Of a stretch of DNA of 64,000 nucleotides, positions 1-64,000 are shown in pieces (the stretch's first letter is position 1; the number at the start of each line of letters is the position of its first letter). The notes under the pieces were generated by a model. That model saw only the letters and a list, made by a program, of their open reading frames with translations, made no database searches and was not told the DNA's origin. Source of the DNA: Gautieria morchelliformis (lineage: Eukaryota > Basidiomycota > Agaricomycetes > Gomphales > Gomphaceae); the NCBI GenBank assembly GCA_015179125.1, contig WHVA01000031.1:124001-188000 (forward strand), written 5' to 3'. The translations under genes were made by a program, and so were the position numbers.

Positions 1-399
1 ACTTACTGTGCGCGCAGATATTCCTGCCTACTCTAAAATCTCACTTGATTTATCTCACAACCAGGAGATTAAATCAATTATTCTCAATATCATTCCTAGT
101 ATAAAACCACAGCATCAGGTATGTTCTCGCGTCTATTACAACAAAAAGCTTACCTTGTCTGACATTTAGGCCCATATACCAACCAAGGGATTATTGATGC
201 AGTCCACGATGGTACGGCCTCGGACGCGGTGCTAGCTGCTCTTCCTAAAGGAACTCCCAGCGTGGGGAAGGACGGAGCACACCCTGTATTGCTTGATACC
301 ACGAAGGCTTGCATGGTGTTGGGCATGAAGTTCCGCCAGCTCGGCGAGACCGCCCAGGACACCGCCAGGAGCTTGTTGGCCAATGAGAAGGTTTGTTAA
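1..399 (+). pseudogene. SDR (NAD(P)-dependent reductase) C-terminal fragment, copy A
   Basis: The 3' end of an extended short-chain dehydrogenase/reductase of the dihydroflavonol-reductase/GRE2-like type. An intron starts at the GTATGT near 118 and ends at an AG near 168. The following exon stays open to the TAA at 397-399 and encodes a C-terminus with LLDTTKA and a block ending in ARSLLANEKV. The same exon, with the same intron boundary, recurs near 13590-13877, and its tail recurs at 14165-14355. The NAD-binding and catalytic parts lie outside the window or are absent, so this piece alone cannot encode an enzyme. Assignment to SDR rests on the fuller copy at 12890-13877, where a YxxxK motif is visible. 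Confidence 0.6.
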
Positions 400-657
400 C
401 GAGAGACGCAATATCCCGGAGCCAGTATGGTACGTAGGGCTAGAATGTTTTTGTTTTTGTTTTTTTTTAACTCCAAGTTATCGTCTTTTGGGGCGACTAG
501 AATCACTGCGTTTAAGCCCTTTATTACCGTAGTTCGGCGACGTCCGTCAAGCTCTGAATATACCATGTCAGCCCATCTCGCCGCAGACGTTGTTAAGGCC
601 ATGTTAACATACCGTCCACCTATATCTATGGACATCCATCAACCTCGCCTGTCTGCA

Positions 658-843
658 GGCTCTGAATATATAACCTTAACACAACTGAGAATGTCTCTAA
701 CCAGATCTGGCTACTTATCTTACCAGAGCTCCGATGTTATTGACTCATCGGGCTCTGAATATCTAACCTTGACACAGCTGAGAAGATCTCTGACCAGGTC
801 TGGCTACGTACCTTGTCAGAGGTCCGAGGATATTGACACATCG
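658..843 (+). repeat. Two tandem 93-bp units, in frame
   Basis: Units 658-750 and 751-843 are direct repeats of 93 bp, each reading as 31 residues beginning GSEY in one open frame. A more diverged third copy may precede them from about 543 (SSEY start). They lie 150-340 bp inside the left end of the CACTA-like element. The surrounding 170-codon ORF (427-939) crosses the transposon end, so I do not treat it as a gene. Confidence 0.7.
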
Positions 844-1331
844 CAGCCCTGTTTAGGTCCGTTCAGGCGGTGTCTCCGGTCTACGTATAGCTCTATCTTC
901 CTCAGAAAGCACTTCACGATTTTTTTTGAACAGTCCTAATAACTCGGCGCCCTAGCCCAGTCTCAATGACGCATCGATGACATCCTCACCATATGGGGTT
1001 TTCATCTCGCCAAGCTTTCTCCACAACCACCACGTACCTGTAACCTTGATCATCAGAGCCAATGCCACGTACCAATATCACCAAGGCCAAGCCCAGTTCG
1101 CGGGTCAGACCTTACAGAAGGTACGTGTTGTCTTCTAACAGCGAGCGCACATATGCTAACTACTTGCTCAGAAACAATCAAACTAACTACTTGCTCAAAC
1201 ACAATCGACTCGGAACTTTCGTTCCACTCAAGAAGCCGTGAGCAATATATAATGAACAACGGATTAACATAACCTAGCTCTGCCTCAGCGAATATTCTGA
1301 TGAAGATCCATTTGTTTCGTCCGATGATGAC

Positions 1332-1475
1332 ATGGCTCCAGTCTCACCGGATCAGTCGACAGATACATTAATACTTCAACGCCACCCTTCAGCTGCGATC
1401 AAGGCTGTTTTTGCCATGTTGAAGGACGAGATTGAGATTCCAATCGATGTTATCATGCATCGATGGAGTACGTGA
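1332..1475 (+). CDS. Unrecognised 47-residue ORF, possible terminal exon
   Basis: An open frame begins at ATG 1332 and ends at TGA 1473-1475; the frame is open upstream to about 1284, right after a TAACCTAG that could be an intron 3' end. The product is acidic at the start and then a plausible amphipathic stretch containing AVFAMLKDEIEIPIDVIMHR. Composition looks coding rather than random, but it is short, no family is recognised and no partner exon is proven. It lies inside the CACTA-like element, antisense to the minus-strand gene there. Confidence 0.25.
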   Translation: MAPVSPDQSTDTLILQRHPSAAIKAVFAMLKDEIEIPIDVIMHRWST

Positions 1476-2596
1476 TGATAGGGACATCAACCACTGGCAT
1501 TCAGGCATGCTGAAGCTCACCAGGATTTCCTTCTTGAAAGTTTTATATTGCCCGGTGAGCCCTCTCTCTTTCATAACTTCCCAATCTCCTGGCTGACACT
1601 CAGTATCCCACATGTCGTCATCTGCATTTCGTGCCTGTCCTCTTGCCACTCGCTTGCCTCGGTGACCCCGACTACGGAACCCCCTCGAAGAATCAGCAGA
1701 CTCACTTCGGTCGCTTGCGCTTACAGCGGTAAGCTTCGAATTTGCCTGCCGCAAAACTGCTAGCTCATCCCTTATCCCCTGTAGCTCCGCGGACATTGCC
1801 CCTGATATTGCTTGCGTGACCTGAGTACTTATCCGTTCAGCCATTCTCAGCTGCTGATCTTCTTGATCTTCTTTTAACAGCGCCGGATCCAGATTACTTT
1901 GATCGGGCACAACTCTCGAATGCACGCGGGGCTCAACGCGCCTACTAATACACAGGTAATATGAGGGTGTGCACATCAATAGAGTGCTTACGCTTGATTC
2001 ATCAGGTCGTCCAAGGTATCTGGAAGCCTATAATAGCAGGTCAGCGTCAGGGATGCTTCATAAGGCAAAGGTACGTACTCGTCTGCATCTGGGTGCCCCA
2101 TATTTTACTCATGCGCGTGGCCGCCACCTCTCGGCTCTCCCATGTTCCCCATGGTCCCTCCGGCCTTCGCACTCACATCGACAATCTTCCTGCGCTTGTT
2201 CTTGGATGTGGACGCGGACGCGGTCTCGTTGGGTCTGCGTCTGGTGCGTGCTTGACGTTGAACCGGGGGAGATTTGGCTGACGGCTGCGCAGGTGGAGCG
2301 GGATTGGCCTCGAGCCATTCCGTCCTCTCAGCAGACGTCAGACGGTCCCAGACCTTTACCGTCCAGGGGTCGGCCCAGGCAGGGGCAAACGGATCGCCGG
2401 CTGGCACGGGCATCGAAGCCCGGTAGGACGAGGGTATGGGGTTTTCTTGGGTATATATAGGTATTATAGGTGCCCCGCAACCGCCGCGAGGATTTGCGCA
2501 TGCCTTTTTACATATATGTATGTGTAAAAGCACAGATATAGACATATATGACCTATTCTGAGCTATGCAGATGTACCTAATATCTGTAAATTCCAT
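1389..2596 (-). pseudogene. CACTA-borne gene: basic region plus coiled coil, unrecognised
   Basis: The minus strand reads through two blocks. The first (2596 to about 1992) has a proline-rich stretch, a basic KNKRRK nuclear-localisation-like motif and then an in-frame TAA near 2111. The same frame continues as MGHPDADEYVPLPYEASL and on to a GTAAGC donor near 1991. An intron of about 45 bp would end at TATTAG near 1947. The second block has a heptad-like helix (about residues 30-75 of the exon) and then an RSRGHRGKR basic segment. One premature stop in otherwise coherent coding sequence suggests recent decay. The function is unknown. It may be an accessory protein of the transposon or a captured host gene. 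Confidence 0.4.
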
Positions 2597-2600
2597 CTAT

Positions 2601-2736
2601 ACTGAAGTTGCTAGCGTGCGATGAGAGAAGGTTAACTGAGGTTGCTAGCGTGCGATGAGATAAAGTTAACTGAGGTTGCTAGCATGCGATGAGATGAGGT
2701 TAACTGAGGTTGCTAGCATGCGATGAGATGATGTTA
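2601..2736. repeat. Four tandem 34-bp units
   Basis: Units start ACTGA(A/G)GTTGCTAGC and run 2601-2634, 2635-2668, 2669-2702 and 2703-2736. They differ at a few positions, and each contains TGCGATGAGA and GTTA. They lie 210-360 bp inside the right end of the CACTA-like element and could be transposase-binding subterminal repeats. There are no unique spacers, so this is not CRISPR. Confidence 0.85.
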
Positions 2737-2961
2737 ACAGCCCTCGCTGGAGTGGGGAAAGGTCGTATGGCCACATCTTCACGAATTGTGAAGAGGCAAT
2801 CTTACCGGTCTCTGGAATGTTACAATATTCGTGCGCAGCCGTAGTCATACGGACCTTAACAGACGTGCGATAAGGTGACCTCTCATCACTCCGAAGACAT
2901 TATATTTTCCTATCTAGACTCAGCTATTCGTGGCCCGGAAATATTGGGCTTAAACGCAGTG

Positions 2962-5795
2962 AATGTTTATATGAAGAAGGCTTGGATGTGACGCTATCAC
3001 ATGTCCTGATCAGTACGTGAGGATAGTTAAACACGCCCGCCATACGCACTGAGATGAGATGATCGTCGCAGACCAACATTTGAGTTTCTGACTATGAGTA
3101 CGCGCGAGATCTGCAAGCTCAGCCCTGATCATTCTGTCCGCCCGACTCCTGCTAGAATATTTTCTATCAAGAGCTGTAGATGCAGCCCGGTTTCGGATGA
3201 GATGGGGTGTGATGTAGAGGGTTCGACTATTCCGAAACAAGTCATTCGGGTGGCGCAGCTGCGCGGCGACCGGCGCATGGAACGTCCCTGTCGGTGTCGG
3301 CGGGGGCGTGCCGCTCTGGGAACGCGCGGGGCACTGCGGCTGCGGATCCATGCGCGTCGGTCGGTGGGGAGTGCGGTGCGCCCTGGTGTCGGTGCTGGAC
3401 GGGGTGGGGCGGGAGGTGCGCGTCGGTGGGGCGTGCAGGTGCGGTGCGCGCGGGTGGTGGTGCTGGGACGCGGTGGGCCGGGGGCCGGGGGTGGGGGGCT
3501 GCGGGGGCGATGAGGGGTGGGGCGAGGGTGAGGACGAGGAGGTGAGACAGTAACGCAATCCAAGAACCTGAGGGGCGAGAGAGTTGAAACGGAAGGCCCT
3601 GCGACAGGTACTACGACGGGGATTAGCGGTCAAATTTGCTAGGACCAGAAGATAGTAGTCACCGTCGAAGTCCATGTCGTTCTCAGCTTTCGAGCCCACA
3701 TTGTCCATCCCCGCATGAGGAGCCATGCCTGCACAGCTCGTCCACGACTTCGCTGCCGGCCGGGGCGCGCCGCTCTCGGAATGCGCGGAGCACTGCGGAT
3801 GCGGGTCCGTGCGCGTCGGTCAGTAGGGGGTGCGGTGCGCCCAGGTGCTGCTGGTGGGACGCGGTGGGGCATGTGACGTGGGGCGGGGGCGATGAGAGGT
3901 GGGGAGAGGGTGAGGACGAGGAGGCGAGACAGTAACGCAATCCAGGAACCTGAGGGCGAGAGAGTTGAAACGGAAGGCCCGGCGACAGGTACTACGACCG
4001 GGATTAGCAGTCAAGTTTGAAAGTACCAGAGGATAGTCACCGTCGAAGTCCATGTCGTTCTCAGCTTTCGAGCCCACATTTTCCATCCCTGCATGAGGAG
4101 CCATGCCGGCACAGCTCGTCCACTTCAAATTCGCCACCGGGGGTGGGGCATCGGGGGTCTCTATCCCAAGGGCTGCCATAATGATACCCATAACGTACTG
4201 CTCCCGCGCGAGTCGTTCACCGACAAGGCTGATCCTGCCACATTCATCCTCAAGGACCGTTGTAACCTGGTGAAGGAGATATTTCAGCGGCGGTGGAATT
4301 AAAAACTGATAAGACGCACGTCTCTTTGAATATCCCCCAAAATATTTGGTTGCCTACACATATCCATGTTATACTGACCCAACTATCCAACATAATTCAT
4401 CCTTGACGACATCCACAACCCTCGGCACCATTAAGGGGTTCCCTGTACAGCTGGGTCAGGTGCCATCCCCCTGCTCAAAGACGACAGGACTCGCAGACCT
4501 TTGGCTCTTTGCCAACGCTCCTTGGCATTCTCTCGACCACCTGACCGAGCTTCCTGTGCCAAAGAAAGGATATATTGGCATGCTGATGCTCGTAGGAGCG
4601 ATTTGCGGGACCATGGCTGAAAGAAGGCTCGGGGACGAGAGTCTGGTGGGATGGACAAGACTAGGATAGGACGGATCAACGGGGTTGAAGGCACTGGTCT
4701 GCAAAATGAAGGAGATACATTGCCTAGGGAGTGCAGAGAACGGAGACTCACCATCGAGTGGTTGGGGTGACTGGTGGTGGGGTGTTTGTGAACGCGTCTC
4801 AGCGCAGTAAATTGACACAAATATTGGTAATATCTTAACTGAGGCCCAGAATAATTATTGACACTGTAGAAGACACTTGTTGCTATGTCATGAAACGGCT
4901 GGACTTGTAATGAATTATAATATAAAGTTCAGCCACGCATGGCATCAACAGTGCGCACAAACCACGGCTTAAAATTTCATCAATAGTCAGCCATTAATCC
5001 CACACAAGATATCATACGAAAGCACATGCCGTGAATCGAGAAGACCACGAAACCCCGACAGCCGCCCGGGTTCCTTGCAAATCAAGATTTCACAAACACA
5101 CAGACCAACCTCCCTTCGGAGTCCACACCACAGGTTAGACGAGTCGTCTCTGGAGTGGGAATCGACGAGATCGAAAGCGGTCGACGTCCTCAAATACTGA
5201 CTCGCCCTCTAGAGTGCCACACGGCAAGAGAGGGAGCGATAGGCACTTGGCAACGATTTGAAGGCGGAATTGACATTGCAGCCTCTCTGACGCACGGGGT
5301 ACTCGGGTGCGGACAGATCTGGCGCGTCCTGGGCGTGCGATATGTAGATTATGCAAGCTGCTACCGCCTTGTGAGTGTCGACTGGATATGGAGACGTGGT
5401 ATTCCCTGCGACCCAGCGGAGTGACTAGAGTCCGATCTCACGCAAAAACAACCGGAAAACTCCTTTTGATACGCACAGCTGGTTCTAGATGTGTCTACGA
5501 GATCTGCGTCTCAAAGGCGAGTTTGGTTTGGGTTACTGTGAGATGGAATCCAGGCAGCCCAGAAAGGAACTGATGGTTCGACTTCACTGCTGATGTCATA
5601 TGGGCGCCCGGCCCGATGAGAGTTTTCCATTGTTGCCTCAGGTGGACCACTGGCCTTGTTACCTGGTTTGTCCATCGATCCTTGTCTCGTAGTACACTGG
5701 CTAGTCTCAGTGAAAAGCTACCGGCGCTCCCGTACATGCCTTGATATGTTTGACTTCGTGGCGCGGGAGTTTGGCAGGTCGTTCTCTTCTTTAGA
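2962..5795. repeat. Local segmental duplication, copy A
   Basis: This segment matches 14427-17034 in the same order and orientation with small indels. Shared blocks include the GAAGAAGG-CTATCA region at 2975, the FDGDY-coding block, a block around 4300-4380, and 4980-5790. Homology stops at TTCTTTAG near 5794, where copy B continues into unrelated sequence (17035 on). Copy A contains an extra internal tandem duplication: the block at about 3530-3745 recurs at 3905-4110. Between about 4200 and 5900 I see only short ORFs in either copy and no recognisable gene. Confidence 0.8.
3010..4191 (-). pseudogene. Proline-rich ORFs of duplicated segment A, unrecognised
   Basis: Minus-strand frames carry the conserved block MAPHAGM..NVGSKAENDMDFDGDY twice (about 3726-3640 and 4115-4030), each followed by a Ser/Pro/His-rich low-complexity tail over very GC-rich DNA. 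The same protein block occurs once in copy B (15187-14597). The conserved block is probably part of a once-real gene, because it is kept in frame in three places. The proline tails look like translations of simple sequence. There is no known domain, and the tandem copies are not joined in one frame. I cannot tell whether any is expressed. Confidence 0.3.
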
Positions 5796-5901
5796 GCGCG
5801 CAGGCTGTGTTCCGCTGGCTCTCCATTGTCGTCACTCGCCTTTTCATCTGGATGGTCCTTATCTCGTACATGCCTCGTTGCAGGGTCGGATGCTTTGAAA
5901 T

Positions 5902-6838
5902 GTGTGCCTCAAGCCTAGCAGACTTGTCCACTCCGAGTCACTTGTAAATATGCCAACAAGTGGATCTTTCTTGTCTCCACCTGCACCACCAAGCTCTCCC
6001 TCATCCCCACCACCGAGTCTGTCCCTACCGGAATCGACATCCTCGCCTCCACCGGTAGCCGCTCCATCCGGCCCCACAGTCGAGAATGACTGGGGGACTT
6101 GTCTCGAAGTCCTCGAGGGCCTGGTAAGCCAACCTCCTGCTCAAAGCCCGCAACGTCTTCAGGCGGCAGTAAGTGTCCGATGAATATGAGCATACCGCCA
6201 CGCGTGACGCTGATCGTACTCCATAGAAAGTCGTACTCTACCGCATCATGTTGCAGGCTTCCCTATTGGTCGTCAGCTCAGGTCAGATGAGCAATGACAC
6301 GCAAGGAGAACTGCAAGTAGTATGTGTTGAGGTCGATCTGGACGATCTGGAGGCGGTCCCGGTAGTAAGGCATGGGTTGAACACGATAGTGACCGCCGCC
6401 CGCACTCAAGCAACGTTGCTACCCCGATGGTTTGAGGTGCTGGAGTCATCCCCACGGCACCTCTTAAGCGGAGCAGCCGTAGAAGCTGAGGACCTAGCGT
6501 TAGAGCGGCATGGTGGACCGCCACCATGCAATTGGGGAGACTGGGGAGACCCTTATGACCCTCAAAGTGATAGCTGTCCATCGGAGGGTACTGGAGGTTG
6601 GGGTCTGGCAGAAGATTGGTGCACAACGAAAATACAACTGTATTTATTACTCTTATACAGGAGTCGCATACAATTGACCTCGACCAAGAAAATTATAAAC
6701 CGCCCCTCTGGCGATGAACGGGTGAGCTTTGACCCATACCAGTATTTTTCGTTTCTTCATGCCACCAAGACGTTATTTACTCACAATCCGAATTCACCGC
6801 CAGGATTTTTGCTGAGCTCCCACTCGCCACGGCAATGA
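5902..6838 (+). CDS. Two-exon unrecognised protein
   Basis: Exon 1 runs from ATG 5902 (or ATG 5950) to 6168. A textbook intron follows, GTAAGT at 6169 to TTGCAG at 6256 (88 bp). Exon 2 continues in the same phase to TGA 6836-6838, giving about 282 residues. The N-terminus is Ser/Pro-rich low complexity (about residues 20-65). The middle has an acidic stretch containing VCVEVDLDDLEAVPV and a Trp/Gly/Asp-rich segment. I recognise no family, and the C-terminal 60 residues may read past the true end or across another intron. The matched phase across a consensus intron is the main support. It lies just beyond the end of duplicated segment A and just upstream of Copia-1. Confidence 0.4.
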
Positions 6839-6930
6839 CAGTCTTCTCCAAGCCCATGGTTGTCGTCGCCTCAGAGTCCGAGTCCACGCCATCATCTGAC
6901 TCGTTGTATGACTCTGAATCCGGTCGATTA

Positions 6931-7154
6931 TGTTAGTAATCGGGATGATGATACGGCCGAGGCAGAGCCGGCACGCACTTAGCCGGAAGTTCGAGATCGC
7001 TCTTGACCCCAGGATGCTGGTGCACCGGCACGGCATCGGCACAGCATCAGCTCGAAGGATTGGTAATATAGGAACATCATATTTAGTATATAAGGGCAGA
7101 CGATCTTGTATAGATCGTAGAATAACAGTCTATTATTTACTCCTTCGTTCCACA
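6931..7154 (+). repeat. Copia-1 5' LTR
   Basis: 224 bp, starting TGTTAGTAATCG and ending TTCCACA. A TATATAAGG-like promoter element lies near 7088. Four of the five differences from the 3' LTR sit at CpG positions changed to TpG or CpA in one of the two LTRs. Confidence 0.97.
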
Positions 7155-7168
7155 GGTTATGGGCCCCG
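7155..7168 (+). promoter_or_regulatory. Copia-1 primer-binding site (initiator tRNA-Met anticodon arm)
   Basis: GGTTATGGGCCC directly abuts the LTR end. It is complementary to the anticodon stem-loop GGGCCCAUAACC of initiator tRNA-Met rather than to a tRNA 3' end. This is the half-tRNA priming mode known for Drosophila copia. The identical site follows the 5' LTR of Copia-2. Confidence 0.85.
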
Positions 7169-7243
7169 GCCATAACTAAACTACTACAGACCTAGCTTAT
7201 CCTCATCACACCCTATACTCCACCAACTCAATACCGATCGACG

Positions 7244-7990
7244 ATGTCGAGTAGCAATAACACGTACAAGATCGATCCCTTGAACGGGGATAATTACGCG
7301 GCGTGGCGCCGGCGACTCGAGTGGATACTCGATGATTTAGATCTGTGGGACGTGGCTATCAGCAGGGAGACGGAACCGAGACCGGCAGATGCCGACAACG
7401 TCACTGCAACCGAGCAGCAGGAAATCAACGACTGGAGAAGGAAGGACAAGAAAGTTAGAAAAGAGATTTGCCTCAGAGTCGCCAATGAACAACTAGTTTA
7501 CATCAATCAGACGATGTCTGCATTTGCTGTATGGACTAGTTTACAAGCGATATTCGAATCTAAGGGAGCCGTGGGGATTGTAAATCTCCGAAGAGATTTC
7601 TTCCGGACGCTTGCCGAGGACAGCGTGAACATGGAGGAACATGTACGCAAGCTCCGTGGCATTCAACAGGAACTGAATGCGCGGGGACATTACATCAGTG
7701 ACACCGAGTTCTCGAACACGTTGCTGACGTCATTACCAGATTCTTGGTCGGCGTTTATTACGGCAGTAAACGCCAGTGGAGCCGGGACGACAGCTGATAT
7801 ATTAATAGCTTGAGTCCTCGATGAGGATCGAGCACGGAAAGCTGGATCGGCACGGCAGATGGCGCTTAAGGTGCAACAACGTCACAGGCCCAAGAAAGAT
7901 GACTCAGGAGCAACAAAGGGAAAATGCTGAAATTGCGGCAAGAAGGGTCATTACGTGAAAGACTGCTGGGTGAAAGGTGGCGGCAAGGAA
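7244..7990 (+). pseudogene. gag: Copia-1 gag (nucleocapsid) with two TGA codons
   Basis: Starts at ATG 7244, 89 bp past the LTR. The N-terminal block LNGDNYAAWRRRLEWIL is typical of copia Gag (UBN2-type). The frame meets TGA at 7811 in ...LIA*VLDED, where related Gag proteins usually have Arg, and a second TGA at 7928 inside the zinc knuckle (KC*NCGKKGHYVKDC), where Trp or a similar residue is expected. Past both stops the same frame continues into the protease/integrase part, so these are point lesions and not a designed Gag end. The CX2CX4HX4C ligands themselves are preserved. Confidence 0.9.
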
Positions 7991-9600
7991 GGCCAAGCAC
8001 CAAAGTGGTTCAAATCAGGAAACAAAGAGATGGTTAAACAAGCAGAAGAAAAGGACTTCGTGTTTGTATCTAAGGAGGTAGCATACAGTGCTATATCTGC
8101 ATCCGACTGGCTAGCCCATTCAGTGGCAACAACACATATAGCTCGAAGCCGAAACAATTTCGCTCGCTATGCCGAGGAACCATCAGAAATTGAAGGAATT
8201 TCACCCGGTGCGGTACTACATACACAAGGCCAAGGCACTATATACATGGAATTCAAGATCGGCGCCAAGATGAACACGATCGAACTACGTGACGTCAAGC
8301 ATGCACCAGATGCGCCGAACAACCTTATCAGTGTAGGGTGTCTAACTGATAAGGGCAACACGGACACATTTACAGGCACCGGTGTCGAATTCAAATCACG
8401 CGCCGGAGTTACTTTCGCACAAGGACAGAAGCGCGGGCGGCTATTCTGTATGAAGGCACGGGTCACTCAATCAATCGAGGCACGGGACTTTGCCGCAGCA
8501 GCAAAGGGACGGTCATGGGACAAATGGCACAGGATACTCGGGCACGTCAACATAAATTCTATAAAAATGGTGAAATCTAATGACCTAGTTACTGGACTCG
8601 AGATCGACGAGTCAAAAGAGCCAAGTCAGTGTAAAGCTTGCATACAAGGCAAACGGCATGTGGAGCCATTCCCCAAAAGAGCCGAGGACACTGTAGAACA
8701 GGTCGGTGACCTAACAGTATCCGATGTATGGGGGCCTGCCCAGACCGAGGGACCATCACGTGAAAATCACGGATATCAAATCCAGGTACACGGTCATTTA
8801 TTTCGGGAGCACCAAAGATGAAGCGCTCAAACACTTCGAGACGTACAAAGCATTCCTCGAGACCCAAACAGGTCAGAAACTGAAGAGGTTTCGCTCAGAT
8901 AATGGAGGGGAATATGTCAATAAAAATTTCAAGGAATTTTGTGCAAATTATGGCATTATCATGGAGACCACAGCTCCATACTCCCCAGCCCAGAATGGAA
9001 TCGCCGAACGACTCAACCGGACCTTACTCGAACATGCACGGGCAATGATATTTGCCAAGAACCTGCCAAAAATACTCTGGCCCAAGGCCGTAGCTTACGC
9101 TTGTTATATCAAAAACCGATTGCCCACGCGAGCGCTTGGAGATGACACAACGCCGTTCCAGGCACTATTTGGCAAGAAGCCAAACATAGTGCGTCTAGAG
9201 GAATTCGGGACAAATTGCTGGGTTATGGTGCTGGATCAACGTCGAGCCAAACTTGATCCAAAAGGAGAAGAATATATATTCGTCAGAGTAGCAGAACATG
9301 CAAAAGCCTGGAGGTATTACAATAAAGCCTCAAAGCACGTTCAAATCTCAAGAAATATCACATTCGACGAAAATGACAATCGACTCTACCCTATCCCAGA
9401 TAACGACGATGACGACAGTACTACGGCACCGCTCGAGGGGGAGCACTCACCGCGCGAGCATGTGCCAGACCCGATCCCATCTACCCCGCAGATGTCATCA
9501 CCCCAGGCGACGCCCGTTCCTGATCCACCTGAACAAGCGCCAGCTCCACAGATTCGACAGAGCGTGCGTATCACTCAAAGACCGGATTATCGGAAACTGA
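7991..9600 (+). pseudogene. pol: Copia-1 protease remnant, pre-integrase and integrase
   Basis: Continues the gag frame. The usual DSGA-type protease active site is not clear: SDWLAHSVATTHIA occupies the place, so the catalytic Asp-Ser/Thr-Gly appears degraded. A pre-integrase block follows (WHRILGHVNINSIK, then CKACIQGK supplying the Zn ligands). The integrase core has the first Asp in VSDVWGP, the second in FRSDNGGEYVN and Glu in QNGIAERLNRT. A net +1 frameshift near 8750 separates the first Asp from the rest. The integrase core frame runs from 8724 to about 9660 and ends in an acidic/proline linker. Confidence 0.9.
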
Positions 9601-9639
9601 ATGATTCAGGAAGCACCGAGCAGGTTTACATAATGAGAG

Positions 9640-10707
9640 AAATCGTCACTGAACCTGAGAATTACAGAGCGGCGGTATCACGTGATGCTGCGCCAATCTG
9701 GGAGAAAGCGATGGAAATTGAGATGGACCAACACAAGACGTTAGGAACATGGGAATTAACAGAACTACCACCCGGACGAGTAGCTATCAGTTGCCGATGG
9801 GTATACGCTGTCAAAACGCAACCGGATGGGCAATTCAATAAGGCTAAAGCAAGGGTTGTGGCTCAAGGATTCACAGAGGCCAGGGACGGATTACTACGAA
9901 ATAACTTCACCCGTGGTCAAATTCGATTCACTACGTGTTCTATTAGCCATCGCAAACACACTCGATTGGGAAATCGAAATGATGGATGTCAAAGGCACCT
10001 ACCTCAATTCAACCATAGATGAGGAGATCTACATGCGCCAGCCCGACAGTTTTGATGATGGATCTGGACATGTTCTAAGAATATACAGAGCGCTCTACGG
10101 ACTCAAGCAATCGGGACAAGCTTGGCATCAGCGCTTACGCAAATTACTACTCGACCTCGGCTTCCATCAAAGCACAGCCGATGAATGCGTCTACATCAGT
10201 CAAGATAAGGACTCAATCGAAGTCATATCAGTATACGTGGATGACTTCGGACTATTTGCTGATTCCAAAGGAGGGATGGTTAAGCTCAAGGGGGAGCTTC
10301 ATGGAAAATTCCCTTTAACAGACTTAGGAGAAATGAAGAAAATCTTGGGAATTAGGATTGAGAGGAATAGGGATGAGGGAACACTGATCATGTCTCAAGG
10401 ACATTACATCGACATCATACTCGATCGATTCAACATGGCTATGGCACATTCCATATCTACACCTCTGCACAAAATGATCAAACTCACAACACCTATGGAC
10501 TCAACAGGTGCAACTACCGAAGTACCCTATGCTAAAGCAATCGGATCGCTAATGTATGCAGCACCCAGCACGCGACCTGATTTGGCTTTTACCGTACAAC
10601 ATCTGAGCCAATTCACTACTACCTACGGAGCCGAGCACTGGACGGCGATCAAGCACGCGCTCAGGTACCTCAAGGGGTCACGTGATGACGGCATAACCTT
10701 CCAATGA
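9640..10707 (+). pseudogene. pol: Copia-1 reverse transcriptase
   Basis: Starts in the integrase frame with IWEKAMEIEMDQHKTLGTWE and the WVYAVK block. A net +1 shift near 9875, inside the AQGFTQRPGTDY region, moves it to the frame used from 9826. The catalytic centre SVYVDDFGLF and the first-Asp motif MMDVKGTYLNS are intact. The thumb/connection region ends at an in-frame TGA (10705-10707) just before the RNase H. Confidence 0.95.
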
Positions 10708-11256
10708 GACGCTGGTCTCGACCTTGAAATATTTGTTGACTCGGATTATGCTAATAGAAACGACACACTGTCTATTAGTGGCTATGTGGCTATACTAGGA
10801 GGGGGAGCCATTGCATGGAGTTCGAAGAAGCAGCGAACGATCGCGTTATCTACTACGGAGGCCAAATACATGGCACTCACCGAGGGCGCCAAGCAATTGA
10901 TCTGGCTGAGGCGCTTCATCGAGGAGCTAGGAATAGATCAAGCCCAGCCCACGTCACTTCGATCAGACAATCTAGGCGCCATCACACTATCGCATGACCC
11001 AACGTATCATGCGCGTACCAAACATATCAATGTCGCATATCACTTCATCCGTGAGAAAGTGGCCTCTCACGAGGCATCACTTACGTACGTACTGACGAAG
11101 GAGAACGTAGCGGACATATTTACGAAGGGATTGGACTTACACCAACATAGGTATCTATTAGGGAAATTAGGATTTTGCCGAAGAGACTTCTCGCTGAGGG
11201 GGAGTGTTAGTAATCGGGACGATGATACGGCCGAGGCAGAGCCGGCACGCACTTAG
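10708..11256 (+). pseudogene. pol: Copia-1 RNase H and polyprotein C-terminus
   Basis: In phase with the reverse transcriptase beyond the TGA at 10705. Shows the copia RNase H signature: VDSDYAN, then AWSSKKQRTIALSTTEAKYMA, then LRSDNLGA, and the closing block ADIFTKGL. The catalytic Asp, Glu and Asp are all present. The frame runs through the purine tract into the first 52 bp of the 3' LTR and stops at TAG 11254-11256. Confidence 0.93.
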
Positions 11257-11428
11257 CCGGAAGTTCGAGATCGCTCTCGACCCCGGGATGCTGGTGCACC
11301 GGCACGGCATCGGCACAGCATCAGCTCGAAGGATTGGTAATATAGGAACATCATATTTAGTGTATAAGGGCAGACGATCTTGTATAGATCATAGAATAAC
11401 AGTCTATTATTTACTCCTTCGTTCCACA
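11205..11428 (+). repeat. Copia-1 3' LTR
   Basis: 224 bp, preceded by the purine tract GAGGGGGAG (about 11196-11204) and followed by the GATTA target duplicate. Aligned with the 5' LTR it differs only by transitions. Confidence 0.97.
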
Positions 11429-11500
11429 GATTAATGTTGGAGGCCTTGTGTGATGTCGTCCTGTAGACACCGTAGCTAGAAGGCCCTCCGCTCTGCATGC

Positions 11501-12505
11501 TTACACGCAATACGCTCCCAAGGTGGACTCACAGGTAGCCACGCTGCAGTACTGTTGCGCGTCTGCGATCCTTCTTAGATCCACCCTTCTTTTGCGGCTT
11601 GTGCACACGCGTGCGGGTGGAGGGCGCGGGCTTAGGCGCCTGCGTGCGACGGGAGGGGCCAGCCCGTGTGTGGTGGGGCGGCACCTCCGGGACGACGTAA
11701 TCCCCGTCGGGGGCGTCCGCCTCATAAGCCTCGTCCTCGTCGTCCTCGTCGAGGACGATGTCACTGGCGACGGTCTCACTGCCAGTGAGACCGTCGCCAG
11801 TGACATCGCCAGTGAGTCACTGGCGACGTCCTCGCTGGCGTCGTCATCGCCAGAGATGACCGTGGCCGACATGACTTCGTCGGACGCGACACCCTCCGAC
11901 AAATTCTCGTCGACACGCTTTGTGTTTTCTGCGCTAACGCGCTGTGGCGCGGAGGGACGCAGAATGAGTTTTACGCGTCTGCGGGCCTCGGTGTGTCCCG
12001 CAGCTGGGGACCTTTTGTTGTAGCGGTCGCTGGGAGGTTGCGCCGCGCGCAGGCGGCGGGATGGCTCCGCCCGGTACTGCTGTGGCACCTGCGCCGAGAC
12101 GCCGCGTTCGCTGACCGACGCGTCCTTGTCGAGGACGATATCCTCGTTGGCAGCTACGCCACCGTTGGTCAGCCTGGGATGACTGGGGCTGATCGACGAG
12201 TGGTGATAGATACCTTGTTGACCTTCGCCTGAATACTCGTATGAGGAGTCCGTGTCGTCCGACTCGGGGTCCTCACCCTCCACATCTCTCATGTGTTCGT
12301 CACGGACGCGCTGTGGCGTGAATTGACCCGTTCCGCGCCCGGTACCTAGGGCTGCATTCCCCTGATAGTTAGGAACTTCGCGCCGTCTAGAGCACTGTTG
12401 GGGCTGTGATTTTGCCCACAATATGGGCTCTCGCCACCGCAACTGCATCCCTCTGGGTTTAGAGCTGCCTGGGTCGTCAACACCCTGCTTGAGAGGGGCT
12501 TTCAT
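11501..12505 (-). CDS. Unrecognised low-complexity 334-residue ORF
   Basis: A long open minus-strand frame with an acidic/serine stretch (EGEDPESDDTDSSYEYSGEG, about residues 75-95), a second Asp/Ser-rich stretch over the palindrome at 11756-11808, and an Arg-rich C-terminal third. I see no folded domain. High GC and simple repeats can keep frames open by chance, so coding status is uncertain. It starts about 1 kb to the right of the Copia-1 3' LTR and ends only 72 bp from it. Confidence 0.3.
   Translation of the reverse strand: MKAPLKQGVDDPGSSKPRGMQLRWREPILWAKSQPQQCSRRREVPNYQGNAALGTGRGTGQFTPQRVRDEHMRDVEGEDPESDDTDSSYEYSGEGQQGIYHHSSISPSHPRLTNGGVAANEDIVLDKDASVSERGVSAQVPQQYRAEPSRRLRAAQPPSDRYNKRSPAAGHTEARRRVKLILRPSAPQRVSAENTKRVDENLSEGVASDEVMSATVISGDDDASEDVASDSLAMSLATVSLAVRPSPVTSSSTRTTRTRLMRRTPPTGITSSRRCRPTTHGLAPPVARRRLSPRPPPARVCTSRKRRVDLRRIADAQQYCSVATCESTLGAYCV
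11756..11808. repeat. 53-bp perfect palindrome with 1-nt centre
   Basis: Arms 11756-11781 and 11783-11808 are perfect reverse complements (26 bp) around a single C at 11782. A second, slightly imperfect palindrome built from the same words (GCCAGTGA/TCACTGGC) follows immediately, to about 11830. It could extrude as a cruciform or fold as a hairpin in RNA. Confidence 0.95.
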
Positions 12506-12889
12506 GCCCGGTGCAATCGTCGGTTTGGGGCGAGTACCCAGCGAATATTTTCAAGGCGCACGCCCATCGCTTTGAATATATAACTGTAGAAGATATCGCG
12601 AAGGTGGGAATACCCATACCTTATTAGCAAAGAGATTTGAGATCGTTTTCCCCAGGAAGGCGCTTTTGATGAGGCTGTGAAAGGCGGCGCACACGGATCA
12701 CAATTCCATTTCAAGGCTGAAGATCCGGATGGTATGAGATCCCGATGGTTGGCTGATATATGCCGCCTGTCTGTATCGTTTTGTAGAACTCATTGTTCCC
12801 ACTGTAAACGGGGTCCTGAAGAGCATAAGTAAATTTGGGTGAGTCAGCCGATTGATCTGCACCATGTTTCACTCATTGTTGTCACATAA
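12506..12889. other. No gene recognised
   Basis: Only short frames and no repeats or clear signals. It separates the low-complexity ORF from the SDR pseudogene. Confidence 0.5.
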
Positions 12890-13877
12890 GCCGATCCCCC
12901 CTGATCCAGATCCTCGTAACTTCTTTACGTATTCAAATGTGGCTCCCCGTTCTTGTCTTTTTTAGCGCTGTATCTATTCAGGTGTCAAGTGGCTGATTGA
13001 TCGTTTCACCTGGCAGTTCTAGCGTTCAACGCGTCGTCGTAACTTCTTCTGTGGCAGCCATCCTCCGGCCTGTGGAGCATCAGACGACCCTTTCCTTCGA
13101 ACGAATTTTCCGCCCAAGAAGCGAAGATCAAGGGGAAAGACGCTACCTATATTCACAAGTACCGTGCGAGCAAGACGCTTTCTGAAAGAGGTGGATCAAA
13201 CGTGCGTGGTTGGCGACCCCCCTTACTTAGAAGAGCTCCGCCTTTAGCTGCATGGGATTTGTGGCCAAGAATCCGGATAATGAATAATATTTTTTTTGTG
13301 TCACTGTCTCTAGGTCTGGGGGGTATGCATTATTTTCTGTACAGATGTATTATCCCTCGTCAGCTGACTTGTACCGCGTCATCGTCGTGCTATTTGACAG
13401 CCTACGATCCACGAGACACCGAACGCGTCCTCACTCAACACACCCCTTCTAGAGATCTATGTCATGGTCAAAGGGACATCGCCTCCATGCGGGGGGGAAC
13501 TGGGTTGACGATCGAGACGTCGCAACGGCCCACGTGAATGCAATAGTCACCGAGGCGGCTGGAGGTGAACGCTTTATAGTTGCATCAGGTATGTACTTGC
13601 GTTTATTACAAAAGAAAAAGCTTACCTTGTGTGACATTTAAGCCCGTATACCAACCAAGGGATTATTGACGCAGTCCACGACGGAACGGCCTTGGACGCG
13701 GTGCTAGCTGCTCTTCCTAAAGGAACCCCCAGCGCGGGGAACAACGCAGTACACCCTGTGTTGCTTGATACCACGAAGGCTCGCACGGTGTTGGGGATGA
13801 AGTTCTGCCAGCTCAGCGAAACCGCCCAGGACACGGCCAGGAGCTTGCTGGCCAATGAGAAGGTTTTCGGATGGTGA
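12890..13877 (+). pseudogene. SDR (dihydroflavonol-reductase/GRE2-like) pseudogene, copy B
   Basis: Fragments in order are VQRVVVTSSVAAIL (13025 on), the catalytic YxxxK in KYRASKTLSE (about 13160-13190), then AAWDF|VAKNPDN (about 13245-13285), where one base is missing and the frame shifts. WVDDRDVATAHVNAIVTEA follows (about 13505), then an intron beginning GTATGT near 13590, and the final exon ending TGA 13875-13877. This is the signature order of extended SDRs that reduce aldehydes or ketones with NAD(P)H. The N-terminal Rossmann glycine motif is not found upstream. Frameshifts and the missing N-terminus make it a pseudogene. Confidence 0.7.
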
Positions 13878-14164
13878 AGCTTAGATGAAGCCGGCTTCAT
13901 TGTTGACGAGATATCCCGGAGCCAGTATCGTACCTAGGACTAGAACGTTTCTATGAAGAAGGATTGGATTGCGACGCTGTCAGATGTCTTGATCAGAACG
14001 GGAGGGTAGTGAAACACGCCTGGCACACGCACCGTTGAGTTTCTGACTATGAGTACACGCGAGATCTGCGAGCTCGATGCCTGATCATTGGCTATTCCCA
14101 AACGAAACATTCGGGCGACGCAGCTGCGCGCCGACCTGCGCATGGAACCTGCCTTTCGCTGCGA

Positions 14165-14355
14165 CGGAACAGCCTCGGACCGGGTGCTATCTGGTCTTCC
14201 TAATGGAACCCCCGGCGAAGGACGGAGTACACCCTGTTTTGCTTGATACCACGAAGGCTTGCACGGTATTGGGAATGAGGTTATGCCAGCTCAGCGAAAC
14301 CGCCCAGGACACGGCCAGGAGCTTGCCGGCCAATGAGAGGGTGTTCAGATGGTGA
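14165..14355 (+). pseudogene. SDR C-terminal fragment, copy C
   Basis: The third copy of the last SDR exon: HPVLLDTTKACTVLGM to ARSLPANERVF and a TGA at 14353. Upstream it is fused to a truncated copy of the start of the segmental duplication (13937-14160). The unit 'SDR tail plus start of duplicated segment' is therefore itself tandemly duplicated here. Confidence 0.6.
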
Positions 14356-14426
14356 AGCTTAGATGAGGCGGGCTTCATTGTTGACGAGACGCAATATCCC
14401 GGAGCCAGTATCGTGCGTAGGAATAG

Positions 14427-17034
14427 AACGTTTTCTATGAAGAAGGATTGGATAGCGACGCTGTCAGATGTCCTGGTCAGCACGGTAGGATAGTAAAACA
14501 TGCCTCCCACACGCACCGATTTGAGATGATCGTCGCAGACCAACATTTGAGCTTTTGACTATGAGTACACGCGAGACTTGCGAGCTCGACGCCTTGTCAT
14601 TGACTATTCCAAAACGAATCATTCGGGCGGCGCAGCTGCGCGGCGACCTGTGCATGGAACGTGCCTGTCGCTGTCGGCGGGGGCGCACCGCTCTCGGAAT
14701 GCGCGGGGTGCTGTGGCTGCGGGTCCGTGCGCGTCGGTGGGTGGGGAGTGCGGTTGCGGTGCGCCCTGGAGCTGGTGCTGGGACGCGGTGGGGCGGGGGT
14801 TGGGGGGTGCGCGTCGGCCGGGAGTGCAGGTGCGGTGCTGACGGGTGGTGGTGCTGGGACACGGTGGGGCGGGGAGTGGAGGGAGGGCGACGCGGGATGG
14901 GGCGAGGGTGAGGACCAGGAGGTGAGACAGTAACGCAATCTAGGAACCTGATGCGCGAGAGAGTTGAAACGGAAAGCCCTGCGACAGGTACTACGACGGG
15001 GATTAGCGGTCAAATTTGGTAGGACTAGAAGATGGTCACCGTCGAAGTCCATGTCGTTCTCAGGGTTCGAGCCCACATTGTTCATCCCCGCATGAGGAGC
15101 CATGCGTGCACAGCTCGTCCACGACATCAAATTCGCCAGTTGGGGTGGGGGGCGGGGGTCGGGGGTCTCTATCCCAAGGGGTGCCATAATGATACCCGTA
15201 ACGTACTACTCCCGCGCGAGTCGTTCACCGACGAGGCTGATCCTGCCACATTCATCCTCAAGTACCTGGGGATGGAGATATTTCAGCGGCGGTGAGGGTG
15301 GTGGGATTGAAAACTGAAAAGACGCACGTCTCTTTGAATATCCTCCAAAATATTTGCCTGCAGAGACATATCCATGTATACTGACCCAAATATCCAACAT
15401 AATTCGTCCTTGACGACATCCAGAACCCTCGGCACAATTACGGGGTTCTCTGTATAGCTGGGTCAGGTGCCATCCCCTTGCTCAAAGACGATGGACTCAC
15501 AGACAGTTGACTCCTTGCCAACGCTCCTTGGCATTTCTCTCGACAACGACAACATGATGGGGTTGCCTGAGCCTAGGAAAGGACGTATTGGCATGCTGAT
15601 ACTCGTAGGAGCGATTTGCGGGACCAAGGTTGAAGAAAAAGCGCTCGAGGGACGAGACTCTGCTGGTGTGGACAAGACTAACGTGGGAAGTGTCAACGAG
15701 GTTGACGGCGCTGGTCTGAAAAATCAGGTAGATAGATTGCCTAGGGGAACGGAGACTCACGATCGAGTGTTTCGAGTGACTGGTGGTGGGGGTGTTTGTG
15801 AACGGGTCTCAACGCAGTAAATTGACACAAATATTGGTAATATCCTAAATGGGACGGAAAAATAATTATTGTCACTGCAGAATACTTTTGTTGTAAAGTC
15901 ATGAAACGGCTGGACTTGTAATATTGAATCATAATATAAAGTTCAGAGTGCGCACAGACCACAGCTTAAAATTTCATCAATAGTTAACCAACCTCACACA
16001 ATATATCACGGAAGCCATAACATGAACTGAGAAGACCACGAAGCCCCGACAGCCGCCCGGGTTCCTTGCAAATCAAGGTTTCACGGACATAGATGAACCG
16101 GCCTTCGGAGTGCACAACACAGGTCAGACGGTTCGTCTCTGGAGTGGGAATCGAGGCGATCCAAAGATGTCCACGTCCTCAAATACTGACTCGCCCTCTC
16201 GAGTGCCACAGCGCAAGAGAGGGAGCGGAGCGTGAGGCACTTGGCAACGATTTGAAGGCGGAATTGAAATTGCAGGGTCTCCGACGCACGGGATACTCGG
16301 GTGCGGACAGATTTGGCGCGTCCTGGGCGTGCGATATGTAGATTATGCAAGCTGCTACCGCCTTGTGAGTGTGGCACGACTGAATATGGAGACTTATTTT
16401 GACAGCACCTGGCGAGGGCATGAGTATAAGCTGGATCCAGGTGGACAGCCTTCTAGAAGCATCGCGTTTTGGGGTTAATACCGGTAACTGAACTGGTGAG
16501 AATAGTGCTGTAAAGAAAAGCACATCGGCCTTGATCTGAACTGCACATATCTTGGGCGCGGAAACGATCGCCGCGCAATAATGTGCTGAAACAGACGTCG
16601 CTTCCCTTGTAAGAACGGAGGACCCTGGAGAGACGTGGTATTCCCTGCGACGCAGCGGAGTGACTAGCGTCCGATTTCGCGCAAAAACAACCGGAAAACT
16701 CCTCTTGGTACGTAGAGCTGGTTCTAGATGCTTCTAGGAGATCTGCGGCTCAAATTCGAGGACCGCAATCTGTGGTTTGGGTTACTGTGAGTTGGAATCC
16801 AGGCAGCCCAGAAAGGAACTTCGACTTCAGCTGATGTAATATGGGCGCCCGGGCCGATTAGAGTGTTCCTTTGTCGTCTCCAGGTAGACCACTGGCCTTG
16901 TTATCTGGTTTGTCCACATATCTTTGTCTCGTATTACACTGGCTAGTCTCAATGAAAAGCTACCGGCGCTCCCGTACATGCCTTGATATCATTGACTTCG
17001 TGGCGTGGGAGTTTGGCAGGCCGTTCTCTTCTTT
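14427..17034. repeat. Local segmental duplication, copy B
   Basis: Homologous to 2962-5795. It lacks the CACTA-like element at the left junction and the internal tandem duplication of copy A, but has about 200 bp of additional sequence near 16370-16630. It ends near 17034 at the same word (TTCTTTAG) where copy A diverges. Confidence 0.8.
14597..15187 (-). CDS. Proline-rich ORF of duplicated segment B, unrecognised
   Basis: 196 codons with the conserved block MAPHAGMNNVGSNPENDMDF near residue 30 and a long Pro/Ser/Thr/His-rich tail. It is the most continuous version of the ORF also broken up in copy A. There is no recognised domain. The tail follows strongly GC-skewed simple sequence, so real coding may end soon after the conserved block. 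Confidence 0.3.
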   Translation of the reverse strand: MAPLGIETPDPRPPPQLANLMSWTSCARMAPHAGMNNVGSNPENDMDFDGDHLLVLPNLTANPRRSTCRRAFRFNSLAHQVPRLRYCLTSWSSPSPHPASPSLHSPPHRVPAPPPVSTAPALPADAHPPTPAPPRPSTSSRAHRNRTPHPPTRTDPQPQHPAHSESGAPPPTATGTFHAQVAAQLRRPNDSFWNSQ

Positions 17035-17060
17035 AGCGACGCACGTAATTGGCCATTGTT

Positions 17061-17680
17061 CTATCTGCCGTATTTCGGAGCCAGCCGCACGCTAGCTCTG
17101 CCGTGGCGTGCTTCTGACTTTGAATTTTTTTCGTATAAGAGGTCCCCCCTTCCTCGTTTCCAGCCCCCACCCACCATGTTCCCCCACTCCTGCACTCCTC
17201 CCCCACCCCTAGCGGTGCGATTCTGCTTTCGGTCCATTGCTGCTTTACTTGGCAGCTCTAGCACTTCTGAGTACGTTCTCCACTTCTCTTCTTCAGAAAC
17301 CTGGTCATCACGGGACACCACTGTAGGCTCTGGCTTCTGTCCTCCTCCTGTCCCCCGAAAAGATTGGCCCCAGGTTCCTATCTCTGGCTGCAGTCGACTA
17401 TCTACGCTGACAGCTGTCGTTGGATGCTGGGCAGGCTAATGGTGGGTGTGTGTTTTTTTCTTCGCGCGTCTCTAACTCAGTGCTAACGACACTCGGTGTA
17501 GGCTTTGCTGGTGCGCTTATGATCTGCCTTACTCGGGCTTGTAGGCTTCGCTTGCGCTGCGTTATGCTCGGGGGTTCGACTATCTTTCGGCTGCAGATTC
17601 CCGCTCTCAGACTTCGCTGTCTTAGCTCTCGCTGCAGCAAGCTCGGCTGTCTTAGCTGTCGCTGCGGCAGCTCCCGCTAA
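17061..17680 (-). other. Unrecognised minus-strand ORFs next to the ribozyme repeat
   Basis: Two short frames (17321-17061 and 17640-17398) begin where homology between the segmental copies ends. The first contains EEEKWRTYSEVLELPSKAAM. An alternative frame near 17680-17500 reads as Ala/Lys-rich (AAARAKTAKSE). A 30-bp word containing GCTGTCTTAGCT is tandemly repeated at about 17607-17670. No family is recognised. They may belong to the same insertion as the hammerhead repeat. Confidence 0.25.
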
Positions 17681-17689
17681 ATCTCAGCT

Positions 17690-18138
17690 AAGCGGTTGGG
17701 GAAGCGCCACATGTGGTCCTCCCAGCGGCGCTCTGTTGGACGGAGCGGCCTGCGGCTTCGCTCGCAGGCAGCCTAGGTAAACCCTTGGTGAGTTCCAGAA
17801 TCGCGGCTTTTGATCCATCTACTTATCATTGTCCAACCCCTTGAACAGAGTTGTCAAGTCACGACGGCACAGCTGAGTGAACGACTACCTATCCCAGAGG
17901 CTTTCGCCCCCCTTGATCTCCCCCCGCATAGGTGTTTTCCGGACCTTCATGCCTGCAGTACTACGCTGCAAGAGTACCCGGTAGTACCTTAGGGTACACC
18001 ACTGGTCTGCAGAGTGCTTCGCGCTCTCTGTCTCAGACTGGTGTAAACAATTTTTTCCCGAGTGCTTAGCACTGCATCAGTATGAGCTTTGCCTCATGCA
18101 TAAGCGCCCTCGATGCGCATAATTTTTTCCTCCCGCGC
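17690..18138 (+). repeat. Hammerhead repeat, unit 1 (ribozyme core deleted)
   Basis: Begins AGCGGTTGGGG, exactly like unit 2 at 18139, and the two align through GCGGCGCTCTGTTGGACGG to TTGATCTCCCC. Unit 1 lacks about 105 bp just after AGCGGTTGGGGAAGCG, which removes the ribozyme core. Its second half (17926-18138) is rich in small hairpins, for example 18011-18027, 18061-18073 and 18082-18097. A GCCTGCG/CGCAGGC hairpin is conserved in both units. Confidence 0.75.
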
Positions 18139-18198
18139 AGCGGTTGGGGTAGCGTTATCCCCCTGATGAGAGCTTTCGTCGGCTCGAAACCGCTATGC
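18135..18198 (+). ncRNA. Type III hammerhead ribozyme
   Basis: All core elements occur in the right order. Stem III is AGCGGT (18139-18144) pairing with ACCGCT (18189-18194). The predicted cleavage site follows T18145. Stem I is GGGG (18146-18149) with CCCC (18159-18162) around a 9-nt loop. The catalytic box CTGATGA is 18163-18169. Stem II is GAGC (18170-18173) with GCTC (18182-18185) around an 8-nt loop. GAAA is 18186-18189, with its last A pairing T18144. The conserved core positions match the hammerhead consensus; the cleavage-site nucleotide is U rather than the commoner C, which the H17 rule allows. Stem III is open at its ends, hence type III. The expected product is a self-cleaving RNA. 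Confidence 0.85.
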
Positions 18199-18545
18199 AT
18201 GCGTCTCCCCTAGCAACACTCTTCCCTACCCAATCTTCGGAGACGGCTGTCCGCGGTAGTTGCAAAGGTTGTGGTCTGCCCAGCGGCGCTCTGTTGGACG
18301 GAGCGGCCTGCGGGTTCGCTCGCAGGTAGCTTAGGTAAACCCTTGGTGAGTTGCAGAATCGCCGGTGTTGATCTGTCTACTCATTATTTGTCAAACTCTT
18401 GAACAGAGTCGTCAAGCCACGATCGTACAGCTGAGTGAACGATTGCATGTCGCAGAGGCTCCCCCCCTTGATCTCCCCCTCTTCTCTATCGCACAAGATC
18501 CTTTCCGCACTGGATGCCATAATATGCATAGGTGTGCACCTTCGG
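18139..18545 (+). repeat. Hammerhead repeat, unit 2 (ribozyme intact)
   Basis: Aligns with unit 1 at roughly 85% by eye over 18275-18479. After an insertion it may regain similarity at GCATAGGTGT (18524 on, compare 17926 on). With the core restored, the period would be about 560 bp. Two head-to-tail units with a hammerhead at the unit boundary fit either a dimeric satellite or retrotransposed circular RNA, or the two long terminal repeats of a retrozyme. No clear target duplication was found. Confidence 0.7.
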
Positions 18546-20081
18546 ATAAGAGCTTATGGGGGTTGCTAATTACCTTTCGAGATATCACTCCTTCCTGGGA
18601 GGTGACCGGCCGGAGATGTGCTACACCCATGGGACCTCAGCGGTGAGCCTGAGTTCAAGCAGTGTGGGTACGTCCACTAATACCATCTCCTGTTCAGATG
18701 GCAAGTTACCGGGACTGGTGCAAAAGATGAGTAACGTCTTAGTATGGCCAAATAGAAGCTCACTCGAATTAGCAGCATCGCTGTTCGGAACAAATATAAG
18801 AGCCCCGGTGTAAGGGCGGAAATGCTTCGAAATAGCCGAGAATTCAGGGTGAACTGGGTCTAATATACAGTAACGTGTTGTTGCTAGAGCCAAGGAAACG
18901 AAATTCAATGGATCATATTATTGGAAGAAACGAATTGCGTTTAAGCTTCGGTCCGCCCCTCCTGCCCTGCAGCACGCCCACGTGTTCGTGGCGTTGCTCG
19001 TGTACGTCTATAAAATGAAGAGATTCTTGACATTTGTCAGGCACCCTCAGCTTCCTTTTCGGGAGAAACGTCGATTCTATCCGGGGTACGTACGAAGCGC
19101 GTAGATACTCATCCTGTACTTCTGCCGGCACACATCAGACTATCACACTTGAGAAGATCGCAACTACTGGATGTCCATTGATCATCCAAGCTTCGGAACA
19201 ACGGGTCACTGAATAGCGGGAACGCAGCAGCAAATGTTCAGCGCAAGAGGATCCTTGAGGCGAGTGCCCTGGGGGCGCAGTAAAGGCGATATGTGTCCAC
19301 CAAGTAAGTGTTGAAGATGAGAATAGTTCCCAGGCCTAAAAGTGGACCCCCGACAGGATGGGTACGCGCGATCGCCGGCACAGAGGGAAAACTTGCTCTA
19401 TGATCAGGCTTATGGACTCTGGCAGTGCTAAAGCATATGCTACATGACGGAAGGGATCGAAATAGCACCGGCTATTGCGCCATAAAGATGTCTGTTTAGT
19501 AGTAGTATGATTTGGACCATGGCACGTCAGAAGCGGAATTATATCAGGAAGGCCGACGTTTCTTACGCTTCAGCGTGAGGGAGCACCTTTCCTCTGCATT
19601 CAGTCATCAGCTTGCTTTCTGCGGCCCCTGGGAGGTAAAAGTTACTCAGTGGATGCACCAAGCAGGAATAAAAATCAATCCACCTCGGTCGGGTGCTGCT
19701 GTGCTCGCCTGAGGGAGCTCCAACCTCGTCTTTACCATATTGTACTATTTCGCCCGTAGGTGCACCTTTGTCGTAGCTGTTACTGAATCGATCTCTAGCC
19801 TATTAGGAATACTCACACGGGTCATCTAGCTTGGTGCGTCTGGACGGTTCCTTACGAGGACGTCTGTGTTTTGGCTTGGCACTGCAGCGCCTTGCCCGAA
19901 TGGTAACAATCAACTAAGAAGTGGTAACATACTGACTACGGCATGAAATGGCAGCAAGACTACCCTTCGGTTCACATGTTTACAGAATTAACCCAACACC
20001 TTTCTAGCGGACGAAGATGCACACCGCAAGCTACCTCACAGAGGGTCAAGAACGTCCGTGTCCCGCGTGCCGAGATGAATA
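18546..20081. other. No recognisable gene
   Basis: Contains only short frames. The longest minus-strand ones are 18908-18621 and 19131-18913, which might be exons of one unidentified gene. No repeats, domains or clear signals were seen. Confidence 0.4.
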
Positions 20082-20642
20082 TCAATCCACACACTCGTCA
20101 TCAACGTCAGAGGCAACGTCAACAGGTATGGGTTCTGCCTTGGAGTCAAGTGGGAAAAACGCATCCCAATGTCTAGGATTGGACTGCGCCCCGGGAGTCA
20201 TCTGCCGAATGGTGTCAAGGCCGGATTCATGATCATCGGGCTCATAAATATCAGCCATATCACTACGCAAAAGAAGCGCACGCCATATTGTCTCGTCATC
20301 CTCTTGAATTGGACGGAAGACCTCGTGACTCACAAAGCCGGCAGCAAACAATCTGAAATGTTGCTGTGATAGCGACACGTCCTTCGAATTGGAACGAGTA
20401 TTTGCAGAACGCTTCCAGGAGGGACATGTAAGTAGAGTTGTGTTTGTACCGACACTGAGCACAAGTTTGATAATCGGGATATCACCTACAAAGCAAGCAT
20501 GAAAAAACAAATCAAAACCATCATATTGAAGTAAATTTTACCTGGAGGATCATTGTCAAAAATTCCTGTATAGTTAGGGCTCATGTTTGTGAATATCGCG
20601 TTCCGTGGTTTACGCAAAAGGGGGACATTCCTGGACTGTATA
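20082..20642 (-). pseudogene. Fungal P-loop family gene, 3' part (right of the hAT break)
   Basis: From the hAT junction the minus strand reads IQSRNVPLLRKPRNAIFTNM to FDNDPPG, then a GTAAAA...TAG intron (20486-20541), then GDIPIIKLVLSVG and about 120 more residues to the stop at 20082. Joined across the hAT target site it continues the 25516-25734 block (CGAGILCANNQLGIDAIIPV). Together these give the order usual in this agaricomycete family: ANNQ-GID block, then IQ-K/RN block, then FD-D-P-P-I block. The molecular function of the family is not known to me. An in-frame TAG lies at 25516-25518 on the other side of the insertion. Confidence 0.6.
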
Positions 20643-20995
20643 TAGTGATGGGCATGGCCTGGCCCAGGCCGTGGGCCGAGCCGGGCCGAGCTGCCAATAG
20701 GCCGGGCCAAGCCAGGCCAAAGCCCAGAAAGGCCCGGCCGCTCGCACCCGGTCTATGGACACGTCTATGGACGCATCCATGGACCCACAAACACTAAAAG
20801 ATAAAGTCATGTGACCTCAATGCCCACTGAACCCCATGGACCACGCCCACCCATGAACCACCAGAACGCGTCCATATTTGCCTTATATAGACAGATGAGC
20901 TGAACTAAAATATTTTCATATGCACCCTTCTCACCGCGAGGATACTACTGTGTCTGCCATATCTCCATGTCCATATCTGGACCAATTGTGTAATA

Positions 20996-21371
20996 CTACT
21001 CCCTGGATCTAAAAATTGTCTTTCCCTCCCCTTTGACCGCGGTCATTTGGATGCAAGTGAACCATCGTGTCGTCCCATTCAATATTCGAACCGATAAATG
21101 ACAACTGAGTCCCAGTAACCGGTTACGACGAATAGCCGCGAGAACAATTTGCAGAGCCTCTAGCTGTGTGGGTGAGTATGGCGAGCCGCACAAGATTAAT
21201 TGTGAAGTCATCGAAGAGAAATAATGTGGGCAAAGCATACAAAGGTATGATCTTCAATTCTCCTGATGCATCTAACCTACTACAGATATCTGCAGTGTAT
21301 TCATTGCAGTGGGATCTACATATTGGACGACGTATAGGATGGCAGGGATAGCTAAAGACTTCATGACCCAC
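20996..21371 (-). other. Decayed ORFs inside the hAT, left of the solo LTR
   Basis: Overlapping minus-strand frames read CNEYTADICSRLDASGELKI and QLEALQIVLAAIRRN, which look like remnants of coding sequence. With the frames at 23255-24477 on the other side of the solo LTR they may be one gene broken by it. No family was identified. Confidence 0.25.
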
Positions 21372-21402
21372 TCAGCGGAAACGGTATATCCATTGACCTA
21401 GG

Positions 21403-23028
21403 TGTCATGATTCGCTTATTCTGCGAATCATTTCACAGCACACAGCGAATGGCCTCCTGAACCAGCGAACGGCTTCCCGAACCAGCGAATATCTTGCCAA
21501 AATATTTGTCGCCATACTGCTTTCGCATTTGCTATTCGTATCATTCCTGCCAGGACGCCAGGTGTTGGGGCCCTCATCCATCATAGAACCCATCATCTGT
21601 TAAACTCCCACCCCATGACAGACCCAGATGCTCAGGATGCATTCGGATAGTGTCAGTTGCAGCCTCCGTGCAGGTTGGACTCAATGGGACTCGTACCACT
21701 GCAGGGCAGGATGAATTAGCTTCGCTGAAGTTTTCACTACACAGTTGTCATGACCCATTCATTTCTTGTATCCAGCTATCCCTGTTTTCCCTTTCACCAC
21801 CACCCTTCCATGTTCGCTCGGCTTCGCTCCATTCAATCCTTGCTCCATTCACTATTCGCCACATTCGCCAAATGACCATTCACTACTCGCATCATTCGCC
21901 AGTAGCCATGCCATCAAACATGATCGACATCCTTTACCTGGATTGATGGTTCATCACTGGTCCTATCATGAATTGCAAGGAGGTGCAGGCTGTCATGAGT
22001 CGTTTATTTCTTGTACCCAGCTATCCCTGTGTTCCCTTTCACCACTCTTCCATGTTTGCTCGTCTTCGCTCCATTCACTCCTCGCTCCATTCGCTATTTG
22101 CCACATTCACTCCTCGCTCCATTCGCTATTCGCCACATTCGCCATATGACAATTCGCTACTCATATCATTCGCCAGCAGGCACGCCATCAAACACGATCG
22201 ACATCCTTTACCCGGACTGATGGTTCATCACTGGTCCCATCATCTTCTCAACTCAACCCCCTTTGGGTGTTCCTATGGCCAGAATGCATTCGCGGGGCAT
22301 CCTACCCGTAGGTCATGTGGGATCAACCCAGCAGACGAAGAGTCCATGCAGGGTGGTGTATATGCAGGTCCTGAGGCGTGTTTTTGTACATAGGGGCCTT
22401 CGCCCTCTTTCCTCTCTGTCGTTTCATGTTTGCACCCCTCTTCCATTCTATTGTATGTCTATTTCATCTATTATGTATCCTGACCACGCACCCCTATCCA
22501 ACCCTGACTCCAGACGGCCTCTTTCCTATTCGCCAGCACCATATGAGCATTCGGTATAAGTAGTCTACATTTGCATGTATATTCTCCAGTTTAATTATCA
22601 TACGTCCATCTTGTGCAAACTTGACCTTGCTGTGACCATCGTCTTGAGCCTTTTCCTGTAGATTTATATCTTCGACCAGAAGAGGACTTAGGCATCACTG
22701 GTGAGTTCTCATACTTCATCTTTGTTACCTTAGCCTTCGAGTTATTTTCTGTGCTGTCAGCGAAGGGCTCCGAAGGAGTGCCTTCGCCGGCGAAAGGATT
22801 GTCGCTACTTAGACAACCTTTCCGTGACACCTTGCACGTTACATCGTCAAGTGCCATGGGCTATTTCGCTATGACTGTGGATCAGGGTGAATTCCTTTCG
22901 AGTAACCCTCTTACTTCTTAACCCTTACCTCTTCGGTACTGTTTGCTGGGCGTTTCGCTAGATCGGACACGCTATTCGGGCATTTGCCACTAACATGCGA
23001 TATTAACGCCCAAAATCCAATCTTGACA
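21403..23028 (+). mobile_element. Solo LTR of family LTR-B, nested in the hAT
   Basis: Starts TGTCATGATTCGC and ends CCAATCTTGACA, 1626 bp, with a perfect 5-bp duplication CTAGG at 21398-21402 and 23029-23033. No internal retrotransposon genes lie between the ends, so this is an LTR left after recombination. Related copies are at 33369-34397 (+) and 35915-37442 (-). The unit is internally repetitive (ATTCGCCACATTCGCC-type words, and two copies of a block around CATCAAACA(C/T)GATCGACATCC). Confidence 0.9.
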
Positions 23029-23144
23029 CTAGGGCGTAAGTTGTGGACATGGGCGAGGGAGGCACCTGTGAGGGCAACACTAATGACGAAGCCACAACCT
23101 AAAGATACTCAAGGAGATAGCGGCCGATGCAAGGACACACCAAC

Positions 23145-23223
23145 TGTGTAGTGGGTATCCTCAGTTTATAAATCTACCAACGATAGATACATGGGGACTT
23201 GCCTGTGTAGTGGGTATCCTCAG
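23145..23223. repeat. 20-bp direct repeat, 59 bp apart
   Basis: TGTGTAGTGGGTATCCTCAG at 23145-23164 and again at 23204-23223, just right of the solo LTR inside the hAT element. Confidence 0.8.
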
Positions 23224-23254
23224 AGATCAAGCTGAGGAAACGCCACCACACTGG

Positions 23255-24477
23255 CTACAGTCTTATAGCGCTGGCAAGGTTTACATAATAGGGGAGACAG
23301 AAACTTGTAGAAGGTTGTGGAAACTCGTGGAAGATGGTAGAAACTCGTAGAAGGTTACGGAAACCGACGGAAGGTGACGGAAACTGATGGAAGGTTACGG
23401 AAACTGTTGGAAGGTTACAGAAACTGATGGAAGGTGACGGAAACTCATGGAAGGAAATAGAAACTTGTGGAAGGAAACGCGTGAACCCTGACAGCACCTG
23501 CATAGGACTGTTTACGAGATGGCCACTAGGTTTCAGAGTCGGATGTGTATGATGTAGTTTCTCTATTCGAGAGATGGTGGTTCCCAATGAGATGAGCAGT
23601 TCATTCAGCAAAACAGCTGAAGCCATTGAATAAGAACGAGAAGGGGGCATAGAAAGGCGGGAATGGTGCATTATGATCATCAAAGCTGTGGACTCAGGAG
23701 ACATATTTGAGAGGCATTCCACATATGGTAGCTGGGGCCTCGGTATTCTGGCTGTACTGACCTCTTCGTTAGCCATTTGTTCATATTGTCCTCTGGTTCC
23801 GCAACCCCTTCAATGTCTCCCGCAAAACCTTACCGAGTTCATCGGCAATATCTAACGCGTCGCGCATGAAGCAATGGATGCTGACAGGCAGTGTGTTGGG
23901 TGATCTGGGAGTGTTGGTTCCACATAAGACGTGGCTTGACGTGTTGAATATGGTCTATGAAGGGTACGATAATGTCAAATGGAAGCTCAGCTAGCTCAGG
24001 TGTCTCTACCAGGACTGAAAGCAGACGTGGTTGGGACATCGACGAGGATTGGAGACAATGCGGCAAAGGACACAGGTGAAGGAATGTGTCGCATGTGAAA
24101 ATAACACGGGGATCTGGGCTGGTGCGATATGTCATACAGGGAAACCTTTGACACAGTCGCCATGGGGTCAACGTTTTCCAGAACGCGGGCTTAAGGTGGC
24201 TCGTTGTGGCAGGCGATGAGCTCAGGCCGACGCATATCCGATGAACAGCGAGCGCGACGTTATGGGGAATGATGCGGTCGAGTTCCCGAGTCGGGCAATG
24301 GTATGTATCTATTATTATCGCCACCCACATGTAAACACGTCTTACTAACGAAGGGTTACCAGGTCCATGGACACGTCCATAGATGTGTCCATGGACACCA
24401 TGTGAATGGCCGGGTTGCTCTCCCAAAGCCGTTGGCGCAGCTGGCTCCATGGCCCGGCTCGGGTTTTGCCAGGCCAA
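23255..24477 (-). other. Decayed ORFs inside the hAT, right of the solo LTR
   Basis: The minus strand contains coherent stretches such as VETPELAELPFDIIVPFIDH (about 24020-23960) and, one frame over, MRDALDIADELGKVLRETL (about 23870-23810), followed by WGLGxxxx-free sequence and then the minisatellite. The frame changes show decay. No family is recognised. It may be a host gene fragment carried by the hAT element or the worn-out transposase. Confidence 0.3.
23300..23482. repeat. 20-bp minisatellite, about nine units
   Basis: Variants of GGAAACTGATGGAAGGTTAC repeat head to tail with point differences. On the minus strand this creates a repeated FHEFPSPSISF-like reading that should not be taken as a protein domain. 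Confidence 0.85.
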
Positions 24478-24510
24478 AGCCGAGCCAGGAAGCTGTGGCC
24501 TGGTGGGCGC
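24360..24510. repeat. GGCC-rich block resembling the hAT left end, inverted
   Basis: Read on the minus strand, this block resembles the hAT left subterminal region (about 20660-20790): GGCC-rich words followed by GTCCATGGACAC...CTATGGAC...TCCATGGAC. A 50-bp word starting GTCACAAGCACCGGACGTG also occurs twice nearby (24698 and 25140). It may be the end of a second, older relative overlapping the present element. Confidence 0.5.
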
Positions 24511-25490
24511 CTAAATACATGATCTTCGGTCACAAAAAAGGATATGTCTGCTCTGATACTGGCAGCGAACATAAAAATTTTCGATGATAGCGTAGTTACA
24601 GTCTCCTTATCCCTTACTCTTTACTACCCACTTGCTATGCCCTGCCCTCACATTGCTGATTCTGATAACGAAATTGAGGCAGTTAACAGCGCCGACAGTC
24701 ACAAGCACCGGACGTGTGGTGAAACCCAGTGTGGCGTTGCGTGCTCCCCTAACGATCAAAAATGTCCCGCTCACCCAGACCATGCTGCTTCTCTGCGTGC
24801 GTGACACCTCAAGCTTCTTCCTAATCACTGCGTGCTCCCTCTTGCCAGTCTTCTCGTTCTCGCCTTCGCCGCGCTCCCCGTCCTCCTCGTCCATGCTGGA
24901 TGCGTCAATGTCCATGCCCCCGCCTACAGCACCCAGCTAGCCCCGCGTCCCCGTGCTCCACAGTGCTAATCCGCACACGCTTCATCTGCCTGCCCTCCGC
25001 ATCCCCACGTGCGGCTTCTGCGGCCCGAGCAGCTCATGGCTCGTCCCTGGCGCCCCGCTGTGCTCCGTGCATCGCAGATGCGCACTGTCCGGACCGTGGG
25101 GTTGTGCTCTGCGCGCGATGGGCCCGGGCATGCATCGCAGTCACAAGCACCGGACGTGTGGTGAAACCCAGTGCAGCGTTGCGTCATCCCCTAAATGTGA
25201 CCTGGCAACGCACCAAGAAGACAGGTGCAGGAGACAAAACAGCCCCGATGATATCATTGATAATGAGGAAGAGCTTTAATACCTTTTGGTACGCTACATA
25301 CAATATAAGAATGTTATCTTGTCTACAAGGCTATTCCCCCACCAACAGGCCACGGTCCAAGCCAAGGCCAAGCCCGAGCCAAGCCAGGCCAAGTGCTAAT
25401 GGCCTGGCTCAGGTTTTTAGCAAGCCAAAGCCGGGGCGAGCCAGGCCAAAGCCACGGCTTTCAGGCCAAGCCAGGCCGTGCCCATCACTA

Positions 25491-27440
25491 ACTGTATAGC
25501 GATCACCGTGATGTTCTATGTGACCAAGTCCTTGCCCTTGTAGCAGACAGGGATGATTGCGTCGATTCCAAGTTGATTATTGGCACAAAGGATCCCAGCC
25601 CCGCATGCCATCAGACGCATCAAGAATTTACAGCTGCAAAGTAACCTCAGAGTGTGAACAGACACAACACAAGTCAGGCTCACTTTATGACTTTGTGATC
25701 TGTCACCTTCACAAAGTGCATACAGTGGGTCCATGAATCTTTGAAGACCTTTTGTAGGAACGGCCCATCTTCATACGCTTGAGTGTCCAGGACGGTAGCC
25801 TTATGTTTGGTGTGCAAAAAGGTTTGTGAGAAAGTCTGTGATGGACACCAGGGTATGGAAAGGCATTGGCGTAGCCGAACTAGAAATAGCATGACAGGCC
25901 ATATCGTGAGCTGGCAATATTAGGATCATGCTCGCCAGCTCGCCTCGGTCGCCTTTGGACAAAAAACGGTTGGATAGAAAATGATGAAGGACGTGTACAG
26001 CACAGGTTGTAGGATTTCCTTCATGGGCTTCCATGGTCTGCACTGCCGCCTCGATTAAAACAGGCTCCGAAGGCGCCACCGTATACATTACATCCACAAC
26101 CAGGTCTATTTTGAGGCATATTCGCATGTGGGATTCAACCTGTTGCTGTTCTGCCTCTCGACCAGCGTCAGTTAGAGCGTTGAATTCCAGTGGCAACCAG
26201 ATTGCGAGTGGTGCGATACTGCTGGAGAGCTCGAAAGGTTTGTCTGGGCCGTTCAGCAGTTTGTGGGTAGCGAAGTGTACTATGGCCAACTTGTGTTTAT
26301 GTTCATTTCAATTAGCATATGGGAGTTTAACGCTCTTCATCGCATCATACTGTGTTTTGAAGCTGTTCATCCCATCAGGCTGTTGAACAGGTCAATTTAC
26401 CTTGATCACAAGACTCACAGAGGCCTTCCCAGTGATAGCATGAAGTCAATGGTTGTGCCATCATCCAGGGTATTCCCTTGTTTCAATTTTATTGCCAATT
26501 GGTCATAGCCGACTAGGGTGATGGGTGGAAAGAGATAGAGGGTGCCATCTTGGATCCGTGAGGACTTATCCCATCTTGAGACTGGATGGAACTGCTTGAC
26601 CAATCCAGTCGTTGATAAAAACACGCCAAAAATGGGCCATTCCCGGAGGTACCGAAATACTCGACGAATCTTTTCGAAAGCATCCCAATCTTTCGTCAGG
26701 TCAGCTAGGTCGCTAGATTCATCGAATCCCAGGATAAGCTTATTGTTCAGAGGTCCTTGACTAGGTAGTTTCTCTATGAGGGCTTTGACAGCCGGCACCA
26801 ATGTTTGATGCACTCCATTAAGGAATTGAAATTTAAATCAAGGTGTAGTGTCCAATCTATGTGGATGGAACTGACCTGACTTGTCCAAGAGAGGAACGGA
26901 AGGACTGTCTTTACCAGCCAGCGGCGGTGTTTGAGGCTGAATGTGTCGCTGTAGGATAGGGCTCTTTAGTGGCATAAACTTCTGAAATAAGACGTGCTCT
27001 GACCTCAATCTTGCTGGCTTCTGATATCACATCATCAACAAAGTTCTTCCATCCTGGCAATTTCCCAGCGTCATCATACCCCAAGAATTCGGCCAAGTGA
27101 GATGGAGACTCCAAGTTGACTTTGGAAAGCTCCTGGAACAGTGAAGCGAAGCGAGAAAACTGGTGACTCTGTTCTCACACTGTTTGTCAGTGTCCGCATC
27201 AACAAGGTATTTCCGGACCTGCGTGTCCGATTTTTGAAAGGCTTGCAACATGGTTAACATACTTGCTGTAAACATGGATTACATGACATACCTTCAGGGG
27301 AGGCCCCCGAAATTCATGATGACTGTGTATATATGTTGAGATGCTTCATGAAGCATCCTTGATTTGCCACAGCCCGATGATTGAATTAGCGTAATATGGT
27401 TAGAATACTACAAGCCTGGCCTGCGCTTCGCTCCGGCTAG
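25491..27440 (-). pseudogene. Fungal P-loop family gene, 5' part (left portion of the protein)
   Basis: The order on the minus strand is as follows: Walker A-like LIQSSGCGKSRMLHE (about 27385-27340); a helical block FLGYDDAGKLPGWKNF (about 27085); Walker B-like KLILGFDESSDLADLTKDW (26735-26680) followed by WPIFGVFLSTTG; then GDRGELASMI (25950) and HFVKVTDHKVI (25690); then CGAGILCANNQLGIDAIIPV (25600). Exons are separated by short introns and several frame changes. This is the domain order of a large agaricomycete protein family with a nucleotide-binding core. The role is unknown. The gene is cut at 25491 by the hAT element and continues at 20642. Confidence 0.6.
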
Positions 27441-27505
27441 GTTGTGAGGGAAGGTGGACTGGAAATTATAGAATAATTTCATCATATACAATGTTTTCAG
27501 TGGTG

Positions 27506-27745
27506 TCATTGCCTAATGGAAAGTGAACTTGGACCAAATACACTGCATTCTTCTGGCAATGGAGGAAGACGCTTGACATACAATCTTTGGTTACCTCCTT
27601 TGCCACAATAGAAACCAGATGACTCCCCAGTTAAGAGTTGGATGTGACAATGTGGACATTCGTGAGGTTTTCCAGCACAGTTCGTATGCCATTTGAAAGA
27701 AGGAGTGGACACACTCCGGATAGCCCTGGACATTAATGGAAGCAT
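27506..27745 (-). pseudogene. Helitron N-terminal-like fragment
   Basis: The 79-codon frame contains CPHCHIQLLTGESSGFYCGK followed by LPPLPEECSVF. This cysteine-rich block followed by LPPLP is characteristic of the region before the Rep domain in basidiomycete Helitron proteins. Neither the Rep HUH motif nor the helicase is present, and no Helitron ends (TC...CTRR) were identified, so only a scrap remains. Confidence 0.45.
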
Positions 27746-27952
27746 TTATCCATGAAAAGGAGAAAGTGTTGGAGATCAGAGGTGTCACAGATGTGTATTA
27801 CACAGTTGGACAGCATTCTTCCTCGAGCAATCAGTATGACAGGCATCTACAATGCAATGTTGGTATATATATATGAACAGAGACACTGATAGAGGACGTA
27901 CATATGTGCTGCCTCTCCTTTGATACTCAGGATAGATTTGAATGTATGTGAC

Positions 27953-28528
27953 TGTTTTGGAACCCTTCAAGACTTTGGTGTTATTGGTAACACTTCAATC
28001 TATCAGAACGTGTCGTTTACGAGACTCAAAGAATATTAAACAATGCTGCAGCACAACTCCGGAAATAATTTAATATTTGTACCTTGGTTGCAATCCGCGT
28101 AAAAACTAGTCCAAGTTAATACGGATGGAAGGCAATGCGTTTCTTAGCAGCACTGAACAATAAACCAAAAGACTGTAGGTTCAAGGACACTATCGGGGTC
28201 CAAGCGTATTCCAAAATATAAAGGAATGTACTTAGCAGGCGAGTTTATAAATGGACTGCCCTGATAATCTACCAGCGCACAGCAATAAAATGAGAGGCAA
28301 AGAAGAGAATCTAAAGCGGCTTTTACAAGTAACAGGAATTGACTTGTGAAAGATATTAACCAGGAAAATCAACTGATCAACTCTCTCGGGTATTGGAGTG
28401 CGAATGGCAAGACTATCAATTGACAGACTCACTCTATAGAATTACACCCGGAGGATTAGTCTAGGTGGCTAAGCAGAAAAGTATCTACTTAACAAGGAAT
28501 TAGACACTAAAGTAAGTGAATGTAGTGG
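27953..28528 (-). mobile_element. LTR-A fragment (3' part), minus orientation
   Basis: Begins TGTTTTGGAACCCTTC, the complement of the LTR-A end, and follows the 60198-61605 LTR in reverse up to GTAAGTGAAT near 28528, where homology stops. About 830 bp of the LTR start is missing, and the chromovirus 3' end follows directly. Confidence 0.85.
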
Positions 28529-28630
28529 AACAAGAGGGGTTTTTAGGCAATAGTAAGGGGATTATGAATGAAGCCGAGTGTCTAGATATAATATGAACAG
28601 AGGCATTTTTTCTTAGATTTCTACGAGGTT

Positions 28631-29470
28631 CTAAGCTTTGGGTTTCTTGGGGTACTTCGCATGAAATTCGGCAAGTCTGCGAGCTGAATTAGTAACATTC
28701 AAAGAGGGTTCCCAATATGTAGCCTCGGGGGTGTGTTCGTATCCCTTCCATTCTACTAAGTACTCCAATCTCCTTCAGCGAATGCGACTGTCAAGGATTT
28801 TCTTGATTTCATACTTGTTGACGGAGTCGATTTCGATAGGCAGTGGAGGGTCTGCATGTCGACCTGGGATAGTAGATGTCGTGGTGGGTTCGAGAAGGGA
28901 TACATGAAACACAGGGTAGATCTGGTGAAGGTCCAAAGGTAAGCATAAGCGAAATGCATGAGAAGATATTTTAGCCATGATGGGATATGGGCCAAGTCTT
29001 CGGTGGTCGAGTTTCTTCGAAGGCCTTTTTGTGCGAATATTTCACGAGTCGAGCCACACTCTGTCACTGACCTGAAACTCAGGAATCGGAATGCGGCGAC
29101 TGGTTGTGGCTGAAGTGTACTGAGTAATTGATTTCTTTATTTGATCTCAAAGGTACTGGTGAAGGTCCTTGAGATCTGCCGACTGGCGATAAGCATCTTC
29201 GGAGGCGACTGAAGTGAGAGATACTTCAAGCTTCAGAGGGAAGCCCTTGTTGGCGAAGAAGGGTGTGACCTGGGTTGCCAAATGGGCTGTGTTGTTGTAG
29301 GTGAATTTGGCGAGAGGGAGGAGGTCGACCCAGTCATCCTGCTGGTAGTTGATGTAGACTTGGAGGTACTGCTCTAGGATTTGGTTCACTTGTTCGGTCT
29401 GTCCATCAGTTTGAGGTGGTAGGCTGTAGAAAGATTGCCTTTGATGCCGAGGATTTCACAGAGCGAGGTC
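28631..29470 (-). pseudogene. pol: Chromovirus integrase end and chromodomain
   Basis: The integrase part in frame 29389-29147 reads MNQILEQYLQVYINYQQDDW, with TYNNTAHLATQVTPFF after it, typical of the integrase core end. A chromodomain follows (about 28830-28650): YEIKKILDSRIR, an in-frame TGA, then RLEYLVEWKGYEHTPEATYW and a basic tail ending at TAG 28631-28633. Chromodomains guide integration to heterochromatin marked by histone H3K9 methylation. There are at least two frameshifts in addition to the TGA. Confidence 0.85.
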
Positions 29471-29496
29471 CAGAATCGAGACATGAAGTGCTTCCC

Positions 29497-31593
29497 TCAA
29501 TCGGAGATGATGTCGCTGGGACTACGGTGTTTAGCGAATACATGGCGAAGGCAGAGCATGGCGACATCCCCTGAATCAATGTCTGAGAATGTCAGAATGG
29601 ACAGAGCCATCTTGGTTAGCCTGTCAACAATGACGAGGATCATGTCGTGTCCATCTGACGGGGGGAGTCCCTCGATGAAGTCCATGGAGATGGAGTCCCA
29701 AGGACGTTGGCTGATGGGTAGGAAGCGAAGAGGACCAAAGGGTTTGTGATGAATGGATTTAGCATGGCGACATTTGGAACGGGAACTGATGTAGTTGGTG
29801 ACGAAGGTGGACATGTTCGGCCAATGATACTGTCTCTGAATGTTTGTCATCGTCTTGCTGATCCCTGGGTGGCCTGCTAACTGATGATCATGCAGCGAGC
29901 GAAGGATGTCCAAGCAAATATCATTATGATCGGGGACATACGTTCGCTGCGTGTACAACAGCATTTTGTCATCCTCTCCAAGTGACCAGGGGTCTGGCTT
30001 CGCATTTGGAAGGGTGACCGCCATCAACTGAGACTGAAGACGGGTGATGTGGGCTGAGGACAAGGGATCAGTCAACTGGCCCTGTTGGATCGATGTCAAC
30101 AGGGATGCAGAGTCAAGGATGATGGCGCAAATGAGTTGCCCGGTCTTAAACATTGACTGGAAGTTGTGAGGATTCACCAATGCATAAGCACCATCCCCCC
30201 CTTTAGGGTACACATCGCCCCAATGGGTCAATGCATCAGGCTTTGTGCCAAGTCGCCCGGCTCGGTAGCGAATGATGTAGTTGAAACCTGACAGGTGTTC
30301 GGACCATTGAACCTGACGTCGGGTCAGCTGCTTTGTTGTCACGAAGTACTCAAGGTTCTTGTGGTCGGAGAGGAGAAGGATGACGTGGGATGCCCCTTCG
30401 AGGTAGTTTTGCCATTGCTTGAAGGCGCAGAAGATAGCAAGGAGCTCTTTGTCGTAGATCTCGTAGTTCATCTCGGCTGGTGCCATCCCTCGCGAATAGA
30501 AGGCGATTGGATGGATATCACCATCAGAGGGGGTGATCTGGGAGATAATGGCAGCGATGGCATAGTCAGAGGCGTCCGTTTTGATGACAATGGGGTTACT
30601 CGGGTCGAAGTGGATGAGGACGGGGGCTCTTGAGAATGCAGCTTTGAGTGCTTTGAAGGCCTCCTGCTGCTTCGCTTCCCAGGCGAACGGAGTATCCTTT
30701 CTGGTCAAGCGAGTGAGTGGCAGGCCAATGTCTGAGAATGAAATGATGAATCTTCTGTAGAAGTTTGTGAAGCCCAGGAATGATTGGACTTCGTGAATGT
30801 TCATTGGTACAGGCCACTTTGTGATGGCAGCTGTCTTTTCGATGTCCATGGAGACCCCAGCAGGAGAGATGATGAATCTGAGGAATTCGACCCAGTCCGA
30901 ATGGAAGAGGGACTTCTCTGGCTTTATGAAGAGGTTGTGCTTCCGAAGATGGGAAACACCCATTTGGACATGCTCTAAGTGATCCTTCCTGTTCTTTGAG
31001 AAGATCAGGATGTCGTCAAGGTAGACTACAACGAAGACATCAGCCATGTCTTGGAAGATGTCATTCATGAAGTGCTGGAAAGTAGCTGGGGCATTTGTCA
31101 ACCCGAACGGCATAACGAGATATTTGAAGGACCCATATCGAGTTTGGAAGGCTGTCTTCCACTCTTGGCCAGAGGCAATCCGAACATTGTTGAACCTGGT
31201 GTGAAGGTCGAATTTGGTATAGATGTTCACGCTTTTGAGTCGGTCAATAAGGCTCGGAATCAGTGGGATAGGGTACTTGTTCTTTCGCGTGATATGATTC
31301 AACCCTCGGTAGTCCACACACATTCGCAGTGTACCATCCTTCTTCTTTGCGAACACAACTGGGGCACCACCGGGTGATTGTGATGAGCAGATGAATCCCT
31401 TGCCAAGCATATCTTCGAGATAGTCGCGGAGCGCTTCTAATTTGCTGTTTGAGAGTGGGTATATGGGACCATGAGGTGGTGTGCCATCATTTTTTATCTC
31501 GATGGTGTGATCATAAGGGTGATGTGGGGGCAAGGCTTTGGCTTTAGCATGCGAGAAGATATCGAAGAAGTCATGGTACTCCTCTGGGACCAC
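29497..31593 (-). pseudogene. pol: Chromovirus reverse transcriptase, RNase H, integrase
   Basis: 698 open codons. The RT begins at EYHDFFDIFS, with KKDGTLRMCVDYRGLN, the first Asp in FDLHTRFNNVRI and the active site VVYLDDILIFS. RNase H has TDASDYAIAAI, YDKELLAI and SDHKNLEYF. The integrase zinc domain has HQLAGHPG, but the cysteine pair is reduced to RSKCRHAK, so one Cys ligand seems lost. The core has the first Asp in SMDFIEGLP; the second Asp lies in DIISD immediately before the TGA at 29497-29499. The usual motif is SDRG, so Arg CGA to TGA is the likely change. Apart from that stop this is close to full length. Confidence 0.95.
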
Positions 31594-32548
31594 AGCTCCT
31601 GTGGGACCACAGTTCTAACCATCTCTAACTCGTCCTTCGGTAGGGGGTTTTCGTGAAGGAGTGTAGTCGGAGCTGGTGCATTCATTGCCTACAGCACGAA
31701 GCAAAGTGGGTTCAGGGATGGTAGGGTGCATGTTTAACATGAAGGTTTCTTCTTCACCGAGTTTCATGATTAGCTCGAAGGCGGCCGCACTAATTAGGCT
31801 TATATGCGGTGTTGTCCTTCTTGTCGGAGGCAGATCGGGAGTCGAAGAATGGAATGGAAGTTGGTCATCGATCAGCGATTCTGTACATGGTGTACAGGGG
31901 CGAGAATGGCTTGGAACAGGCTCTGTTTTTGGTCGAATAGGTTTGGTTTCAATTATGCTTTCTTTGGTGGCTGGAAATGGATGGACGAGAGTATTAGGAA
32001 GCGATACGGAGGACTCAGAGGAGTGATTCTCGATCGGCGTGGTTGAGAGAAGTAATGGTTCGCCATCCACGTCGAACGTCTGTTCATAACCAGAAGGATT
32101 CAGAATAGGAGCGGGCGATGAAGTGACATCCGGTGGAAGGACCAGGATGTAAGAGAGTGGTCCAATCGCCATGTTCGGGATGTAACCCAAGGATGGCGGG
32201 GACAAGTGCGAACCAGGAACTGATGGTGGTGAAGTCATCGAGGCAGTGTGGAGTTCTGGAATACTGTCGAAGATAGCTGGAGGGGAAATCATCGTACAGG
32301 CCATGGCGACCGTCATATGTGGGAGCATGGAATCGGTGCTGGAAGGGAAGGTGATTGAGAGAACCCCAATCGATAGTAGGTTTCATAGAGTGAAGCCACG
32401 GGAGCCCGAGAATGATCATGGCTGAAGGGTGTAACTTTGTGACAAGTAGCGAAATGTCCTGCGAAGAGGAGTTGCTGAAAGTGAGACTAGTATCTAGATA
32501 TTTGTATTGCAAGCCATATCTAGCCATCACCTCAAGCATACCCTTCAC
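31494..32548 (-). pseudogene. Chromovirus protease remnant and linker
   Basis: The block LLVTKLHPSAMIILGLPWLH (about 32460-32400) followed by KPTIDWGSL is the C-terminal half of the gypsy aspartic protease. The DSGA active-site half is not seen. A Ser/Pro-rich linker (32328-31615) contains SGYEQTFDVDG, also found at 34403-35400 in repeated form. A frame change near 31600 joins ENPLPKDELEMVRTVVP to the RT. Confidence 0.75.
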
Positions 32549-32559
32549 TCTCAGTGCTT

Positions 32560-33368
32560 TCTTACTTTGCCCATCAGGCGCAAAGCAGATTTGCAGTCAC
32601 CTCGTCTGAATAATAGGCCCTGCAGCCTCTGGCAATCCTCTTGCACTTACGGCCAACTACGTAACAGGCGGGATAACTTCACTGAACCCATCAAACTGGG
32701 TTAGCATCATCGTCGCATAGGGAATTTGAGGACTATACCTTGGGGTTCTTTCCCAGTCCTTTCCATCGCTTCGCACCCTTTCGATGTCAGCGTGAAGATA
32801 GGAGCCGAGGTTGAATCTATGTCAGCCTCTGTGGGTACCGGTTATGAAATAGATGCTGAACTCTCCAGCCATACCCTCGCTTTCTGTATCTCCTTCGCTA
32901 ACTCATCCACCTCAGGTGGTCTTTTGAATTCCTGGTTGATCATCTCTTCAACCTGCAGCATTTTCCAAAGCTCCTCCTAGACCTCATGAATGAGCGAACA
33001 ACAAACGGGAAAGGAAAGAGCGGTACTCACTTGGACTCCTGCTGCATCAACCACCCACTGCTCGACATCCCTACGTGACTCTCCCCAAAGCTCCGGCCTA
33101 ACCTTCGATACCGTCTGTGATCGATCAAGGAGTGCTGAGTATCTGGGTGTTGTCATAGGGGCAGTACGCTTGGCTTGGGTGCTTAGATGGGTTCCATAGC
33201 CCCACTCCGCGCCGCATTTTTAAACAGAAGGAGAAGTTGTGCATGGACCATGCAGCAAGGCAGGGCCCAGACCTCAGAGATCCCATCGGGGGACCCATTA
33301 CGTCTTTAACACCTCCCCCCCACCATAGGATGCAGCGTCGTTGGACTCCGAAGCTAGGAAGGGGGTAC
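32560..33368. other. Unassigned retroelement-derived sequence ending in a purine tract
   Basis: On the minus strand, 32980-32830 reads ELWKMLQVEEMINQEFKRPP and onward as plausible coding sequence of unknown family. The last bases before LTR-B on the plus strand, CTAGGAAGGGGGTAC (33354-33368), look like a polypurine tract for a plus-strand element. So this stretch may be the 3' end of a different, plus-strand gypsy element, whose body is missing. Confidence 0.35.
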
Positions 33369-34397
33369 TGTCATGACCTGTCTATTTCCCTCACCCACTG
33401 TCTCTACATTCCCCCTTGTCACTCCCCCTGCATCTTCGCCTGAGTTTGCCCCACCCTTCGACCACTCTTCCTCCACGTTTGCTCCATTCACTGTTCGCCC
33501 CATTCTCCGAACGACTATTCGCTGCTTGCATCGTTCGCCAGCAGGCATGCCATCAAACACGATCGACACCATTTACCCCACATGATGGTTCATCACTGGC
33601 CCCATCACCTGCTTGGTCCAACCCCTTTAGGTGTTCATATGGCTGGGATGCATTCACAGGACGTCCTACCTGTAGGTTGTGTGGGATCAACCCAGCAGAC
33701 GAAGAGTCCGTGCAGGGTGGTGTATATGCAGGTCCCAAGGCGTATTTCCGTACATAGGTGCCTTCGCCCTCTTTCCTCTCTGTTGTTTCATGTTCACACC
33801 CTTCTTTCATTCTATTGTATGTTTATTCCATCTATTTGTATCATGACTGTGCACCCCTATCCAACCCTGACTCATGACGGCCTCTTTCCTATTCGCTGTT
33901 ACCATACGAGCATTCGATATAAGTAGTTTACATTCGCATGTATATTCCCCAGTTCAATTATCATACGTCGTCCACCTTGTGCAAACTTGACCTCACTGTG
34001 ATCATTGTCTTGGGCCTCTCCTTGAAGATTTATATCTTCGACCAGCCAAGGACTTAGGCATCACTGGTGAGTTCTCATACTTCGTCTTTGTTACCTTAGC
34101 CTTCGAACTACTTTCTGTGCTGTTGGCGAAGGGCTCCGAAGGAGTACCTTCGCCAGCGAAGGGACCGTCGAAACTTAGACAGCCCTTCCGCGATATCTTG
34201 CACGTTACATCGTCAAGTGCTGCGAGCTGTTTCGCTAGGACTGTAGACAGGGCAAGCCCAGTTCGGGCAACCCCTTTGTTTTGTGAACATTCATCGGTTC
34301 ACTTATTCACCGAACGGCATACTTATTCGCACAAGTTATTTGGGCATTCGTTGTGTTCACTAATACACGATATTAACGCCTAAAAACCAATCTTGAC
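33369..34397 (+). mobile_element. LTR-B copy, plus orientation, internally deleted
   Basis: Starts TGTCATGACC right after a purine tract and ends CCAATCTTGACA. 1029 bp, shorter than the other LTR-B copies because much of the left third is missing. No matching 5-bp flanks (GGTAC left, GGACT right), so it is not a simple solo insertion. Confidence 0.85.
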
Positions 34398-34800
34398 AGG
34401 ACTCAGAGGAGTAATGGTTGGCCATCCACGTCGAATGTCTGTTCATAACCAGAAAGATTCAGAATAGGAGTGGGTGAAGAAGTGATGAGAATATGTGGAA
34501 GCAATTTGGAGGACTCAGAGGAGTGATTCTCGATAGGCTCCATGAAGAGGGGTAATGATCGGCCATCCACGTCGAATGTCTGTTCGTAACCAGAAGGATT
34601 CAGAATAGGAGTGGGCGAAGAAATGATGAGAATATGTGGAAGCAATTTGGAGGACTCAGAGGAGTGATTCTCGATAGGCTCCATGAAGAGGGGTAATGAT
34701 CGGCCATCCACGTCGAATGTCTGTTCGTAACCAGAAGGATTTGGAATAGGAGTGGGCGAAGAAGTGATGAGAATATGTGGAAGCGATTTGGAGGACTCAG
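34398..34800 (-). repeat. 141-bp tandem repeat coding 47-residue units
   Basis: Two full units (about 34511-34651 and 34652-34792) and two partial ones on either side. Each encodes, on the minus strand, a unit with SGYEQTFDVDGRSLPLF and IENHSSESSKLLPH. A single unit of the same type exists in the chromovirus linker at about 31990-32100, so the array probably arose by local amplification. Confidence 0.85.
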
Positions 34801-35826
34801 AGGAGTGATGGTTGGCCGTCCACGTCGAATGTCTGTTCGTAACCAGAAATATTCGGAATGTGTACACAGATAATTGGAGATGAATCCGAATGGGAACCAA
34901 TTGAGGCGAAGGGAAAATGATAGTAAGGGTGCCAGGGGAATCCTGGTTGTGGCCAAGGCCCGAAAGGTGGAATAGGATGGGACGCAGGCCCACCAAGTAG
35001 GATAGGAATCTGCAAGGCTGTGTGCAGACATAGTCGACCCATGAAGGGGTAAAGTTGTTCTATGAATAGAGGTGGTTTGCATCTGTGTGGTGTATGAGGA
35101 GGACTGTGAAGAGGAATAAGGGTGATATGAACAACGCGAATGAGGCGAGGATGGGAGCGAATAAGGCGAAGATGGCTGCGAAGCAGGTACAAGGGCCCGA
35201 AATTCCGCTGGTGCAAGGAGTGGTACAGTGCATAGGTTGAAGAGGTAGTGAATAGAGTACTGGGAAGGAATGGTTTGCCATCCATGTCGAATGTCTGTAC
35301 GTAACCAGAAAGAGTCGGAATAGGAGTGAGCGAAGAAGTGACACCTGGTGGAAGGACCAAGGTGTGATAGAGTAGTCCAATTGCCGTGTTCGGGATGTAA
35401 CCCAAGGATAGCGGGGACGAATCGGAATGGGAGCCAATAGAAGCGAACAGATATATAGATGGTACAGTGTAGATAGAGTTGGTTTTTCAAAGAAATTGAG
35501 CAGTTGTGAGTACAAGTTGTGAAGGATGGTTTGAAGTGCGGTGGAGGAGGAGGTACAGGCCCGCAGGTAGGGCAGGAATATGTGCGAATGGTTGTTGCAG
35601 GGGAAGCTGTCCAGCGAAGGGGTGAGGTTGTCCTGCGAACAGAGAAGGCGCAGGCCCACAGGTGGGGCAGGAATCTGTGCGAAAGATTGTTGCAGGGGAG
35701 GTTGACCCACGAAGGGGTGAGGTTGCCCCACGAATAGAGAAGGCGCAGGCCTGCCAGGTGGGGCAGGAATCTGTGCAAAGATTGTTGTGGGGGAGGATGT
35801 CCTGCGAAGGGGTGAGGTTGTCCCAT
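34403..35826 (-). pseudogene. Gypsy-linker-related repetitive ORFs
   Basis: Overlapping minus-strand frames. The part nearest 35826 is Pro/Ser/Leu-rich, with three cycles of a GQPHPF...CNN-type repeat. The middle (35405-35290) resembles the chromovirus linker (GYIPNTAIG, LVLPPGVTSS). The part at 34996-34403 holds the tandem 47-residue repeat. It therefore derives from the same gypsy lineage as 28631-32548 but lacks any catalytic domain. Confidence 0.5.
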
Positions 35827-35914
35827 GAATAGAAATGGAGTAGGGTGCAGGTATGGAAGGGAATGACGAGTAGATGGAGTAATGCTTTGACTGTAGCTGT
35901 TAGTTTAATTATAC

Positions 35915-37442
35915 TGTCAAGATTGGATTATAGGCGTTAATATCCATGTTAGTGGCGAATGCCCGAATAGCGTGTGCGATCTAGCGAATCGCCCAGCGAA
36001 CAGTACTGAGGAGGTAAGGGTTAAGCAGTAAGAGGGTTACTCAAAAGGAATTCGCCCTGATCTACAGTCATAGCGAAATAGCCCATGGCACTTGAGATGT
36101 AACGTGCAAGGTGTCACGGAAAGGTTGTCTAAGTGGCGACAATCCTTTCGCCCACAAAGGCACTCCTTCGGAGCCCTTCGCTGACAGCACAGAAAATAAC
36201 TCGAAGGCTAAGGTAACAAAGATGAAGTATGAGAACTCACCAGTGATGCCTAAGTCCTCTTCTGGTCGAAGATAGAAATCTACAGGAGAAGGCTCAAGAC
36301 GATGATCACAGCGAGGTCAAGTTTGCACAAGATGGACGTATGATAATTAACTGGAGAATATACATGCGAATGTAGACTACTTATACCGAATGCTCATATG
36401 GTGCTAGCGAATAGGAAAGAGGCCGTCTGGAGTCAGGGTTGGATAGGGGTGCGTGGTCAGGATACATAATAGATGGAATAGACATCCAATAGAATGGAAG
36501 AGGGGTGCGAACATGAAACGACGGAGAGGGAAGAAGGCGAAGGCCCCTATGTACGAAAACACGCCTTGGGACCTGCATATACACCACCCTGCACGGACTC
36601 TTCATCTGCTGGGTTGGTCCCACATGACCTACGGGTAGGATGCCCCGTGAATGCATTCTGGACATAGGAACACCCAAAGGGGGTTGAGTTGAGAAGATGA
36701 TGGGAGCAGTGATGAACCATCAATCCGGGTAAAGGATGTCAATTGTGTTTGATGGCGTGCCTGCTGGCGAATGATGCGAGTAGCGAATGGTCATATGGCG
36801 AATGTGGCGAATAGCAAATGGAGCGAGGAGTGAATGGAGCGAAGACACGCGAACATGGAAGAGTGGTGAAAGGGATAACAGGGATAGCTGGGTACAAGAA
36901 ATAAATGAGTCATGACAGCCTGCACCTCCTTGCAATTCATGATAGGACCAGTGATGAACCAACAATCCAGGTAAAGGATGTCGATCGTGTTCGATGGCAT
37001 GGCTACTGGCAAATGATGCAAGTAGTGAATGGCCAGTTGGTGAATGTGGCGAATAGTGAATGGGGCAAGTAGCGAATGGAGCGAAGCCGAGCGAACATGG
37101 AAAAGTGGTGAAAGGGAAAACAGGGATAGCTTGATACAAGAAATGAATGTGTCATGACAACTGTGTAGTGAAAACTTCAGCAAAGCTAATTCATCCTGCG
37201 CTGCAGTGGTGCGAGTCCCATTGAGTGCAACCTGCATGGAGGCTGCAACTGACACTATCCGAATGCATCCTGAGCATGTGGGTCTGGCGTCCTGGCAGGA
37301 ATGATGCGAATAGTGAATGTGAAAGCAGTATGGCAATGAATATTTTGGCAAGATATTCACTGGTTCAGGAAGTCGTTCGCTGGTTCAGGAAGTCATTCGC
37401 CTTGTGCTGAGGGATGATTCGCAGAATAAACGAATCATGACA
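35915..37442 (-). mobile_element. LTR-B copy, minus orientation
   Basis: Reads TGTCAAGATTGG at 35915 to GAATCATGACA at 37442 and is the reverse complement of the 21403-23028 LTR (1528 bp). Its right flank sits inside a gypsy RT fragment (37443-37661). No target duplicate was found at the left, so the partner end has been lost or rearranged. Confidence 0.9.
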
Positions 37443-37661
37443 CTGCGCTACTGCCGGAATCCACCACTTTGCAGTGGTGTGTCGTTCTATCTTTGCTGAC
37501 AGTTCCTCTCGGAAGTGTTCGGGGCATTTCGGTAGTCGATACCGCATGTGCTTGTTGGGATCAATGAGGTTGATCTCATGTTTGATCTCCCATAGTGGCG
37601 GAGTTCTAATGGAATTCCACTGACTAGGTCAGTGATTCTTTCCATCCAATCCTCGCGGAGG
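37443..37661 (-). pseudogene. Gypsy RT N-terminal fragment trapped between two LTRs
   Basis: The minus strand reads WEIKHEINLIDPNKHMRYRL and then PKCPEHFREELSAKIERH to KWWIPAVAQ. That is the start of a Ty3/gypsy RT domain different from the 29497-31593 one. It is cut at 37442 by LTR-B and at 37662 by LTR-A, so about 220 bp survive. Confidence 0.8.
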
Positions 37662-39069
37662 TGTGTGGGAACCGTTGCTAATGAAAAGCCTCGCGAAAAA
37701 AGGATTAAAATCGCTTTAAAACCCTGTTTTCCCAGCTGATAGTAGCTAATACACGTGGCTATTGTTGGGAGAACTCCATTCAAATATCCCTTAAATTCCC
37801 TCTTATTATTTCGCCATTTAACTTGGCTTCCCTGGCTCAAAAACTCCTTATTCTGTCAGGCAGAGTTATGAACCCACACACGTCCACAACTCTGCCACAG
37901 CCGCTCAGTTTCAAACTCCTACCGGAGCTTCCCACGAACCGTAAACTCGGAGTTGCAGGCGCTCAAGCACCCACAACCCCGGTACCTTGGCTCACTCAAA
38001 CTCAGCCACTGAGACTGAATGTGTCCTCTACCGGTTACACAAGCCTGTGCAATTCAAACCCAGCTGGCACATGACTTGCATCATAGCAACCATGGCTGTG
38101 CAAGGCTGCGTACAAAGTCACACAAAGATGTACAAAGCCAAAACTAGGGTGCAGGTTTGATAAAGCCTATTGGATGAATGGATCCTCCAAACGCAACGCT
38201 ACGACACCAAATAGGCCCCTTGATGTCATAGCGGCTATGTAGGGCTGTGCAGGGCAGTGCAAGGCTGTGCAAGGCTGTGTAAGGCTGTGCAAACCAGGGA
38301 AGGTGATTGGCTATCTATTTCCAATTTCTTTGCACAAACACGCCACAATAGTTACGAGGGTGTGTTTCAGCAGTGCAAATATTTACTTATGACATCACTC
38401 GCCTAATAGATAGAAGAACCCCATTTTACGTAATCCTGTGTATTTTACAATATAAAAGGAGGCCATTCTGACCTCCTTGATCCATTCTAGCAATCTACCC
38501 ATCTTCTATCCTACACGTGACCTCGTGTGACTTGCATCTTACTAAGCTGCTAATCCCAGCTAGGGTTATTCACTTACTTTAGTGTCTAATTCCTTGTTAA
38601 GTAGTTACTTTACTGCTTAGCCACTTGGACTAATCCTCCGGGTGTAATTCTACAGAGTGAGTCTGTCAATTGAAAGTCTTGCCATTCGCACTCCAATACC
38701 CGAGACGATCTAGTCAGTCATTTTCCTGATTAGAGACTTTCACAAGTCGCTTTGTTCACAAAACTCGTCCCTCGTTTTATTGCTGTGCGCTGGTAGATTA
38801 TCAGGGCAGTCCATTTATAAACTCGCCTGCTAAGTACATTCCTTTATATTTTGGAATACGCTTGGACCCCGATAGTGTCCTTGAACCTACATTCTTTTAG
38901 TTTATTGTTCAGTGCTGCTAAGAAATGTATTGCCTTCCATCTGTATTAACTTGGACTAGTTTTTACGCGGATTGCAACCAAGGTACAAATATTAAATTAT
39001 TTCCGGAGTTGTGCTGCAGCATTGTTTAATATTCTTTGAGTCTCGTAAACGACACGTTCTGATAGATTG
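37662..39069 (+). mobile_element. LTR-A copy, plus orientation, right end truncated
   Basis: Starts TGTGTGGGAACCGTTGC like the solo LTR-A at 60198 and follows it to GATAGATTG, then breaks off about 37 bp before the expected CA end. It contains a short GGCTGTGCA-type tandem array (about 38230-38300) shared with the other copy. Confidence 0.88.
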
Positions 39070-39242
39070 CGAGCTCATACCAAGCTTGATCCCATGCCTG
39101 AGTCCCCTTAGTTACCTATCCCGTTTGATCATGCATCATTAGTATATTGACCTCGCCCTGATTCCCCTGTATATGCTCACCCCTGACCATTACTCTCGCC
39201 CCTATATAAACCCCTTGCATGCATCCCTACTCTTCAGTCTGT
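39070..39242. other. Short stretch with a TATA-like promoter
   Basis: CTATATAAACCCC near 39211, about 30 bp upstream of a CTTCAGTCTGTC sequence. This looks like an LTR or Pol II promoter fragment. No gene is recognised downstream. Confidence 0.3.
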
Positions 39243-40742
39243 CAGACCCTCTAAGTGAAGTCCGGGAGACTGGTGACCGGTTTTTGCAGTGGGTCCTTTG
39301 TTGCACCATCAACATCAGCATCTTTGACAGTTTCTGAGGTGGTGAACCGCGAGATTTTAGCATTTAGGCTGCAAGTATCTATCACAAGCAGTGGACAGCA
39401 AGGGAACATTTCCGCGTGATCATGTTAGCACCCGTGAGAATGAGAACAGAGGATCGCCGTACCTCGGTTTTTCACAGTAAGTCACTACAAGCTTCTGATA
39501 TCAACAACAGCCATGGTGCCACCCGGGGGCTCAGTAGCACCTGGAAGTGCCACACTCGGCGCTACAGCAAAGGTGGCACAGAGTCTCCGAGCCAAAAGAA
39601 TAAGATACTTCGATTGTCAATGGTGCGTATCGTCGTATTCATGAGCCATGGACTTACCATGAAGATCTTAACAAGAGGAGAGTGTTAAAGTAACATCGCC
39701 GTAGGTGACGGTGCATCGATAGTGAGACTTCATTTCTGGCTAATAAAAACGAATTCTGGGTCCTAGGAATATGATCAGTGGAGTGGGCTGTACAAGTTGT
39801 CCTACTTGTCCGAGGATACCAAATTTCATGAAGGCTATGAGGCCCCGTAATAAGAAATTCCAACACCAGCCGAATATGAAAAAATGGCAGTGCATCTTGG
39901 CCCCACCTTGGGTTACTGTATGGCAAAGAAAAATAATAAGTATTGAATTTTGAACTCACCGCTGCTGCTGCATTGGATTAATTATGGACCTGCATGCGCA
40001 GCGCATGCCTGCTGATAAATTTTGTGTTTATTTAGGCGATCCCACATACTTACTTCTAAATGGAGCAGGCCGCACCTAAGTTTGGGCGCAGCCTATCACA
40101 CTCAACCTTGACCGAGTCCCTAAATAGTATGCCAGAATGCCTGGCGCGAACAGATGTTGGTCTTAAATCATAAGCCTTGATCATAAGTGATGCTTGGCTC
40201 AGGCGTACGGTCGAGACGAGAGGATCAAGCTTAGGGGAGTTTGAGTCGAACTCGTTTGCCACCGAATTGGGGATGTTTAACGGTCTTCCGAGTCAACTAC
40301 ATCATGGCCGAAACACTGTGTCGCTTATTGACGCGACGTACAGGCTGTGAGAGGTATGTTCTCATCTCAGGCGCCAGTGATAATAATTCACTCACCAGTT
40401 AACCACGCCCTGTATCCATAGTGATAGCATCACGCTTTTCATGTGTTACCATAAAGTGACACGATGACGATCACTGCCGGCCAAGAATTTCCCTCGCAAA
40501 AGCTGTGCTCTGGACCAACTTGTCCATCTAGTGCCTACACCGGGGATTCGGTGCTTCCACGCATCTAGGTGACATTTAGACATCTGAAGCAATACCCGAT
40601 ATCGTCGACGACCTTGCGCCCAAGTTTGTTGGGAAGCTGCCCCGGCAAGACTAGACCTGGTTCGGGCAGTTGCCGGTACCGTCATACCAGGTGGTCGAGC
40701 ATGCTTGTTTCCCGCCCATCATCTAACATTTCCCTGTCGTAG
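39243..40742. repeat. Second segmental duplication, copy 1 (without insertions)
   Basis: Matches 59986-63474 in order: CAGACCCTCT(A)...GGGAGACTGGTGACCGG, the AACAGCCATGG block, the GGAATATGATCA block, and the end near CATTTCCCTGTCGTAG. It lacks the solo LTR-A and the roughly 600-bp repeat-bearing insertion of copy 2. Short ORFs here (39416-39688 and others) have no recognised domain. One frame in copy 2 is longer (59966-60217), and a 1-bp loss near 39374 breaks it in copy 1. Confidence 0.8.
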
Positions 40743-40999
40743 TATATGCCGTCGGCTGGGAATTTCATGCCGATAGAGAGCATTATCACGTTTCTACAAC
40801 ATCTGACTTATCAAGTTTGCCATTTCCTTCTCAGTCGGGGATGTTGTCCTGATGCACGGTAGATATCACAGTAAGTAGATGATTATCTCTTGCTAAATCG
40901 TCCATCATTTACTCAAACTCGCAGATCCTTGGCGTCGTTGATGACTTCGAAGATCTCACTCAGCGTCTGTCCCTGTCCACAGGAACATGCCGTTGATCC

Positions 41000-41539
41000 T
41001 TGAGAGGGACCACGGCGAGCAGAGAGGAGAATTTGAGAGACGAGCCCAGACGCAGGGATAAGCGCCGACAGAGGATGAGGAGCAAACCCATCGAGCATCC
41101 CTACTTAAATGGTCGCGAGATCCAATTTCGTGAGCATTTATATAGGGATGCTGCACGCACTATTCCAAGGTGGCCACCGGAATCGTCACGATCTCTCACC
41201 AATCCCGGTTCGAACGAGTCGGCAGGTGTATCAAGCTCGCAGGTGAAATTTCTGCAGTTTCGTCTGTTGCAGATGACGCCGCGATTGGTCTCCCAGGGTA
41301 GGGATGAGGGGAACATCTCCAGCCCTCGCAAAGGCAAACAATCATTGCCTTCCGTGGACTTTGCTTGTGAGTTACCAGTATTACGACTAGTGATGAAGGT
41401 ACCTCTCGGCATCTATCTTCCAGAGCCCGTCTCTGACACGTTTACCTTGGTCTCCGAGTATGTAACCATTAGTTCTACAATCGTGTGGATGGGAAATTTC
41501 AGAATCGTAATCGTGGAACCACTCTGGAAGGGAGATTAG
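41000..41539 (+). CDS. Unrecognised 179-residue ORF
   Basis: Starts at ATG 41000 and ends at TAG 41537-41539. The N-terminal third is Arg-rich (EPRRRDKRRQRMRSKP). The rest is unremarkable. No family is recognised. A related non-coding stretch (CGAACGAGTCGGCAGGTG words) occurs at about 43375-43470, which suggests repeated DNA rather than a gene. Confidence 0.25.
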   Translation: MRGTTASREENLRDEPRRRDKRRQRMRSKPIEHPYLNGREIQFREHLYRDAARTIPRWPPESSRSLTNPGSNESAGVSSSQVKFLQFRLLQMTPRLVSQGRDEGNISSPRKGKQSLPSVDFACELPVLRLVMKVPLGIYLPEPVSDTFTLVSEYVTISSTIVWMGNFRIVIVEPLWKGD

Positions 41540-41995
41540 TGGAAGTGTAATCGGTTGGCACACCGGATTTCTCAGATTGTATCGCCTTGAGAGATCAGCT
41601 GCACCAAGAGATGGCAGGTAAGATTCAGAAAGCTCTTTTATGCCCCCAAGGTGTGGTGAGGAAATATTGTACTAGTGTCATCTAGCTCTCACACGTTGTT
41701 ACCCCGAAGAATATCTGCTGCGGTGGTGATGGGTATATATATGCATTGTTGATACCTGGAGAGTTGATGCGCAGCTCTCCTTGAATGCATTGAGGATCAA
41801 CATCCCATTGCTCTTGGACGGGAACGCGGCGAGTATCTGAGGACGGTTATTCCACCCTGATATATCCTTTTAGGCTGTAGGACAAGGCTCGGCAACGCAA
41901 GGACCGTGAGTGGTGCCGTGTTGGTGATCCGGATCGTCCCGAAATTCTCACTAATCCCAATTCAAGTTGTAGCCTGTAGTGTAGGTGCTCCAAGT
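41540..41995. other. No recognisable gene
   Basis: Short frames only. An AT-rich GGTATATATATGC near 41729 is the only promoter-like signal. Confidence 0.4.
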
Positions 41996-42190
41996 TGCGT
42001 GTATCGTTGCACTGCCGGACGACGCGTTGGTGCCTGATGCGTCGATGCATTTCCAGACGACGCGTTGGTACCCCACGTGTCGATGCACTGCCGGACAACA
42101 CGTTGGTGCCCCACGTGTCAATGCACTGCCAGACGTGTTCGAGACGACGCGTTGGTGCCCCACGTGTTGAGACACTGCCCGACGACGCGT
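41996..42190. repeat. 38-bp minisatellite, about five units
   Basis: Variants of GACGACGCGTTGGTGCC followed by CCACGTGTCGATGCACTGCC repeat head to tail. Each unit contains a CACGTG-like E-box (CCACGTGT) and ACGCGT. Since 38 is not a multiple of 3, it reads in several frames, so the ORFs over it are unlikely to be genes. Confidence 0.9.
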
Positions 42191-42640
42191 CGATTGGAAC
42201 CAGAACAAGCTTCAAAGTACCACCGCATACAGAATTTGTGTTGTACTTACTAGGCGTGCAAGGTGGGTGTATCGATGCAGATGACGCCTCGATTGGAGCT
42301 GGATGAAAAAAAACTGCTAAGTACGACCGCTCATGGACCGTCTGCGTGGTTTCGTAAGAAGTCAGGATCATAAGGTTTGATGGCTCCGAGTCGGGTCTTC
42401 CAAAGACACCACGAGACACGTACTAATTTATCATGTACTGTATAATATCGTCAGCGTCCGATTGTCCACAGGCAGCAGCCTCACGGCGGCGAACAGTGCC
42501 ATAATTTAGTTCTCAATATTGCTTGACATTTACACGTGGGGGATCTATAATGGAAGCGCATAGCTTCGACTAATAGGACTCGCTTCTAAATGGCTTAATC
42601 CAGTGCAACGCGTACTATTGTTCATACAAAGAAGGCGGAT

Positions 42641-42684
42641 AATCAGGTCTGATCTAATTCACTCTTTGTCTGCCTGATTAGATC
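42641..42684. promoter_or_regulatory. Overlapping inverted repeats upstream of the TATA box
   Basis: AATCAGG (42641-42647) pairs with CCTGATT (42673-42679), and GATCTAAT (42651-42658) pairs with ATTAGATC (42677-42684). This gives two overlapping dyads just upstream of a TATA box, a plausible binding site for a dimeric regulator. Confidence 0.35.
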
Positions 42685-42699
42685 GCTTCTCTTCATACA

Positions 42700-42708
42700 T
42701 ATATATAA
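42700..42708 (+). promoter_or_regulatory. TATA box for the 42789 ORF
   Basis: TATATATAA about 80 bp before the ATG at 42789, in normal Pol II spacing. Confidence 0.5.
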
Positions 42709-42788
42709 GCCTGGGGCTATCTTCAAAGATTCTTCGTCCCACCACTTTTCCCCAGTCGTGACTCGAATCGCATTGCCAACTCCTAGCC

Positions 42789-43337
42789 ATGAACCATTTG
42801 CAACTACCTGGCTTGTCTGACCTCCACCTTACCTACGATGGCAACGCAGCGCTCGCAGCGGCGGATCGCCGCTACCTGAGGCTACCTCCTCTGAGGCCTC
42901 AGCCACGCCCAGCCACTCCGCCGCCGCCCATCCCCGCCCCACTACCACGGCTACAGCCTGGGCCACGCATGGCCACAGTCAACCCGCCACCAATCGCCGC
43001 GACAGTCCCGGCTCGACGGGACCATCGACGGGCAGCACCAAAGGCGAAGGCCAGAGTGAAGGGAAAGAGCGGGAAGGCGCAAAGCCAGGCAGCTCGCGGG
43101 GGCAGCAGCCCTCGCACAACCGCACAACATTGTACCTCCATGGACGCGGAGCTCAATTTGAGCTCAGAGCCCTGGAGGATTTCCATGCCGCTGGTCAATA
43201 CAAGGGACCACGGCGAGCAGAGACGGGGGAGAGGCGGAGGCACGGGACGCCGCGCTCGTGGGAAACTGGTCGTGCACCAGTACGAATTTCTCAAGCAGCC
43301 CGATGGCTCGCTTGTGCGGAGCCAGTGGATCTCGTGA
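42789..43337 (+). CDS. Proline/arginine-rich 182-residue protein, unrecognised
   Basis: A single-exon ORF from ATG 42789 to TGA 43335-43337 with a TATA box 81 bp upstream. Residues 1-35 are ordinary (MNHLQLPGLSDLHLTYDGN), about 36-70 are proline-rich, about 75-100 are Lys/Ala-rich basic (KAKARVKGKSGK), and about 140-160 are Gly/Arg-rich (RRGRGGGTGRRARGK). The C-terminus VHQYEFLKQPDGSLVRSQW looks like real folded sequence. The basic and RGG-like tracts suggest nucleic-acid binding, which is inference only. It could be a retroelement gag or a host gene. Confidence 0.4.
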   Translation: MNHLQLPGLSDLHLTYDGNAALAAADRRYLRLPPLRPQPRPATPPPPIPAPLPRLQPGPRMATVNPPPIAATVPARRDHRRAAPKAKARVKGKSGKAQSQAARGGSSPRTTAQHCTSMDAELNLSSEPWRISMPLVNTRDHGEQRRGRGGGTGRRARGKLVVHQYEFLKQPDGSLVRSQWIS

Positions 43338-44248
43338 GGTGACTTTTATGTAGTAATATTACAAATGGTGGGCACCCGAATCGTTACGATCTCTCGCAAA
43401 CCCTGTTCTAACGAGTCGGCAGGTGCACCAAGCTGGCAGGGTCGCGTATGTTTGCGGATGGCCGCGATGATCTCCTAGGGTAGAAGGGAAATTCTGTTTC
43501 GAATGTCGGATACTGTACAGTATCTACATTTTCTATCTATTCGGGCTGTATATCATTGGTTCCGATATTTTTCGTGCACGAGCCATTACCGGGTGTCCCT
43601 CATGATTTTTGGATCTGTCAGCCCTGGAGGGATAAATATCCGTGAAATATTTGATAGCCTATGACGACTACGAGCTCTAACGGCCGGGTGTCTGATTATA
43701 CAATCAGCTCCTTTCGCTGCGACCACCATGCTCGTAGTCGAGTGCGCATTCATTCGTCATCCTTTCTACTAGTTCAACTCTCTCATGTCATGTCATATTC
43801 GGGACCATGTTCTGCCCTAGTATACCCTCTATGACTTCGGCCACTACCGTCAACTACCAGGGCCCAGGACAAGAAGCTGAGCACGACTACTTCGAATGAG
43901 CTCCATGGATGATATCTCACGAGCCAGATTCGTGCTCATTATCTTCTCTGACTTCAATGTTGAAAATGTGACGAAACTATGCAGCTAATTAATGGAAGAT
44001 AGTCCGTAAGAGGGTGAGGAGGCGACAAATGGGTAACCAACCGTGAGGTTATCGTTTTCGCTGAGGTTTGGGGGGAGGGGATTTGTCAGCGAAGGACCGA
44101 ACCGCGGAAGTCTGCCGGAGAGGCGGCAACTCCCGGTTGCAGGCCCCTGAGGGCGTGCAACCCACAGCACGTCCATACTGTGACGTGACTGTGCCGGAAC
44201 GTGCCTGAGGCCAGCAAGCCTCGAGCGCGAGGACGTGGCAGGCCATAC
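43338..44248. other. No recognisable gene
   Basis: Short frames only. A repeat-like stretch at 43375-43470 resembles 41170-41300. The last 150 bp before Copia-2 are GC-rich and could be part of the pre-insertion locus that resumes at 49945. Confidence 0.4.
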
Positions 44249-44564
44249 TGTTGGAGTCAGGGTCGGTAAGCGTTGAACGCAGGGCCAAGTAGGTTAGGGG
44301 AAGGATTTATCATTGTCTAGTAAAATAGCATTACTGGCCTCGGTCAAGTTTGACCGAGGCCCTATATCTACTCGCTCCACAGTCGCTAACCCCTCAGTGA
44401 ACTGATCGTTCACTGAGGTACGTGCCCCCGTCCCATTATGCATCCTAATGCTATACTTACTATTATGTGACTTCATTCCTAATAGGTAGCGTAGTTATAC
44501 ATACTCAGTGAACTGACCGTTCACTGAGACTTCATTCCTAATAGCACTGCGCATAACCGCTACA
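44249..44564 (+). repeat. Copia-2 5' LTR with strong hairpins
   Basis: 316 bp. It contains a perfect 12-bp-arm hairpin around GT (44336-44361, GGCCTCGGTCAA/TTGACCGAGGCC) and two copies of a 10-bp-arm hairpin CTCAGTGAAC/GTTCACTGAG (44393-44417 and 44504-44528). Confidence 0.95.
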
Positions 44565-44578
44565 GGTTATGGGCCCCG
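44565..44578 (+). promoter_or_regulatory. Copia-2 primer-binding site overlapping the gag start codon
   Basis: GGTTATGGGCCCCG follows the LTR end directly and is complementary to the initiator tRNA-Met anticodon arm. The ATG at 44569-44571 inside it begins the long gag frame. Confidence 0.85.
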
Positions 44579-46038
44579 CAGAGCCCACAACGTCTACCCC
44601 CACCTCCAAGTCGTTCGTCGTCCCGAAGCTGGCCAGGGACGGCACGAACTGGGTCACCTGGAAAAGTCAGACGTTAGCTACGCTGGCGGCAACCTGTGGC
44701 GCGAAGCGTCACCTCGAGGGGACCGCTCGGATCCCTCGCACGATCCCGACGTACCCTGACGGCTATACACTCACAGACAAGGAGGAAGAGGACCTAGAGG
44801 AACTCGAGAAACGCTGGGATGACTACAATCAGCATGAGGCAGCGATAATGGCACAAATATTTACCACTGTCCCCGATAGCGTCCTTATCGAAGTCCGCAA
44901 CCTAGCTACGGCAAAGGAGGTCTGGGAGGCCGTATGTGCAAAGCATGAGACCAGGGCACTCACGGTCAAAGTTGACATGCGACAACACATGTACGAGCTG
45001 AAATGCGAGGACGAATCGAACGTCCGCACGCACCTGGAGTCCCTCATGAGAATGCAGGAGCAACTCGCAGGGATGAACGCGGGACTCACTGATGATGACC
45101 TGGTCACCGTCATCCTCGGCTCGCTCCCGAAGTCGTATCGGCCACTCATCAATGCGATAACGATGTCGGCGACACACGCAAAGGCAAGACTCGAGCCGGA
45201 CCAGGTAGTCAGCACTCTAATCGACGAGTTCGAGCGATTAGCAATCGAGGAACAACAATTGAAGGCAAGTGAGAATGCACTCGAGGTGGTCAAGAATTGC
45301 AGAAAGCACCAGCCACGCAGCAGTAGTTCCAACACCATGCGGACAGATGTGGAATGTTGGAACTGGGGCAAAAAGGGGCATATCAAAGTGGATTGTCATT
45401 CTAAAGGCAAGAAAAAGGAGAAGAAGGATGAGGATAAGAAAGGAGGTGACTCAGCGAACACAGCGGTAGAGGGTGAGGACTTCGCATTTACCACGACGCT
45501 CACTGGGACCGCGCTTGCGCTGGGAACGAGTTGGTCAACGGGACGAGAAGTCGACGTTTACGACTCGGGCGTGTCAGGTCATATGTCACCGAGTAGGCAT
45601 CGCTTCATCACTTTCGCCCAGATCACGCCATGGACGGTCACTGCCGCGGACAAGACAGTCTTCAAGGCTACCGGGATAGGTAGCATGAAGGTCAGGATAC
45701 CTAACGGTAGAACAACAATGCACGTTACCTTGAAGGATGTGCTGTACTGTCCCGATCTTGCGTTTACGCTCGTCTCCCTAACGCGATGCGACGTGGCTGG
45801 CTACTCGGTTCTACTCAAGGGTCAGAAGTGCTTAATTCGAGATAAACGAGGGATGTTACTGGGACAGATCCCACTTTCGAATGGCCTGTACAAAGTAGAA
45901 CATCAGTCTACTGCAGCGGCAGCGAGTACTACACGGAAAGTACTCACATTGGACAAGTTACACCGCCGGATGGGACACATCCCCCCAGGCCGCTCGCAAG
46001 CTCATCCGGGACCGAGTCGTCACTGGACTGGATCTTGA
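44569..46038 (+). pseudogene. gag: Copia-2 gag and protease
   Basis: The 489-codon frame contains Gag (LARDGTNWVTWKSQTLATL, then VWEAVCAKHE and LGSLPKSYRPLINAI) and a zinc knuckle CWNWGKKGHIKVDC, whose second Cys is replaced by Trp. The protease active site is DSGVSGHMSP (Asp-Ser-Gly present), followed by the LKDVLYCPDLAFTLVSL block and pre-integrase LDKLHRRMGHIPP. A frameshift near 45990 cuts off the integrase. The start could also be a later ATG, but the frame is open from the primer-binding site. Confidence 0.92.
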
Positions 46039-46830
46039 CATGGCGAGTCAGCCAGGCTTTTGCACAGAGTGTGCACAAGCCAAACCTACCCAAAAATCCA
46101 TCCCACAGAAACGGGAGGGGCCGCGAGCCACCAAATTTGGCGAAAAGGTGCACTCGGACGTCTGGGGGCCTGCAAACCACCCAGAGCTACGATGGAAAAG
46201 ACTATTTCGTCAGTTTCACCAATGACTATAACCGGTGGACTTACCTGGTACCGATGGCTAGGAAGAGCGAGCGTTCAACTGCTACAAGCAGTATGAGGCG
46301 TGGGTTGAAACACAGTATAGCGCGAAGATAAAATGCTTACAGACTGATCGCGGGGGAGAATACCTCTCCGACGCATTCATGGCCCACCTGAAATCCAAAG
46401 GGACGATCCTGAGCCTCACAGTGCACGATACCCCTGAAGAAAACGGCGTATCAGAACGTTTGACCCGGACGTTGCTAGAACACGCACATGTGATGCTTCT
46501 AGCAGCTGGACTACCGAAGTTCCTCTGGACGGAATCGGTGCAGCACGCGGTCTGGCTGAAAAACCGGACTTCAACGCATGCACTCAACGGCAGGACACCG
46601 TATGAGGTTGTGCACGGCATGAAGCCGGACCTCACTGATTTACCAGAGTGGGGAACTAGAGTCTTTGTTCTAAAAGAAAGCAGCAGCAAGCTAGACTCGA
46701 AGGTGGATGAAGGAAAGTGGGTGGGGTATAGTGATGAGAGCAAAGGACACAGGGTCTACTGGCCTGGGAAATGCCGCATCACCGTGGAAAGGAACGTCAC
46801 ATTTGATGCCCTTGTCCTTGTGACCCCCAA
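45990..46830 (+). pseudogene. pol: Copia-2 integrase
   Basis: Pieces in different frames: CTECAQAKPTQKS and HSDVWGPA (first Asp), then GKDYFVSFTNDYNRWTYLV, then TDRGGEYLS (second Asp) and PEENGVSERLTRT (Glu). At least three frame changes lie between 45990 and 46320; from about 46320 the frame is long and open. Confidence 0.9.
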
Positions 46831-47925
46831 CGACGGTCTGACTGAGGGGGAGTCATCCACCCTAGGCACTCAGAACGCCGTCGGCGGCGCTCCTGCTTCT
46901 CACACACTCCACCAGCACCCGCCACTACAACCCCTGGACCCGGTAGCAGACCCCGCAGACACCTGGCAGATCGACCCCCTCGAAGGATTTGAGGCCGCGG
47001 ATCCCCCGGCAGACCTGCCCCAAGGAAGGGGCCACCGCACGTGGAAACCGTCCGCATATGTGCGGGGGATCGCAGACGGCGTGGGCAGCAGCACAGGCCA
47101 CCCACACGCACCCGCGTACCCCCGAGGTCTGCCGATGCCCACCAGCGACTCAGCCCTAGTCACGCTGACAGGGGGCGCAGGAGATACCACCAGAGCTGAG
47201 GGGGAGTCTCGTCATCCCACTAGGCACACGACGGCTGCTGCAGCGCACAGTCCAGGGCCTGACCCAACAAACCTCGATGATGCCCGTTCCTGCGCTGACT
47301 GGCCGCAATGGGATGCGTTAATCAGGCAGGAATTGGACCAGCACGCGACGTTGCGCACCTGGGACCTCGTCGAAGCCCCAGATGGTGCAAACATCGTAGG
47401 GAGCAGGCTCATGTTCCACTACAAGCATGACGCGGAGAGAAAGGTTGTAGTCAAAAAACTAGGCTCGTTGCGCAAGGATTCTCACAGGCACAGGGAATTG
47501 ACTACAATAAGACCTTCTCTCCCACAGCAAAGCTCTCCGCTATCCGAATAATCGCAGCCATCGCAGTCCGGAATGACTGGGAACTCGAACAAATGGATAT
47601 AGATGGTGTGTACTTGCATGCACCGATCATGGAGACTATATACATGTGACAGGCCAGGGGATATGAAGCCCCTGGAAATGAGCACAAGGTCTGCCGGCTC
47701 AACTGTGCGATATATGGGTTGAAGCAATCCGGCAGAGAATGGTACGACACACTGCGTGGGTTCATGAACCAGTTTGGCTTCACGCGCTGTGAGACGGAAC
47801 ACGCAGTTTTTCACAGATATGCTGGATGGGACGCACTTATTGTCGCGGTCGACGTCGACGATCTGACCATGGCCGGAAGCTCGAAGAACGCGATCCTTGA
47901 GTTCAAGAACGAGCTATGTACGGTC
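46831..47925 (+). pseudogene. pol: Copia-2 linker and RT N-terminal half
   Basis: The linker is Pro/Ala-rich. RT starts IRQELDQHATLRTWDLVEAP. A frameshift near 47455 precedes RLVAQGFSQAQGIDYNKTFS. The first-Asp motif is QMDIDGVYLHAP. A TGA at 47646 sits in IYM*QARGYE, where Arg is usual. The active site reads VDVDDLTMAG rather than YVDD. The frame is then interrupted at about 47926. Confidence 0.9.
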
Positions 47926-48655
47926 CTGGACATTGATCCGTCAACATCCGAGCTGCAATCAATGGCCCCGAGACAAGGGGCCACCGACATCCTACAAGCT
48001 CTAGTGGATCAGGAACACTGGATGATCATAGGATGGGAAGACACACTGGAAATCGTCCACCCGGACGACTGGGACACCTGCGCGGCTTATGCCACGCACT
48101 TCTGGAGCACGACGGGCACCCGCAAGGTGAAGCTGAGGGATGAAGACATTGGTGATGCTGTCAACATGGCCTGGGGATGGCTCCCAAGGGGCATCGCACG
48201 TGACACGCAAGTGGAACCTCTGCAGGATGTCCATGACCTCAAAAAAGAGGTCAAGGACCTAGAATGTGCAGTTAAAGACCGCAACGATGCACTCGAAGTC
48301 GAGCGCGCCAAAGTCAAAGAGCTCGAGGAGCAGCTGAAGGCACTCCAGCTCACACACGCGGCCTCAAAAAGGCCGCGCCATGACCTGGCCACAGACCCAG
48401 TGGCCAGCCCTTCATCACCTCATGCGACGGCACCTTTGCCAGTGCACGCAGCTTCGGGACTGGCTTCCTGAATATTGGCTCCCACCTACCTCAATGGGGG
48501 GATGGAGCCCACCATCCGATGCAGTGTACGACGTCCCAGACAGAGGGGAGTCCAACTCCTCCCTTTGGAAAACGTATGACCCGGACAGAGCTCAGCATAT
48601 GGCTGAGCAGCCTAAAAAGAAGCGCAAGAAAGTGCGTGGCACCCCCAACACGGTC
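47926..48655 (+). other. Foreign coding-like insert in Copia-2 RT
   Basis: Between FKNELCTV and IKDLGDLHWLLGIE, where copia RT normally has only about six residues, lies about 730 bp flanked by the 6-bp repeat ACGGTC (47920-47925 and 48650-48655). It stays in the RT frame for about 180 codons. It encodes a globular-looking part (LVDQEHWMIIGWEDTLEIVH, then CAAYATHFWSTTG), a coiled coil (LKKEVKDLECAVKDRNDALE onward), a basic SKRPRHD motif and a stop at 48469-48471. No family is recognised. It may be a captured host gene piece. Confidence 0.7.
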
Positions 48656-49554
48656 AATGGCCTAGCCAAATCAAGGACTTGGGCGATCTGCATTGGTTAT
48701 TGGGTATAGAGGTGAAACGGGTGCGTGAGACGCGCACAATATCCTTCTCACAATGTGCTTACATCGAGAGAATTCTCGAGAGGTTCAGCTTGCAGGATGC
48801 GAATGCCCTGAGCACGCTGCTCGACCCGCATCACAGGCTATCCCTATCCCAATCGCCCACCACCCCTCGCGAATGCCAAGAAATGCACGCCGTACCGTAC
48901 AGGGAAGCTATCGGCTCACTCATGTACGTGGCACTGGGAACGCACCCTGACATTGTGTTCGCAGTGTCGTTTCTAGCCCAGTTCATGCAGGACCCCGGGA
49001 GGCCACATTGGGAGGCGGTCAAACACGTCTTTCACTACTTGAAGGGCACGAAGGACGTGGCCCTGACTATCGGCGGATCTTGCAGGGGACTTGAGGCATT
49101 TTCTGATGCTGACTGGGCATCACAAGAACACCGACACTCGATCTCGGGGTACGTGTTCACGATCGATGGAGGCGCTGTGTCTTGGAGTTCCAAGAAGCAG
49201 CCGATCGTCGTGTTGTCAACAACAGAGGCAGAGTACGTCGCAGCAACCCATGCCGCAAAGGAGGCTTTGTGGATATGTGCCTTCCTGGCAGAGATTGCCC
49301 AACCACTTAGCCAGCCCATCACCATCCACCTCGACAACCTCTCTGTGATATCTATCACAAAGAATGATGAGTATCACCTGAGGACCAAGCATATTGACAT
49401 ACGATATCACTTCATACGTCATGCAGTACAGAGACAGTTACTGTACATCGACTACGTACCGACAGATGACATGGCCACCGACTTATTCACTAAAGCCCTC
49501 CCCCGACACAAGGTTCTACACCTGAACGCCCTACTTGGTCTATGTTCGGCTTAA
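48656..49554 (+). pseudogene. pol: Copia-2 RT C-terminal half and RNase H
   Basis: Resumes at IKDLGDLHWLLGIEVKRVRE and is open to TAA 49552-49554. RNase H: FSDADWASQEHRHSISGYVF, SWSSKKQPIVVLSTTEAEYV, HLDNLSVISI and DLFTKALP; catalytic Asp, Glu and Asp are present. This is the best preserved part of the element. Confidence 0.95.
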
Positions 49555-49561
49555 GGGGGAG

Positions 49562-49939
49562 TGTTGGAGTCAGGGTTGGTAAGTGTTGAACGCAGGGCCA
49601 AGTAGGTTAGGGGAAGGATTTATCATTGTCTAGTAAAATAGTATTACTGGCCTTGGTCAAGTTTGACTGAGGCCCTATATCTACTCGCTCCACAGTCGCT
49701 AACCCCTCAGTGAACTGACCGTTCACTGAGGTACGTGCCCCCGTCCCATTATGCATCCTAATGCTATACTTACTATTATGTAGACTTCATTCCTAATAGG
49801 TAGCGTAAGTTATACATACTCAGTGAACTGACCGTTCACTGAGACTTCATTCCTAATAGGTAGCGTAAGTTATACATACTCAGTGAACTGACCATTCACT
49901 GAGACTTCATTCCTAATAGCACTGCACATAACCGCTACA
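49562..49939 (+). repeat. Copia-2 3' LTR with one extra 60-bp unit
   Basis: 378 bp, 62 bp longer than the 5' LTR: one extra 60-bp unit carrying the CTCAGTGAAC hairpin, plus two 1-bp indels. Hairpins lie at 49706-49730, 49819-49843 and 49879-49903. The GGCC hairpin is degraded here by C-to-T changes. Confidence 0.95.
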
Positions 49940-50057
49940 CATACTACCACCCTTTAATCCGATGCAAAGCAGCGGACCGTGAGTATGCCTGGTAGTACTC
50001 GCGACCCCATAATGTGAAGTATCTAGAACAGTGTTGAGAATGGAGTAATAAGCTGTA

Positions 50058-51300
50058 TTAGGCTAGGCGAAGGTTCTGCCGAAGCTGAGACATGCGTGAT
50101 GTAAGGGAAGTTACGGAGTCAAAGGATTCGCTAATGAAATTAGGTAGGATTTCCTTGATCTGTCTCCAGTATAGCAGGAATGCCATGGAAGACCATCTGC
50201 CTATGACCATGACAATCCATGGGTTAATCCCCATGAGCAGTAGGTGGGATGTCCTGCCGATCCTGAAGCCGTGACCCAGGACTGGTGGGAGATTGCTGGT
50301 GGACCACACCTCCCGGCAGCATTCCAAAAACCAATCCCTGGTCATCGGTGCCCAGGCGCTGTCTGAGGTCTCAAAGGCGAAGAGCGGGGCGTGGGAGGGA
50401 ACGCGGGAGCTGCAGGTGAGGTGGTGTTGGAAGGCGAGTATGGGGCTGGAGCGTTCATTGATGTCTATGAGTTGGAGGTCGTCGCCTAGTGCTCTCTTGG
50501 TCTTAGAATAGGGAATGTGAATAGTGGTAAATTTTCGGCCCTGTTTGGCAATGCTGTGTGTGATCGGCGTGGAGCGTGAAACATGGACATAAGGGTCAAA
50601 GGAATTACGCGATGGGATGGTAAGCTCAGCCAAGCAGCAGCATGCCCAGAAAGAGATGGAGGCCACGGCGAAAACCGCTGCATCGAAGGAATTCGTTAAT
50701 GTCAGGTTGTCGCGCAGGAAGTTCAGATGGGCTATGGTAATGGGATTGTGGGTTTTGTGCGTTGAAGAGGCTGGTGCGGCATTAGTGGCTCCCATCTTTG
50801 CTAGGGCTAGCAGGCCGCCCCCATGCCACGGTGCATCGTTCAGCTGGTGATGCTGGCGAGCCACGTAGAGATGCAAGATTCACTTACGGAGCCGGCTCTG
50901 CAGTTTGTCACAAAGAGTGAAAGGAGCATTTCTGATGCCGGCATTTGGTCAGACTCGGGCAAGGCAATGGAGTTGCAGTATTGGTTGAATCTTAAGAGGC
51001 CAGCTCCCCAGCCTTGGTGAGTGCCTCTGACCACACCCTGGGAACAAATTTTTCGCATGCGCGCTATGTGCTCAGAGGGAAAGGATGAGTGAGAAGATAA
51101 GGCTTGATTGATAGAGTATGGAGTCTGCCAAGATGTGGCACGGTCAGCAGCCAGGACAAGAGGGCGTAACTGGGAAGGTGTGAGAAAGTTCTTAGGGTCA
51201 TACGATGCTCGTGGTTTTCGTTGGCATATAGGTTGTGGTAAGGGTGCGTCGTTGGTCGTTGCCCCACCTGTACCCAACGGGCTAGCACAACACTTAGCCT
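50058..51300 (-). pseudogene. DIRS-type tyrosine recombinase
   Basis: The N-terminal core-binding part (51300-50840) reads VVRGTHQGWGAGLLRFNQYC and SESCISTWLA. A frameshift near 50860 leads to the catalytic part: QLNDAPWHGGG, then FWACCCLAELTIPS where the first catalytic Arg (usually RLGE) is Cys. The HxxR motif is in GHGFRIGRTSHLLL, and GRWSSMAFLLYWR carries the nucleophilic Tyr. CGC to TGC would explain the Arg loss. The enzyme family joins circular cDNA to the genome by recombination. This copy should be inactive. Confidence 0.88.
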
Positions 51301-51314
51301 GGATGTCCCTCCTC

Positions 51315-53235
51315 CTAAGCATGGGTGAGGAGGTTGGTGAGCTCCACAGGTAGAGCAAATGGTATGTGGAGATGTCTGTCGGGTGGGCCCATCTCACCGT
51401 GAGAGATGAGATCCGCCCTGTTCTCCGCCAAGGGCACGTATTCGGTGTTGATGGTGACATTGCTGGGGGTGAGGAGGAGCGTGATGTGTCGTATAGCGCT
51501 GTTGCATTGTGGGTTGCGGGAGAGGCCTCTGGCCAGGGCGTGGATGACCCCGGTGTTATTGCTGTTGACGTGTATGTGTGAGTCTGTGATCCCTTGGGAG
51601 TGGATCCACAGGGTGGCGACCTCGACAGCAATCGGTTCAGCCCAGCCGATGTCACGCCCGTCCTGGTTCCACCCGGGGTTGAGGCTCCATGCAGCCCATC
51701 TGTCTCCCACCGCCAGGCCTATGCCCCACAATGTCGACACATCCACCCACACATCGGGGTCCATGGTGGTGCATGGGATGAGTGAGCGTGACAGGTCTGT
51801 GCGGCGAGGGGCGTCTTTCCACCATTCCAGATCTGCATGGGTTTGTCTATCGATGAAGCACCAGATGTATCGGTTACCCAGGAATTTGGGAATTGATTGG
51901 GAAAGTGCCGGTAAGAATGATCGGCCCAAGGTGTGCACGAAGGTGATGTGTTGTAGTGTTCCCAGCAATTTCATCGTGGGCTGTAGCTGTGCCCTGTGTG
52001 ACGATGCATATGAAAGTATCCGGCCCAAGTACTTGACTCGTTTGTGTTTGGGTACTGCAACTGTGTGGGTGGCGAAGTCCCACGTGAAGCCCACGTACTC
52101 GGCTATGTGAACACGTCAGTGGCGCTGGTGAGCAGTGATGCGTTCTCTGGGTGGGTGTTAATGTCAGAGGGCTTGCAGATGCACAAGAAGTCGTTGACCC
52201 AATGGAAGATATTCTTGAAGCCGAAGCCGGCTAGGATGTCGACGATGGCATCTGCGATGGTGCCCTGGATGCCGCTCGCTGTGGCCAGCCCAAAAGGCAG
52301 GACATGGTCGATGTAGATCATGTCGTGCCACGAGACGGCGATGTAATGTTTGTGCGCAGGGAGCACGGGGCATGTGCGGTAAGCTTTCTGTAGATTTAGG
52401 CATGCAGCCTGCGTGCCCGGGGGCGCTGTTGTGAGCTGTGGAGAGATGTGCGTCAGGTGATGGCTGACTGAGTGGTCTAGCTGGTTGTTGATTGGATGTG
52501 GATGGGCCTGGCGTGTGCAGGGATGTGCGACTATGCACGTATGTTGGTGTGGATGGGATAAGGTGGGGTGTGGTTGATGTAGCGGCTGTTCGTGCACAGA
52601 TGTATGCTGGTGTGGATGTAGTGTGGATGTAGTGTGGAATGGCGGGAGTGAAACTCACATATTGTGCAACGAGCCAGGCTGAGCCCCAGCGGGTTGGGAA
52701 ATCATCAGAGTCGAGCATGTCGTTGACAGAAACGCCGTGCTCGTCTGGTTTTGATGCATTTCTGATGAGACACCATTTGTTGGATCCGGGTTCTTTCTTG
52801 ACCAGGCCTAGTGGGGATGTGCAGAAGTGGCCATCGAATATCGTGTGGGCCTCGTTGATGGTGAAGGGACCCGACATGCGGCCAGTGGCGATTTCTTCCT
52901 GTAGAGGGTCGTCGATTATGTCAGGCTGGTCAAGAGCGGACTTCATGCTAGGTGGGATGAAGGTGCTGGTGAGGGGGGGTGGGGTGCCGATCGGGGACCC
53001 TTGCGTGAGATCAAGAACAACATTAGGATACGTATTGGAGAGGTCAAAGCGATCAAGATATTGTTGGAACGTAGAAGCTATGTACGGTGTGATTATTTTG
53101 AATTGTTCAGATTCTAGGGCAGTGGATTGCGCCGTGTGGTCCTGCAAGGCAAAGGGTACAGCGGTGAGGTGGGTGTCCCTTGGTGGTGGCGGCGCATGCT
53201 CCCGTGAGGTTGTATTTGAAGCAGATGGCTGCTGA
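51315..53235 (-). pseudogene. DIRS-type reverse transcriptase and RNase H
   Basis: The upstream part in frame with 53612-52659 has TSTFIPPSMKSALDQPDIID, GRMSGPF, FCTSPLGLVKKEPGSNKW and DEHGVSVNDMLDSDDFPTRW. After the intron: TTAPPGTQAACLNLQKAYRT, LPFGLATASGIQGTIADAI and the active site FHWVNDFLCI, where the first Asp of the usual WVDD is Asn. A frameshift near 52095 precedes GFTWDFATHTVAVPKHKRVK. RNase H has DVWVDVSTLWGIG and AVEVATLW, then HVNSNNTGVI, where Asp is also replaced by Asn. Confidence 0.9.
52436..52658 (-). other. Candidate spliceosomal intron in the DIRS-type RT
   Basis: On the minus strand, GTGAGT at 52658 and CTCCACAG ending 52436 bound a 223-bp stretch full of ACATCCACAC repeats. 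Removing it joins SAWLVAQY to LTTAPPGTQAACL in phase, exactly at a place where the RT family has continuous sequence. Confidence 0.6.
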
Positions 53236-53442
53236 GTCCGTGTTGTAGAAGAGCTTCTTGTCCTTGGCTGTGACGTTGGTTTTGCGGTCAGCGTGACCGT
53301 GGAGTGAGGTGGAAGTGCATTGAATCGAGATGTGCGCATCGCTGAGGCCACATTTGAGGCAGAGCTTAGGCCTTGTGTTGTGCTCTGCCTTTGATTGAAA
53401 GGGCGCACGGGGTGGTTGCCGCTGTGGCGTGGGTTGCCCTGG

Positions 53443-54637
53443 TCACTGGGGCCTGGGGCGCTGTAGGGCTGGTAGCAGTAGTTGTTCCTGGTGGGCATGA
53501 CGCGAGGGTGTCCTGCGAGCTCGGTGCGTACAGAGGACTTGATCATGTCCGCGAGCCTCTCTTCGTTTACTTCCCTGTCTGCGATCAGCAATGCATCTGA
53601 GCGATGCTGCATGTGTCCAGAGAGAACAGGGTATCGAAGAGTTGTTGGCGCATTTTGATATCCATGTACAGGAATGCTTTAATGCGGATTTCATGCGTGG
53701 GTTGGTACTGCACCGGTTGAAGTGGTCGGCCCATGCGAGTGGCAATTTGGAGCCTGGAGCCATACAAAGTTCTAGGCACCTGATGAAGTTGTGATATGCT
53801 TCGCTAAACAGTGTGAAATCTAGCTGGCACTCGTCAATGAAGTTAGACGCATCGATTAAACGGATCGACTTCATCATAGACTTAGTGGTTTTGAGATCCA
53901 GCTCCAGTCTGATACGGTCCATGCTCTCGCTTAAGAAGAAGGATAGTGGAATATATGCGTGTGCTTTGAACATGGCTATGAGTTGCGCGGGTATCGTGTG
54001 ATTGTTGGGTTGTTGCGTATTGGCGTCTGCATCCACGTCGCAGAAGGCGTACGTTGTCATGGGGTTGAGGTTGGGTGCCATGGCTGTCGCTGTTGAGGCG
54101 GGTTGCAGTGGTGTTGGGAGTTGGTTGAGGGTTGGGGGTTGGGTGGTGCTGGGAGGTTGGGTGGGGTTGTCAGGGATCGAGGTTATGGGGACGTTCAGAT
54201 TCGGGGTTGCTGGCGGGGCGTTGTTGGGGGTATGGTGCTGTGGGTACATGGCGGCGAGGTCTGCATCAGTCAGGATGTCCTCATCGTCAGACACACCCGG
54301 CTCGTTGTGGCTCGTTGCCTGCGCGGTGTCCAGCTCTGATGCGGTTTCTTGCGGATATGACCCCGTTGATCTGATCGACGACTTGGCTTGGGGTCAGCCT
54401 CCTTGGGCATTGTGTGGTGGGTGGCCGTGGTGCCGGGCTCCTATGGGAAGCCCTATGAGGCGGTGTCGCGGTCGCTGAACCCTGGTTGGAGTTTGCCAGG
54501 GCCATACTCCCAGGAGTGGCGATAGAGGGAGCGCCGGCGTTAGGTGGCCGTGACGTAGTCAGTGGCGTCGGAATCGACTGGGGCATTGTCGGTGGCTCTG
54601 GATGCCCTGAGGAGCCGCTGGGATACGATGGCGCCAT
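53443..54637 (-). pseudogene. DIRS-type Gag-like ORF
   Basis: Starts at ATG 54637. A Ser/Pro/Thr-rich N-terminus is followed by a frame change near 54350, then EPGVSDDEDILTDADLAAMY and the conserved-looking part HAYIPLSFFLSESMDRIRLE. The last part (DFTLFSEAYHNFIRCLELCM, ADHFNRC) fits the Gag of fungal DIRS-type elements. It overlaps the RT frame by a shift near 53600. Confidence 0.6.
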
Positions 54638-54723
54638 CTTGAAGAAAAATTGCCTGTATCTACGCTAGGTGGGTAGATGGAGGCAAAAGAAAAGGATGAG
54701 CTCGGGTGAAAATAGCTGTCAAG

Positions 54724-54733
54724 CTATTTATAG
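54724..54733 (-). promoter_or_regulatory. TATA box of the DIRS-type element
   Basis: CTATAAATAG on the minus strand, about 90 bp upstream of the ATG at 54637. Confidence 0.5.
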
Positions 54734-54775
54734 TCAGGAATTACTAATCTTCCTTAATTAGCCCAGTTTTAGCAC

Positions 54776-55225
54776 TTGGACTCGCTGAGCTCATCATCGC
54801 TGCAACTCTCCAGTGAGGTTGGACTGGGGAGCCCATCTCTGACAATGCAACTTCACCTTCACCCCACTGTACGAACCTTCAAAGCCTTGCTACTTCTAAG
54901 AACCCTCAACCCTCCTCGACATGGTTTGAATATGCAAGAAGCCTATTTGGCTCTAGCTCGAAAGATAAATATCGCCCCCGGAGACCGTGCCACTGCCTCT
55001 AAAGAGGCTCGTGAATTGCTCCAGAGTGACAATGCTGGACTTCATTCAAGAAGGGTCAAAGCGACAGGCGATCATATTTGCAATGTCCGACCTGACTGGG
55101 AGGCACTCGTAACGAAGCAGATCCTTCCGAATGGGCACGATGACAGGGCTAAGGAAGGCATGGGCTCCATACCGAGAAATAATGGGCGACACGTGCTGTC
55201 CTTGTCATTACACATGATGTTGTGA
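54776..55225 (+). CDS. Unrecognised 149-residue ORF
   Basis: Open from ATG 54776 to TGA 55223-55225. The middle (QEAYLALARKINIAPGDRAT, then ASKEARELLQSDNAGLHSRR) looks coding. It may be a gag or a host fragment, divergent from the DIRS-type element on its left. No domain is recognised. Confidence 0.3.
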   Translation: MDSLSSSSLQLSSEVGLGSPSLTMQLHLHPTVRTFKALLLLRTLNPPRHGLNMQEAYLALARKINIAPGDRATASKEARELLQSDNAGLHSRRVKATGDHICNVRPDWEALVTKQILPNGHDDRAKEGMGSIPRNNGRHVLSLSLHMML

Positions 55226-55339
55226 TGGTCGAGCTATTCCCAAACTCGTGGGGTAATCCATTGGAAGCCATGGGAGGCGGTGTTGACAGGTAAGAGTGTA
55301 CATGAAGTGGCAGAAGCACAATCTCATTGTGAGCCACGG

Positions 55340-56110
55340 TGTTGTTTTGGAACCTTTCAAGACTCTGGTGTTATTGCTAACACTTCAATCTATCAGAACA
55401 TGTCGTTTATGAGACTCAAAGAATATTAAACAATGCTGCCGCACAACTCGGGAAATAATTTAATATTTGTACCTTGGTTGCAATCCATGTAAGAACTAGT
55501 CCAAGTTAATACGGATGGAAGGCAATGCATTTCTTAGCAGCACTGAACAATAAACTAAAAGACTGTAGGTTCAAGGACACTATTGGGGTCCAAGCATATT
55601 CAAAATATAAAGGAATGTACTTAGCAGGCGAGCTTATAAATGGACTGCCCTGATAATCTACCAGCGCACAACAATAAAACGAGGGACGAGTTTTGTGAAC
55701 AAAGCGACTTGTGAAAGTCTCTAATCAGGAAAATTGACTGACTAGATCGTCTCGGGTATTGGAGTGCGAATGGCAAGACTTTCAATTGACAGACTCACTC
55801 TGTAGAATTACACCCGGAGGATTAGTCCAAGTGGCTAAGCAGTAAAGTAACTACTTAACAAGGAATTAGACACTAAAGTAAGTGAATAACCCTAGCTGGG
55901 ATTAGCAGCTTAGTAAGATGCAAGTCACACAAGGTCACATGTAGGATAGAAGATGGGTAGACTGGCTGATGAAAGGCAGGCAAAAAGGGCCTCCTTTTAT
56001 ATCGTATTGTACAGGCACTTAACTAAGCGGTAGGACCTTCTATCTATTAATGGAATGGGGTGGGAGATAGACCGAGATGGACAGAGGAACGTGCAACAAA
56101 TGACACGAAT
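55340..56110 (-). mobile_element. LTR-A-related copy, minus orientation, diverged
   Basis: Starts TGTTTTGGAACCTTTC and matches the reverse of the 60198-61605 LTR to about 55970, then becomes more distant (CCTTTTATAT, CTTCTATCTATTA) and fades near 56100. The expected LTR start (TGTGTGGG) is not found before the Harbinger element at 56162. Confidence 0.75.
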
Positions 56111-56504
56111 ACGCACCTCGCCTATGAAAAAAAAATGGAATGGGGGAATAGAAGGGGGAATAGAGAGTATATGTTACCAATAATTATTAGGTCGGAATAT
56201 TCCGGCGTAGCTAAAAATTACTGACTCAGCGTGAGAATTTTCTATCTCAGAATGCGTCCACTGACGTCCACCACTGCCGCGCTCCCAACGCTCCAGGGCC
56301 GACAAGTCTCCCCATGGACCCCATCCCTCTGGCTTCATTCTACGGTATGATAACCGTCTTGTCTACAGCCTCAGAGATGCACTATGAGCCTCAGATCGAC
56401 CCCGTGCTCCTTGGTGACTCAACCAATGCGTCGCGTCCACCCAGCCATCTTCTCAGCCAGTCGCTCTCCCTTCAGGACCCCCCTTAGGCTCCACACGTTC
56501 CAAA

Positions 56505-57273
56505 GTGTGGAAACCAAGGGAGGAGTTTTCTATGAAGGATCTGGAGCATCTCCTTCGCGCGGTGATCGTCAATCCCTACATGGCCCCGCGCAACAAGGTA
56601 GGTGAACGGTGGAAGGCAGTCGCCACAATGGTCCAGGAAGAGGGGCTCTGCTTGAACCAAGAAGCAGAGACCTTGAAGAATAAGGTGACATCGCTCCTGG
56701 GATGGGTAGAGGTAAGCTGCCGTGTAAATATTCTATGATTGCATGCGAACTGACCCATATGCCTTTGGTAGGGGGGAAAAAAAACCTCAGCTTGCTCACC
56801 ACTTTCCAAGGAGCTGGAGCGTGATCCTCTTGCATTTGCATCCCTGTCCGGCAAACTCGACGTGATCCAGCACCTCAAAAGACATGCAAAGGAGACCTGT
56901 GAGGAGGAGAAGGAGCAGACTAAAGAGGTAAGTGTGATGGTGATCAATATATTATAGGACTCACATGTTCCAGGTCCAGAATGCCACCCGAGAGGCCGGG
57001 GAGCCCTTGCGACTCGGGATGATGACCGGTCACCGAGACCGCAATAAATGGTCACGCCCGTCCTCATCTTCCTATTCAGAGAGTGGGAAGGAGAATGACA
57101 GTGGGCCTAGCAACACCCCTCCCGATTCCTGGTCGACCACGTCGAAACGGACACGTCTGACGAGCACGAGCCGTATGAATTTGTCCAAGGAGACCTCGAG
57201 GATGGTGCACCTTATGGAGAAGAGTGATGAGCGAGAGGCAAGGAAGGAGGAAAGGGAGGCCAAGAAGGACTAA
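56505..57273 (+). CDS. Harbinger Myb/SANT-like DNA-binding protein
   Basis: Three exons with consistent phase: to 56711, 56772-56927 and 56974-57273. Introns are GTAAGC...TAG (60 bp) and GTAAGT...CAG (46 bp). The first exon holds a trihelix/Myb-like domain (DLEHLLRAVIVNPYMAPRNK, then VGERWKAVATMV and LKNKVTSLLGWVE). The middle is helical and charged. The last exon has a Ser-rich stretch and ends in a Lys/Glu-rich helix. In this superfamily the Myb-like partner binds the transposon ends and carries the nuclease to the nucleus. The true start may lie upstream; the frame is open there without a clear ATG, and 56505 is a GTG. Confidence 0.75.
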
Positions 57274-57629
57274 GAAATGAGGGAATTCCGCACGATGCTC
57301 ATAGCTCGTCAAGACCAGGTCATTGATATGCAGGAGCGCACCTCAAATGCGCTTCTTGACATCTTGCGCCAGGGTCTGCTCAATTAACTATCTTCCTTAG
57401 CAATTAATTAGCTATGTTTTCGTTGTTATAGCTCCAAAAAATTCATTTCTTGGTTTATAAAGTAAAACAGTATAGAAAATATCCTTTAATCACCCAAAAA
57501 AATCATTTCTTGGTTTACAAAGTAAAACAGTATAGAAAAAAAATCAAAAATTCTTTTCTTGGTTTACAAAGTAAAACAGTAGAGAAAAAAATCCTTTAAT
57601 CACCAAAAGAAGCTCGCATATACCAGTAT

Positions 57630-58848
57630 TTACGCGTGAAAATACTCTTCCAATGAGGGTGGCGGGCAGGAGTAACACTGGGCAGTCTGATTCAGCATGA
57701 CACATGCATGAGCATTTGTCAGTAGCACGGCCACCCGGTAGAGAAGACCGCAGGGGTTGCCAAGGATTTTGTGTTTCCAGAAACATTGCAGATATGGCCA
57801 GTCCTGCGTGACCAGACCAAAGCTGTGTTCCACCGAGATGCGAACCCCACTCATGGCTGAGTTCCAGGCTCACTCATCATTTGTGAGTTCTCCCACGTGA
57901 GCATAGGGACTCAAAACCCACGGGCTGACTCCATAGGCTGAATCCCCCTCCTGTGAGTGCTCCTGAATCGCATACCTCTCCATGAGACCCACGAGTCCAC
58001 TCTCCCTCAGGACACCACTGTCGTTTTGGGATGCGTGATACGGGCCAGCCAAGTGGGCGATTAGTCCGTTAGGTGTGACGACTGCCTGAAATTTCATGCC
58101 ATGAAATTTTTTATAACCTGTGTAAGCAAGCTCTTGATTATCCACAGGCCTGCATGTCCGTTGTATGGTGCAATCGATGAAGCCGATGGTTGTGCTGGTT
58201 GGAGCCCCGAAATCATGTAGTGCCGCTGCGTATACCTTCAAATTTTTCTGGCTCAGGATCCCTGCATGATCCCAGGCCAGAAGCCCTCCCCATCTTGTGT
58301 TTATAAAAGATGCCGTCTCATTCACAATCTCTGAGATCGCAGACTGGGGGCGTGCATACTTGGTGGCCAGGGACCATAAATCCTCTGGGCTGCGAAGCCG
58401 TGCGCACAGAGGGCTGAGAGATTCGAGGGGGAAGGAGCAGAAACCGCACTTTGTTATGAGAGGACCTGGCAGCTCCATAACCTGACTGAGGTTTCTCAGC
58501 TCATATAGGGTAAAACTTTAGTGCAAAGTTGAATATTTTAGTTATAATGGCATGGCAGACACATGGTGTTGCTTACCGGAACCTCCAGATACACTCAGCC
58601 TCACTGAGGCTCTGGAGATATTCCTCCATGATCCGATGGCCTCTGATCTTTGGTCGTGGCTTCTCCTTTGGCTTGCAAAGGGCGCCTGCTGTGTCCATGA
58701 GGTGACTGTGCATGTGGCTTGCAGTATCCTCGGAATCAGATGGGATGTCAGGCAACCGTGGGGAGGTTATAGCGATGGGAATCAGAGTGGCGAGGAGTAG
58801 CCGTTTCTTGGAGCGGTTGAGTGGCATGGTGGCAGAGAGGAGCCCCAC
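57630..58848 (-). pseudogene. Harbinger DDE nuclease (transposase), one in-frame TGA
   Basis: Exon 1 is 58848-58577. The intron is 58495-58576 (GTAAGC...GAG/CAG-type end, phase preserved through CG|A). Exon 2 is 58494-57630. The DDE_Tnp_4-type catalytic positions are Asp in GFIDCTIQR, Asp in ASQNDSG and the acidic residue in GDSAYGV. Also TGYKKFHGMKFQAVVTPNGL and the C-terminal MSGVRISVEHSFGLV. A TGA at 57870-57872 (NDE*AWN) is the only stop. The rest is full length for the family, about 380 residues. Without read-through the product would lose its C-terminal 80 residues. Confidence 0.88.
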
Positions 58849-58851
58849 GAC

Positions 58852-59215
58852 ACGCGTCAGTCACGTGACAGTCACCTTAATTAATGTAAAAATTACCAGC
58901 TCTTCTGGCGCTTATTTTAACAGTCCGATAATAATTTCTATCGACTTAATAATTATTACCCAACATATACTCTCTAATGAGTCACAAAGAAGCTTTCGGA
59001 ATGTGTGGGAAGGTTCTGTCTGACTCATAATGACTCACAGTGACTTGAAATGACTCCTACCGGTGACTCCACTAGGTTTTCCACCACTCAGGGCTTGATT
59101 TGTCAGGAATGAGTCATGTGCATGTGACTCACCAAGGTGTGCATGAGTTGGTTGAGTCATTGAGGCTGTACAAGCAAATGACTAGGCTTTTCAAACTCAG
59201 AGGCTGAGTCTGAAG
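58852..59215. promoter_or_regulatory. Cluster of TGACTC/GAGTCA motifs
   Basis: At least ten TGACTC-type words or complements (for example 58978-58984, and several between 59019 and 59215) crowd about 240 bp just outside the Harbinger right end. TGACTCA is the binding word of Gcn4/AP-1 bZIP factors. This may be a regulatory region or a degraded short tandem repeat. Confidence 0.45.
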
Positions 59216-59985
59216 GAGCCACCTGACCGGATTGGTGGGTGACTGCAGGTGCACAAGCTGCGAGCAACGTGAGTGTCTGGTCGGAGTTTGAAATCAGAAG
59301 TCCGAAACAGAGTTGTGGGGACATGTGTATCCACAACTCTGCTGCACAGAAATAAGTGAGTTTGAGTGAAGACAGCCTTGGAAAAATAGGCAAAATTCAT
59401 AGATAATTAGAGGGATGTTTGAATAGGCCTTATGAGGATAGTAGACATTATTATGATGGCGATAATTGGTTATTTTAAAGGCCTTTGATGCAGACTACAA
59501 AGTTACAGAAAAGAGACATTTTTTTGAAGGCTGGTTGAACAGCTTGATCTGAGACCATATAATATGCTGGTTGAACAGCAGTTCCCATACAGGTGTCACA
59601 CGTCAATTATATTTCTTTGCGTCAAACCCTGCATTTTCCACCAAGCAACACATGTCTCCGCTCGCCTGGTCCCAGATCGCACTCTGCAGTGACTGTGGGT
59701 ACAATTCTAAACCTGGCATTTTGGAGGAAACTCCTTGTACTGCACCTGTCAAGGTCGTTGCGACAGGGGTGCTGTGAATGCCGTCAGCCAATATATTACC
59801 ACGCCTACCCATCAAAAGGTTGTGACCTCTGCTGCTGGTTGTTTCTCGAGTGTCCAACAGTTATGATACTGAGGACTGTCCTCAACTACAGTGTGTTTGA
59901 GTCTCCTTGGGCCTCTTTGATGCTTTCGGTCGGATTCATGTCTCTGATCGACGGTTAGCTGAATTTTGTGTTCTGAAACCCATCA
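59216..59985. other. No recognised gene
   Basis: Overlapping short ORFs on both strands, for example 59593-59958 (+) and 59857-59603 (-). None shows a domain I recognise. Confidence 0.35.
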
Positions 59986-60197
59986 GACCCTCTACGTGAA
60001 ATCCGGGAGACTGGTGACCGGTTTTTGCGGTGGGTCCTTTGTTGCACCATCAACGTCAGCATCTATGACAATGTCTGAGGCGGTGATCCCTGAGATTTTA
60101 GCATTTAGGCTGCAGGATATCTATCACAAGCAGCAGACAGCAAGGGAACATTTCAACATGATCATGTTATCACCCGTGAGAATGAGAACAGAGGATC

Positions 60198-61605
60198 TGT
60201 GTGGGAACCGTTGCTAACAAAAAAGCCTCATGAAAAAAGGATTAAAATTGCTTTAAAACCTTGTTTTCCCAGCTGATAGTAGCTAATATACATGGCTATT
60301 GTTGGGAGAACTCTATTCAAATATTCCTTGAATTTCCTTTTATTTTTTTCGCCATTTAACTTGGCTTCCCTGGCTCAAAAACTCCTTATTCTGTCAGGGA
60401 GAGTTATGAACCCACGCAGGTCCACAACTCTGCGCTCATTATCAAACTCCGACCGGAGCTTCCCATGAACTGGGAACTCGGAGTTGCAGGCACTCAAACA
60501 CCTACAACTCTGGTACCTTGGCTCACTCAAACTCAGCCACTGAGACTGAATGTGTCCTCTACTGCTTACACAAGCCTGTGCAAGGCTGCGTACAAAGTCA
60601 CACAAAGATGTACAAAGCCAAAACTAGGGTGCAGGTTTGACAAAATGAATGGATCCTCCAAACGCAATGCTACAACACCAAATAGGTCCCTTGATGTCAT
60701 AGCGGCTGTGTAGGGCTGTGCAGGGCAGTGCAAGGCTGTGTATGGCTGTGAAAGGCTGTGCAAACCAGGGAAGGTGATTGCCTATCTATTTCCAATTTCT
60801 TTGCACAAACACACCACAATAGTTACGAGGGTGTGTTTCAGCAGTGCAAATATTTACATATGACATCACTCGCATAATAGATAGAAGAACCCCATTTTAT
60901 GTAATCCTGTGTATTTTACAACGTCAATGGAGGCCATTCTGACCTCCTTGAATTATCAATCTAGCAATCTACTGCTTCTATCCTACACGTGACTCGTGTG
61001 ACTTGCATCTTACTAAGCTGCTAATCCCAGCTAGGTTATTCACTTACTTTTGTGTCTAATTCCTTGTTAAGTAGATACTTTTCTGCTTAGCTACCTACAC
61101 TAATCCTCCGGGTGTAATTCTACAGAGTGAGTCTTTCAATTGATAGTCTTGCCATTCGCACTCCAATACCTGAGAGATTGATCAGTTGATTTTCCTGGTT
61201 AATATCTTTCACAAGTCAATTCCTGTTACTTGTAAAAGCCGCTTTAGATTCTATTCTTTGCCTCTCGTTTTATTGCTGTGTGCTGGTAGATTATCAGGGC
61301 AGTCCATTTATAAACTCGCCTGCTAAGTACATTCCTTTATATTTTGGAATACGCTTGGACCCCGATAGTGTCCTTGAACCTACAGTCTTTTAGTTTATTG
61401 TTCAGTGCTGCTAAGAAACACATTGCCTTCCATCCGTATTAACTTGGACTAGTTCTTACGTGGATTGCAACCAAGGTACAAATATTAAATTATTTCCGGA
61501 GTTATGCTGCAGCATTGTTTAATATTCTTTGAGTCTCGTAAACGACACATTCTGATAGATTGAAGTGTTAGCAATAACACCAAAGTCTTGAAGGGTTCCA
61601 AAGCA
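60198..61605 (+). mobile_element. Solo LTR of family LTR-A
   Basis: Starts TGTGTGGGAACC and ends GGTTCCAAAGCA, 1408 bp, with a perfect 5-bp duplication GGATC (60193-60197 and 61606-61610). The parallel site near 39447-39454 in the other duplicated segment has a single GGATC and no LTR. The LTR interior includes a GGCTGTG(C/T)A tandem array (about 60700-60760). Confidence 0.93.
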
Positions 61606-62591
61606 GGATCATCGTACCTTGGACTTTCACAGTAACTTACTACAAGCTTCTGAGATCAACAACAGCCATGGTGCTGCCTAGGGCCTCAGTAGCACCTGGG
61701 TGCCACACTCGGCCGCACAGTGAAGGTGGCACAGAGTCTCCGAATCAAAAGGAGTAAGGGTGGATATTGTCGCGCCCATGAGCCATGGACTTTACTATGA
61801 AGATCTTGACAGGAGAGTGTTAAAGCAACATTGCCATAGGTGATGGTACATCGAAAGTGAGACTCTATGAGTGGCTGCTAAAAATGAATTCTGGGTCCTA
61901 GGAATATGATCAATGGAGTGGGCTGTACAAGTCTGACTTGTCTGAGCACACCAAATTTCATGCAGGCTATGAGGCCCCGTAAGAAGAAATTCCAACACCA
62001 GCCGAATATGAAAGAATGGCAGTGCATCTCAGCGCCACGTTGGTTTACTGTAAGGCAAAGAAAAATAATAAGTACTGAATTTTGAACTTACCACTGCTGT
62101 TGCAATGGATTAAATATGGACTTGACTGCGCAGCGCATGCCTGGTGATAATCTTTGCGTTTATTTAGGTGATTGCACATATTTCTAAACGGAACGGGTTG
62201 CACCTAACTTTGGGCGCAACCTATCACACTCAACCTTGATTGAGTCCCCAAATAGTATGCCAGAATGCCTGGCGTGAACAGCTGTGTCCTAAATCATAAG
62301 CCTTGATTATAAGTGATGCATGGCTCGGGTGTACGGTCATGACGAGATGATCAAGCTTAGGGGAGTTTGAGTCGAACTCGTCTGCCACCAAATTGAAGAT
62401 GTTTAACGGTCTTCCGAGTTGACTACATTGTGGCGACAACACTGCGTCGCTTGTTGACGCTACGTACAGGCTGTGAGAGGTATGTTCTCATCTCAGGCCC
62501 CAGTGATGATAATTCACTCACCAGTTAACCACGCCCCGTATCCATAGTGATAGCATAACGCTTTTCGTGCGGTACTATAAAGGGACATGAT

Positions 62592-63197
62592 TATAAGGGC
62601 AACCTAGGCAGACACTCTACACTCAAGTGGCAAACTGGCGAAGGGGGATCCAAAGTAAGATAGAGAACTATATACAGGACACAGACATACCTGGCGAAGG
62701 GGGATCCAAAGAGAAAACTCTAGGGAACCCCTTCGCCACCTAACTACAACTATAAGCAAACTCAGGCATGCTAGCCCGATCACCGAATGCCTGAGTTACA
62801 TAAGCAATCACGCCAGCGATAACAGGGCTGGACAGATAAGGAAGGAATGATGTCAGAAGGGGCCGGAACAGGAAGGGAAATAAACGGAACACAAGACAGA
62901 AGGATGCCAAAGGCTAGGAGAAGCTCAGGGGCCATCAATAACATGCTGCGATAAAGCAGTGTGCGATAATGCACAGTGCGATAAAACATGCGATAATTCA
63001 CAGTGCAATAATGCGTGCGATAAAGCATGCGATAATGCATGCGATAAAGCGTGCAATAATGCGCACTGCGACAATGCATGCAATAAAGTGTGCGATAATG
63101 CGCACTGCGACAATGCATGCGATAAGGCGCACTGTGACAATGCATGCGATAAATCATGCGATAATGCGCAGTGTGTGATTGGTGTTCTCCTGACAAC
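62592..63197. other. Insertion specific to duplication copy 2
   Basis: Absent from copy 1 (between about 40455 and 40462). It contains the word CTGGCGAAGGGGGATCCAAA twice (about 62634 and 62691), a complementary AACCCCTTCGCC (about 62730) and the minisatellite below. The ends are not clean, so I cannot name an element type. Confidence 0.55.
62943..63176. repeat. 10-bp minisatellite (TGCGATAAWG-like)
   Basis: More than 20 variants of TGCGATAATG, TGCGATAAAG and TGCGACAATG in head-to-tail order. Translated frames (CDNACDKACDN, HYRMLYR) are products of the repeat and not a protein family. Confidence 0.9.
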
Positions 63198-63625
63198 GAT
63201 GACGATCACTGCCGGCCAAGAATTTCCCTCGCAAAAGCTGTGCTCTGGACAAATTTGACCACCTAGTGCCTACACTCCGGGGTGTCAGTCCTTCCATGCA
63301 TCCAGGTAACGTTCAGTTGGGAGCAATACATATCGTCGACGACCTTGCGCCGAAGTTTGTTGGGAAGCTGCCCGCGCAAGACCAGACCTGGTTCGCGCAG
63401 TTGCCGGTACCATCATACCAGGTGGGTTGAGCATGCTTGTTTCCTGCCCATCACCTAACATTTCCGTGTCGTAGCGACACAGACCCTGAGAAGTCTGTGC
63501 TAGCAAAGGCTGGCATGAGGCTGGCATGTAGAAAGATTAAGAGTTTGTTGACGATGAGCTTAGGTAGCAATATAATTCAGACTTCGAATAGAAGTCGAAT
63601 CGAGTAGAAGATAGAGGGGTCGAGT

Positions 63626-63673
63626 ATACACCCTATGTGTGATACACCCTATGTGTGATACACCCTATGTGTG
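63626..63673. repeat. Three perfect 16-bp tandem units
   Basis: ATACACCCTATGTGTG three times (63626-63641, 63642-63657, 63658-63673). Each unit is partly palindromic (ACAC...GTGT). Confidence 0.95.
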
Positions 63674-64000
63674 TATCTCGAACAGCGGTTACACAGTATA
63701 TGTGCAGTAAGGTGTTCAATAGCTTCCAAGATAAATGAGTACTGATTGACTGGAGATTCCACTTCATACAAGATAGCTATTTAACTACTGTGGGACGAGC
63801 TATGACAGATGAAAGCAGCTACCGGCGAAAATGGATGTGTAAGTGAGATACGGGGGTTATAGTACCGGTTACTGCAGTGGGGGCGGTCTATCGAATAGCA
63901 GGTGGTTTGTATGTATTGCCAATCAGAAAGTAGAAGTAATCATGGCATGTGGAGGTGTGGAGGGGAACGGGGAAAGAGAAGTCCGTATGTGATGAAATGA
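63674..64000. other. No recognisable gene at the window end
   Basis: Short frames only and no repeat or promoter signal worth naming. Confidence 0.5.

Follow-up and report, generated by a model that had tools for sequence, protein, structure and literature searches.

A family of type III hammerhead motifs in a short dispersed element of the fungus Gautieria morchelliformis

The genome of the basidiomycete Gautieria morchelliformis harbours a family of type III hammerhead motifs, and most of the copies sampled sit in a non-coding element of about 490 bp with fixed ends. One member of the family lies in the stretch of 64,000 nucleotides analysed here (the window, which is C349:124001-188000 in a 122-Mb assembly of 1113 contigs), and this short, non-autonomous element would be the source of the window hammerhead. 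On balance we favour the view that a hammerhead-bearing, non-autonomous element spread as DNA in a Helitron2-like manner, that its transcripts are cut in cis and that the window copy is a relic. Rather more tentatively, we suggest that Helitron2-like rolling-circle transposons of a fungus may have taken up a type III hammerhead and preserved its activity as they spread again and again, and that hammerheads may travel in DNA elements too, besides retroelements and viroid-like RNAs.

The hammerhead of the window and its genomic family

The window holds a CUGANGA...GAA core, a UH before the cleavage site and three helices with stem III open outward, which are the structural features of a type III hammerhead (Table 1). 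An earlier note on this DNA had described every element of such a ribozyme, in order and with three stems, and the letters bear this description out; the elements are as described there, while the range of 18135-18198 given for them is four bases too wide on each side.

Table 1. Features of the hammerhead locus in the window
Feature	Position	Strand	Basis or remark
Complete type III hammerhead ribozyme	18139..18194	+	window sequence; RF00008 29.6 bits; descriptor match; genome family
Stem III, AGCGGT / ACCGCT	18139-18144 / 18189-18194	+	read from window sequence
U16.1 (T18144) and cleavage base H17 (T18145)	predicted cleavage after T18145	+	window sequence
Stem I, GGGG / CCCC, 9-nt loop	18146-18149 / 18159-18162	+	window sequence
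CTGATGA core	18163-18169	+	window sequence
Stem II, GAGC / GCTC, 8-nt loop	18170-18173 / 18182-18185	+	window sequence
GAA	18186-18188	+	window sequence
3' module common to window and ~490-bp element	18195..18339	+	ends GGTAAA where element ends CTAAA
TGTTGGA, 3' partner of element 5' end TCCAACA	18292..18298	+	family inverted repeat, window letters
3' hairpin between inverted repeat and terminus	18306..18327	+	family pairs, window letters
Broken upstream hammerhead (stem III 5' strand, cleavage base, GGGG)	17691..17701	+	catalytic core and rest gone
198-bp direct repeat, first copy (part of 3' module and following sequence)	17712..17909	+	558 bp before second
198-bp direct repeat, second copy	18270..18467	+	84% identical to first

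The Rfam model RF00008 matched the window copy at 18138-18195 with 29.6 bits (E 7.6e-4 for a 1.6-kb stretch against 4,227 families), and a scan of the whole window at the gathering threshold listed nothing. The gathering score of this model, 48.5, is a curated database cut-off and not a structural feature. The earlier note had named a covariance score below threshold as grounds for giving the motif up, and the score does fall below it; we overrule this outcome on the evidence of the family, on which, since the Rfam score lies under the curated cut-off, the case for the window hammerhead rests. Elsewhere in the genome the same model gave 32.5 bits for one copy of the element (L016) and 34.6 bits for one listed match, with 68 of 23,104 candidates scored. 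When both strands were searched with covariance models, no minus-strand ribozyme was found at the window or in L016. The gain in folding of the 68-nt hammerhead region over shuffled sequences is modest (z -1.89, with 11 of 200 shuffles equally good).

That the motif is more than chance, as had been claimed, agrees with two counts. A strict type III descriptor matched once in the window and gave a single match, with both strands searched, in 300 windows simulated from a first-order Markov model, and a pattern of the ribozyme 3' half was found at 89 places in the genome with at most three mismatches, 37 of them with none, as against 0 for the reversed control. DNA similarity to 18100-18260 was detected at 40 places scored out of 115 candidates in the genome search. 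The motif indeed sits in a chromosomal repeat, as the first reading had it, being part of a genome-wide family and flanked by a multi-kb repeat.

For the comparison of copies, 56 hammerhead regions were extracted, of which 54 fit a substitution-only pattern; 45 of these were aligned without gaps and 9 of the 54 were left out of the ungapped table. All ribozyme features are intact in 21 of the 45 aligned copies and at least one is lost in 24. Copies were selected by the ribozyme 3' half, which biases the conservation seen in that half; outside the selection pattern lie the stem III 5' strand, the cleavage base and stem I, and position 7 was left open in it. A working hammerhead can have anything but G at H17 and is free at position 7. 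Of the 37 copies with at least five of six stem III pairs (8 of the 45 ungapped copies stand outside this count), 17 have A as cleavage base, 15 have C and 5 have T, and G does not occur. The full set of 45 gives A 24, C 15, T 5 and G 1; the single G belongs to L088, in which an insertion-like change has displaced the 5' half. In the same 45 copies position 7 is T in 34, C in 10 and A in 1. The T of the window is thus the rarest of the three cleavage bases in the family. From these letters and the family together we find it convincing that the window motif is a genuine type III hammerhead, predicted to cleave.

Constraint on the ribozyme was examined in 16 elements (L012, which is the same site as L006, was left out here and kept in the 17-element, inverted-repeat and hairpin sets). 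Variants common to at least two copies fall in 2 of 37 required ribozyme columns versus 73 of 432 other columns, a difference that is not significant (Fisher p 0.098, and p 0.37 against the 3' part of the element alone), and both shared variants in required columns keep pairing as G-U. Single-copy changes, at 7 of 37 required versus 101 of 432 other columns, show no significant difference either, and such evenness across columns is what decay after insertion would give. The comparison is suggestive only of a ribozyme kept under constraint.

The dispersed element and the relic in the window

Comparison of the dispersed copies yields sharp common ends. Seventeen complete elements measure 402-506 bp; 16 of them start with TCCARCA, and all close with CTAAA or with a form that differs from it by one letter. 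In 15 of the 17 the ribozyme core starts at an offset of 266-319, and in L007, which carries a deletion, at 215; the fixed pattern misses the core in L020, where one base is missing. No complete element holds more than one hammerhead, even with a pattern allowing four substitutions. In the genome, the 5' end of the element has 67 matches and the 3' end 52, each versus 0 for the control. Terminal direct repeats were not seen in the element, a poly(A) tail was absent from the 13 copies examined, no other RNA family was credible in the one element scanned (L016), and in a test for a tRNA-derived element no tRNA was found within the window. Copies with the 5' end only and copies without it both occur, some of which later insertions may explain.

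The first seven bases, TCCARCA, are the reverse complement of a TGYTGGA near the 3' end and form with it an asymmetric inverted repeat, which is exact in 19 of 25 copies (the A/T form in 16, the G/C form in 3). In the 20 copies whose 3' end could be located, this repeat mostly lies 41 bp from it (17 copies), with a spacing of 42 bp in two others and 32 bp in the last. In the alignment of 17 elements 85.7% of the cells of the 3' hairpin are paired; its outer, closing pair is always intact, as A-U in 10 elements and as G-C in the other 7, and one inner pair is broken (C.A) in 10 of 17. Across the entire structure tested, eight cells are changed on both sides, which none of 500 shuffles reached, although related copies inflate this count. 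Two of the five covariation measures are no higher than in the shuffles: the number of pairs changed on both sides (2) was reached by 187 of 500, and that of additional pair types by 499 of 500. The RNA of the whole element folds better than shuffles (z -2.40), and no strong structure was found for the 3' module alone (z -0.13).

Sixteen insertion sites were queried with joined flanks; uninterrupted relatives were fetched for six, and 13 plus 4 sequences were aligned. Insertion was near-precise at four of the six resolved sites, clean at L010, L015 and L029 and clean within 2 nt at L022. In detail, the junctions of L010 and L015 are continuous in the relatives, bar single mismatches and a one-letter ambiguity at the 3' end of L010, at L029, where the junction is clean, a single mismatch and a single gap lie in the 5 nt upstream of it, and L007 and L030 show differences of several nucleotides at the junction which divergence of the target may explain. 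A target-site duplication was not evident: a 5-mer is found within 20 nt of both sides in 4 of 17 copies versus 3.0 expected from swapped flanks. Two copies (L015, L025) have 6-nt repeats near their ends, and both of the L015 repeats are present in its empty site. The base before the 17 elements is G in 8, A in 5, T in 3 and C in 1, and the base after them T in 7, G in 6 and A in 4; the canonical Helitron1 target, A^T, occurs at 2 of 17, and the elements do not keep to it. Flanks are shared by L006 with places on C178, C149 and C179, and the flanks of L029 recur at C599 and C491 (both) and at C1023 (one). As some copies share flanks, copies outnumber independent insertions.

At the window locus homology to the dispersed element begins with the first base of the ribozyme at 18139 and ends at the 3' terminus at 18338/18339, a span matched by 14 of 18 short-type loci (L034-L051), and the homology that would hold the 5' inverted-repeat partner TCCAACA is missing. 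The sequence on either side is part of a multi-kb, low-copy repeat that occurs chiefly on contigs C349, C149 and C224. The related loci L033 and L032 have one full hammerhead each, accompanied in L033 by two truncated copies, and the fetched parts of L052 and L053 contained none; L032 also has what we take to be a LINE-like reading frame, which gave no match to the window. By its sequence the window copy reads as a chimeric relic, hammerhead and 3' module only, inside this repeat, and the predicted ribozyme is probably still able to cut in cis.

Excision of a unit requires a tandem pair of active ribozymes. With its single intact hammerhead and broken upstream piece, the window locus is not expected to yield a unit-length circular RNA, a possibility that was considered and rejected, since one complete hammerhead alone cannot release such a unit. 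The suggestion of a small and perhaps circular RNA produced at this place is not supported: the upstream fragment lacks everything past the stem I 5' strand, and the complete elements (n=17) have at most one hammerhead each.

Two sampled loci contain pairs of hammerheads. In L054 two elements of the same orientation (50-540 and 606-992) lie 65 bp apart with nearly intact hammerheads, and this is the only fetched pair that might release a unit; L055 has two decayed hammerheads (307-334 and 526-553), which are separated by 219 bp, lie in another repeat context and have A in place of the majority G at several sites.

At 21402-23028 of the window lies a sharp-ended repeat of about 1.63 kb, present in very many copies (4,947 first-look candidates, 40 scored), of which the full-length ones scored are about 90-95% identical. 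Numerous diverged copies of 12300-15100 occur on C349 at about 14, 75, 118, 124-127, 228-239, 331-338, 361-364 and 375 kb, and others on C149, C224 and a small number of additional contigs, as if this were a special chromosome region. Pfam domains of LTR retrotransposons and DDE transposases were found in the window, and a Tnp2 transposase in one sampled locus. Retrotransposon frames are seen at 7196-11256 and 44557-49554 (both copia-like) and at 29497-32596, which we take, by eye, to be gypsy-like; the outer limits of all three were likewise drawn by eye and are presumptive. A DDE_Tnp_4 remnant lies at 57870-58517, and frames at 50058-53678 resemble a tyrosine-recombinase (DIRS-like) element by eye, with no Pfam domain in the two frames tested.

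Mode of spread and alternative origins

The dispersed element shares with Helitron2-like elements an asymmetric inverted repeat near the 3' end, a hairpin near the terminus and insertion without duplication or loss of the target, and to judge by these letters its ends resemble fungal Helitron2-type elements more than retrozymes. Spread as DNA by rolling circle appears the most likely mode because of the fixed ends, the lack of a target duplication, the near-precise insertion and the Helitron-like ends. The element begins with TCCARCA, has its ribozyme core starting near position 300 and TGYTGGA 41 bp ahead of the 3' end, and closes with a hairpin and CTAAA; its ends and empty sites are seen directly, and the Helitron2-like machinery would be borrowed in trans. 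Helitron Rep proteins are abundant in the genome (865 candidates, of which 150 were scored, all 150 over the cut-off). Among these 150 no autonomous Helitron with the ends of the element was found, nor, by eye, any Helitron within 10 kb of element 5' ends, bar one on C368, next to an element that is complete on its own. Two sampled Helitron loci proved to be different families. The hammerhead would cut transcripts running through a copy, dividing the element RNA into a 5' part of about 300 nt and a 3' part of about 190 nt. Such cutting would process or destroy the transcripts and, in tandem copies, might rarely release a unit.

Alternatively, the family could be an RNA-borne, non-autonomous retroelement, SINE-like or retrozyme-like; the hammerhead would then process its RNA, and the enzyme of another retroelement would copy that RNA into DNA. 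We regard this as unlikely, but as deserving serious attention, for the hammerhead-bearing mobile families described in the cited accounts are retroelements (PMC4918200, PMC7229834, PMC7761336, PMC6431247). The better-than-shuffled folding of the element RNA would also suit it, as would the tandem pieces at the window and L033 loci and the tandem elements of L054, whose hammerheads are 471 bp apart. It has to face, however, the absence of target-site duplications above the control, the clean empty sites of L010, L015 and L029, the limit of one hammerhead per complete element, the lack of a poly(A) tail in the 13 copies examined and the presence of 5'-only copies besides those without the 5' end, some of which later insertions may explain.

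The remaining alternatives concern the nature of the hammerhead itself. Quite improbably, it would be a host-adapted regulatory or processing RNA at some loci, with the repeat merely its carrier; the two shared variants in required columns, which both keep pairing, fit such a role, but the copies lie in differing flanks and more than half of those aligned (24 of 45) have lost at least one ribozyme feature. A genome-copied remnant of a viroid-like RNA or mycovirus is very improbable, even though about 490 nt is close to the length range of viroid-like RNAs. Replication of circular viroid-like RNAs in fungi is on record (PMC11721086); here, however, the hammerhead is on one strand only, both having been searched, a 28-nt motif has no exact match in viral contigs, and the ends of the element are fixed and do not fall at the cleavage site. 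Finally, it is scarcely credible that the motif is a chance resemblance and never was a ribozyme: the Rfam score under the curated cut-off, the one descriptor match in 300 simulated windows and the non-significant constraint test would allow it, but not readily the 89 near matches in the genome, the absence of G at the cleavage base in 37 copies and the variation of position 7.

If the Helitron2-like, DNA-borne origin is true, the ribozyme would serve a DNA element as a tool that acts on RNA, which might for example cut read-through transcripts and so spare host genes or hide from silencing. The copies would also offer dozens of natural variants in which cleavage can be set against the age and activity of the copy.

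Comparison with known hammerhead systems

In the cited literature retroelements, several of them with a circular RNA stage, are the main explanation for genomic hammerheads; a large family whose ends are like those of DNA transposons would call for a different account of why its ribozyme is retained. The titles and abstracts covered by our literature search, mostly outside subscription journals and bioRxiv preprints, include none that joins hammerheads to Helitrons or describes this element family, and in the accessible text of publications holding both words, hammerhead and Helitron, none links the two.

Plant LTR retrozymes, as described in the cited account, have two LTRs of about 350 bp, each with a hammerhead, together with 4-bp target duplications, a PBS and a PPT, and plant genomes contain from none to more than 100 retrozyme ribozymes each (PMC4918200). 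The element resembles them in being a short non-coding mobile repeat with a type III hammerhead (PMC4918200), and differs in having at most one hammerhead (17 elements), no terminal direct repeats that could be seen and no 4-bp target duplication. The analogy with plant retrozymes hinted at in the earlier note thus breaks down over terminal repeats and target-site duplications. The metazoan non-LTR retrozymes, according to the account cited, are likewise short non-coding repeats bearing a hammerhead, of type I and in tandem repeats (PMC7229834), whereas here it is of type III, and single and dispersed in the 17 complete copies. Penelope-like elements and Terminons are also mobile with a hammerhead, but the cited descriptions give these retroelements type I minimal hammerheads (PMC7761336, PMC6431247), unlike the type III motif found here.

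Among fungi, hammerheads have been reported in multicopy interspersed repeats of Yarrowia lipolytica and at five Hammerhead_3 loci in Pleurotus ostreatus, and have been filtered from mushroom transcripts (PMC3088659, PMC5040776, PMC8893723). These hammerheads of Yarrowia lipolytica and Pleurotus ostreatus lie, like ours, in fungal chromosomes; as far as the cited accounts go, the repeats there were not dissected.

From fungal Helitron2 and FoHeli the element differs in its terminal letters and in its size, as no Rep/Hel gene fits in about 490 bp. It also carries a hammerhead, none being mentioned for these elements in the available parts of the account, and its inverted repeat is 7 bp long, against 12-16 bp in the Fusarium Helitrons described there (PMC5148889). 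With the non-canonical fungal Helitrons (Helitron2, FoHeli) it has in common the asymmetric inverted repeat, which in fungal Helitron2 is placed 20-40 bp from the 3' end, and the precise insertion, known there from precise pre-insertion sites (PMC5148889). As far as that account describes them, one of the two fungal Helitron2 groups, in Fusarium, had no insertion preference that could be established, as is the case here, and no 3' hairpin, and it is the other non-canonical group that shares a hairpin with our element (PMC5148889).
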